Part shown: positions 1 to 36,642 of the stretch, piece after piece
How the letters are laid out: each line of letters starts with the position of its first letter
Position numbering within the stretch: position 1 is the first letter of the stretch
Source: a virus
Strand: one strand, 5' to 3'
IMG/VR virus record: IMGVR_UViG_3300002514_004451
Span: 8,321 to 44,962 of that record
Length of the DNA: 36,642 nt
Program-made: the position numbers and the translations under genes
Notes under the pieces: model-generated
The model's database searches: none
The model's input: only the letters and a program-made list of their open reading frames with translations
What the model was told of the DNA's origin: nothing

Positions 1-150
1 GCTGACCATACCCCTAAGATGATGATTACCCTTTACGGAGCTTATGCTAAGTTTTATCGTTTAGCCGAATTGAATTATAGCACTAACGATTTCCATACAA
101 TTGAAGTAGGGGTTCGTTACGATTTTGCACTTCAACAAAAGCTAAGTTAA
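1..150 (+). CDS. Tail tube-like protein, C-terminal fragment
   Basis: Frame 1 is open from the first base of the window to a TAA at 148-150, giving the last 49 residues of a protein that starts upstream. The fragment ends in alternating hydrophobic and polar strands (TLYGAYAKFY, then HTIEVGVRYDF). This resembles the C-terminal strand pattern of gp19-type tail tube proteins of contractile-tailed phages, where a segment about the tube surface is followed by a strand of the form 'tfsVtfsYd'. A strong terminator follows directly, so this is the last gene of a structural transcription unit. The assignment rests on a short stretch. Another beta-rich virion protein is possible. Confidence 0.45.
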   Translation, partial: ADHTPKMMITLYGAYAKFYRLAELNYSTNDFHTIEVGVRYDFALQQKLS

Positions 151-185
151 TAAAATATTTTTTAATTTTATCTTAACTTTTTAAC

Positions 186-220
186 AGACCCCTTTATAAT
201 GTAGAGGGGTCTTATTTTTA
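186..220 (+). terminator. Rho-independent terminator after tail gene
   Basis: The 8-base stem AGACCCCT (186-193) pairs perfectly with AGGGGTCT (205-212) around an 11-base loop and is followed by TATTTTTA. It sits between the stop codon at 150 and the next start at 223, so it should end the upstream tail transcript. The loop contains TATAAT (195-200), a possible -10 element for the next gene. Confidence 0.8.
195..202 (+). promoter_or_regulatory. Possible -10 element in terminator loop
   Basis: TATAATGT lies in the loop of the terminator, 22 bases before the start codon at 223. It matches the first six bases of the TATAATAG motif found before other genes here but not the last two. No TTGACA-like -35 is seen at the usual spacing, because that region is AT-rich. 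It may be chance in an AT-rich intergenic region. Confidence 0.35.
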
Positions 221-222
221 AA

Positions 223-2613
223 ATGAAAGCAAAACTTAATATACTTGAAGCGTACTTGGACAAGGTTCTCCTTGAAGCAGGGGGAGTACACCAACGGTGG
301 TTTTCGGGAGCGGATGAGGCTGGGATAGAAGCCCTGAGAGCAGTCGCGATGTCTACCGGCAGCCAGCTTACAAAACAAGGCGCTCAGGTGGAAGCAGGAA
401 AGATGGGACCCTGGGGAGGTGCTCAAATTTCATCACCAGAGTTTGATGCTAAAACAGGTCAGGTAAAAGGTCCGGGTACTGTGTACTGGATGAGTAACGC
501 AACCGAGCTTAATTCTGGCAGTGCGGATAAGGTTTTGGCTGCCATTAATGACTGGGACCCGAAGAAGGCTCCCTCCGAAAAAGATGTTATCGATGCCGAG
601 CAGGGTGTTCAGGATGGTACTATTATGTCTCCTGAGGAACAACAAGCTGAAGCTGAAGAAGCCACAAGACAACAAGAAGCCGAGCTAAACGACCGACAAA
701 CTAACCCTGACCAAGTCGACCGAATGGCTAAAAACCTAGAACAGCTAGGCGTTGAGTTTACCACCTCCAAGCAAAAGTTAGGTCAAACTGAGGAAATTGT
801 GATGTCCGCTGAGGAAGTTGCTACCGCCATTGATGAGGCGTGTAAAATCCCTCCGTCTAATAGTTATATGGGTGGGTTGCTGGAGTGGTCCCGCGGGACG
901 GAAAATAAGTACGGGTTCGAAGGGGACGTAAACCAAGAAGTTCTAGACGTGTACGATGAGATTTTGAAAACAGTGCCTCATATACAATCCGACGATGATG
1001 GGAGGTACGTTTTGGAATCGGACCTGTCAGAAAGGCAAAAGGATGTTCTTGAGGCGGTTCGATGCCGAGGTAAAGGTTTATTTGTAGGGTTTAACAGAAA
1101 TGCAGAGACTACTAATAGCCTTCCAAAACTTGATGCCGCTATGAAAGGTCTCGAAACAGCGCGAGCAGAAGAAGGGAAAGAAACAAGCCGAGACTTCAAC
1201 ACCTACGGAGTCTCCAATTCACACACGAAACATATTTGTGCAGCAATGGGTGATGTTAAACTGAGAGACTCAGAAGGCAATGAGGTGCCACTTTTGAAAG
1301 CCTCCGGAGATGGAAAGAAAAAAGAAAACAATCTGGTTGGAACTTTTACGGAGAAAAGTTATGTAGGCATTCTTGAGTTTATGAATGGGCGAGGAGAAGA
1401 AACCATAAGTGAGGGAGTACAGGAGATGTCCGACTCCCTACAGAAGTTAGATAAGGCTGTTAGAGCAAGTGAATCATCTTTCGATGGTGTCATCCCTTCT
1501 CTTCTTTCAGATGAGGAAATCGAGGCTTGTGAATGGTACCAACGGGCTGAAAGAGCATATGAGATTCACGGACAGCCAAATGAATTGGTTAAAGCTTTGT
1601 TCATGCAAAGAGCCGGGGAGCTGAGAGACATTATCTCAACCGGGGGAGTATCTCCGATAGCTGCTAGGGAGCCCTCTAAAGAAGAAGAGCGAGGACACGA
1701 CAAGGTCCTTGGGGTGAAGCGTGACATTGTTTTTGAATTTGCAAGCGATAAAGATGCCCAAAAGTTTGCAAAAAATATAGGTCTAGGCAAGGAATACGCT
1801 CATGGTACCGAAGTCGATTTGTCCCTAAAAACTTTGGAAAGCATGAATAAAAGTATTAACTTCGAGGGGTGCACCCTAGATGTTGCACTGGATAACTCCC
1901 CCCTTGAACATAAACAGAAGGAGTACCAAGATAACTTCCAAAACAGAGTAGAGTATATAACCCGGACCAATAAGGCTATAGGCGCAGATACGGCTCAAAA
2001 TATGACAAAAGCTAAAGAGTGGGACCGAGAACAGTATGGTAAGATTCAATCCGCTCTCTCACAAAATAATTCGAACATTATGCCCGCGCTGGAGCAGATG
2101 ATTATGTCTTCTGGGGATAGAAATACAAGTGTAGCCGGAGGGATGAAAGCTAAGAAAGACTTTAAGAAGTTCGAAAAAATGGTGAAAGACATGAATTCGA
2201 CTACGGACCCAGAGGAAAGGAGAGCTTTGTCTACTTATGTGAGTCGCAACATGTTAGCTTTATTAAAATTTGAGAGAGCCACAAAAAATAAAAAATACGC
2301 ACAAGGAGCTGCGTTACATGATGTAATTAATACTTTGTCGTCCCGGGAATCCGAAGCGGTTGTTAGAGTTAATAGCGGGAAAGTATCTGTCTTCGCAGGG
2401 GATAGGATAATGGACGACGCTATATCTGCTGCTCTCGACGGGAGAGCTACACCACAACCTCTTGGAGGGTTTCATTTCAAAGACGAAGGGGGGAATAAGA
2501 TGTTCAATACATCCTATGCTGTGTCTCGACAAGGTTTTGTTAGGGTAAGAGGTACCGTCCAAGGACGCTATTTCAACAAACACTCTAAGATGCTTATGGA
2601 AGGAAGTGCGTAA
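223..2613 (+). CDS. Large protein of unknown function (796 aa)
   Basis: I do not recognise this protein. It starts at an ATG 10 bases after the terminator T-run and lacks a clear Shine-Dalgarno. It has no signal peptide or membrane segment. A Glu/Gln-rich, probably helical or disordered stretch lies at about residues 130-170 (EEQQAEAEEATRQQEAEL). Long charged helical regions follow, and the C-terminus (about 745-796) is beta-like and basic. Its size and its position next to a tail-tube-like gene make a virion or virion-assembly protein plausible, but that is an inference from location only. Its 3' end overlaps the convergent nuclease gene by 20 bases, with no terminator visible between them. 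Confidence 0.85.
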   Translation: MKAKLNILEAYLDKVLLEAGGVHQRWFSGADEAGIEALRAVAMSTGSQLTKQGAQVEAGKMGPWGGAQISSPEFDAKTGQVKGPGTVYWMSNATELNSGSADKVLAAINDWDPKKAPSEKDVIDAEQGVQDGTIMSPEEQQAEAEEATRQQEAELNDRQTNPDQVDRMAKNLEQLGVEFTTSKQKLGQTEEIVMSAEEVATAIDEACKIPPSNSYMGGLLEWSRGTENKYGFEGDVNQEVLDVYDEILKTVPHIQSDDDGRYVLESDLSERQKDVLEAVRCRGKGLFVGFNRNAETTNSLPKLDAAMKGLETARAEEGKETSRDFNTYGVSNSHTKHICAAMGDVKLRDSEGNEVPLLKASGDGKKKENNLVGTFTEKSYVGILEFMNGRGEETISEGVQEMSDSLQKLDKAVRASESSFDGVIPSLLSDEEIEACEWYQRAERAYEIHGQPNELVKALFMQRAGELRDIISTGGVSPIAAREPSKEEERGHDKVLGVKRDIVFEFASDKDAQKFAKNIGLGKEYAHGTEVDLSLKTLESMNKSINFEGCTLDVALDNSPLEHKQKEYQDNFQNRVEYITRTNKAIGADTAQNMTKAKEWDREQYGKIQSALSQNNSNIMPALEQMIMSSGDRNTSVAGGMKAKKDFKKFEKMVKDMNSTTDPEERRALSTYVSRNMLALLKFERATKNKKYAQGAALHDVINTLSSRESEAVVRVNSGKVSVFAGDRIMDDAISAALDGRATPQPLGGFHFKDEGGNKMFNTSYAVSRQGFVRVRGTVQGRYFNKHSKMLMEGSA

Positions 2614-3100
2614 CGTCCAACCCTAAGAAATCAGATAGCGTGTAAATATAATACTTTTCATTTATTGCAACAGTGTGAGATAAATTATATTTCTTACCTA
2701 CAATAACAAAAGGTTTGTGCCTCGTCTTTTTATAGATTACTAACCAATCCCGACCAGCCTGTTTAGCATCTCTCTTCGCTTGTTCTATGAATTTGTACAA
2801 ATCACTCTTAGGTTTGAAGATATCTTCGAAGGTAACATCGTATCCTGACTTACATTCTAAAATAAACTTAAAATTCTCTGGCGTTATTAGGTCTCCATGG
2901 ACTTTCATATACTGTGGCAAAACATGAGTAGTTGCGAAAGCTCCCGAACCTGGAGACCTGCAAAAATCAGTAGTGTTAAACCGGGTATTCAAAAGTTTAG
3001 CAATTTCTCTTTCAAATGCGTTGCCTTTTCTACGGCTATTAACCCTTTTCTTTTTTTTGAATTCGCCGTGGTTCAAAATATCATCTAATTTATCACCCAT
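2594..3100 (-). CDS. PD-(D/E)XK family nuclease, RecU/Holliday-resolvase-like
   Basis: This 168-residue basic protein has the layout of a small PD-(D/E)XK endonuclease. There is a Glu in the first helix (E30, within NAFEREIAKLL), then an RSPGSGA segment, an acidic GD (D70) and the core ECK motif (E82, K84) followed by an amphipathic strand and helix. Such enzymes cleave branched or damaged phage DNA, for example Holliday junction resolvases and T7 endonuclease I-type functions. The substrate cannot be told from sequence. The gene lies on the opposite strand to its neighbours. Its ATG follows a TATACTAG -10-like element by six bases, and its 3' end overlaps the big plus-strand gene by 20 bases. 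Confidence 0.7.
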   Translation of the reverse strand: MGDKLDDILNHGEFKKKKRVNSRRKGNAFEREIAKLLNTRFNTTDFCRSPGSGAFATTHVLPQYMKVHGDLITPENFKFILECKSGYDVTFEDIFKPKSDLYKFIEQAKRDAKQAGRDWLVIYKKTRHKPFVIVGKKYNLSHTVAINEKYYIYTLSDFLGLDVTHFLP

Positions 3101-3101
3101 A

Positions 3102-3118
3102 ATACTAGTATAATAGTA
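3102..3118. promoter_or_regulatory. Overlapping divergent -10 elements
   Basis: Only 18 bases separate the two divergent start codons (3100 minus, 3119 plus). The plus strand reads TATAATAG at 3109-3116, and the minus strand reads TATACTAG from 3112 down to 3105. Both overlap the perfect 10-base palindrome ATACTAGTAT (3102-3111). There are four and six bases, respectively, from the hexamer to each ATG, so transcripts would start at or next to the start codon. No -35 hexamer is recognisable. RNA polymerase could use only one direction at a time. Confidence 0.6.
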
Positions 3119-3436
3119 ATGAAAGAGAAAAAGATACCATTTAATCTTGCCAATGCCAAGTGCAAGGTAAACAACACAGGACGAAGAATGAAAATTTATA
3201 TTAAACTAAACAAGTCAGAAACCGAAGGCTGGAATCAAATTAAACAAGGTTTTACGGGGTTCAACGGAACTCAGGACGAACTTGTTAAAATGATGTTCTT
3301 TCGTGGCGTAAACGCGTTCATGGAAGACCTAAAAGAACAGGTTGGCGAACTCTCTGAAGAAGAGAAAGCAAAAATCATCGAGGAAGCTGAACAGGACAAC
3401 TCCGAAGTAAGTGAAACTAGTGAAACAGATAGTTAA
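3119..3436 (+). CDS. Small acidic-tailed protein, unknown
   Basis: This 105-residue protein is not recognised. The N-terminal part is basic (KEKKIPFNLANAKCK). A middle segment has predicted helices, and the last 35 residues are strongly acidic (LSEEEKAKIIEEAEQD followed by Ser/Glu/Thr). The ATG at 3119 is only four bases after a TATAAT element. A second in-frame ATG at 3188, with AGGA eight bases upstream, could be the true start if the transcript begins downstream of 3119. The acidic tail recalls those of phage ssDNA-binding or DNA-mimic proteins, but this is only a resemblance. It overlaps the next gene by 26 bases. Confidence 0.7.
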   Translation: MKEKKIPFNLANAKCKVNNTGRRMKIYIKLNKSETEGWNQIKQGFTGFNGTQDELVKMMFFRGVNAFMEDLKEQVGELSEEEKAKIIEEAEQDNSEVSETSETDS

Positions 3437-3731
3437 CATAAGGACCGAAAAAGAACTGTCGGCTTTGTACCAAAGAAAGAGATATGGGACTTTTAAAATC
3501 CTGTTCACTTCTACTTGGGATAAAAGCTGCCTCGCTCTTGATAAGGTCATTAACAAGTGGAAGGAAAAGGAAGGGGACGAGCTTCTTTATGTAATAAACA
3601 GCTGGGACCTTCCTGCCTCCTTTTCGATGTACATGGTCACATCTGTCCCTGCTTTAGTGCACCTTAAAAAGGGAAGAGTTAAGGTGGATGTAGAATACCC
3701 TACCGTGTATCGGTTTTTTGATTCACCTTAG
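3411..3731 (+). CDS. Thioredoxin-fold protein lacking first active-site Cys
   Basis: The 106-residue length and strand/helix order fit a thioredoxin fold. A beta strand (FKILFTST) leads into W36-D37-K38-S39-C40, where thioredoxins have WCxxC. A second half follows with the cis-proline signature (V79-P80) and the strand ALVHLKKGRVKV, matching the family's 'vPTlvlfkdG'. The first catalytic cysteine is replaced by Asp and only Cys40 remains, so it cannot be an ordinary dithiol oxidoreductase. A structural partner role, such as thioredoxin with T7 polymerase, or monothiol chemistry are options. The start is GTG at 3411, with a second GTG at 3420. The 3' end overlaps the convergent sigma gene by 32 bases. 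Confidence 0.6.
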   Translation: MKLVKQIVNIRTEKELSALYQRKRYGTFKILFTSTWDKSCLALDKVINKWKEKEGDELLYVINSWDLPASFSMYMVTSVPALVHLKKGRVKVDVEYPTVYRFFDSP

Positions 3732-4095
3732 GGTTTTCATCTTCAAAACGACCGCGCATTATCTCTTCGTATTTTTGTATTTTTAATCTGTACTTTTTAT
3801 TCTTAGTGAACATAAGTTTTAGATTATTTACAATAACTGTAGTAAAATAATTAAATGCGGCTCCGCTTTCGGGTTTGAAGTTCTTTAATGTCTTGATGGA
3901 AAGTAGAAAACATTCCTGCTTAGCATCATCAAAATCTACATTGAATTTAAAAGACATCAGAATGTTCGTAATAAGCAAATCAAGAAGTTCAATCAAGCGT
4001 TCTTCATGCTTTTTAGGGTCTTTTAAATACCCTTTAATAACCTTTTCAAACTCTGCGTTGTCTATGTAGTGAGTTTGCTTTTTCTTTTTAGCCAT
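3700..4095 (-). CDS. gp55-like late sigma factor
   Basis: The 131-residue basic protein looks like a minimal sigma-70 region 2, as in T4 gp55. An acidic-aromatic stretch, DFDDAKQECFLL (about 54-65), is followed by KTLKNFKPESGAAFNYFTTVIVNN (about 68-91). This is the 'lk.fdp..g..f.Yf..i..n' pattern of regions 2.1-2.3 that binds the beta' coiled coil and the -10 element. A basic C-terminus follows. There is no region 4, so it should not read a -35 element, as is known for T4 gp55. The best start is the ATG at 4095, five bases after a minus-strand TATAAT. A TTG at 4101 would add two residues. It probably directs RNA polymerase to the TATAATAG motifs seen in this window. Confidence 0.7.
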   Translation of the reverse strand: MAKKKKQTHYIDNAEFEKVIKGYLKDPKKHEERLIELLDLLITNILMSFKFNVDFDDAKQECFLLSIKTLKNFKPESGAAFNYFTTVIVNNLKLMFTKNKKYRLKIQKYEEIMRGRFEDENPKVNQKTDTR

Positions 4096-4110
4096 AACCA
4101 ATTATAGACC
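4096..4110. promoter_or_regulatory. Divergent promoter between sigma and polymerase genes
   Basis: Fifteen bases separate the minus-strand sigma ATG (4095) and the plus-strand polymerase ATG (4111). The minus strand carries a perfect TATAAT (4106 to 4101), five bases before the sigma start. The plus strand has a poorer TATAGA (4103-4108), two bases before ATG. The arrangement repeats that at 3102-3118. The minus-strand element is convincing and the plus-strand one is doubtful. Confidence 0.5.
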
Positions 4111-5091
4111 ATGAGTTTAGATAGTTTATTTAATTCTTTCGAAAATGATGAAAAAAAACAAATCCACCGAGAACCCGTCGGTGATGAAAAAATAGTCTTT
4201 TTACATGATTCTTATCGAAAGAAGTACGGGAAGACGTACAATTTTGATGACCAGGAATACGGAATCCTCGAGTCGTTGTTAGGGAAAACGGCTGTGCCCG
4301 ACGGCTCCTTCCAGTTCGTTCCTGCGCTTGGCGCTTATAACCTACGGGAGGATGATGTTACAACCGAGATATTGCACGCTCATCGTGAGAAGTTATCTGA
4401 GGATTTGCAGGCTATTGACCCTACTCTTATTATCCCTCTAGGAAACCTCGCGTTTAAGACTTTAACAAAGAAGTCCGGAGTCTCCACCAAGAGGGGTAAG
4501 GAGTTTCATGTGGAGATTGGCGGAAAGACCATTCCCGTCGTCCCTACGCTTCACCCGTTCTCCCTCTATTCTGAACCGAAGTTAAGGAGATTGTTCGTCC
4601 AGGACGTCGACAACGCGTATGACAAGTTTGTGTTGAATGTTAACAAGTTCGACTCCAGCCCGTATGAGTTAGTTACAGAGGTGGACAGGTTTGAAGAACT
4701 TATTGCAGAGGCTCGCAACCACGAGGCAGTGGCTATTGATATAGAGACTAATGGTTTAGATTACAAGTTGGGTAAGATTATGACCATTGGGTTTTCGTTC
4801 GAGGAGAAACAAGGGTTTGTAATTCCAATTTACCATAGCGAGTCTCAGTTTATAGACCGAGATATACAACGTATTAAAAAGGCAACACAAGGTCTCATTA
4901 CAGATGAGAACGTCGTCAAAATTTTTCATAACTCAAAGTTTGATGTAAAATTTCTTATGAATTGGGGAATCACGGACTTTAATAACATTGAGGATACGCA
5001 AATCATGCATGCCCTCGTAGATGAGAACCTACCACACTCCTTAATGGACTTGGTAAAACAATATTTCCCTCATGAATTAGAAAAGTTTTAA
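4111..5091 (+). CDS. DNA polymerase A part 1: UDG-like domain plus 3'-5' exonuclease
   Basis: Residues about 27-165 resemble a family 4 uracil-DNA glycosylase domain (PALGAYNLRE, then LGN 110-112, TKRGKEF and the HPF motif at 148-150). The N-terminal catalytic loop is not recognisable, so it is probably inactive, as in the N-terminal domain of SPO1-type polymerases. Residues about 195-326 are a DEDDy proofreading exonuclease with Exo I D210-I-E212 and Exo II N274-SKFD278. The protein stops straight after the helix where the Exo III motif should follow; that motif is in the ORF starting at 5336. The TAA stop overlaps the next ATG (TAATG). It would act at the replication fork with the other polymerase pieces. 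Confidence 0.8.
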   Translation: MSLDSLFNSFENDEKKQIHREPVGDEKIVFLHDSYRKKYGKTYNFDDQEYGILESLLGKTAVPDGSFQFVPALGAYNLREDDVTTEILHAHREKLSEDLQAIDPTLIIPLGNLAFKTLTKKSGVSTKRGKEFHVEIGGKTIPVVPTLHPFSLYSEPKLRRLFVQDVDNAYDKFVLNVNKFDSSPYELVTEVDRFEELIAEARNHEAVAIDIETNGLDYKLGKIMTIGFSFEEKQGFVIPIYHSESQFIDRDIQRIKKATQGLITDENVVKIFHNSKFDVKFLMNWGITDFNNIEDTQIMHALVDENLPHSLMDLVKQYFPHELEKF

Positions 5092-5333
5092 TGTCCTTAG
5101 AATTAAAGTACAGGCTACTTCTACTCCTTGTCGAGTGGGACCCGGCGGTAGTTTCAGCTACCACTGGGGAATTTATTATCTCTAGGGTAGCATCCCGTTT
5201 AAAAATAACAAAACCCCAGGCAAAGGGTATGATATCCAGCCTTAAAGAGCATTTAGCCTTATACGTTGATGACCTTGATTTTTGCCACAACATCAAATGG
5301 GCTACAAATAGAATAAAACATGTCTCACAATAA
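5091..5333 (+). CDS. 80-aa winged-helix-like protein inserted within polymerase gene
   Basis: This small ORF separates two parts of the polymerase exonuclease domain and matches no part of a polymerase. It is leucine-rich at the N-terminus (ELKYRLLLLLVEW). It then has a helix-turn-helix-like segment (residues about 29-50: ISRVASRLKITKPQAKGMIS) and a short hydrophobic and charged tail, which suggests a small winged-helix DNA-binding protein. Start and stop junctions are tidy: its ATG shares a base with the upstream TAA, and its stop is two bases before the next ATG. It therefore looks translated, not a sequencing artefact. It could be a captured mobile ORF or a remnant of one. No HNH, GIY-YIG or LAGLIDADG motif is visible. 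Confidence 0.65.
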   Translation: MSLELKYRLLLLLVEWDPAVVSATTGEFIISRVASRLKITKPQAKGMISSLKEHLALYVDDLDFCHNIKWATNRIKHVSQ

Positions 5334-5335
5334 TT

Positions 5336-5809
5336 ATGTTAACAGTAACTAACGGAGCGAAGCAGGACTGGGGTAGTATGCCCCTGGACGAAATGGCAAT
5401 TGGTAATGCTATGGATTGTGATTTCACATTACGATTCTGGCGTATCCTACGTAAAGACATGCGGAAGAAGCAAGTGCATCATGTGTATGATAATCTGTTG
5501 AAAGAGATTGCTATCGAGCTTGCGGGGGTAGAAAACTTCGGGATAGCGGTGGATACAGGGTATCTTGATGAGCTGGAAGTTAAGCTGGAGAGAGAGATTG
5601 GTATTCTTGAAAAAGAACTACAAGAGTTGTCCCCAATTGAAGAGGTTAATGTAAACTCAAATGTTGATTTACAACGAATCTTATTTACAGAGGACGAAGG
5701 GCTTAACCTTTACCCTGTAACTTTTACTAAGAAAACCAAAAAACCATCGGTGACTGACGCCGACCTCCAATTAATTTTGGAGGAGATTGAAAAGACGCTT
5801 GTAGGATGA
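5336..5809 (+). CDS. DNA polymerase A part 2: Exo III motif and thumb-like region
   Basis: The 157 residues continue the polymerase where the first part stopped. The early segment AIGNAMDCDFTLRFW (residues 21-35) aligns with the Exo III region 'YaaeDADvTlrLh' of family A enzymes. The Asp is kept (D27), but Gly stands where the catalytic Tyr is expected. Next comes IELAGVENFGIAVDTGYLDEL, the usual 'mE..Gv.iD...L' helix at the start of the thumb, then a helical region and KKPSVTDADLQLIL, which normally precedes the palm. It ends at a TGA in an ATGA overlap with the next ORF. It belongs to the same enzyme as the flanking ORFs and must assemble with them if active. Confidence 0.75.
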   Translation: MLTVTNGAKQDWGSMPLDEMAIGNAMDCDFTLRFWRILRKDMRKKQVHHVYDNLLKEIAIELAGVENFGIAVDTGYLDELEVKLEREIGILEKELQELSPIEEVNVNSNVDLQRILFTEDEGLNLYPVTFTKKTKKPSVTDADLQLILEEIEKTLVG

Positions 5810-6921
5810 AAAAAGAAATATATCAAAAAGTAATCGGGGAGAAATCTAAAAGTGAACTACAAGCTGCAAAGGACTTCATTACCACACTTCTTGAATACAA
5901 GAAGAAATGTAAACAGCACAAGACGTATGTAAAAGGCGTTAAAGCTGCGATTGCGTACAACAAAGAAGACCGTATCTATTCAAGCTATAACTTCTCTCAA
6001 ACCGTTACAGGACGGCTAAGCTGTTCCACGTATGTGTGTGGTCCAAAGATGAAGAAAGGGGTGTCCTTTCACACGTTACCCCGACCTACTGAGGACAATG
6101 TTAATATCCGTAAATTGATGAAATCCGATGGGGATAAAGCTTTCATCGCGGCAGACTTCTCTCAAGCTGAGTTGCGAGTGCTCGCGCAGTGCTGCAAGGA
6201 TAAAAACCTAATTAAAGCGTTCACGTCCGGTCAAGACCTCCATAGCTTTACGGCATCGTTGGTGTTTGGGAAGGACGTAAAAGACGTTACTAAAACAGAG
6301 CGTCAAATTGCAAAAAGTGTTAGCTTCCTTATTGTGTATGGGGGAGGACCTAACAAATTGGCACAACAAATTAACAAGCCCGTTGCGTACTGTAAGGGCA
6401 TCTTTAAGGCATACCAAGATTCCTTTCCTAACGTTTTTAAGTGGATTAGTGTTATCCATAAAAGCGTTAAAGAGCACGGGTACGCGGTTAGCCTTTTCGG
6501 CAGGAGAAGGAATCTACCAAACGTTAACAGCCCTATAAAGAAATATCAATATAGAGCTTTAAGGCAGGGATTGAATTTTGTTATTCAAAGTTCGGCTTCG
6601 GATTTAATGCTCCACTCTATTACAAGACTTTGTAAAGACTTAGATGGCGCTGGAGTTAAGTACGATTTGTTAGCGACTGTCCATGATTCGGTGGAGCTTC
6701 AATGTGAGGTTAAGGATGTGGAGCGTTGCGTGGAAATCATGCGTAAAAGTCTTACGTCCACCGAAGATTTACACACGTACTACGGCTTAGATTTTATAGT
6801 TCCCTTTGAAGTAGACATTGAAGCTGGGACTTCTTTTGGAGACGGGATAGAAGTGGAGTTTACCCCACAAGGTTCTGTCCTAAATACAAGTGAAATTACC
6901 AATTATGTCCAAAACAACTAG
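5806..6921 (+). CDS. DNA polymerase A part 3: catalytic palm and fingers
   Basis: This 371-residue protein has the full polymerase core. The TGR primer-template motif is at 68-70. Motif A is ADFSQAELR with catalytic D117. Motif B is R166-QIAK170-SVSF174-LIVY178-G, and motif C is HDS at 293-295. The residue equivalent to E. coli Pol I Phe762 is Phe174; this position varies among Phe, Tyr and Leu in marine phages and affects nucleotide discrimination. The expected 'tTYv' helix (HKTYVKG, 38-44) is near the start. The gene begins in an ATGA overlap with part 2, so it is likely made by coupled reinitiation. It is the replicative polymerase core of the phage. Confidence 0.92.
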   Translation: MKKEIYQKVIGEKSKSELQAAKDFITTLLEYKKKCKQHKTYVKGVKAAIAYNKEDRIYSSYNFSQTVTGRLSCSTYVCGPKMKKGVSFHTLPRPTEDNVNIRKLMKSDGDKAFIAADFSQAELRVLAQCCKDKNLIKAFTSGQDLHSFTASLVFGKDVKDVTKTERQIAKSVSFLIVYGGGPNKLAQQINKPVAYCKGIFKAYQDSFPNVFKWISVIHKSVKEHGYAVSLFGRRRNLPNVNSPIKKYQYRALRQGLNFVIQSSASDLMLHSITRLCKDLDGAGVKYDLLATVHDSVELQCEVKDVERCVEIMRKSLTSTEDLHTYYGLDFIVPFEVDIEAGTSFGDGIEVEFTPQGSVLNTSEITNYVQNN

Positions 6922-7924
6922 AGTAGTCCTCCTTACGGACCTTCATTTACGAAGCGATTACGTGCCCGGGTACCTTGAATGCCAGCTTGGTACGTTAACT
7001 AAGTTGGTTAACCAAAAACCTACCGATGCTGTGGTTATCAACGGTGATATATTCCATAAAAGAAACCCTAGAGGTGCGGAACTGTTAGCTTTTAGGAGAC
7101 TGTTGGAGAGTTTTAAATGCTCAAAGATATACATAAACAGGGGAAACCACGACACCGTTGCAAAGGATGGCTCTACTGACACCACTCTATCCTTGTACGG
7201 AGATATAGCAACCGTCTTTGCTGATATAGGTACTGCCCACATAGGTTCTGTGGATTTTGATTTTATCCCTCACTTTGAGAATGAGAGGCAAATTGTCCGA
7301 GCTGTTAAAGCTTCCAAGAATCATTTTTTCGGACATTTCGGGTATGATGGGTGTGTTGCTAACGGAAACTATAAGTATGATTCTTATTTAAAGCCTTCCC
7401 ATTTCAACAAGGACACGTTGCATTTTCTAGGGCACATCCACAAACCACAACAGCACAAGAGTACGTATATCCTAGGGACTCAATACTCAACCTCTTTTGG
7501 GGAGGCTAATGCCCAGAAGTATATCCACGAGCTTATTATCAGGGACGGCGCTGTAGAGGTTATTAAAAAGCCAATTGATTTTGGTATACGCCACGTTGTT
7601 TCCCGGATAGATGAGCTCCCCCTCCTATCCAGCCGCCTTAGGTTTGATAACTTCTTTATTATTCTTAGACTAAAACTGGACTACCTTGATTCTTCCACAG
7701 AGCAAGCATTACGCGATGATGTTCTGGAGAAGTATTCTATTAACCATTTGGAGTTTGCGTTTGACGACATCCTTCCAAAGTTTGATTCCAGTTTCAACCC
7801 AAAGAGCGATGTGTTTTCTATTGATGATGGTATTATTTCAAAATACCTTAATGAGGCGGACACGGTGTTTTCACAAAAAGAATTATTAGGAGCTCTTTCC
7901 GAGATACGAAACTATGAAGATTAA
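6905..7924 (+). CDS. SbcD/Mre11-type nuclease (T4 gp47-like)
   Basis: This calcineurin-like phosphoesterase shows the family motifs in order: TDLHLR (D-x-H, about residue 11-16), NGDIFHKR (GD, about 45-52), NRGNHDT (GNHD, about 79-85), FGHFGYDG and FLGHIHKP (GHxH). With the SbcC/gp46 ATPase directly downstream it forms the Mre11-Rad50-like complex that processes DNA ends for recombination-dependent replication. The ATG at 6905 gives a start just before the first beta strand. An upstream GTG at 6890 would add five residues inside the polymerase gene. It overlaps the polymerase end by 17 bases and the ATPase start by 11, so translation is coupled. Confidence 0.9.
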   Translation: MSKTTRVVLLTDLHLRSDYVPGYLECQLGTLTKLVNQKPTDAVVINGDIFHKRNPRGAELLAFRRLLESFKCSKIYINRGNHDTVAKDGSTDTTLSLYGDIATVFADIGTAHIGSVDFDFIPHFENERQIVRAVKASKNHFFGHFGYDGCVANGNYKYDSYLKPSHFNKDTLHFLGHIHKPQQHKSTYILGTQYSTSFGEANAQKYIHELIIRDGAVEVIKKPIDFGIRHVVSRIDELPLLSSRLRFDNFFIILRLKLDYLDSSTEQALRDDVLEKYSINHLEFAFDDILPKFDSSFNPKSDVFSIDDGIISKYLNEADTVFSQKELLGALSEIRNYED

Positions 7925-9521
7925 CAGAGTAAAAATAAGCAATTTTCTATCCATAAAAGAGGCAGAGATTGATTTTGAATCCTATAGTGATTTAGTACGT
8001 ATCTTAGGACAGAACAAGGATACTAAACCTACAAGTTCCAATGGAGCCGGAAAAAGTAGTGTAATAGAGTCTATCGTATTTTCGTTGTTTGGAAAAACAA
8101 TAAGGAAGACGACGGATAAAAGTTTAAAAAACCATTATACCAAAGGCAAGTGCGAGGTCGAGATTGTAGTAAACGACAACGTTGTGGTTAAGCGGGTTAA
8201 AAAACCTCCTATGCTTACTGTTACCGTAGATGGTGAAAATGTAACGCAGGAGTCTATACAAGCTACTCAAAAGTATCTGGATAAAATTTTAAACACGAAC
8301 TTCTCTGTGTTCTTAGCTTCAATGGTATTCGGTCAGTCTAACAAGATGAATTTCTTAACTGCTACCGCAGAAGAAAAGAGAAATATAATCCAAAGCTTTC
8401 TGGATATAGGGGACGTATTCCAATACCGTAAAGTTATAAAATCTAAAAAAGGGAAAGCATATTCTAAAAAGAAAATAGCCGAAACGTTATGTTCAGAAGC
8501 TCTTTCTAAAAAAGAAAAGTTAGAGGGGCAAATTAATACCACGAAGAAACACAAGAAAGCGGCAAAAGTTTTGATGGATTCAAAAGTTGCAAAGGAGTTC
8601 ACAAAGTTCTCCATTTCGGAACTACAGGAGAATGAACAACTTAGGTATGCTGCGGGGGTAGAGTTTGAGTCCGCTAGCCATTCCCTAAGCAGAGCCCAAC
8701 AACGCATGACGCAGGTTCGTGGGAAGCTAAAAACTTTTAAAATTTCCCAATGTGAGTTTTGTGGGGAGACACCGACAAAAGAGAGAAGTTTAGTTTCTGC
8801 GTGGAAAAAGGAGTTAGAGGTTCTTGAGGGGGAACTTCAAGCAAAACGAAGGTACATCAAAGAACAAGGGCAGAGGCTCGAAAACTTTGGTCCTGAAATA
8901 TCCCCCAACGACTTCGAGCTGTTCGAGAAGTACAAAACCTTTGATACCGAGTTTAAAATATTAAAGGCTCAAAAAAGAGGAAATGCGAAACTCTTAAAGA
9001 AACACCAAAAAGAGGTAGAAACCGCTCAAAGAAATTACGACCTTATGAGGTTTTGGGAGCAGGCATTCTCTGAACAAGGTTTAATTAAGTTCGTAATACG
9101 TAATATTCTCGAGTTTTTCAACGACCGAGTTAATTATTATCTAAAATTTTTAAGCTCTTCAAATTTTTCTGTAACTTTTGATGAAACTTTGAAGGAAGAA
9201 TTCTATAATAAAGGGACACTAACTTTCTTCGATGCATTATCTGGTGGGGAGAAGAGGAAGGTGTCACTGTCTATCATGCTGGGCTTAAATGACCTTCTTT
9301 TACTTTCTGGGAAAGAGAGGTCGAACCTAATCTTCTTTGATGAAGTAGCAGAGTCCTTGGATGAGGGAGGCGTAAAAGGATTGTTCGAGCTACTGCAGGA
9401 CATTTCTAAAAATAAAAAAGTTTTTGTAATAACACACAACGACTATTTGAATTCACTCTTGGAAGATGAGTCAGAAAATCTTCACGTTACAAAAAAAGCA
9501 AATATAACTACTGTACAATGA
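7914..9521 (+). CDS. SbcC/Rad50-type ATPase (T4 gp46-like)
   Basis: The 535-residue SMC-like ATPase has Walker A SNGAGKSS (42-49), a central coiled-coil region (about 170-380) broken by a zinc-hook CEFC (C280 and C283), the ABC signature LSGGEKRKV (442-450) and Walker B NLIFFDEVAES (471-481) with a D-loop. The coiled coils are short, as in phage gp46 proteins and unlike about 1000-residue cellular SbcC. It pairs with the upstream nuclease and supplies ATP-driven DNA tethering and end access. The stop overlaps the GroES start (ATGA). Confidence 0.92.
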   Translation: MKINRVKISNFLSIKEAEIDFESYSDLVRILGQNKDTKPTSSNGAGKSSVIESIVFSLFGKTIRKTTDKSLKNHYTKGKCEVEIVVNDNVVVKRVKKPPMLTVTVDGENVTQESIQATQKYLDKILNTNFSVFLASMVFGQSNKMNFLTATAEEKRNIIQSFLDIGDVFQYRKVIKSKKGKAYSKKKIAETLCSEALSKKEKLEGQINTTKKHKKAAKVLMDSKVAKEFTKFSISELQENEQLRYAAGVEFESASHSLSRAQQRMTQVRGKLKTFKISQCEFCGETPTKERSLVSAWKKELEVLEGELQAKRRYIKEQGQRLENFGPEISPNDFELFEKYKTFDTEFKILKAQKRGNAKLLKKHQKEVETAQRNYDLMRFWEQAFSEQGLIKFVIRNILEFFNDRVNYYLKFLSSSNFSVTFDETLKEEFYNKGTLTFFDALSGGEKRKVSLSIMLGLNDLLLLSGKERSNLIFFDEVAESLDEGGVKGLFELLQDISKNKKVFVITHNDYLNSLLEDESENLHVTKKANITTVQ

Positions 9522-9853
9522 AATTAACAAAAGACGAAAAAGTACTACTAGCCGAGGGTTTCGAAATGGAACCTATAGGCACAAGTCTCGTGGTCCAACG
9601 AGACACGGTCGAACTCAAATCCGAAGCGGGCATTATTATGCCTGATGCCGTTACCGCCAAAAAACTGAACGAAGGAACCGTCATGGCTGTCGGGAAAGGT
9701 GATAGAGATGCCTCCGGCAAACACATGTCGTTGGATGTATCTGTGGGGGACCATGTTTTGTGGAGTGAATTTACGGGCAACGATATTGTTAGGGGTGATG
9801 AGTGCTACTGTATTTTGAAAGAAACTGATATCTTGGTAATTTTAAGAGATTAA
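9518..9853 (+). CDS. groES: GroES-like co-chaperonin
   Basis: The 111-residue protein fits the GroES/Cpn10 beta barrel. It has PIGTSLVVQRD near residue 18 (family 'plgdRvlvk'), then SEAGIIMPDAVTAKKLNEGTVMAVGKGDRD (mobile loop, then the 'GiilP......eG.VvAvG.G' signature) and VSVGDHVLWSEFTGNDIVRGDECYCILKETDILVIL. The last part matches 'vkvGD.Vlf....g.ev...geeyli..e.DilAvl'. It would cap host GroEL to fold phage proteins, as T4 gp31 does for the capsid protein. No GroEL gene is in the window. It sits between SbcC and the ribonucleotide reductase, with ATGA and TAATG junctions. Confidence 0.88.
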   Translation: MKLTKDEKVLLAEGFEMEPIGTSLVVQRDTVELKSEAGIIMPDAVTAKKLNEGTVMAVGKGDRDASGKHMSLDVSVGDHVLWSEFTGNDIVRGDECYCILKETDILVILRD

Positions 9854-11757
9854 TGGGGTACGTCATACCTGAAAATTCCCTAGGGGAAACTATCTTTATG
9901 GATAAGTACGCTTATCCGGGGGAAACCTCGTGGAAAGAGTTGGCTAAAAGAGTATCAAAAACGGCTGCTGACCCTGAGTTCCCAGAAGACCGCGAGAAGG
10001 TAGAGAAGAACTTCTTTGACGCTATTAGCTCAGGAGATTTTTGCCCCGGCGGTAGGATTTTATTTGGAGCAGGAAGAAGCAAGCAGAATATGCTTAACTG
10101 TTATGTGTTAGACCCAGAGGATTCTGTGGACAGCATAGGTAAAGTTATTTCCGACATGTACAAGATTTCTTGTGGTGGAGGAGGTATAGGCTTCAACTTT
10201 TCTAAAATTCGCCCTAAAGGCGACAACATCCAAAACATTAAGAACTCCGCTCCTGGGTCTATAAGTGTGATGCGCATGATTAACGAGATTGGCAACCACG
10301 TGCGTGCCGGAAAAAATCGTCGTACGGCGCTTATGTCCATTCTAGACATTACTCACCCGGATTTCTTGGAGTTTCTCCACGTTAAGTTAGACCGTAATGA
10401 GCTAACTAACTTTAATATTTCTGTAGCCATTACAAAACGATTTGTATCAGCTGTCGAGAAGAACGAAGAGTGGCACTTTACTTTTGGAGGAAGACAAAAC
10501 AAATACTATGTGTATGAAGTTGGGAGAAAGTCTGAGCAAGGCACTGAAATTATTGAAGTGGTGGCTCGGAACGAAGAAGATGCGGTAGACCGCGCTAAGG
10601 TACACCACCTAAAGCATTACGCAGACACATTCACTGGGGCGAAGAAGAAAGAAATCCTCGCTAGAGACTTATGGGAACGAATCGTAGATAATGCGATTGA
10701 GTCTGGGGAACCGGGTATCTTTAATATCGATTTTGCTAATGAATACACAAATGTATCTTACTTTGAGCATATGCCTTCTACTAACCCCTGCGGGGAGGAG
10801 GTCCTTCCTGCTTTTGGGAACTGTTGTCTTGGGCATGTTAATCTTGCTAACATGGTTGATATGGAGGGTAACATCGATTGGCGCAGGATGGCTCGCACTA
10901 TTCGCACGGGCGTCAGGTTTTTGGATAATATCCTTACTGCCAACCATTTCCCTATTCCGGAGTGCGACGAAGCAGGAATCAGAAGCAGGCGTATCGGTCT
11001 GGGAATTACCGGTCTCCACTACTTCCTCATCAAAGCGGGGTACAGGTATGGCTCCGAATCATGCTTGGAATTCTTGGAACGGCTATTCGCAACGATAAGA
11101 AATGAGGCATATAAAGCGTCCATGTATCTGGGAAGGGACAAGGGGAGTTTCCCAGCCTATGATTGGAGCAAACTGAAAGATGAAAAATTCTTTAAAACAT
11201 TACCCTCGCGAATTCGCTCAGATGTTAAGAAAAATGGACTCCGCAACGCGGTGTTACTCACGGTTGCCCCCACTGGAACAATTTCTATGGTCTTGGGAGT
11301 TAGTACTGGTCTTGAACCTATATTCGCTCCTGTATATAAGCGCCGTTGGCGTACTGGCACTGATGGTGTCTGGAATGAGACCTTTGTTGTGGACCCTCTC
11401 TTTAAAGAGCTCTATCTTCGAGGTCATAATGTTGAGCACTGTGTGGGAGCTTATGATGTTACGCCAGAGGAGCATATTAAGGTTCAAGCGGTTGTCCAAT
11501 CATACATTGATTCGGCGGTTTCTAAAACTTGCAACCTTCCGGCGGGATTCAAGCCCTCCAACCTCTACGATGACCTTCTCATGTATGTAAATGATATGAA
11601 AGGGTTTACGTTTTACAGAGCGGGGTCTCGTGGGAATGAGCCTTTGGAAGCTGTTCCTTTTAACACGATTAACTTGGATAGTTTAATACAAGAAGGTAAG
11701 CTTGAAGAGCAAGCCCAGTCTATAGAAACGTGTATTAATGGGGTATGTGAGATATAA
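9853..11757 (+). CDS. nrdJ: Class II (adenosylcobalamin-dependent) ribonucleotide reductase
   Basis: This 634-residue enzyme converts ribonucleotides to deoxyribonucleotides. Visible landmarks are PGGRIL (about 65-70), the active-site cysteine LNC83YV, the glycine run SCGGGGIGFNFS, the NPCGEE loop (311-316) carrying the thiyl-radical Cys and catalytic Glu, the second redox Cys region FGNCCLGH (322-329), and APTGTISMVLGVSTGLEP. A C-terminal C627-x4-C632 pair can re-reduce the active site. No small NrdB-like subunit is near and the sequence is of the NrdJ type, so it should need host vitamin B12. A short extra segment (about 211-265) sits before the catalytic barrel. It supplies dNTPs together with Dut. 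Confidence 0.9.
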   Translation: MGYVIPENSLGETIFMDKYAYPGETSWKELAKRVSKTAADPEFPEDREKVEKNFFDAISSGDFCPGGRILFGAGRSKQNMLNCYVLDPEDSVDSIGKVISDMYKISCGGGGIGFNFSKIRPKGDNIQNIKNSAPGSISVMRMINEIGNHVRAGKNRRTALMSILDITHPDFLEFLHVKLDRNELTNFNISVAITKRFVSAVEKNEEWHFTFGGRQNKYYVYEVGRKSEQGTEIIEVVARNEEDAVDRAKVHHLKHYADTFTGAKKKEILARDLWERIVDNAIESGEPGIFNIDFANEYTNVSYFEHMPSTNPCGEEVLPAFGNCCLGHVNLANMVDMEGNIDWRRMARTIRTGVRFLDNILTANHFPIPECDEAGIRSRRIGLGITGLHYFLIKAGYRYGSESCLEFLERLFATIRNEAYKASMYLGRDKGSFPAYDWSKLKDEKFFKTLPSRIRSDVKKNGLRNAVLLTVAPTGTISMVLGVSTGLEPIFAPVYKRRWRTGTDGVWNETFVVDPLFKELYLRGHNVEHCVGAYDVTPEEHIKVQAVVQSYIDSAVSKTCNLPAGFKPSNLYDDLLMYVNDMKGFTFYRAGSRGNEPLEAVPFNTINLDSLIQEGKLEEQAQSIETCINGVCEI

Positions 11758-12227
11758 TGCCCACATACATGTATTTCTGCGAGAAGTGTGATAAAAACTT
11801 CGACGACCTCTGTACTTTCGAAGAGAGTAAAGAGGATAAATCATGCCCTATTTGCGAGTTAAAACCTTGTCCTCGCACTTACGATATAGGGAGTGAAAGT
11901 AAATCGGGGGTCCTTGTTAAAGGGCTCAGCACTCCTAATTTTTACGATAAGACAAGTTTAAAGGCTCAAGAGAAGGAGTTTATGCATGGGGCTGTAAAAG
12001 GCACCGAGGAGGCGTTGAAATATGACCAAGGTAAGTCTCCATACTCTAAAGTGACTATGAATTACACGAAGATGGAAGAGCTTGGTCTGATGAAAAGAGT
12101 AACTGAGGAAGAGAAAAATCTTAAAATGAAAGGAAGCCAAATTATAATGGAAGAAGCTGCTAAAAATATGACCAAAGAAGAATTAGATAGAGCCGGAACA
12201 CGAGGCGATAACAGGGGGACCACGTAA
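11757..12227 (+). CDS. FmdB-type zinc ribbon protein
   Basis: The N-terminal 45 residues form an FmdB-like zinc ribbon: MPTYMYFCEKCDKNF, with a CxxC pair at residues 8 and 11, then a second pair in SCPICELKPC. The rest (about 60-156) is charged and likely helical, with no recognised domain. Such proteins are common in phage and bacterial genomes; a DNA- or RNA-binding regulatory role is assumed but unproven. It starts in a TAATG junction with the reductase and ends the same way at dut, so it belongs to this operon. Confidence 0.75.
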   Translation: MPTYMYFCEKCDKNFDDLCTFEESKEDKSCPICELKPCPRTYDIGSESKSGVLVKGLSTPNFYDKTSLKAQEKEFMHGAVKGTEEALKYDQGKSPYSKVTMNYTKMEELGLMKRVTEEEKNLKMKGSQIIMEEAAKNMTKEELDRAGTRGDNRGTT

Positions 12228-12676
12228 TGGTAACCCTTAAAGTGTTAAACAAAAGTGATAACCCTACTCCTGAGTATAAAAGCAAGGAGGCGGCAGGCTT
12301 TGATATTGCTATAGACGAAGATGTTGTTCTTACTGCTAGAGAAGCAAAACTTGCTGGCACAGGTCTTTATGTAATTATCCCTAAAGGGTATGAAGGTCAG
12401 CTAAGGCTTAGGAGTTCTATGTACAAAACAAATGTAATCATGCCAAACGCCCCCGGCACGATTGACAGTGATTATAGAGGAGAGATTAAAATCGCTCTTT
12501 TAAATACTAACCCTTATTGCTCCCGTAAAATTGAAAAGGGAGAAAGAGTCGCGCAAATGGTGATTAATAAGCTTCCCGAGGTAGGCATAGAAGAAATTTC
12601 TGAAAAGGAGTTCGAAATGCCCCAAAATTCTACTATAAGGAATAGTAGAGGTTTTGGTTCTACAGGGAAAAATTAA
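12227..12676 (+). CDS. dut: dUTPase
   Basis: All five motifs of the trimeric dUTPase family are present in 149 residues: AAGFDI (22-27), RSS (62-64), GTIDSDYRGE (77-86, including the catalytic Asp), ERVAQMV (106-112) and the C-terminal RGFGSTG lid (141-147). It hydrolyses dUTP to dUMP and pyrophosphate. This keeps uracil out of DNA and supplies the dTMP precursor. Its length is typical. It lies among nucleotide and replication genes with one-base overlaps on both sides. Confidence 0.95.
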   Translation: MVTLKVLNKSDNPTPEYKSKEAAGFDIAIDEDVVLTAREAKLAGTGLYVIIPKGYEGQLRLRSSMYKTNVIMPNAPGTIDSDYRGEIKIALLNTNPYCSRKIEKGERVAQMVINKLPEVGIEEISEKEFEMPQNSTIRNSRGFGSTGKN

Positions 12677-13953
12677 TGGCATACTCATTTTCAGACAACA
12701 TCCAGCGGGGGATAATCTATCTCGCAAAAAGCGACAAAGAATTTTTAGTACAGTGCGACCCAATTGTAAGGAGCACCTACTTCGAATTTCCACAGCACCA
12801 ACGTATGTGGAGCGCCCTTACTGAGTATTACCAAACGTACGGGACGCTTCCGACTGATGAGGCTATCTTAGAAGAAATTCGTCGGAATAAAAACCAAAAC
12901 GAGTTAATGTCCGATTACAAGGAAGAGTTATCTACCATTAATAGCTTAGACGAAAACTCTATTGATAATACCCAGTACTACTTGGATAGGGCAGAGGAAT
13001 TCGCAAGGGAGCAATCGTTAAAAGAAGCTATTCTCGAGTCTGTGGATTTTATAAAGAATAAGCAGTTTAACAAGGTTGAGGATTCTATTAAGTCTGCTTT
13101 GTCTGTTTCCCGTAACGTTGACCTTGGGGTAGATTACTTTGCAGGCATTGGGGATAGATGGGATAAGCTTAAGGACCAAACATTGGTTCCAAAGTACAGA
13201 ACTCCATTTCAAGCTATTAATTCCTCCCTTGAGGGCGGATTATGCGGTAAAGAGTTGGCTATGGTAGTGGCACCTCCAGGTGTAGGTAAATCCCTATTCT
13301 TGGCTAATCAGGCGGTGCAATCAGTTGTTGATGGGCACGATACTTTGTATATTTCATTAGAGATGTCCGAGGACAGAGTAGCCCAGCGCCTAGACAGTAT
13401 CTTTACCCGCATTAAACAAAAGGAGCTCCCCAATAGGGTGTCGGATATAGAATCCCGTATCGGGGAAATCTCAAAAGCAGCCACGCTGGGCAAACTAAGA
13501 ATTAAAGAGTTTCCCACTAAACGGGCGAGCGTTACCCAAATTAGGGCTTTTATTAACCAATTACAAAGCCATGAGGACTTCCATCCAAGTGTTGTGGTTA
13601 TTGATTACTTGGAGCTTATGTCGAGTGACACTAACAGTCCCGAGTATCAGAATCAAGAGCGCCAAGCACAAGAACTTCGCGGCTTGGCAATTGAACTTGA
13701 CTGCTTGGTGTGGACAGCCACCCAAACTAATAGAGAAGGTAAGAGAGTTAAGATTATTACAGACGCAGAGCTTGCAGATTCTTATGGAAAAACTAGAGTT
13801 TGTGATTTGGTCTTTTCAGTAAACCAAACAGAGGAGGAGTTCGATGAGGGCTTGGCTCGTTTGTTTATTATTAAATCTAGAAATGGTAAGGCAAGGTTTG
13901 TTATTCCTGCAAAAATAAATTACTCAACCTTAGTGTTGACGGAGGAAATATGA
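12676..13953 (+). CDS. Replicative DNA helicase, DnaB/gp41-like
   Basis: The 425-residue protein has an N-terminal helical domain (about 1-150) and a RecA-type helicase domain. Walker A is APPGVGKS (199-206). Motif 1a is HDTLYISLEMSED, Walker B is VVVIDYLEL (about 307-313), and TATQTNREG and the arginine-bearing FIIKSRNGK follow near the C-terminus, matching DnaB helicases ('tQLsR', 'iiaKqRnG'). It should unwind DNA as a hexamer at the fork. A primase is not found in this window. Its TGA overlaps the next start (ATGA). Confidence 0.9.
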   Translation: MAYSFSDNIQRGIIYLAKSDKEFLVQCDPIVRSTYFEFPQHQRMWSALTEYYQTYGTLPTDEAILEEIRRNKNQNELMSDYKEELSTINSLDENSIDNTQYYLDRAEEFAREQSLKEAILESVDFIKNKQFNKVEDSIKSALSVSRNVDLGVDYFAGIGDRWDKLKDQTLVPKYRTPFQAINSSLEGGLCGKELAMVVAPPGVGKSLFLANQAVQSVVDGHDTLYISLEMSEDRVAQRLDSIFTRIKQKELPNRVSDIESRIGEISKAATLGKLRIKEFPTKRASVTQIRAFINQLQSHEDFHPSVVVIDYLELMSSDTNSPEYQNQERQAQELRGLAIELDCLVWTATQTNREGKRVKIITDAELADSYGKTRVCDLVFSVNQTEEEFDEGLARLFIIKSRNGKARFVIPAKINYSTLVLTEEI

Positions 13954-14291
13954 GCCCTAAAAAAAAATTACCTAAACACCCGTTAATACTATACACTGGG
14001 ATTAAAACCTTTACTATCGCACAAAAATCCTTAGCCAAAGACAACCTTTATGGCTGTGTAGAGTTTCCCAAATCATTGTTATGTATAGACCCAAACCAAT
14101 GTGTTGAAGACTATAAAAGTACTTTGTTGCACGAAATCTGCCATATAGGTTATGAAATCTTTGGTTTGAATGATGACGACGAAATGCCTACAATAGGTAA
14201 TGAGTACTTAACGACTGTAACCTCCAATATGATTTTCCAACTAGCAGGGCTAAACCCTGAACTGTTCCAATATATTTTTAACAATGAATGA
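13950..14291 (+). CDS. Small zinc metallopeptidase-like protein (HEICH)
   Basis: The 113-residue protein carries a clear HExxH zinc-binding motif, LLHEICHIGYE (H61, E62, H65), preceded by a strand and helix. An acidic segment ending GNEYLTTV follows, in which E85 could be the third ligand as in IrrE/SprT-like peptidases. Small HExxH proteins are frequent in phages and may cut regulatory proteins or process DNA-protein crosslinks; the target is unknown. It has a strong Shine-Dalgarno (GGAGGA) before ATG 13950. The gene sits between the helicase and a UvsY-like gene, so it is expressed with replication functions. Confidence 0.6.
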   Translation: MSPKKKLPKHPLILYTGIKTFTIAQKSLAKDNLYGCVEFPKSLLCIDPNQCVEDYKSTLLHEICHIGYEIFGLNDDDEMPTIGNEYLTTVTSNMIFQLAGLNPELFQYIFNNE

Positions 14292-14724
14292 CATCGAAAC
14301 CACATATAATAGTCTAGCCGAAGAATATTTAAACTTGGCTAAAAATTACTTGACCGTAGACGAAGACACAATGGATTTGGCTATTAAAAGGCATCCCTCT
14401 GTTTTCGCTTTCTTTGGGTCTGTACTCTCCTATGCAAAAAGGGAAAGTGATACTTTAACTATGAACCTTGAAATCTTGGAAGCTAAGCACATGGAACTGC
14501 GAAGGGCTGAACTTGCTTCCCAAGGTACTAAAGCTACGCAAGGAGCTCTGAATGCTTACATTTTAACCGTAACGGAGCTAATTGATTTACGGACAGACCT
14601 TTTGGAGGCTCAACACAAGTACAATTTGGCAAGGAACATGACAACTTCTCTGGACCACCAAAAAGATATGTTAGTTCAAATGTCTGCAAATAAACGTGCA
14701 GAAGTGAGGCTCCACGAACTATAA
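14284..14724 (+). CDS. Helical protein, possible UvsY-like recombination mediator
   Basis: The 146-residue protein is almost entirely predicted helix and resembles phage UvsY-like proteins in layout. It has an N-terminal helix pair, a basic segment (SYAKRESDTLTMNLEILEAKHMELRRAELASQGTK, written here as a region at about 55-90) and a long C-terminal helix ending in QKDMLVQMSANKRAEVRL. UvsY loads the UvsX recombinase onto ssDNA coated with gp32. Its position directly before the ssDNA-binding protein and the presence of a RecA homologue at 26300 support this. Sequence identity to T4 UvsY is not obvious, so the call is tentative. Its stop codon overlaps the next promoter element. Confidence 0.45.
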   Translation: MNDIETTYNSLAEEYLNLAKNYLTVDEDTMDLAIKRHPSVFAFFGSVLSYAKRESDTLTMNLEILEAKHMELRRAELASQGTKATQGALNAYILTVTELIDLRTDLLEAQHKYNLARNMTTSLDHQKDMLVQMSANKRAEVRLHEL

Positions 14725-14727
14725 TAG
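14720..14727 (+). promoter_or_regulatory. TATAATAG promoter for ssDNA-binding protein
   Basis: An exact TATAATAG overlaps the stop codon of the upstream gene. There is no TTGACA-like -35 at 16-18 bases. With the usual 6-7 base distance, transcription would start near 14732, giving a leader of about 38 bases before the ATG at 14770. It provides the ssDNA-binding protein with its own promoter inside a long operon. Confidence 0.65.
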
Positions 14728-14732
14728 TATAT

Positions 14733-14769
14733 CGGGACATTTCCCGTAACTAATAAAACAAAAAAAACT
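14733..14769 (+). promoter_or_regulatory. 5' hairpin and A-rich leader, possible autoregulatory operator
   Basis: Right at the predicted 5' end of the transcript, CGGGA (14733-14737) pairs with TCCCG (14742-14746) over a four-base loop. A 23-base, A-rich, unstructured stretch then runs up to the ATG and has no Shine-Dalgarno. T4 gene 32 uses a 5' RNA structure followed by an unstructured A/U-rich region as the site where gp32 represses its own translation, and this leader has the same layout. The hairpin could also protect the mRNA end. Confidence 0.45.
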
Positions 14770-15513
14770 ATGGTAAACTTAGACGAACTACGTAAGAAAT
14801 ACGAGGAAGTTACTCAGCAGAACAGCGGCAGTAACAAAGATTTTCTCAGTAAATTTTTAATCACGAAAGAAGGTACTTCTCTTGTCCGACTTCTTCCCTC
14901 GAAGAACGAAGATGAGAACTTCTATGCGGAAACTGCTATTCATCGATTGGAAAATGATGGACAGTTTAAAAACTATCACTGCCCACGAGTTAAAGGCGAT
15001 AAATGTCCGTTGTGCGATTTGTACTACGGTCTCTGGAAGACAGATAGTGAAGATAACCACAACCTTGCCCGAAGCATTAAAGCGCGGAAGCGTTACTATT
15101 TGAATGCTGTGGAGCGGGAGACTGGCGATGTTAAAATTCTATCTATCGGCATGAAGCTGTTTGGTAAGATTTTGGATTGTTTCTTTGATGACGACTACGG
15201 AGATATCACTGACTTGGAAAAAGGTTTTGATTTCAAAATTGTTAAAGACATCAATGGACAATTCCCTAATTACGACAAATCAGCTCCGAAGCCTCGCTCT
15301 ACCGAGGCAGGCTCAGGTGCAGAGGTAGCGGCTTGGATGGATTCTTTGCACGATATCCAAAACCTTGTTAAAATTGCCGAGTATGATGACCTAAAACAAT
15401 TAGCTATGAACTATGAGTTAGGTGCGGTAGGGATGGGACATTCCCCCGGCGTACAGGCAAAAACAAAGGACGATGATTACTTGTCTCACCTTAAAAGTTT
15501 AGATACTAAGTAG
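14770..15513 (+). CDS. ssDNA-binding protein, T4 gp32-like
   Basis: The 247-residue protein has gp32 features. The N-terminal cooperativity-type segment (MVNLDELRKKYEEV) is followed by an OB-like core with a zinc site H70-C71 ... C79-x2-C82 (YHCPRVKGDKCPLC). Family-typical text follows, such as RKRYYLNAV and SIGMKLFGKI, and then a DFKIVKD strand. The C-terminus is less acidic than in T4. It coats single-stranded DNA and should work with the RecA homologue, the helicase and the polymerase. The stop (TAG) shares its last base with the GTG start of the first glycosyltransferase, linking replication to the sugar operon. Confidence 0.85.
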   Translation: MVNLDELRKKYEEVTQQNSGSNKDFLSKFLITKEGTSLVRLLPSKNEDENFYAETAIHRLENDGQFKNYHCPRVKGDKCPLCDLYYGLWKTDSEDNHNLARSIKARKRYYLNAVERETGDVKILSIGMKLFGKILDCFFDDDYGDITDLEKGFDFKIVKDINGQFPNYDKSAPKPRSTEAGSGAEVAAWMDSLHDIQNLVKIAEYDDLKQLAMNYELGAVGMGHSPGVQAKTKDDDYLSHLKSLDTK

Positions 15514-16748
15514 TGAGCGAGAAGAAGAAGAAACTTAAGATTTTGGCGTGCCCTGCAAATAAAGGAGGGTGCGCCTATTATCGTATTATTATGCCAATGG
15601 AAAAGTTGGCAGAGCTTTACCCTGATGATGTGGAAGTCAGGTTTAATTATGACCCTTTAGACGCCGAGGGCGCCCAAGAGAGGGAAGGTGCGTTGTTAAA
15701 GCCTGATGAGTGTGAGGATATAAAGTGGGCAGACATTGTGTTCTTCCACAATATACACAACTTTGGGGGTCCTTACACTGTGGAAATTCTTAAAGCAGCA
15801 TTAGAGCTTGGGAAATTTACACACTACGACACCGATGATTTGTTAACAGACTTGTATGAAGGGCATAGGCTTGTAAAAACATATAGGGATTTAGGTCTTT
15901 CGGATTTAACTAAAGCTTTGTATGCAAATTCCGATATGGTTTCTGTTACGCAGGCAAAGTTTGCGGAAAGAATACAACCGTTTGTAACTAAAGCATTGGT
16001 CATTATTAAAAACGCAGTAGATTATGACCTCCCATGCTGGAACAGTCCAAAAGCTCCTCCCCCTAATAAAAAGCATACCCGAATTGGGTGGGCTGGGGGT
16101 ATCCATCATGAAGAGGATGTTAAAGAATTTCGCTCCGTAGCTATGGGGGTAAACAGTAAGCTGGGTGTGCCAAATGTTACTTGGAACTTTTTTGGGAGAC
16201 CCCCCAAAGGTCCAAAAGGTGAGAAGGATACTGAACAGGAACAGTGGCAACAGGACGTATGGGACAACTATGAGAAGTCCCTTTCTTTCGGCGTCACCAG
16301 AAAAAGAAATGTTCTGTTTCACCCAGCCATGGCTTCCAATGAGTATGGTTATATGTTCAGGGGTCTTGAGATTATTATAGCCCCTCTACAGATGAATAAT
16401 TTTAATGATTCTAAATCGGAGATTAAAGCAATGGAGGCTGGTAGGTACGGACTACCATTAGTAGCCTCTAATGTTGGGTGCTATGATGAGATTATTAAAA
16501 ACGGAGAAACTGGGTACCTAATTCCTCCAGACAACCCCCGGTCCGAATGGGTTAAGATTTTAACTCGCTTGTCTAAAGATAAGCAAATGAGAGAGGAGTT
16601 AGGGGCTAACTTAAAGAAGATAACAGATGAGTATTACGACATCAATAAAGTAGTTGGTGGTCGTGTTGAATTATATAAGCAAGTTATGGATATTAAAGAA
16701 AAAGCCATAGCTAATTCTAAGTACAAAGGACTGCCTGGAAGTGAATAA
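15513..16748 (+). CDS. Glycosyltransferase, GT4-like
   Basis: The 411-residue GT-B protein has an N-terminal half opening with KILACPANKGGCAYYRIIMP. Its C-terminal nucleotide-sugar domain has RIGWAGGIHHEEDV, LEIIIAPLQMNNFNDSKSEIKAMEAGRYGLPLVAS and NGETGYLIPPDN, the usual GT4 donor-binding signature (Glu in KAMEAG, then 'glPvvas..g...ei..g..G'). It would transfer a sugar from a nucleotide donor to a glycan or other acceptor. The start is GTG, fused to the upstream TAG, with no strong Shine-Dalgarno. It is the first of six glycosyltransferase-like genes in a row. Confidence 0.85.
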   Translation: MSEKKKKLKILACPANKGGCAYYRIIMPMEKLAELYPDDVEVRFNYDPLDAEGAQEREGALLKPDECEDIKWADIVFFHNIHNFGGPYTVEILKAALELGKFTHYDTDDLLTDLYEGHRLVKTYRDLGLSDLTKALYANSDMVSVTQAKFAERIQPFVTKALVIIKNAVDYDLPCWNSPKAPPPNKKHTRIGWAGGIHHEEDVKEFRSVAMGVNSKLGVPNVTWNFFGRPPKGPKGEKDTEQEQWQQDVWDNYEKSLSFGVTRKRNVLFHPAMASNEYGYMFRGLEIIIAPLQMNNFNDSKSEIKAMEAGRYGLPLVASNVGCYDEIIKNGETGYLIPPDNPRSEWVKILTRLSKDKQMREELGANLKKITDEYYDINKVVGGRVELYKQVMDIKEKAIANSKYKGLPGSE

Positions 16749-17346
16749 CATAAGCGCACTTATTAAAACTATTGGGAGACCTACCCTACAAAATGCTATC
16801 GATAGCGCAAACAGGGAAGGTATTAAACCTATTGTTGTTTCTGACGGACATCCTTTGTTCGACCCGGAGACGGACCAGATGATAGTTAGTGGGGTATACG
16901 CAGCCACTGAACTAAAAAAGAATTGGGGCTGTTATGGCGCCGTAGCAGCAAATGCAGGAGTCGCTTTATGTGACACGGATTGGTTAATGATTTTAGATGA
17001 TGATGATGAATTGGAGAAAGGTGCTGGAGAATATATTAGAGAGCAAATACGCGCTAACCCTCATATCGATATATGGATTCCGGGTCTTATCTTTAATAAC
17101 GGTATGGTTTTATGCGATGGTTCTAATACGACTTGCCAGCCAGGCAATGTAGCAGTTCCTATTGCGAAAGTTGAGTGTTTTACGGAAGCTCCTTTTAGGA
17201 CCAAAGTTCCCGAGAAATATAAAGATTATGCTGATTTTTTTCAGATAGAGGAGATGCACAAGATGGGGCACACGATGGCGTGGTTGGGGAAAACAACTTA
17301 TTTAGTAAGACCAAAATTAGATGGTACTAACGGGAGAGGAAAATGA
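16741..17346 (+). CDS. GT2-like glycosyltransferase
   Basis: The 201-residue protein has a compact GT-A fold. It opens with ISALIKTIGRPTLQNAIDSA and has a helix with AANAGVALCDTDWLMILDDDDELEKGA, the GT2 pattern in which the DxD-type acidic cluster binds the metal and nucleotide. The C-terminal part is short, so the acceptor side is minimal. It starts with GTG and overlaps the preceding gene by eight bases; its TGA overlaps the next ATG. Donor and acceptor are unknown. Confidence 0.75.
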   Translation: MNNISALIKTIGRPTLQNAIDSANREGIKPIVVSDGHPLFDPETDQMIVSGVYAATELKKNWGCYGAVAANAGVALCDTDWLMILDDDDELEKGAGEYIREQIRANPHIDIWIPGLIFNNGMVLCDGSNTTCQPGNVAVPIAKVECFTEAPFRTKVPEKYKDYADFFQIEEMHKMGHTMAWLGKTTYLVRPKLDGTNGRGK

Positions 17347-18029
17347 TTACACTAATATGTTCCACTTATAACTCCAGTGAATGGATTGATGGTTACCTAG
17401 AATCGGTTAACAATCAAACCCTCCCTTTCTTTAATATTCATTTTATTGATGCTGGGTCCACTGACGGGTCTTGGTTGAAGATTAAAAATTTTGAGTTTAG
17501 GGTGGGGATTTCAGTGAAGTACACCTGGTCCCCAGGCTGCTCAATTTATGAGGCTTGGAATATAGGGTACCAAGAGACTAACTCCCCCTACTGTATGAAT
17601 TACAACACGGACGACAAACTCTTCCCTAATGCACTGTCTACAATGCTGGCTCACGCGAAGGCTAACCCGGATGTTGATGTTTTGTACTCCCCTTGCTTAA
17701 TTACAAACACTAAAAATCATACCCCGATTGTGGGTATACACGATTGGGCGGAGTTTTCAAAGGAAGCTCTTTTAGCCAATTGTATTTTAGGTCCGTTCCC
17801 ACTAGTAAAAACTAAAACAGTCGAAGAGGCTGGGTGGTTTAACCCTAAGTTTACTATTTCTGGGGATTACGAAATGTGGCTACGATTAGAATCAAAAGGC
17901 TATACCTTTAAAAAGATAGAAGAGCCTATTGGAAAGTATTTCAATAACCCTCAGGGGGTAAGCTCTAACCGGGAAACTTTTCAGGAGCATGTTGAACAAG
18001 ATATGAAGATAAGGAATATGTACGGATGA
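17343..18029 (+). CDS. GT2 family glycosyltransferase
   Basis: The 228-residue protein shows the GT2 start MITLICSTYNSSEWIDGYLESVNNQTLPFFNIHFIDAGSTDGS (region 1-43). This is the standard 'vsiviptyN....l...l.Sv..Qt....eiivvDdgStDgt' layout. The acidic metal-binding residues follow in NYNTDDKLFPNAL, and a downstream GDYEMWLRL stands where the catalytic 'ED..l..R' base is found. A GGAGAGGAAA Shine-Dalgarno precedes ATG 17343. It belongs to the glycan operon, with ATGA overlaps on both sides. Confidence 0.88.
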   Translation: MITLICSTYNSSEWIDGYLESVNNQTLPFFNIHFIDAGSTDGSWLKIKNFEFRVGISVKYTWSPGCSIYEAWNIGYQETNSPYCMNYNTDDKLFPNALSTMLAHAKANPDVDVLYSPCLITNTKNHTPIVGIHDWAEFSKEALLANCILGPFPLVKTKTVEEAGWFNPKFTISGDYEMWLRLESKGYTFKKIEEPIGKYFNNPQGVSSNRETFQEHVEQDMKIRNMYG

Positions 18030-18706
18030 ATGTAATTGCATTTAGTTTATGGGGTGATTCCCCTCGGTATAATCTAGGTGCCCTACAAAACGCTAGCCTT
18101 GCTAAGATAGTGTACCCTGATTGGGTGTGTAGGTTTTACGTAGGTGTAGATACCCCAATGTACATAAGAGAGCTTCTTTCTGATTTTGATAATACTGAAA
18201 TTGTTGAAACGGGTGAAGATGGGAGTAAGGCTTATGGGATGTTTTGGAGGTTCAGAGCGGCAGCGGACCCAAAGGTTACTAATTTAATTATTAGGGATTG
18301 TGATTCTAGACTATGGTTTCGAGAATCCAAAGCTGTGGAACAGTGGCTAGCTAGTGACAAAGACTTTCATATTATGAGAGACCATGAGTACCACAACGCC
18401 GTAATCCTTGGGGGTATGTGGGGGGTTAGAAATGGTGCTCTTTTAGGGATAGAAGGTATGTTGGAGATGTACGGCGCGGGCGATTATTGGCAAGCGGACC
18501 AGGAGTTTTTACGAGACGTGGTGTACGATACTGCCGCGCCTAACGCTTTTGTACATGATGAGTTCTTTAATCTGCAAACCGGTCACAAGTTTCCAACCAA
18601 AAGAAATCCAAAACACTTTGTCGGTCAAGCTTATGCCGGGTGCGGTAGGATTTTGGACGCGGAAGAGTACTTCCAAGAATTTATTAAAGGAGAGATGAAT
18701 GCCTAA
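18026..18706 (+). CDS. Glycosyltransferase-like protein (DxD, GT8/GT32-like)
   Basis: The 226-residue protein begins FSLWGDSPRYNLGALQNA and carries IIRDCDSRLWFRE (about 92-104), with a DxD-like metal site (D-C-D) in the place expected for GT-A enzymes. HNAVILGGMWGVRNG follows. This general order is seen in GT8/GT32-like proteins, which often sit in surface polysaccharide clusters. The family match is by pattern only. It overlaps both neighbours by a few bases and is clearly part of the same operon. Confidence 0.55.
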   Translation: MNVIAFSLWGDSPRYNLGALQNASLAKIVYPDWVCRFYVGVDTPMYIRELLSDFDNTEIVETGEDGSKAYGMFWRFRAAADPKVTNLIIRDCDSRLWFRESKAVEQWLASDKDFHIMRDHEYHNAVILGGMWGVRNGALLGIEGMLEMYGAGDYWQADQEFLRDVVYDTAAPNAFVHDEFFNLQTGHKFPTKRNPKHFVGQAYAGCGRILDAEEYFQEFIKGEMNA

Positions 18707-19322
18707 AAACGAAAAAGATATTAAATTAAGTATACTTATTTTATCCATCCCTACAAGGTTTGACATTGTTAAACCTTTGTTCGATAAGCTCCTAAAGCAG
18801 ATTGGAGACAGGGTGGATGTTGAGGTTATATCCTTGATGGACAACAAGTCCCTCCACATTTATGAGAAACGAAATAAGTTATTAGACATCGCTAGAGGTT
18901 CCCATATCGCATGGCTAGACGATGACGATGATGTATCTGACGACTATGTTGAGGTGCTTACCCGCGCAATCAAAGGAAAGCCTTTTGTTGATGTAATTAG
19001 TTTTAACCAAACCTGTTATTTAGAAGGGAAAAAAGCTCTAGTATTTGCCGCAATGGAACACCCCCACCAGCCAGTGCTTTGGGACCACCAAGCCAATAAA
19101 TACAAAGACACTTTACGACGTCCTTGGCATTGGTGTGTTTGGAAAACTTCTCTAGCTAAATCAGAATTGTTCAAGGAAGCGTATGATGAAGGAGGGCAGT
19201 CTTGTGAGGATATCGACTGGTTAGAAAGGTTATACCCTAAAGTTAAAAGTAGTTTCTACTTAAAAGACTCGTTCTTACACATTTACAGATGGTCAACACA
19301 AACAACGGAGTCAGTGCTGTGA
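18699..19322 (+). CDS. GT2-like glycosyltransferase
   Basis: The 207-residue protein has a GT2 layout. An opening strand, IKLSILILSIPTRFD, is followed by KRNKLLDIARGSHIAWLDDDDDVSDDYVE, in which the DDDDD cluster is the metal/nucleotide site, and CEDIDWLERLYP near the C-terminus matches the 'ED.dl..R' catalytic region. AGGAG sits about seven bases before the ATG at 18699 and decides the start over the ATG at 18695 that belongs to the previous frame. Donor and acceptor are unknown. Confidence 0.8.
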   Translation: MPKNEKDIKLSILILSIPTRFDIVKPLFDKLLKQIGDRVDVEVISLMDNKSLHIYEKRNKLLDIARGSHIAWLDDDDDVSDDYVEVLTRAIKGKPFVDVISFNQTCYLEGKKALVFAAMEHPHQPVLWDHQANKYKDTLRRPWHWCVWKTSLAKSELFKEAYDEGGQSCEDIDWLERLYPKVKSSFYLKDSFLHIYRWSTQTTESVL

Positions 19323-20023
19323 AAAACGAGTTAGTTATCCACCACCACTTAGGTTTAGGTGACCATTTTGATATGAACGGGATGGTACGTCATTATTTAA
19401 ATACTTACGATAAAGTTCATGTATTTAGCAAGGAATCTTACCTTCCTATGGTAGAGTATATGTATAGGGACAATGATAATATTATAGTACACGAGCTGGG
19501 GTTTCCTGGCGACGAACTTATGTCTGTTGAAGTCTTTATAGAGCAAAATAACGTTGAAAACTTTCTTCGTATAGGGTTCGAACATTACCCCTTCGGGTTA
19601 GAGGAGGCGCAGGGCAAGAATTGTTGGGAGTTTTTTTATGAGCAAGTAGAAGTGCCGAAAGAAGTTCGCGTACTTAACTTCCACTGCGAGAGGAATGAAG
19701 AAGAAGAAACCAGAGTACTTAACAAACTAAACCCAGATGGGGAGCCGTTCGTTTTCGTACATGATGACCCCGCCAGGGGTTTCACCATCGACCGCAGTAA
19801 AATTGATTCAGGTCTTAAAATTATAGAGAACGACACCTCAGAAAATATATTTTATTTTTTGAAAGTGTTGGAAGAGGCTGAAGCCATCCATTGTATGGAA
19901 AGCTCTTTTAAATCTCTAATAGATTTATACGCGAAGACCGACCAGCTATACTACCATGATTTCAGGAACCAACCTTTAGGCTCCTACACTAACAAAAAGT
20001 GGGAGATTGTTGAGTATGCTTAA
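19319..20023 (+). CDS. Probable GT-B glycosyltransferase-like protein
   Basis: The 234-residue protein starts with NELVIHHHLGLGDHFDMNGMVRHYL. This recalls the N-terminal 'GlGDhi...p.l..l' loop of GT9-like and other GT-B enzymes. The second half has FVFVHDDPARGFTIDRSK and AIHCMESSFKSLIDLYAKT, like the donor-side region of GT-B proteins. The chosen start is GTG 19319: it forms a GTGA overlap with the preceding stop and has GGAG eight bases upstream. An in-frame ATG at 19289 would add ten residues inside the previous gene. The sugar is unknown and the family assignment is moderate. Confidence 0.55.
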   Translation: MKNELVIHHHLGLGDHFDMNGMVRHYLNTYDKVHVFSKESYLPMVEYMYRDNDNIIVHELGFPGDELMSVEVFIEQNNVENFLRIGFEHYPFGLEEAQGKNCWEFFYEQVEVPKEVRVLNFHCERNEEEETRVLNKLNPDGEPFVFVHDDPARGFTIDRSKIDSGLKIIENDTSENIFYFLKVLEEAEAIHCMESSFKSLIDLYAKTDQLYYHDFRNQPLGSYTNKKWEIVEYA

Positions 20024-20870
20024 GTACCTTTGTTATAATTGGATGGGGTCTGTTGCCGACCACTGCTTAGACCTGACTAGAGAGGTGTACAAGTCTTGGG
20101 GGGTGGGCAGGCTTCATGATAAAACTTTAAACCCTGAGGATATTAAGGAGGGAGACGTTGTTTTCGTAAAAACAGATTATATTTACAACGGGCATTTCCA
20201 AACAGAAATACTTCCGAAAATACAAAGTCCTTTTACTTTGCTTACAGGAACATCTTCATACCAAGTTTCCAAAGGCTACGAGATATACTCTATTGTGAAT
20301 AGCCCCCTTGTTAGAAAGTGGTACTGTACTAATGCCCCAAAAGGTTATGGTTCGAAAATCATACCCATGCCAATCGGGTTTGAAGAAGTGGAGAGAGACG
20401 GAGGCAATCAAGAACTACTGGACCGCTTACGAAAAAACCGGACCCCGTTTAAGGAGAAGAAGGACAGGGTATTCCTTCCGTACCATACACTGAGCACCAA
20501 CCCAGAGAGGCGAGAACTTTTTGAAAAGTTAAGTGACCTGCCTTTCGTAGAAACCCAGACTGCCAAACTACCTTTCGATGAGTACGTAGAAAAAATGGAC
20601 AAGTACCAGTTTGTTATATGCTTAGAAGGGTCGGGTCCGGATGTGCATAGAAACTACGAGGCTTTATTGGTAGATACTGTTCCAATAAACAAGGCTAATA
20701 TCATAGAAGAGGTATTCAAGGTGCATAGGTTGCCGGGGGAGTTTGTGAGTTCTTGGGATGATTTGGATAAAAAGTGCTTCCAAAAGATGGTCTCAAAGCA
20801 CTATAATGTAAGTGGTAATGGGGAGTTTTTAGAAATTGCTACCCACGCAGAGAGTGTTAAAAATGAATAA
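20016..20870 (+). CDS. Exostosin/GT47-like glycosyltransferase
   Basis: The 284-residue protein has the C-terminal signature YQFVICLEGSGPDVHRNYEALLVDTVPI. It resembles the exostosin-type (GT47) and related GT-B block 'f.l.p.G.g.ds.R.wEal..GciPVi', in which Glu contacts the donor. Upstream, the segment VFLPYHTLSTNPERRELFEKL matches the linker of such proteins. The ATG at 20016 is preferred over two upstream TTG codons. It overlaps the previous gene by eight bases. It likely adds one residue to the same glycan. Confidence 0.65.
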   Translation: MLKYLCYNWMGSVADHCLDLTREVYKSWGVGRLHDKTLNPEDIKEGDVVFVKTDYIYNGHFQTEILPKIQSPFTLLTGTSSYQVSKGYEIYSIVNSPLVRKWYCTNAPKGYGSKIIPMPIGFEEVERDGGNQELLDRLRKNRTPFKEKKDRVFLPYHTLSTNPERRELFEKLSDLPFVETQTAKLPFDEYVEKMDKYQFVICLEGSGPDVHRNYEALLVDTVPINKANIIEEVFKVHRLPGEFVSSWDDLDKKCFQKMVSKHYNVSGNGEFLEIATHAESVKNE

Positions 20871-21504
20871 AACAACAAAGAAAAAATTGGTGCCGAGAGC
20901 GAAAGATGCCTCCAAAGTAAACCCAGTGGCAATGATGTCTACTGAGATTTTTCAGTGGATGGGCGATTGCCTTGACCCAGAGTATAGTATTATTCTTGAG
21001 TTTGGAAGTGGGTATGGGACTCATGTGTTGTTGGATTTAGGTTTCAAGGTTGTGTCTATTGAAGAAGATAAAAGTTGGTGCGACAAGTACCACAATCATT
21101 ATGTTTACGCTCCTGTGACATCCAGTACTGGGTGGTACGACGCAAAAGTAGTGAAGGAAAACTTCGCTCCCTATAAAGAGATAGCAGACGCGTATGGTTG
21201 GAGTGCTGTTATTATAGACGGACCAACCATTAATAGGAGTGGCATTCTCCCATATTTAGATTTTTTTGGAATAGGTTTGAACCCCGTTGTAGTGGATGAT
21301 ATTGATAGAGCGCAGAACGCATTGTTAATGACAGCAATCCAACACCACTGCCAACAAGTTCGCACCCGAATGTGGAAGGACAAAGACTTTCAAAAGGAAT
21401 TCGGTCCTATATTGGAGAAAAAATATACGCAAAAAGGAATCGAAGGCTTCTTAGAAGCCGCAATTTGGACAGCCCCGTCCGAAACAGCAGCAATTATAAC
21501 ATGA
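20863..21504 (+). CDS. SAM-dependent methyltransferase-like protein
   Basis: The 213-residue protein has a Rossmann methyltransferase core. Motif I is ILEFGSGYGTHVLLDLGFKVVSIEED, with the acidic residue ending strand 2. Then WSAVIIDGPTINRSGILPYLDF resembles motif IV and LNPVVVDDIDRAQNALL follows. The best start is the ATG at 20863, giving a basic N-terminus. It might methylate a sugar in the cluster's product, but the substrate cannot be read from sequence. It overlaps the previous gene by eight bases and the next by four (ATGA). Confidence 0.7.
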   Translation: MNKTTKKKLVPRAKDASKVNPVAMMSTEIFQWMGDCLDPEYSIILEFGSGYGTHVLLDLGFKVVSIEEDKSWCDKYHNHYVYAPVTSSTGWYDAKVVKENFAPYKEIADAYGWSAVIIDGPTINRSGILPYLDFFGIGLNPVVVDDIDRAQNALLMTAIQHHCQQVRTRMWKDKDFQKEFGPILEKKYTQKGIEGFLEAAIWTAPSETAAIIT

Positions 21505-21872
21505 AAATACAAGTATCAAACGGTGAATTATTGGATAAAATATCTATTCTTTCTATTAAAAGCGAGAGATTAACTGATGAAGGTAAGGTAGCTTACGTTC
21601 GGAAGGAGTTAGAGTATTTGGAAGACATGGCGGAGGAGTTAATGATGGAGTGTTACCCTGATTACGTTAAAGTGTTCGAGTTAAATTGTAGTCTCTGGGC
21701 TATCGAAGATGAGATTCGAGCTAAAGGTAAGAAAGGGGAGTACGATGAAAGGTTTATAGAGCTGTCCCGTTTGATTTACGAAAAGAACGATGAGAGAGCG
21801 CGTGTGAAACGCGATATCGACGAGTCTTCTAGCTCGGATTTTAGGGAGCAGAAGGGGCACAAGACTGTATGA
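21501..21872 (+). CDS. DUF6165 family protein
   Basis: The 123-residue protein opens with MKIQVSNGELLDKISILSIK and continues SERLTDEGKVAYVRKELEYL. This matches the conserved 'vSnGEllDKltILeIK.eri.d..k...v..El..L' start that I associate with DUF6165, small helical proteins found beside glycosyltransferases in surface-polysaccharide clusters. Their function is unknown. The ATG at 21501 overlaps the previous TGA and marks the real start; the frame is open further upstream only by chance. The C-terminus is charged and probably disordered. Confidence 0.65.
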   Translation: MKIQVSNGELLDKISILSIKSERLTDEGKVAYVRKELEYLEDMAEELMMECYPDYVKVFELNCSLWAIEDEIRAKGKKGEYDERFIELSRLIYEKNDERARVKRDIDESSSSDFREQKGHKTV

Positions 21873-22972
21873 TACCTCAAATTCAACCCTGGATTGATAC
21901 CACGGAGTTACACTACCTTAAAAAAGTTGTTGAGTCTACGTGGGTCACAGAACACGCCCTTACCGAGGAGTTTGAAAATCGTATTAAAGAACTTACAGGT
22001 GCCAAGCACGCTATTACAGTCTGCAATGGCACCGCTGCGCTATACTGCTGTCTAAAGTCTTTAGGCATTGGTCCGGGTGACGAGGTAATTGTACCTAATT
22101 TAACATTTATTGCAACCTCCAATGCGGTTATTATGGCAGGAGCACATCCTGTGTTGTGCGATGTAGGTAAAGATTTTTCGTTAGATTTAGTGGAGGCGCA
22201 AAAATGCTTGTCTAAAAGAACAAAGGCTATAATGCCTGTGCATTTATACGGAATGGCTTCCGAAATGGATTCGATTTTGGATTTCGCTAAAAAGCACGAC
22301 TTAAAGGTTATCGAGGATGCGGCGCAAGGGGTGGCGGTTCATTATAAGGGCAGACACGTGGGAACTTTTGGGGAGTTGGGTATCCTTTCATTCTACGGAA
22401 ACAAAACAATGACCTGTGGGGAAGGAGGTATTATCCTTACAGACGACACCGAACTAGCTGAGAAATGTTATCGTTTAAAAAACCACGGAAGAAGCAATAA
22501 GGGAGTGTTTGACCACGAGGACATCGGATTTAATTTTGCGTTTACAGAAATGCAAGCCGCGGTTGGTCTTGCTCAATTAGACAAGCTTCCTAGAATAGTG
22601 GAAAGAAAACAAGAGATATTTGATAGGTATAACTCCGGGCTTTCAAAGCTTAGAGATAAGCTATACCCGGTCAAACCAGAGACGGACTGCGTTCCTGTTT
22701 ATTGGTTTACTTCATTCCTCACTCGACAATCTGAAACGAGACGGGAGCTGGAAGGTTACCTGAAGGAAAAGGGGATACAAACTAGAGCCTTCTTTACCCC
22801 CCTTGACCTACAACCTTGTTACAGGGATAAAAAATGGGTTCTTATGCAAAGGTGCTCAATAGGTAGAAGCCACTCTCTTCACGAGTGTGGTATTTCCCTC
22901 CCTTCTTCTTACGGATTGACCGATAGTGAGCAAGACCTTATTATAGAAGCAGTGAAGGAGTTTTTTGAATAA
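21869..22972 (+). CDS. DegT/DnrJ/EryC1 aminotransferase, perosamine-synthase-like
   Basis: The 367-residue PLP enzyme follows the family pattern: VCNGTAALYCCLKSLGIGPGDEVIVPNLTF, the cofactor-binding Asp in IED150AAQG, and the Schiff-base lysine K179 in SFYGNKTMTCGEGG. It moves an amino group to a keto sugar nucleotide. GDP-mannose 4,6-dehydratase lies 3.2 kb downstream, so the likely substrate is GDP-4-keto-6-deoxymannose, giving GDP-perosamine. A dTDP-keto sugar is an alternative because the rml genes are also present. The next gene is a lysine-less relative. It starts in an ATGA overlap. Confidence 0.82.
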   Translation: MIPQIQPWIDTTELHYLKKVVESTWVTEHALTEEFENRIKELTGAKHAITVCNGTAALYCCLKSLGIGPGDEVIVPNLTFIATSNAVIMAGAHPVLCDVGKDFSLDLVEAQKCLSKRTKAIMPVHLYGMASEMDSILDFAKKHDLKVIEDAAQGVAVHYKGRHVGTFGELGILSFYGNKTMTCGEGGIILTDDTELAEKCYRLKNHGRSNKGVFDHEDIGFNFAFTEMQAAVGLAQLDKLPRIVERKQEIFDRYNSGLSKLRDKLYPVKPETDCVPVYWFTSFLTRQSETRRELEGYLKEKGIQTRAFFTPLDLQPCYRDKKWVLMQRCSIGRSHSLHECGISLPSSYGLTDSEQDLIIEAVKEFFE

Positions 22973-24150
22973 TGGAGTGGAGCCAAGCAAATAACCCGTG
23001 GAAGTTAATGACCAACCACGCCATAAACTGGGAAACCCAGAGGCGGCTTTGTGATTTTGTAGCTACTGCTGACAAACTGACTCAAGGTGATAAGGTAAAA
23101 CTGTTTGAGCGTAGGTGGTCCGAATGGCAAGGGTGCAAGTACTCGGTATTTGTAAACTCAGGCTCCGCGGCTAACTTGATTCTTGTCCACGCTGCGCAAT
23201 CTTTATTTAAGCGTCCTAGGCGTTGGGCAGCTCAAGCGTGTACTTGGAGTACAACCCTTTCCCCTATTATACAAAGTTCCGGGGGAGTCTTGCATCCAGA
23301 GTTATACCTATCCGACGTAGACCTTAAAAACTTTTCGCCAGACTTAAAAGAATTGGAGAGGATATTTATAGATGAGAAGATTGAGTATTTGTTTTTAACA
23401 CACTTATTAGGGTTTCCTGCCATTTCTCAGGAGCTGTTGGACTTGTGTGACCATCATGACGTGATACTGCTTGAAGATTGTTGTGAGTCTCATGGGGCTA
23501 CTTTTGAAGGTAAGAAAGTTGGAAATTTTGGAGAAGGCTCCACGTTTTCTTTTTACTATGGACACCACATGACTACGATTGAAGGAGGTATGGTCTGTAC
23601 AAACAATGAAGATTTATACCACGAGTTGCTTTTGTTGCGGTCCCATGGACTGCTACGTGAGCTACCCCCTGAAGAAAGAGAAAAAAGAAAACCAGAAGGC
23701 GTCGACCCTCAGTTTTGCTTTTTAAGAGATGGGTTTAATTGCCGCAATACTGAGTTGCATGCTTGGTTGGGAATTTCTCAGTTACGAGACTTGGATGAGT
23801 TTATTGAAATTAGAAACAGGAATTTTGATATATTTATTAAAGGGTTAGATTCTAGAAAATATGAAACGGGTTTTTTAACTGAAGGGGTAAGCAATTTTGC
23901 TCTCCCAATTTTTCTAAAAGACCCCTCCACAATGGAAGAGGTGAAGCGTGTACTAGACACACACAACATTGAACACCGCCCATGCATAGCAGGCAACATT
24001 AATAGGCACCCTCTAGCAAAGATGTTACCGAAACATTATCCTGACGTGAACGCTGAAAAGGTTCACACACACTGCATTTATGTAGGAAACCACCAAGACG
24101 TTGCAGGTGAGGACGTTGAAAAGTTGTGTGAGATTTTAAATGACGTTTAA
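22972..24150 (+). CDS. ColD-like GDP-4-keto-6-deoxymannose 3-dehydratase
   Basis: This 392-residue DegT-fold protein has His (H198) exactly where aminotransferases have the PLP lysine: SFYYGHHMTTIEGG compared with SFYGNKTMTCGEGG in its neighbour. It also keeps the LLEDCCESHGA segment. Histidine at this position is known for ColD, which uses PMP to remove the 3-hydroxyl of GDP-4-keto-6-deoxymannose, and for the RfbH/E1 dehydratases. The pattern and the GDP-mannose context favour ColD. I see no Cys cluster like the one RfbH uses for its iron-sulphur centre. It starts in a TAATG junction. Confidence 0.75.
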   Translation: MEWSQANNPWKLMTNHAINWETQRRLCDFVATADKLTQGDKVKLFERRWSEWQGCKYSVFVNSGSAANLILVHAAQSLFKRPRRWAAQACTWSTTLSPIIQSSGGVLHPELYLSDVDLKNFSPDLKELERIFIDEKIEYLFLTHLLGFPAISQELLDLCDHHDVILLEDCCESHGATFEGKKVGNFGEGSTFSFYYGHHMTTIEGGMVCTNNEDLYHELLLLRSHGLLRELPPEEREKRKPEGVDPQFCFLRDGFNCRNTELHAWLGISQLRDLDEFIEIRNRNFDIFIKGLDSRKYETGFLTEGVSNFALPIFLKDPSTMEEVKRVLDTHNIEHRPCIAGNINRHPLAKMLPKHYPDVNAEKVHTHCIYVGNHQDVAGEDVEKLCEILNDV

Positions 24151-25057
24151 AAAGATATTAGTTACCGGGGGCACTGGGTTAGTAGGGAAGGCATTACAAG
24201 ACGTAATACCTGGAGCCTCGTTCATGTCGTCTAGCGACTACGACTTGAGGGACTCAAAACAAACATACGATATGTTTAATGATTACCAACCCCAAGCGGT
24301 GATACATTTGGCAGGTAAGGTTGGAGGCTTGAAAGCAAACTCTGAGTTTTTAGGAGATTTCTTTGAGGAAAATATACTTATTAATACTAATGTGTTATTG
24401 GCGGCTAAAGAGTTCGGGGTTCAAAATTTAGTATCCTTTTTGTCTACATGTATCTTCCCCGCAGAAGCAGAGTACCCTTTATTCGCAGAAATGCTTCATG
24501 AGGGGGAACCACACCACACTAACTTCGCCTACGCTTACGCTAAACGAATGTTGGAGGTACAGTCTAGAGCTTACAAACAACAGCACGGTCTAAAGTATAA
24601 CTGTGTAACTCCTACTAATATCTACGGGAAGCATGACAACTTTAATTTAGAGAGCAGCCATGTTGTACCCGCACTAATACATAAGTGTTACATAGCTTTA
24701 GTGGAGGATACTCCTTTTGTTGTATGGGGTAGTGGGGAACCGCTACGAGAATTTATTTATGCCCCCGATGTCGCTAAACTTGCGGTCTGGGCTTTAGACC
24801 ACCCTGAACATAGTAATATGATTTTATCCCCAGGTCAGGAGGTAAGTATAAAAGAACTTGTTCTTGAAATTGTGGAAGCGATGAACTTTGATGGGGAAGT
24901 TATTTTTGACGAAACGAAGCCCGATGGGCAGTTTCGTAAACCAACAAGTAGTACGCTAAAGAGTGTACTGCCTGATTTTAAATTCACCCCTTTAGAGGAG
25001 GGGATAACAGAGACCGTAAATTGGTTTGTTAAGGAGTATGGAAATTGCAAAAAATGA
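24140..25057 (+). CDS. GDP-L-fucose synthase / GDP-colitose synthase-like
   Basis: The 305-residue short-chain dehydrogenase has a Rossmann motif, VTGGTGLVG (about 8-16), and the hallmarks of Fcl: SFLSTCIFPAEAEYP (catalytic Ser and Cys), HHTNFAYAYAKRMLE (YxxxK) and SSHVVPALIHK (His). It does epimerisation and NADPH reduction of a GDP-4-keto-6-deoxy sugar. If it follows ColD, the product is GDP-L-colitose (the ColC reaction); if it acts directly on the Gmd product, it is GDP-L-fucose. It sits between the ColD-like gene and gmd and overlaps both. Confidence 0.85.
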   Translation: MTFKKILVTGGTGLVGKALQDVIPGASFMSSSDYDLRDSKQTYDMFNDYQPQAVIHLAGKVGGLKANSEFLGDFFEENILINTNVLLAAKEFGVQNLVSFLSTCIFPAEAEYPLFAEMLHEGEPHHTNFAYAYAKRMLEVQSRAYKQQHGLKYNCVTPTNIYGKHDNFNLESSHVVPALIHKCYIALVEDTPFVVWGSGEPLREFIYAPDVAKLAVWALDHPEHSNMILSPGQEVSIKELVLEIVEAMNFDGEVIFDETKPDGQFRKPTSSTLKSVLPDFKFTPLEEGITETVNWFVKEYGNCKK

Positions 25058-26040
25058 AAACAGCATTTATAACAGGAATTAATGGGCAAGATGGCTCATA
25101 TCTAACAGAGCTTTTGCTAGACAAAGGGTATACCGTGGTCGGGCTGGTTCGCAGGCTATCTGTACCAGAAAGCCAAACATCACGATTGGAAGAAGCAGGG
25201 GTCTACCCCCATGAAAGACTTCATTTAGAGTACGGGGATTTGACCGATGAGTCTTCTTTGGTGAGGATATTGAGTAAGTACCGTCCCGATGAGATTTACA
25301 ACTTAGCTGCCCAATCACATGTTAAAGTTAGCTTTGATGCCCCCCAATTTACAACGGATGTTATATCAAGAGGGACCTTAAATTTACTAGAAGCCATGAA
25401 AGAAATTGTCCCGAAGGCTCGTATGTATCAAGCAGGCTCTTCTGAGATGTTTGGTAATTCGATAGACAGGGATGGGTACCAAAGAGAAACAACACCTATG
25501 CACCCCGTGAGCCCTTACGGTTGTGCGAAACTGTATGCATATAATATCTGCAGGACGTACAGGCAATCATACAAGTTGTTTATTTCCAATGGAATCTTAT
25601 TCAACCACGAATCTCCCCGTAGAGGCGGTAACTTTGTAACTAATAAGATTGTAAAAGGAGCGCTTGATATTTATGAACATAAGGCGAAAAGCTTAAACCT
25701 AGGCAACCTAAAAGCTACCAGAGACTGGGGTCATTCGAGAGATTACGTCCGTGCTATGTGGATGATGTTACAGCATGATACCCCCGATGATTTTGTTTGC
25801 TCGACCGGAGTCTCCCACAGTGTGGGGGAGGTTGTAGATTTTGTATTTAAAAAGTTGGGGTTGGTTCGAGCACAACATGTAGGGGTAGACCCAAAGTACT
25901 TCAGACCGAATGAGCTGAATGATTTAAAGGGGGATTGTTCTAGACTGAAGAACAGGTTAGGATGGAAGCCTTATATTGATTTTGAGGCTCTCCTTACCGA
26001 AATGATTGGTATGGAAAAAATTAGAAGGAATTTATCATAG
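25054..26040 (+). CDS. gmd: GDP-mannose 4,6-dehydratase
   Basis: The 328-residue enzyme shows the Gmd signature from its first residues (AFITGINGQDGSYLTELLL), then AAQSHVKVSFDAP, YQAGSSEMFGNS with the catalytic Ser/Glu, SPYGCAKLYAYN (YxxxK), FNHESPRRGGNFVTNKI and DWGHSRDYVRAMWMMLQ. It makes GDP-4-keto-6-deoxymannose from GDP-mannose, the common precursor for GDP-fucose, -colitose, -perosamine and -rhamnose. The true start is ATG 25054, in an ATGA overlap with the previous stop. A TTG at 25045 would add three residues. It closes the sugar operon. Confidence 0.93.
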   Translation: MKTAFITGINGQDGSYLTELLLDKGYTVVGLVRRLSVPESQTSRLEEAGVYPHERLHLEYGDLTDESSLVRILSKYRPDEIYNLAAQSHVKVSFDAPQFTTDVISRGTLNLLEAMKEIVPKARMYQAGSSEMFGNSIDRDGYQRETTPMHPVSPYGCAKLYAYNICRTYRQSYKLFISNGILFNHESPRRGGNFVTNKIVKGALDIYEHKAKSLNLGNLKATRDWGHSRDYVRAMWMMLQHDTPDDFVCSTGVSHSVGEVVDFVFKKLGLVRAQHVGVDPKYFRPNELNDLKGDCSRLKNRLGWKPYIDFEALLTEMIGMEKIRRNLS

Positions 26041-26096
26041 ACACCCTAGGTCTAAAAAATTTGTATTTGTTCTTTTTTCTGTAGGGTAGATACTGT
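26041..26096 (+). promoter_or_regulatory. AT-rich leader before small basic ORF
   Basis: This 56-base gap after gmd holds a T-rich run and the element TAGATACTGT just before the ATG at 26097. The last part (GATACT) is a weak -10 candidate. There is no exact TATAATAG and no clear terminator hairpin with a U-run, so gmd transcripts may read through. I see nothing else in it. Confidence 0.3.
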
Positions 26097-26270
26097 ATGA
26101 ACATTAAATCTATGATTAGAAGAGGTCTTATGGACCCTGCAATGGGTATTGGTATTGTCGAACATCCTTTGGTTGAAGAAGCTAAGAGAAAACGCGACGC
26201 TGAGGCATTAAAGACGTCTACTAAAACAAAGAAGACATCTAAGAAAAAAGCTACTAAAAAAGAGGCATAA
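26097..26270 (+). CDS. Small lysine-rich protein (57 aa)
   Basis: An ATG-initiated frame of 57 codons fills the gap between gmd and recA. The first half (MNIKSMIRRGLMDPAMGIGIVEHPLVEE, region 1-28) is mixed. The last 20 residues are Lys/Thr/Ser/Ala only (TSTKTKKTSKKKATKKEA), like histone H1-type tails that bind nucleic acid. It is not a known family to me. The reading frame ends 29 bases before the next start, and the strong composition bias supports real coding. It may bind DNA or RNA. Confidence 0.6.
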   Translation: MNIKSMIRRGLMDPAMGIGIVEHPLVEEAKRKRDAEALKTSTKTKKTSKKKATKKEA

Positions 26271-26286
26271 GTTAGTCCCTGCCTTC

Positions 26287-26294
26287 TATAATAG
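26287..26294 (+). promoter_or_regulatory. TATAATAG promoter for recA-like gene
   Basis: An exact TATAATAG is followed by five bases and the ATG at 26300. The seven bases from the hexamer to ATG place the likely transcription start exactly on the start codon, so the mRNA should be leaderless. There is no -35 match at normal spacing. Confidence 0.7.
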
Positions 26295-26299
26295 AGGGT

Positions 26300-27271
26300 A
26301 TGGTAACTTTTCTAGAAGACATTTGTAAGGAGTTAGACGGCGCGTCGCTCCTCTCCACCGAGAGCCAAGTTTACGGATATGTAGACTCAGGCTCCCTAGT
26401 GCTTAATAAGATTATCTCTGGAGATTTTAATAAAGGCTATCCTATTGGCTCAATTACAGAAATCTACGGCGAGAGCAGTACGGCAAAGACAGTATTTCTT
26501 ACACACGCGTTCATAGGAGCGCAAAAGAAAGGGTACCACACCGTTATGATTGATAATGAGCATGCGTACTCTCCCTCCTTCGCGGAAACACTAGGGTTGG
26601 ACTCAGGAAAGTTAATTTACGCTGAGCCTGAATCATTGGAGGATTGTTTTGGTACTATCGAGAAGATAATCTTGGCGATTCGTAAAAAAGATAAGGATAC
26701 CCCCATTATGATTGGGTACGACTCTATTGGCACCTCCCCAACACGAAAGGAGTTAGATGACGAATTCGGTAAGAACTCCGAGATGGGGGGTGCTTTACGT
26801 GCTAAGGTTGCTGGGCAATGTTTACGGCGTATCAACCCCCTGCTTAGAAAGTATAAAGCGGGACTTATTATCATCAATCAGGTACGAAGTAAGGTTGGTG
26901 TGATGTTTGGAGACCCCAGAACAAGAGCTGGAGGAGGGAAAGCCCTCCTGTACTACTGTGGAACCTCTCTGGAAGCAGCTTCAGGTAAAAACGATGCACT
27001 GTATGACGAAAGAAAGAACCCGTTAGGAATCACGGGAACCATCAAAGCTGTAAAGAATAAGATTACCAAACCATTCCAGGCGTGTGAGTTTAAACTACTT
27101 TACGACAAGGGTCTACTTCCTGAGTTTGGTTTAACCTTGGAGTACTACAAGCAAGGGTTGGCTTCAATCCCTGCTAAAGGATGGTACTCTATCGATGGCG
27201 GCAAGACTAAGAGTCGCTCCGCTGACCTAGACAGAAAAATTAAGGAGAATTTAGATGAAGAGAACGCATAA
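26300..27271 (+). CDS. RecA/UvsX-like recombinase
   Basis: The 323-residue protein has the RecA core. A segment like 'S.i...lg.GG.p.G.i.ei.G' leads into Walker A GESSTAKT (57-64, K63), where Ala replaces the usual Gly before Lys. It is followed by MIDNEHAYSP (RecA 'iDaEhalDp'), Walker B-like IMIGYDSIGTSP, and the DNA-binding loop regions SEMGGALRAKVAGQ and IINQVRSKVGVMFGDPRTRAGGGKAL. It performs strand exchange for recombination-dependent replication with gp46/gp47, gp32 and possibly UvsY. It starts at the ATG served by a promoter seven bases upstream and overlaps rmlC by 17 bases. Confidence 0.9.
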   Translation: MVTFLEDICKELDGASLLSTESQVYGYVDSGSLVLNKIISGDFNKGYPIGSITEIYGESSTAKTVFLTHAFIGAQKKGYHTVMIDNEHAYSPSFAETLGLDSGKLIYAEPESLEDCFGTIEKIILAIRKKDKDTPIMIGYDSIGTSPTRKELDDEFGKNSEMGGALRAKVAGQCLRRINPLLRKYKAGLIIINQVRSKVGVMFGDPRTRAGGGKALLYYCGTSLEAASGKNDALYDERKNPLGITGTIKAVKNKITKPFQACEFKLLYDKGLLPEFGLTLEYYKQGLASIPAKGWYSIDGGKTKSRSADLDRKIKENLDEENA

Positions 27272-27698
27272 GCTAGACAGGTTCATGGACGCCAGAGGCT
27301 GGAGTCTTAATGATATTTACAGTATGTTTGACGGGGAGGAGTTACAAATCAACTATTCCATCCTCCAACCTGGAGTAATTAAAGCATGGCACAGGCATAA
27401 ATATCAAGATGATTTTTTCTGTGTCCTTACGGGCAACGCCCAAGTCGGTGTTTTTTCAACTACTCCTGACAGCAACGGACGTTTAAAAGGTCCTGAAAAA
27501 CATTTTATAGGGGAAATGAACCCTCAAGTAGTCCATATTAAAGCAGGGGAATGGCATGGTTTGACGTGCGTAGGTAACGAACCTTGTGGATTGTTATACC
27601 TTGTTACTAAAAAATATGACCCAGAAAACCCAGACGAGGAGAGAGCTCCTTGTGAGAATTTTGCTCCTGAAGGGTTCTGGTTTCCCGAAAACAAATAA
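27255..27698 (+). CDS. RmlC-like dTDP-sugar 3,5-epimerase family cupin
   Basis: The 147-residue cupin has KAWHRHKYQDDFFCVLTGNAQVGVF (general base His in the WHRH segment), IGEMNPQVVHIKAGEWHGL (cupin motif 2) and CGLLYLVTKKYDPENPDEERAPCENF. This fits a subfamily of dTDP-4-dehydrorhamnose 3,5-epimerases ending in 'Y....DE.R....d'. RmlC converts dTDP-4-keto-6-deoxyglucose to the L-lyxo form between RmlB and RmlD, which lie 3 kb downstream. It is shorter than the usual 180 residues, so a related sugar-binding cupin cannot be excluded. GGAG nine bases before ATG 27255 supports the start. Confidence 0.65.
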   Translation: MKRTHKLDRFMDARGWSLNDIYSMFDGEELQINYSILQPGVIKAWHRHKYQDDFFCVLTGNAQVGVFSTTPDSNGRLKGPEKHFIGEMNPQVVHIKAGEWHGLTCVGNEPCGLLYLVTKKYDPENPDEERAPCENFAPEGFWFPENK

Positions 27699-27719
27699 TC
27701 ACTGCTTCCGAAGGTGCTA

Positions 27720-27727
27720 TATACTTT
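27720..27727 (+). promoter_or_regulatory. Possible -10 element (TATACTTT)
   Basis: TATACTTT lies 14 bases before the ATG at 27740, in the only gap between rmlC and the next gene. It differs from TATAATAG at three of eight bases, so it is a weaker candidate. A GGATAGGA Shine-Dalgarno-like stretch sits between it and the start. Confidence 0.35.
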
Positions 27728-27739
27728 AGAGGATAGGAT

Positions 27740-28066
27740 ATGAAATACACCCCAAAATCAGACAGTTCAGAGAAAACCGGCAGAACCACTGCAGCCAAGG
27801 CTAAAGTAAAGTCTTTTCCGTACATTCGTGTCGCACTGCAACGAGCAGATTTTGGAACCATTTTCACTACCCCCCAATCTGATGATATTTACGTCATAAC
27901 CCACGGCACATGGGGAGACAAGTCTAGTAATAAAGTTGTTAAAAGCTTTAAACCAGACACTCCTCATGCCGAAATAAAAGGTTACTCTAAGAGAACAAAA
28001 GTTAAACACGGAAGCTCAAGCGCAAAACACAAAGGTAAAGAAACCGGCGGTTACTCCGAAAAATAA
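27740..28066 (+). CDS. Small basic protein, unknown
   Basis: The 108-residue protein is not recognised. The N-terminus (MKYTPKSDSSEKTG) and the C-terminal 35 residues (rich in Lys, Ser, His and Gly) look disordered and basic. The middle (about 25-70) has alternating strands such as FPYIRVALQRADFGTIF and DDIYVITHGTWGD, so a small beta domain is likely. It ends immediately before the next ATG and lies between rmlC and the ClpA-like gene. A virion or DNA-binding role is possible but unsupported. Confidence 0.65.
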   Translation: MKYTPKSDSSEKTGRTTAAKAKVKSFPYIRVALQRADFGTIFTTPQSDDIYVITHGTWGDKSSNKVVKSFKPDTPHAEIKGYSKRTKVKHGSSSAKHKGKETGGYSEK

Positions 28067-28393
28067 ATGTACATTCCTAAAAAGTCCTATTTCTCATCCA
28101 CGAGAGTCCAAAAGTTAGCCAAAGAGGTTATCAAGGACGCTCAACAGGACAGGGCTAGGGCTTTAGAAGCGTTTGATTATTTTAAAAAAATGGTGGAGGT
28201 TAACCCCGAGGACGCTAAGGCTAAGGCAGAAATGAACAAATCATTACAATTGTCTCAAGACTCCAACGATAAGGTCGTTAGAATCTTAGACATGATGCTG
28301 AAAATGACGCAGGCAGAAATGAAAACATCTCCTGCAAAACAAACAGACCCATCTTTAACTTTTGAATCTCTTAGAAACAATGGCAAAAAATAA
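28067..28393 (+). CDS. Small helical protein, unknown
   Basis: The 108-residue protein is predicted almost wholly helical (VQKLAKEVIKDAQQDRARAL, then MNKSLQLSQDSNDKVVRILDMMLKM), with a short polar tail. It matches no family I know. Its start directly follows the previous stop, and its end overlaps the ClpA-like gene by 14 bases, so it is probably made together with that unfoldase. Being small and helical, it could be an adaptor or a structural assembly factor, but this is only inference from position. Confidence 0.7.
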   Translation: MYIPKKSYFSSTRVQKLAKEVIKDAQQDRARALEAFDYFKKMVEVNPEDAKAKAEMNKSLQLSQDSNDKVVRILDMMLKMTQAEMKTSPAKQTDPSLTFESLRNNGKK

Positions 28394-29627
28394 AACACTC
28401 GAAGACTACACCATATACAGCTCCAACCTGGATGAATTTTTAAGAGTTAAGAATTTCTCCGATGACGAAATGGGGGAATTTGTTGATGATGTAGGGTTGT
28501 TAATATCCAGCGGTAAAAAATCTATCCGTGACTACATCACCTTCGTGGTCACCAGCTTCGTATACGACGTCGAAAAGTATATGGGTACCAATTCTTTCGA
28601 TGAAACATGTGACGCCATGTTTGAAGCTGTTCTTGAGGCGTACCCTGTTCTACAAATTGATGCTATTTGTGAGGTTTTAAACGCTAAAGTAGCTTTCGAA
28701 AAAAACGCTTTAAAAAACCTCACATCAAAGGCTAGGGATACGAACTCCTTAAAGAAGTTAAAAGAGGTTAGTAAGAGTTTGAGGAAGAGAGTTATAGGGC
28801 AGGATACGGCTATTGACGAGGTTACAAACTGTTTGAAGTTAAGGGCTGCGGGGTTTAGTAATTTTTCATCCTTCTTTTTTATAGGTCCTACCGGAGTAGG
28901 AAAGACTGAGTTAGCAAGAGCTTTATCAAAAAGCTACTTAAAGTCCGATAAAAAACTGTTGAAAATTAATTGTGGAGAGTATTCAAACCCCCACGAGTAT
29001 GCTAAGCTTATAGGCTCCCCCCCGGGGTACATTGGGTTTAATGAAAAAGGTATTCTGTCTGAGAAAGCGGATGAGTCTTCCGAGTGGATTATTCTGTTCG
29101 ATGAGATTGAAAAAGCAAGTGGCAAACTGCACAACTTACTACTTGGGTTTTTAGATGATGGAACCATTCAGGATAATCACGGCACTGAGTTAGATTTTAA
29201 AGATTCTATTGTTGTATTCACTAGTAATGTTGGAATGGAAAACTTAGGTAGAACACCTTTAGGGTTCGATTCTCGCCAATTAAGTTACTCCGATGTTAAA
29301 AAAGATGTAGAGAAATCTTTCAAAGGAAAGTTCCCTCCTGAGTTCGTTAACCGAATAGACCATGTAGTTCACTTTAACCAGCTTACCAAAAAGGATACAG
29401 CAGAAATCGCTAAGTTAAACTTAAAAGAGCTCCCTATCAAGACAACAAAAAAGCTAATAAACTATGTTGTTGAAGGAGGGTATTCCCCGGAGTACGGTGC
29501 TAGAAATTTAAAAAGATTCATACGAAAACATGTTACCTTGAAATTAGCGGATGCTATACTGGAAGGTCCTAAGTGTGAAAAATACACACCAACTTTCCAG
29601 GACGGTGAGCTTTATGTTTCTGGATAA
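28380..29627 (+). CDS. ClpA/ClpC-type AAA+ unfoldase, single ATPase domain
   Basis: The 415-residue protein has a helical N-terminal region (about 1-125) and one AAA+ domain of the ClpA second-domain type. Walker A is GPTGVGKT (159-166). The pore loop is GSPPGYIG (202-209), Walker B is LFDEIEKA (about 229-236), and TSN sensor 1, an Arg-bearing FVNRID and the sensor 2 GARNL follow. A loop with L274-G275-F276 lies where ClpA, ClpC and ClpX carry the [IVL]-G-[FL] tripeptide that docks on ClpP. It may unfold proteins alone or feed host ClpP. ATG 28380 is preferred to an upstream ATG at 28362. Confidence 0.85.
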   Translation: MAKNKTLEDYTIYSSNLDEFLRVKNFSDDEMGEFVDDVGLLISSGKKSIRDYITFVVTSFVYDVEKYMGTNSFDETCDAMFEAVLEAYPVLQIDAICEVLNAKVAFEKNALKNLTSKARDTNSLKKLKEVSKSLRKRVIGQDTAIDEVTNCLKLRAAGFSNFSSFFFIGPTGVGKTELARALSKSYLKSDKKLLKINCGEYSNPHEYAKLIGSPPGYIGFNEKGILSEKADESSEWIILFDEIEKASGKLHNLLLGFLDDGTIQDNHGTELDFKDSIVVFTSNVGMENLGRTPLGFDSRQLSYSDVKKDVEKSFKGKFPPEFVNRIDHVVHFNQLTKKDTAEIAKLNLKELPIKTTKKLINYVVEGGYSPEYGARNLKRFIRKHVTLKLADAILEGPKCEKYTPTFQDGELYVSG

Positions 29628-29653
29628 AATGTAGTTTTATTGTAACATTTTTT
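29626..29653 (+). terminator. Weak AT-rich hairpin after ClpA-like gene
   Basis: AAAATGT (29626-29632) can pair with ACATTTT (29645-29651) over a 12-base loop, and the 3' side runs into six T residues. The stem has only one G-C pair, so it would be a weak terminator at best. It lies just upstream of the next promoter. Confidence 0.3.
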
Positions 29654-29655
29654 AC

Positions 29656-29663
29656 TATAATAG
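29656..29663 (+). promoter_or_regulatory. TATAATAG promoter for rml genes
   Basis: An exact TATAATAG is followed by ATT and the rmlA ATG at 29667, five bases after the hexamer. No -35 hexamer is visible. It should drive rmlA, rmlB and rmlD as one unit with a leaderless or almost leaderless mRNA. Confidence 0.7.
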
Positions 29664-29666
29664 ATT

Positions 29667-30413
29667 ATGAAAGGAATTGTCCTAGCTGGAGGCTTAGGTT
29701 CTCGATTAAAACCCTTGACCGATGCTACAAACAAACACTTATTGCCCATCTACAACAAACCGATGGTGTACTATCCAATACAAACATTAGTTGACGCAGG
29801 CGTTGACGATATTATGATAGTCACTGGAGGTCCACATGCTGGGGATTTTATCAGAGTTTTAAAAAACGGAGAGGCTTTCGGTCTTAAAAAATTACATTAT
29901 GCGTATCAAGAAGGAGAAGGGGGGATTGCCCAAGCACTCAGTATGGCAGAAACTTTTGTTGGAGACGATGACTGCGTTGTCGTTCTTGGCGATAATATCA
30001 TTGCTGATAATATTCATGCTCATGTTCGCTCTTTTATCACTCTCGGAGGGTGCATGGTCTTCTGTAAAGAAGTTCCTGACCCCGAAAGATTTGGGGTAGT
30101 CGACTGGGATAAAGAAGACCATGACACGTGGGAGAGAAGGACCATCCTGGATATTGTTGAAAAACCTATTCGTCCCCCCTCAAACGATGCCGTAATAGGG
30201 CTGTATATGTATGATAATACGGTCTTCTCCAAAATTAAAGCGCTTTCTCCTTCTGCGAGAGGAGAACTAGAGGTTACAGACCTGAATAGAATGTACCTTA
30301 AAGAAAATCGACTCGAGGTTCGTAGGATAACTGGAACTTGGTTAGACTGCGGGACTCCTGAATCGTTGGCTGAAGCCACTTCAAAATTTTATAATGACGC
30401 AAACGAAAACTAA
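29667..30413 (+). CDS. rmlA: Glucose-1-phosphate thymidylyltransferase
   Basis: The 248-residue nucleotidyltransferase has the signature LAGGLGSRLKPLT (6-18), HLLPIYNKPMVYYPI and LHYAYQEGEGGIAQAL, with the catalytic Asp in VVLGDNI. It makes dTDP-glucose from glucose-1-phosphate and dTTP, the first step to dTDP-rhamnose. It is about 40 residues shorter than the bacterial RmlA norm and lacks the extra C-terminal helices that help tetramer formation and feedback control, so regulation by dTDP-rhamnose may be altered. It overlaps rmlB by 20 bases. Confidence 0.9.
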   Translation: MKGIVLAGGLGSRLKPLTDATNKHLLPIYNKPMVYYPIQTLVDAGVDDIMIVTGGPHAGDFIRVLKNGEAFGLKKLHYAYQEGEGGIAQALSMAETFVGDDDCVVVLGDNIIADNIHAHVRSFITLGGCMVFCKEVPDPERFGVVDWDKEDHDTWERRTILDIVEKPIRPPSNDAVIGLYMYDNTVFSKIKALSPSARGELEVTDLNRMYLKENRLEVRRITGTWLDCGTPESLAEATSKFYNDANEN

Positions 30414-31356
30414 ACTTATGATTGTTACTGGGGGATGGGGGTTTATAGGCTCTCGTTTCGTTAAAGCAGTACTCGAAAACACCTCCTACAAGGTTAGAGT
30501 TATAGACAAAGAAACTTACGCTGCCGATAAGTTTAGAGTTTACAACCACGTACCGAAAGAGATGCAGACTCGTTTGGAATTTATTAAAAAAGATATTAAC
30601 GATGTTGCTTATGCGGATATTGTGGGCGCTGCCTACATTGTAAATTTTGCTGCTGAGAGCCACGTAGACAACTCCATTAAAAATGGAAAACCTTTTATTC
30701 GCAGCAATATCGAGGGCACCTTTAACCTGTTAGAGCAAGCTAGAAAATCTTCTGTGTTGAAAAAGTTCGTACAAATTTCAACTGATGAAGTGTACGGAGA
30801 TATTGAGGAACTTAGGGGTAGACAGTATTCAGATGAATCCTTCCCACTTCGCCCAAGCTCGTATTACTCGGCTTCGAAGGCATCGGCAGAACTCTTGGTT
30901 AAAGCATCCGCCCGCACATTCGGGATTCCTTACATAATCACAAGAAGCTGTAATAACTTTGGTCCGAATCAAGACTCGGAGAAGTTCATCCCAACAATCT
31001 TTAAATCTATCGCAGAAGGGGGAGAAGTTCCCATTTACGGTAATGGGTTGCAGTCCCGTGAGTGGATGCATGTAGACGATAACGCACAAGTGATTTTAGA
31101 GCTTGTGCTTTCGAAAGCGAAAAACGAAACCTATAATATTGGGTCAGGCTTCCACTATAAGAACATTGAGATTGTTAATTACATAGGAGAAATTTTAGGT
31201 AAGGAAGTTTTGAGGAAAGAGGTTGACGACCGCCTAGGGCATGACAAAGCATACAGGCTTGATAATGCAAAGATAGAGAAGTTCCTAGGGGACAGAGTGT
31301 ACCAAACCTTGGAAGGGTTTTTGAAGGACCAAGCCAATGAACTTAAAAGGGGCTAG
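30394..31356 (+). CDS. rmlB: dTDP-glucose 4,6-dehydratase
   Basis: The 320-residue SDR enzyme has the NAD motif VTGGWGFIGS (11-20), AAESHVDNSI, the family-specific catalytic T130-D131-E132 in ISTDEVYGD, and Y158-SASK162. RSCNNFGPNQ and REWMHVDDNAQ follow. These are all RmlB features: oxidation at C4 and loss of water across C5-C6, giving dTDP-4-keto-6-deoxyglucose. It is slightly shorter than most. It follows rmlA with a 20-base overlap and precedes rmlD. Confidence 0.92.
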   Translation: MTQTKTKLMIVTGGWGFIGSRFVKAVLENTSYKVRVIDKETYAADKFRVYNHVPKEMQTRLEFIKKDINDVAYADIVGAAYIVNFAAESHVDNSIKNGKPFIRSNIEGTFNLLEQARKSSVLKKFVQISTDEVYGDIEELRGRQYSDESFPLRPSSYYSASKASAELLVKASARTFGIPYIITRSCNNFGPNQDSEKFIPTIFKSIAEGGEVPIYGNGLQSREWMHVDDNAQVILELVLSKAKNETYNIGSGFHYKNIEIVNYIGEILGKEVLRKEVDDRLGHDKAYRLDNAKIEKFLGDRVYQTLEGFLKDQANELKRG

Positions 31357-32065
31357 GGTTGTAGTCACTGGAGGAACTGGGAACTTAGGCTCCGAGCTAA
31401 TACCTTTATTAGAAAAAGAGGGAGCCTTTGTAGTATCCCCTACGAGGGATGAGATGGATATCTCGAATGGTCACTCCGTTGGCAACTTCTTTTCTAAGGG
31501 TCGAGGTATGGGGTGCGATATGCTACTTCATTGCGCTGCTTACACAAACGTACCCAACGCACAGTTGCCCGCGAACCACCGACAAGTAATCAACACTAAC
31601 ATTTTAGGTACAGGGTATCTGGCTTCTTGGGCTAAACAGAAGCATTTTAAATTTGTGTATATATCCACGGATTATGTGTATGAGGGGACAGAAGGAAATT
31701 ATGAGGTATATGATATCCCACGCCCTTTTTGTTTCTATGGGTACAGTAAGTTAGCGGGGGAAGCATTTATCCCTAGTACTGGGTTGGTTATTAGAACCTC
31801 TTTTCTCCCTAGAGGGTTCTGGGGGGAAGATAAGCTCACTAAAGTATTCAAAGACGTTTACACCTCAAAGGACTGGGTAGATATTATAGCCAAAAAAATA
31901 GTAAAACGGCTCGGAGATTTTGGAGTTATTAATGTGGGGACCGAAAGAAAGTCCCTAAGAGCCTTAGCAGTCCAAGAATACCCGGAAGTTGAGGACTTAG
32001 ACGCTAGCTCCACAAAAATTGTATATAAATATCCCACTGATTCGTCCATGAGGGTAGATATATAA
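31337..32065 (+). CDS. rmlD: dTDP-4-dehydrorhamnose reductase-like
   Basis: The 242-residue SDR protein has VTGGTGNLG (about 10-18), LLHCAAYTNV, YISTDYVYEGTEGNYE and FYGYSKLAGE, with the YxxxK pair. These match RmlD, which reduces the keto sugar to dTDP-L-rhamnose with NAD(P)H. At 242 residues it is shorter than the usual 280-300, mainly in the C-terminal substrate domain, so a related reductase is possible. The stop codon lies inside the next TATAATAG element. Confidence 0.8.
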   Translation: MNLKGARVVVTGGTGNLGSELIPLLEKEGAFVVSPTRDEMDISNGHSVGNFFSKGRGMGCDMLLHCAAYTNVPNAQLPANHRQVINTNILGTGYLASWAKQKHFKFVYISTDYVYEGTEGNYEVYDIPRPFCFYGYSKLAGEAFIPSTGLVIRTSFLPRGFWGEDKLTKVFKDVYTSKDWVDIIAKKIVKRLGDFGVINVGTERKSLRALAVQEYPEVEDLDASSTKIVYKYPTDSSMRVDI

Positions 32066-32068
32066 TAG
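32061..32068 (+). promoter_or_regulatory. TATAATAG promoter for virion protein genes
   Basis: An exact TATAATAG overlaps the rmlD stop codon and lies 14 bases from the hexamer to the ATG at 32081. A start near 32073 would leave an eight-base leader. There is no clear -35. It should drive the two paralogous structural-type genes that follow. Confidence 0.65.
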
Positions 32069-32080
32069 AGAGACATAATT

Positions 32081-32491
32081 ATGAGTAATTACCTATTATC
32101 CAGTGTAGCGGCTAAGCCGCAAGTTCAAAGAGACCAATCTTTTATGAAGGTTGTCTCAAAAACCATTGTCACAACTAACTCCACGGAACTGGTTGCAGCT
32201 CCCGGAGCGTTAAATTCCGTATACATATGGGGGTGGCAATATTCTTGCTCTGGAGCATACTCTGCGGGTAACATTAAGGATGAGGATGGCACTATTATTG
32301 CCACCGTAGCCGCTGGTCTTCACGCGACTGAGCATTCTGGCGCAGGGCAATGTACAGCAATACTCCCAATGCCTATTAGAGTAACGGCTAACAAGCAAGT
32401 TAAAATTGTGGGGAACACCGCGACTGGTTGGAACGAAACTGCCCACGTAGTTTCCTTATTCTATACTATACAGCCTAGTCCGACCTTCTAA
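32081..32491 (+). CDS. Probable virion protein, beta-rich (paralogue of the next gene)
   Basis: The 136-residue protein is rich in Thr, Val, Ala and Gly and is predicted all-beta. Residues about 30-136 share a pattern with the C-terminal half of the following gene: 'TNSTELVAAPGALNSVYIWG' against 'TNTEVVAAPGGGNKLVIYGV', and both end in a hydrophobic strand (VVSLFYTIQ against NTVIYYRTEAV). Such tandem small beta proteins are typical of capsid decoration or fibre-type proteins in marine phages. No membrane or signal segment is present. The exact role is unknown. Confidence 0.7.
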   Translation: MSNYLLSSVAAKPQVQRDQSFMKVVSKTIVTTNSTELVAAPGALNSVYIWGWQYSCSGAYSAGNIKDEDGTIIATVAAGLHATEHSGAGQCTAILPMPIRVTANKQVKIVGNTATGWNETAHVVSLFYTIQPSPTF

Positions 32492-32493
32492 CT

Positions 32494-33159
32494 ATGGCAG
32501 ATTCTGTAGTTAACGTGTCAGGTTTTGATACCTCGTACGGTATCGATGCATACTTAGTACATTCTACCGCAACAACCACGGACTACCGGCAAATAGTGGC
32601 GATTGGGGGTGACACCTCAGGTGCGGGAAGCACTGCTACGGTTACTGGGGGTTCCTTAACTACGTCTAGCCACGACATTACGTCGCATACGAAGCTCACG
32701 GAGATTGATAATGTACTAGACACTATTAAGGTAGATACTGAGGCAATTGAGACAGCTGTAGAAGGAACCTTAAATGTTGCGGTACAACCTTCTATTTCTT
32801 CATACCTAAGCCATGTGTATCTTGATTTAGACACTGCGGGGGACAACCCCGTAACTAACACAGAAGTTGTAGCTGCTCCGGGGGGTGGTAATAAGTTGGT
32901 CATTTACGGGGTACAAGGGAGTGTGGTGGCTGGCGCCGCTTCTAACTATGGTAACTGGCTTCTCTCTGATGGAAACGCTTCGGATGCTACTACTCTTTGG
33001 TGTGGACGCGCTCAAGGTATTTCGAATAATCAATTTTCCCTAACCTTCCCTTATGGGGTAGCACTGACAGAAAACACAGCTTTAAAGGTTACCTCAGTTG
33101 AGGGCACTGGGAATATATTTTTAAACACTGTAATTTATTACAGAACTGAGGCTGTATAG
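32494..33159 (+). CDS. Probable virion protein with C-terminal domain shared with upstream gene
   Basis: The 221-residue protein has a Thr/Ser/Gly-rich N-terminal part (about 1-75), a short helical linker with a coiled-coil look (LTEIDNVLDTIKVDTEAIETAV, region about 68-90) and a C-terminal beta domain (about 115-221). That domain repeats the pattern of the upstream 136-residue protein. The layout, a variable head then a helical linker then a beta domain, is common in oligomeric phage surface proteins such as decoration or fibre-attachment proteins. Function is inferred from composition and context only. Confidence 0.7.
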   Translation: MADSVVNVSGFDTSYGIDAYLVHSTATTTDYRQIVAIGGDTSGAGSTATVTGGSLTTSSHDITSHTKLTEIDNVLDTIKVDTEAIETAVEGTLNVAVQPSISSYLSHVYLDLDTAGDNPVTNTEVVAAPGGGNKLVIYGVQGSVVAGAASNYGNWLLSDGNASDATTLWCGRAQGISNNQFSLTFPYGVALTENTALKVTSVEGTGNIFLNTVIYYRTEAV

Positions 33160-33161
33160 AC

Positions 33162-33169
33162 TATAATAG
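33162..33169 (+). promoter_or_regulatory. TATAATAG promoter before small ORF and tRNA
   Basis: An exact TATAATAG is followed by TAT and the ATG at 33173, five bases after the hexamer. No -35 is visible. The transcript would be leaderless for the small ORF and would run into the tRNA-Arg. Confidence 0.7.
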
Positions 33170-33172
33170 TAT

Positions 33173-33373
33173 ATGGAAGGTAAAAAGTTTAAAGTAAGAA
33201 TTAACGGCAAGCTATGCACTGAAACTTTTGATTCTTTCGTGGAAGCTACGGACTGGGTAAAGGTTTTCGCTGACGGGGTCACGGAAGTCGTTATCGAGAG
33301 TGTAGACGTGTCAAAATCTAACGTGGGGATACATGAAGTCCCGAACAATAAAGATGACCTTTTGCTGGGCTAA
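33173..33373 (+). CDS. Small protein, unknown (66 aa)
   Basis: The protein begins MEGKKFKVRINGKLCTETFDSF and is predicted as a small alpha/beta fold: a strand pair, then a helix in VEATDWVKVFADG, then the strand TEVVIESVDV, with a polar tail. It is not recognised. Its promoter sits five bases before the ATG, and its stop codon directly abuts the first base of the tRNA gene at 33374, so both are on one transcript. Composition and promoter support real coding. Confidence 0.65.
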   Translation: MEGKKFKVRINGKLCTETFDSFVEATDWVKVFADGVTEVVIESVDVSKSNVGIHEVPNNKDDLLLG

Positions 33374-33450
33374 GCACTCGTAGCTCAGCTGGATAGAGCA
33401 TCGGACTTCTAATCCGACGGTCAGAGGTTCAAATCCTCTCGAGTGTGCCA
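33374..33450 (+). tRNA. tRNA-Arg (anticodon TCT)
   Basis: A complete cloverleaf is seen. The acceptor arms GCACTCG and CGAGTGT pair with a G-U at the end. The D arm is GCTC/GAGC. The anticodon stem TCGGA/TCCGA holds the loop CTTCTAA with anticodon TCT at 33408-33410. The T arm AGAGG/CCTCT surrounds TTCAAAT. The 3' CCA is encoded (33448-33450). It reads AGA and AGG codons, which are frequent in the genes here, for example in the glycosyltransferases and sbcC. It helps the phage translate Arg codons that may be rare in the host. Confidence 0.97.
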
Positions 33451-33470
33451 GAACAACTAAATAAAGAACT

Positions 33471-33686
33471 ATGTGGAAAACCATTTTAAACAACATCAAT
33501 ACTCTCATTCTAGGCAATTGGAAATCTATTTTCTTTTTTGTCTTGGGAGCTCTCGTAGGAACATTCCTAATTTCATGTGCCATGACCAACAAAATCGTTG
33601 ATGGGACCCAAGAGGTTCTAACTAACGGGGTTGAGTGGGTTATGGAAGGACATGCTGACGAAGTGGAGACACCAACTAGCGATTAA
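33471..33686 (+). CDS. Small membrane protein, possible lipoprotein
   Basis: The 71-residue protein has an N-terminal polar helix with a Lys at residue 18, then one hydrophobic span (about 20-38: IFFFVLGALVGTFLISCAM). It ends in L-I-S-C, a fair lipobox (C37), followed by a soluble acidic tail. It could be a signal-anchored protein or a lipoprotein. Small phage membrane proteins of this size act as holins, spanins or superinfection-exclusion factors, but none of these is shown. No Shine-Dalgarno is clear before the ATG. Confidence 0.6.
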   Translation: MWKTILNNINTLILGNWKSIFFFVLGALVGTFLISCAMTNKIVDGTQEVLTNGVEWVMEGHADEVETPTSD

Positions 33687-33688
33687 AC

Positions 33689-33880
33689 ATGCCTCAAATA
33701 AGAGAAACCGATAAATTCGAGTTTCATGGCGTTAAGTGTGCTATTTGCGCGCTTATTAAAGAAATAAAAATCCCAAAGGGAACTCTAGGCACACATAAAT
33801 CTTTCACTAAGAAAGGAGAATATGTGTGCCCTGAGTGTTTTAAAATACACAAACCAAAGAAAGGTATATGGAATATTTAA
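33689..33880 (+). CDS. Small zinc-finger-like protein (63 aa)
   Basis: Two CxxC pairs, CAIC (about 17-20) and CPEC (about 49-52), are about 30 residues apart with basic and aromatic residues between, as in a zinc ribbon or treble-clef finger. The tail (KIHKPKKGIWNI) is basic. No family is recognised. Such small zinc proteins in phages often bind DNA or RNA polymerase. It begins two bases after the previous stop and overlaps the next gene by 13 bases. Confidence 0.6.
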   Translation: MPQIRETDKFEFHGVKCAICALIKEIKIPKGTLGTHKSFTKKGEYVCPECFKIHKPKKGIWNI

Positions 33881-34776
33881 CACCGTTTGTTAATCCCGAT
33901 ATTATATTTAAAGATAGATGGGCTCCTAAAATGTACAAGCGTACTGTTAATGCTCATGTAGGCGCAGGTAGGGGTACGGGAAGCTGTATTGAACTGGATT
34001 TAAAGGACGAGGGGTATGCTTTTGATGAGATATCTGCTGTCTTAGTCCCTAGTTTGGCTAGGTGGTACTGTGATAGGTACAAGTTTCCTATATTTAGTGA
34101 TAGATTACACCCTGAATACGGTTTCTCCTACACTCCTGGATTGTTTAAGTCCCTGTTTAGTAAGACTGGAGTAGACCTATCGTACAAAGGCCTTGCATTT
34201 CCAGACGCAGAAGCCGTAGTAGCCGCCTTTAAAGTACGTAAAAGCACCAAAGAGACCGTTTTAAAGTTTTGTGCTAAGGCAATGGGACACAATGGAGTTA
34301 TTCTCTCGCTGGCTGCGCTGAATAAGATACCTTTGTTGGGTCCTGTTAGTATATGCATGATTCCAAGACCCGCCCCGGGAAAGTTTACGGCAACGTATGA
34401 GGGGGTAGTGGACCTGAACAAGAAGATGGGAATTGATGTAGATTTAAGCCTTATTTCGGATTTCGAAAAGCATGGGCTTAAATGTAAGTATGTTGGTTAC
34501 CGAGTTTCTGGAAGGAAAGTGAATCCTTACGTAGCCATAGAACTCTCTCATAAGAATGAGAAGGAAAGCTTTAAAAAGACTATAGAGTATTTAAAATCTA
34601 AAGGGTTAGCGAATGACAGTCACTACTCTGAAGAGGGGTATAAGGGATTTATGCACGCCAAAGTAGCATTCTCAAACAAAAAACCAAAAATGAAAGCCTA
34701 TTTCTGGATAGGATGCCGAACAAAATATGTTAAACCTCAAATTACAATCAAAGACACAAGTAACCCTCAAAGATAA
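33868..34776 (+). CDS. Unknown protein (302 aa)
   Basis: This protein is not recognised. It has several aromatic, basic segments (RYKFPIFSDRLHPEYGFSY and KMKAYFWIGCRTKYVKP) and no signal peptide or membrane span. The centre has a predicted alpha/beta region (GVILSLAALNKIPLLGPVSICMIP). The C-terminal 100 residues mix helices and strands (EKESFKKTIEYLKSKGLA). A Shine-Dalgarno-like AAAGG lies six bases before ATG 33868. It lies among small basic proteins at the right end of the window and may be a structural or DNA-associated phage protein. Confidence 0.75.
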   Translation: MEYLTPFVNPDIIFKDRWAPKMYKRTVNAHVGAGRGTGSCIELDLKDEGYAFDEISAVLVPSLARWYCDRYKFPIFSDRLHPEYGFSYTPGLFKSLFSKTGVDLSYKGLAFPDAEAVVAAFKVRKSTKETVLKFCAKAMGHNGVILSLAALNKIPLLGPVSICMIPRPAPGKFTATYEGVVDLNKKMGIDVDLSLISDFEKHGLKCKYVGYRVSGRKVNPYVAIELSHKNEKESFKKTIEYLKSKGLANDSHYSEEGYKGFMHAKVAFSNKKPKMKAYFWIGCRTKYVKPQITIKDTSNPQR

Positions 34777-34951
34777 GTCTGGGAACACCCGTTTCCTAAC
34801 AGTTGTAGGGTACGATACTCCTCTTCTGGAGATTACCTGTGAAGAGCAGACCTATTATAGAAGTTTAGAGAGAGATACCTACGGAAATACTATATACAAT
34901 GAGAATAGGATAGATGAAAGACTTAAATTACAACAATATACCTCTGCTTAA
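34727..34951 (+). CDS. Small protein, unknown (74 aa)
   Basis: The frame starts at an ATG 50 bases inside the previous gene and ends 38 bases inside the next one. The protein has a beta-like N-terminal half (TQVTLKDKSGNTRFLTVVGYD) and a charged helical end (RIDERLKLQQYTSA). It is not recognised. The unusually long overlaps make it less certain than its neighbours, but the gap it bridges (34777-34913) would otherwise be empty and its strand pattern is protein-like. Confidence 0.55.
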   Translation: MLNLKLQSKTQVTLKDKSGNTRFLTVVGYDTPLLEITCEEQTYYRSLERDTYGNTIYNENRIDERLKLQQYTSA

Positions 34952-36260
34952 CGAAAAAGAAAAAAAGGAAAGAGGCATAATTGGAAAGGCGCTAGATGTT
35001 GCCATTCCTGTAGGTGCTGGTATGTTGGCGTACAAAGCAATGGGAAGTAAGCCTACCCCAACCTCTATAGGAGCCGCGTCAAACGCTAGAGCTGCTACAG
35101 GAGGCACTGGAGCACCGGCACCAACAACAGGAGGCACTGGAGCACCGGCACCAACAACAGGAGCAAAGCCTTGGAAGATTGGTGACCCCTTAGACCAAGG
35201 GTTAGGGGTACAAGGGAAAGCCCCTAAGAGGGATATGGTAAAATGGAACTCCTCAGATAATACATATACCATTAATGGCAAAGCTTTAACCCCTGCGCAG
35301 AAACAGCAGTACTTAAACAAGAGTGGGGATTTTGAGTACTCAAAGTTTAACAAAGAATACGACGCTAGGTACGCGGAGTTTGATAAGGCTCGACAGGACC
35401 GCACGAAAACCATAGGTGACAGGAGGAGGAGAAGCTTCCTTGATTCGGAAAGAAGATACAAATTCGGAGCATATGAGGAACCCCCAAAAGCGCCTAAGGC
35501 TATAGCTCCTACGGAACCAACACCTAGGCTTAAGCCAGCCCCTTCTCCAACAACCTTGCAGAAACCGGACCCAACCTTTAAACGTACAGATAGCGGCGTT
35601 CAAAGTACGCTCCGTGACCCGAACGCTTACAGAGACCCAACTAAAGACCCAAAGGGGTACAATAAAGGTCCTACGGGGGATAGAGCACGAAGAAAAGAAG
35701 CCGCCAACCGCACTCCGGAAATCTCAATAAAAGGAAAGCCCCAAAAGCCCCCCTTCGGTCCTCAACAAATGAAAAATACTCCGCTAAGGACTGGTCCCCC
35801 TTTCAAACCACAGCCTCGGGATTATACTCCTGGTAAGGTAGGTTATGAAAAAACTAAGTATTCCCCTGAGCAATTGAAGAAGCAGGCTCTGGTTAAGAAC
35901 GCGCAAAAACACGCCAAGCAGGCTACCGTCGCTGGCTTTTCAGCAGCCACGTTACCATTCGGAGGAGCGGCGGCCAAAGGAGTCACAAGGGTCATCAAAG
36001 CAGCCGTACCTTACGCACAAAAGGCGTACAATGCCGTTAGGCAGGGCTCGACAAAACTTGTGAACAAGCCAATCCCGCCCTTGCAAGCAGTAGCAGATAG
36101 GACTGGCAAGATTGGTCAGGCATTACTACCCACGACACCGAAAAGTGTGGCAGGTCAAGCTGCCGCCGGAACGGTTATAGATAAAGCCTTGAATGCTAAA
36201 AGTCAAAAGTCAAAAGTCAAAAAAACTTATAGACAGCACGTACAGGGAATTCGGAACTAA
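34914..36260 (+). CDS. Large basic Pro/Lys-rich protein, probably disordered
   Basis: The 448-residue protein starts after an AGGATAG Shine-Dalgarno. It has a short hydrophobic helix near the N-terminus (about 21-42: GIIGKALDVAIPVGAGMLAYKA) and then two exact GGTGAPAPTT repeats (63-82). The long middle (about 85-320) is rich in Pro, Lys, Arg, Thr and Asp and likely disordered. A helical region (about 325-420) has a second hydrophobic segment, AAKGVTRVIKAAVP. The end holds the KSQKSKVK stretch from the AAAAGTC repeats. It could be an internal virion or ejected protein; this is inferred from composition only. Confidence 0.7.
   Translation: MKDLNYNNIPLLNEKEKKERGIIGKALDVAIPVGAGMLAYKAMGSKPTPTSIGAASNARAATGGTGAPAPTTGGTGAPAPTTGAKPWKIGDPLDQGLGVQGKAPKRDMVKWNSSDNTYTINGKALTPAQKQQYLNKSGDFEYSKFNKEYDARYAEFDKARQDRTKTIGDRRRRSFLDSERRYKFGAYEEPPKAPKAIAPTEPTPRLKPAPSPTTLQKPDPTFKRTDSGVQSTLRDPNAYRDPTKDPKGYNKGPTGDRARRKEAANRTPEISIKGKPQKPPFGPQQMKNTPLRTGPPFKPQPRDYTPGKVGYEKTKYSPEQLKKQALVKNAQKHAKQATVAGFSAATLPFGGAAAKGVTRVIKAAVPYAQKAYNAVRQGSTKLVNKPIPPLQAVADRTGKIGQALLPTTPKSVAGQAAAGTVIDKALNAKSQKSKVKKTYRQHVQGIRN
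35101..35160 (+). repeat. Exact tandem duplication of a 30-bp unit
   Basis: The bases 35101-35130 and 35131-35160 are identical. Each unit encodes GGTGAPAPTT in the same frame, so the duplication kept the reading frame of the host gene. A short partial copy flanks it. It looks like recent slippage or unequal recombination in a flexible linker. Confidence 0.95.
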
Positions 36261-36626
36261 TGGACGCTAAAAGTCAAAAGTCAAAAGTCAAAACTCCAAC
36301 GGAAAGGGCGGAGAATTTGGCTGCTAGATTGAGAAGAGAAGCAGATATTGAAATGTCAAAAGGTGTTTACATGGGACCAAAAGTCAAAAAGTCCGTTAAG
36401 GCAGTCGGATTATTGGCTCGTATAAAAGCAAGAAGGGCATACCACGCTGAACACCCTCTAGACCTTATGAGTAAAAGTCAAAAGAGTCAAAAGAGTCAAA
36501 ACGAAAGTTTTACCACAGACCCTGAAGCGTGGAAACGAGGTATTGTTACAAAAACGCCAGATAGAAAAACAATGTATTTTACAGGGAAACAGTCCCGCTC
36601 CGACCTAAAAGTCAAAAGAGTCAAAA
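36198..36626 (+). repeat. AAAAGTC repeat array across two genes
   Basis: The heptamer AAAAGTC occurs three times in a row at 36198-36218 and again at 36269-36289, once at 36379-36385 followed by AAAAAGTC, once at 36473-36479 followed by two AAAAGAGTC, and once at 36607-36613 followed by one AAAAGAGTC. Most clusters end in a further A-run. A 28-base block (36195-36222) is repeated exactly at 36266-36293, in the next gene. All copies point the same way. Because the seven-base unit falls in different codon phases, it encodes KSQKSKVK in two places, KVKKSVK in a third, KSQKSQKSQ in a fourth and LKVKRVKT in a fifth. Confidence 0.95.
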
Positions 36627-36637
36627 CAAGGAAATGA
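36260..36637 (+). CDS. Basic protein with repeat-derived Lys/Ser stretches
   Basis: The 125-residue protein begins at an ATG sharing a base with the previous TAA and ends at a TGA five bases before the window edge. It is highly basic. Parts encoded by AAAAGTC repeats (AKSQKSKVK at the start, SKSQKSQKSQ around residue 72, LKVKRVKTR at the end) alternate with ordinary-looking segments. These include ERAENLAARLRREADIEMSK and WKRGIVTKTPDRKTMYFTGKQ. No family is recognised. A nucleic-acid-binding or virion-associated function fits its charge but is not shown. Confidence 0.65.
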   Translation: MDAKSQKSKVKTPTERAENLAARLRREADIEMSKGVYMGPKVKKSVKAVGLLARIKARRAYHAEHPLDLMSKSQKSQKSQNESFTTDPEAWKRGIVTKTPDRKTMYFTGKQSRSDLKVKRVKTRK

Positions 36638-36642
36638 GAACA

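Follow-up and report, generated by a model that had tools for sequence, protein, structure and literature searches.

Do three successive open reading frames in a stretch of viral DNA encode one DNA polymerase in separate pieces, or has a continuous enzyme been interrupted by error, by intervening sequence, or by decay? The question is raised by a locus within 36,642 nucleotides of viral DNA (the window), taken from a virus record of 45,929 bases (IMG/VR IMGVR_UViG_3300002514_004451, bases 8321-44962). A first-pass annotation, made from the letters alone, had proposed that a single family A polymerase of the uracil-DNA glycosylase (UDG)-like/exonuclease/polymerase type is spread over three frames here, two of which share the residues of its proofreading site. 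The frames, named ORF1, ORF2, and ORF3, are separated by two junctions, J1 and J2 (Table 1).

Table 1. Polymerase locus and flanking genes, in window positions; residue numbers are those of the respective ORF.
Feature	Position	Strand	Description
Sigma-70 region 2-like protein	3700-4101	-	Divergent from the polymerase operon; syntenic in relatives
ORF1	4111-5091	+	326 aa; UDG-like domain and first part of 3'-5' exonuclease domain; ends in ELEKF and stop
Exo I D210/E212	4738-4746	+	On ORF1
Exo II N274/D278	4930-4944	+	On ORF1
Junction J1	5089-5093	+	TAATG; ORF1 stop overlaps ATG of the 80-aa ORF; equals E. coli Pol I F473/E474
80-aa ORF	5091-5333	+	In J1 gap (cargo); no Pfam or PHROG match
ORF2	5336-5809	+	157 aa; end of exonuclease domain, linker, first part of thumb
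G23	5402-5404	+	On ORF2; in place of the Exo III Tyr
Exo III Asp D27	5414-5416	+	On ORF2
Junction J2	5806-5809	+	ATGA; ORF3 ATG overlaps ORF2 TGA; equals E. coli Pol I ~622 (thumb)
ORF3	5806-6921	+	371 aa; remaining thumb, palm, fingers
Motif A D117	6154-6156	+	On ORF3; aligned to E. coli
Motif B R166/K170/Y178		+	On ORF3; aligned to E. coli
Motif C H293-D294	6682-6687	+	On ORF3; aligned to E. coli
SbcD-like nuclease subunit	6908-7924	+	Downstream of ORF3; syntenic in relatives
SbcC-like	7914-9521		After the SbcD-like gene; syntenic in relatives

The NCBIfam DNA polymerase I model NF004397 (889 positions) is tiled by ORF1 at 271-433, ORF2 at 447-577, and ORF3 at 576-886, and PHROG_17 is matched in successive stretches by the same ORFs (479-785, 794-923, and 926-1239, respectively). 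Among Pfam families, ORF1 matches DNA_pol_A_exo1 (6e-21) and UDG, of the uracil-DNA glycosylase superfamily (3.5e-5), and the family A polymerase is matched strongly by ORF3 (DNA_pol_A, PF00476; 2.8e-73) and weakly by ORF2. These concordant profiles confirm the single polymerase proposed at first reading; the three ORFs lie at the proposed coordinates, and the proposed junctions are all present: TAATG, a 2-base gap between the 80-aa ORF and the ORF2 ATG at 5336, and ATGA. Judged from the profiles, the three ORFs read as one exonuclease-polymerase of which no part is evidently absent or duplicated. The closest protein from an isolated phage shows ~33% identity, and no isolated phage has a close match at the DNA level.

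Alignment to E. coli Pol I equates D210/E212 of ORF1 with D355/E357, N274/D278 with N420/D424, and D27 of ORF2 with D501, so that the assignment of Exo I and Exo II to the first polypeptide, the Exo III Asp to the second, and the palm to the third was correct. All four exonuclease acids (the equivalents of D355, E357, D424, and D501) are kept, spread over two chains; D210, E212, and D278 are invariant in 13 aligned ORF1s, as are G23 and D27 in 11 aligned ORF2/3s. The glycine that replaces the usual Exo III tyrosine (Y497) is present as annotated, but it is a family-wide trait rather than a local oddity, being found in every aligned relative. This replacement may reduce exonuclease activity, and membership of the family A polymerases does not require the tyrosine. 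The new termini created at J1 are also conserved, with ELExF and a stop at the end of ORF1 and MLTV at the start of ORF2.

Relatives were collected by IMG/VR scans with ORF3, ORF1, and alignments, yielding 59 non-redundant loci with complete ends, in which ORF1 is at least ~34% identical to family references. In all 59, ORF1 stops and ORF2 starts at one alignment position, E. coli Pol I ~473/474, which is part of an exonuclease-domain loop that separates Exo II from Exo III. The deeper contigs L208, L209, and L212 (43-44% identity) have the identical break, and none of the relatives found in the IMG/VR scans is continuous at this position. J1 is old and family-wide. It is bare in at least 11 contigs, where nothing other than TAATG or TAA-N-ATG separates the pieces; the overlap of TAATG type is seen in L001, L046, L075, L106, L119, L122, L134, and L212, and a stop and ATG one base apart in L094, L099, L112, and L208. 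The remaining loci have a gap of 172 to 3,732 bases, and gap length modulo 3 divides the 59 loci into classes of 13, 23, and 23. J1 is empty in the deepest-branching relatives (L119, L122, L208/L209, and L212), and because these deep branches carry the bare form, it may be the ancestral one. A putative ribosome-binding site precedes ORF2 in 6 of 10 empty-J1 loci and 10 of 49 filled ones, a weak enrichment over a background of 14%.

The history of J2 is different, since this break is clade-specific. Among the window, L001-L005, and L029-L035, every sequence that covers J2 is split there with ATGA, and a second split lineage comprises L125 and nine further contigs (10 in total), with ATGA in all but L137, which has TAATG. 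The other relatives are fused at J2; those of ~50-70% identity contain one frame of ~505 aa. In a tree with outgroups left out, the two J2-split lineages stand apart, which implies a minimum of two changes, and an AU test does not reject their union in a single clade (p-AU 0.21). Both lineages share an extended, similar ORF3 N-terminus that is absent from the fused relatives. J2 is either younger than J1 or recurrent, with one or two origins. The first-pass annotation had pointed to relatives as the place to look for shared breakpoints and for a continuous frame; J1 was found in every relative examined and J2 in all close relatives, from independent metagenomes, and a continuous frame was found at J2 alone, in relatives of ~70% identity.

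L125 is a 130,604-base contig of the Prochlorococcus AG-409-P03 single-cell assembly, and the same contig is present in IMG/VR as L128. It was the one relevant match in a search of genome contigs, the others being a cellular Pol I and a fragment. The occurrence of a phage with a three-piece polymerase in a Prochlorococcus single-cell genome hints at the host of this lineage, or at a co-sorted particle.

The J1 gap is a recurrent cargo site for accessory genes, including glutamine synthetase, ThyX, and others. Glutamine synthetase is located there in 28 of the 59 loci, 27 recognised by clustering of the inserted ORFs and one, L117, in which the glutamine synthetase frame extends beyond the ORF2 start. 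The enzyme is of the GlnII type, with a match to NCBIfam GlnII (1.6e-87) that is nevertheless under the curated cut-off, and its top solved-structure matches are glutamine synthetases of ~350-380 residues; examples between polymerase pieces are L002:2228-3193 and L004:3480-4451. Its presence at J1 in about half of the relatives suggests a possible nitrogen-related auxiliary metabolic gene. No glutamine synthetase was found elsewhere in the empty-J1 records checked, which are partial. ThyX occupies the gap in 5 loci and a saccharopine-dehydrogenase-like gene does so in 4; the other inserts include a DUF3310 protein and small ORFs. The 80-aa ORF of the window has homologues (47% in L008) that follow glutamine synthetase in the J1 gaps of L008/L049 and L115. 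An ORF of 165-169 aa (L072:1283-1792 and the L093 insert) resembles a PD-(D/E)XK nuclease by eye and, if a nuclease, is a candidate mobility gene; the L072 copy matches nothing in Pfam, PHROG, or PDB. Insertions between the pieces are tolerated, since no sequence there needs its frame kept.

Nei-Gojobori estimates in the window's clade gave dN/dS of 0.025-0.071 for ORF1, ORF2, and ORF3 where dS was estimable; in the other comparisons, where synonymous sites are saturated, dN is ~0.03-0.12 for each of the three pieces within this clade and, for ORF1 and ORF2 only, 0.12-0.30 in the L125 clade. These substitution patterns indicate that all pieces are under purifying selection. AlphaFold models, which are of single chains, were built from 11-13 sequences, and have moderate confidence, resemble the Klenow exonuclease and UdgX, and Taq/Bst polymerase. 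Their confidence drops at ORF1 298-326 and ORF2 1-34, the ends expected to meet, which is faintly consistent with dependence on a partner chain. Neither a family B polymerase nor DnaE was found in eleven virus records tested (metagenomic, incomplete, and of up to 130 kb), and among twelve records the split PolA is the only PolA present.

The T4-type major capsid protein gp23 was found in 11 of the 12 records tested. In the virus record of the window (G000; gp23 gene at record bases 2022-3308, just outside the window) and its relatives, the T4-type capsid gene accompanies a family A rather than a family B polymerase, an apparent polymerase replacement in a T4-like lineage. Beside the polymerase operon, the sigma-70 region 2-like protein is perhaps a phage late sigma factor, and a small upstream ORF at 3411-3731 is weakly thioredoxin-like (E 0.067), with ORFs similar by eye preceding the polymerase in L125, L208, and L212. 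Further downstream, a block of genes at 15513-26040 and 30394-31356 encodes glycosyltransferases, aminotransferases, and nucleotide-sugar epimerases, whose likely role is to modify glycans of the surface or virion.

Several other explanations of the breaks were weighed. Frameshift errors of sequencing or assembly in one polA gene could be suspected from the origin of the window in one metagenomic contig, the run of A that adjoins J2, and the continuity of ~70% identical relatives there. The same breaks are nevertheless present in many independent contigs of several metagenomes, with gaps of up to 3.7 kb that carry conserved cargo; sequencing error is therefore excluded, its probability being practically nil, and the initial preference for a real split is upheld. 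Group I introns are common in phage polA genes, and the J1 gap could accordingly be a self-splicing intron, or a split intein, such that a continuous protein is made. An intron was also considered for the polymerase of phage MEP401 by the authors of PMC10580990. Rfam introns were found neither in the window, even permissively, nor in 11 relatives; intein domains were not matched at the piece ends, which end and begin in polymerase sequence; and J2 has no intervening sequence at all. Moreover, the contigs with bare TAATG or TAA-N-ATG cannot be spliced into one frame, and empty alleles are not continuous. Since the bare TAATG alleles contain nothing to splice, introns and inteins are excluded as a general cause, and we regard this explanation, including the spliced RNA that the first-pass annotation had left as an alternative, as extremely improbable.

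Programmed frameshifting or read-through that fuses the pieces part of the time could draw on the -1 position of the next frame at the ATGA of J2 and at the bare TAATG of J1. The mixed gap lengths modulo 3 mean that the frame relation at J1 varies across relatives, and there is therefore no conserved frameshift or read-through; in addition, no slippery heptamer is visible by eye at J1 or J2, and cargo genes part the frames in most phages. It is a very unlikely explanation, and hardly less unlikely is a split gene in decay, whose pieces are remnants or have separate jobs and whose phage uses another polymerase. The latter could be argued from the Tyr to Gly replacement in Exo III and from a possible host or unseen phage polymerase, but it is opposed by the purifying selection on every piece, the invariant catalytic residues, the family-wide retention, and the lack of any other polymerase in the records tested. 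One further proposal bears on origin only and not on present function: a homing endonuclease may once have broken the gene in the way that mobE broke Aeh1 nrdA, and later have been lost or replaced by cargo. Such splitting is an established way in which T4-related phages acquire genes in pieces (PMC2988022), but no homing endonuclease (HNH, GIY-YIG, or LAGLIDADG) was recognised among the J1 inserts tested, and the deepest-branching relatives have an empty J1, with a bare stop/start that may be ancestral. We consider such an origin doubtful, albeit conceivable.

With error excluded and the pieces conserved under purifying selection, a polymerase assembled from two or three chains is very probably by far the best reading. 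It is likely, and we hold this with good confidence, that the pieces form the replicative family A polymerase of uncultivated marine gp23-capsid phages, made as individual polypeptides that come together with no covalent bond between them. The pieces would be translated from one operon, with initiation that is independent or coupled through the stop/start overlaps. ORF1, with its UDG-like domain and exonuclease half, would dock onto ORF2/ORF3, whereby D210, E212, and D278 of one chain and D27 of another could rebuild a composite metal-binding proofreading site, and ORF2 and ORF3 might pair via thumb helices. Accessory genes would meanwhile have used the inter-piece gap as a place to dock. For the broader proposal, in which a marine phage lineage has an obligate multi-subunit family A replicase with a two-chain proofreading site, and breakage of the polymerase created room for cargo within an essential gene, turning J1 into a long-lived slot for inserting and exchanging metabolic genes (GlnII, ThyX, and others), we see the chances as evenly balanced.

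The relatives provide a natural and evolutionarily stable series of TAATG-only, cargo-filled, two-piece, and three-piece forms, which lets one ask how a replicative polymerase that is cut, with its active site split between chains, still works. They are also a possible source of natural split-polymerase parts, and they show how accessory metabolic genes can become lodged within an essential gene and yet not disrupt it. In practice, a pipeline that looks for PolA at full length will call these phages wrongly or discard them.

That phage polymerases can be split is already known; it is the form in three pieces, the exonuclease site divided over two chains, the constancy of the break across the clade, and the use of the gap for cargo that look undescribed in the open-access literature, where searches of work on virioplankton PolA and far-T4 phages brought up no mention of such a split. 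The replicative polymerase of Aeromonas phages 25 and 44RR is likewise encoded in two genes, gp43A and gp43B, and the halves from phage 25 co-purify and show DNA polymerase activity (PMC2988022). That enzyme belongs to family B, has two pieces, and has a seg homing endonuclease or an untranslated spacer in its gap, whereas the group of the window has a family A enzyme, up to three pieces, and accessory genes in the gap. In Aeh1, the essential ribonucleotide reductase NrdA is similarly in pieces around an inserted gene (nrdA-a/mobE/nrdA-b) and is reported to be functional (PMC2988022). As there, the pieces in the window's group are separately initiated and all retained; the Aeh1 insert is a homing endonuclease, of which none was recognised among the J1 inserts tested. 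The polymerase gene of phage MIJ3 (PolB) is also divided around another gene (HNH), but a split intein presumably rejoins the protein (PMC6892783), and no intein was found in the window's group.

Among family A enzymes, the polymerases of the OM43 phages MEP401 and MEP402 are likewise encoded by two ORFs, which flank a small one of unknown function (PMC10580990). These phages belong to a different group (Zobellviridae), and the MEP401 break lies immediately ahead of motif A, at E. coli Pol I ~699 compared to ~473 and ~622 here, leaving the whole exonuclease on one chain. The PolA proteins of Herelleviridae (SPO1/phi18, LpeD, and VL10), which are among the nearest isolates at ~33% identity, have the same UDG-like, exonuclease, and polymerase architecture. 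They are continuous, and the loop equivalent to J1 is variable in them, with long in-frame insertions in VL10 and LpeD; on this comparison, the J1 break appears to sit where the fold already tolerates change.
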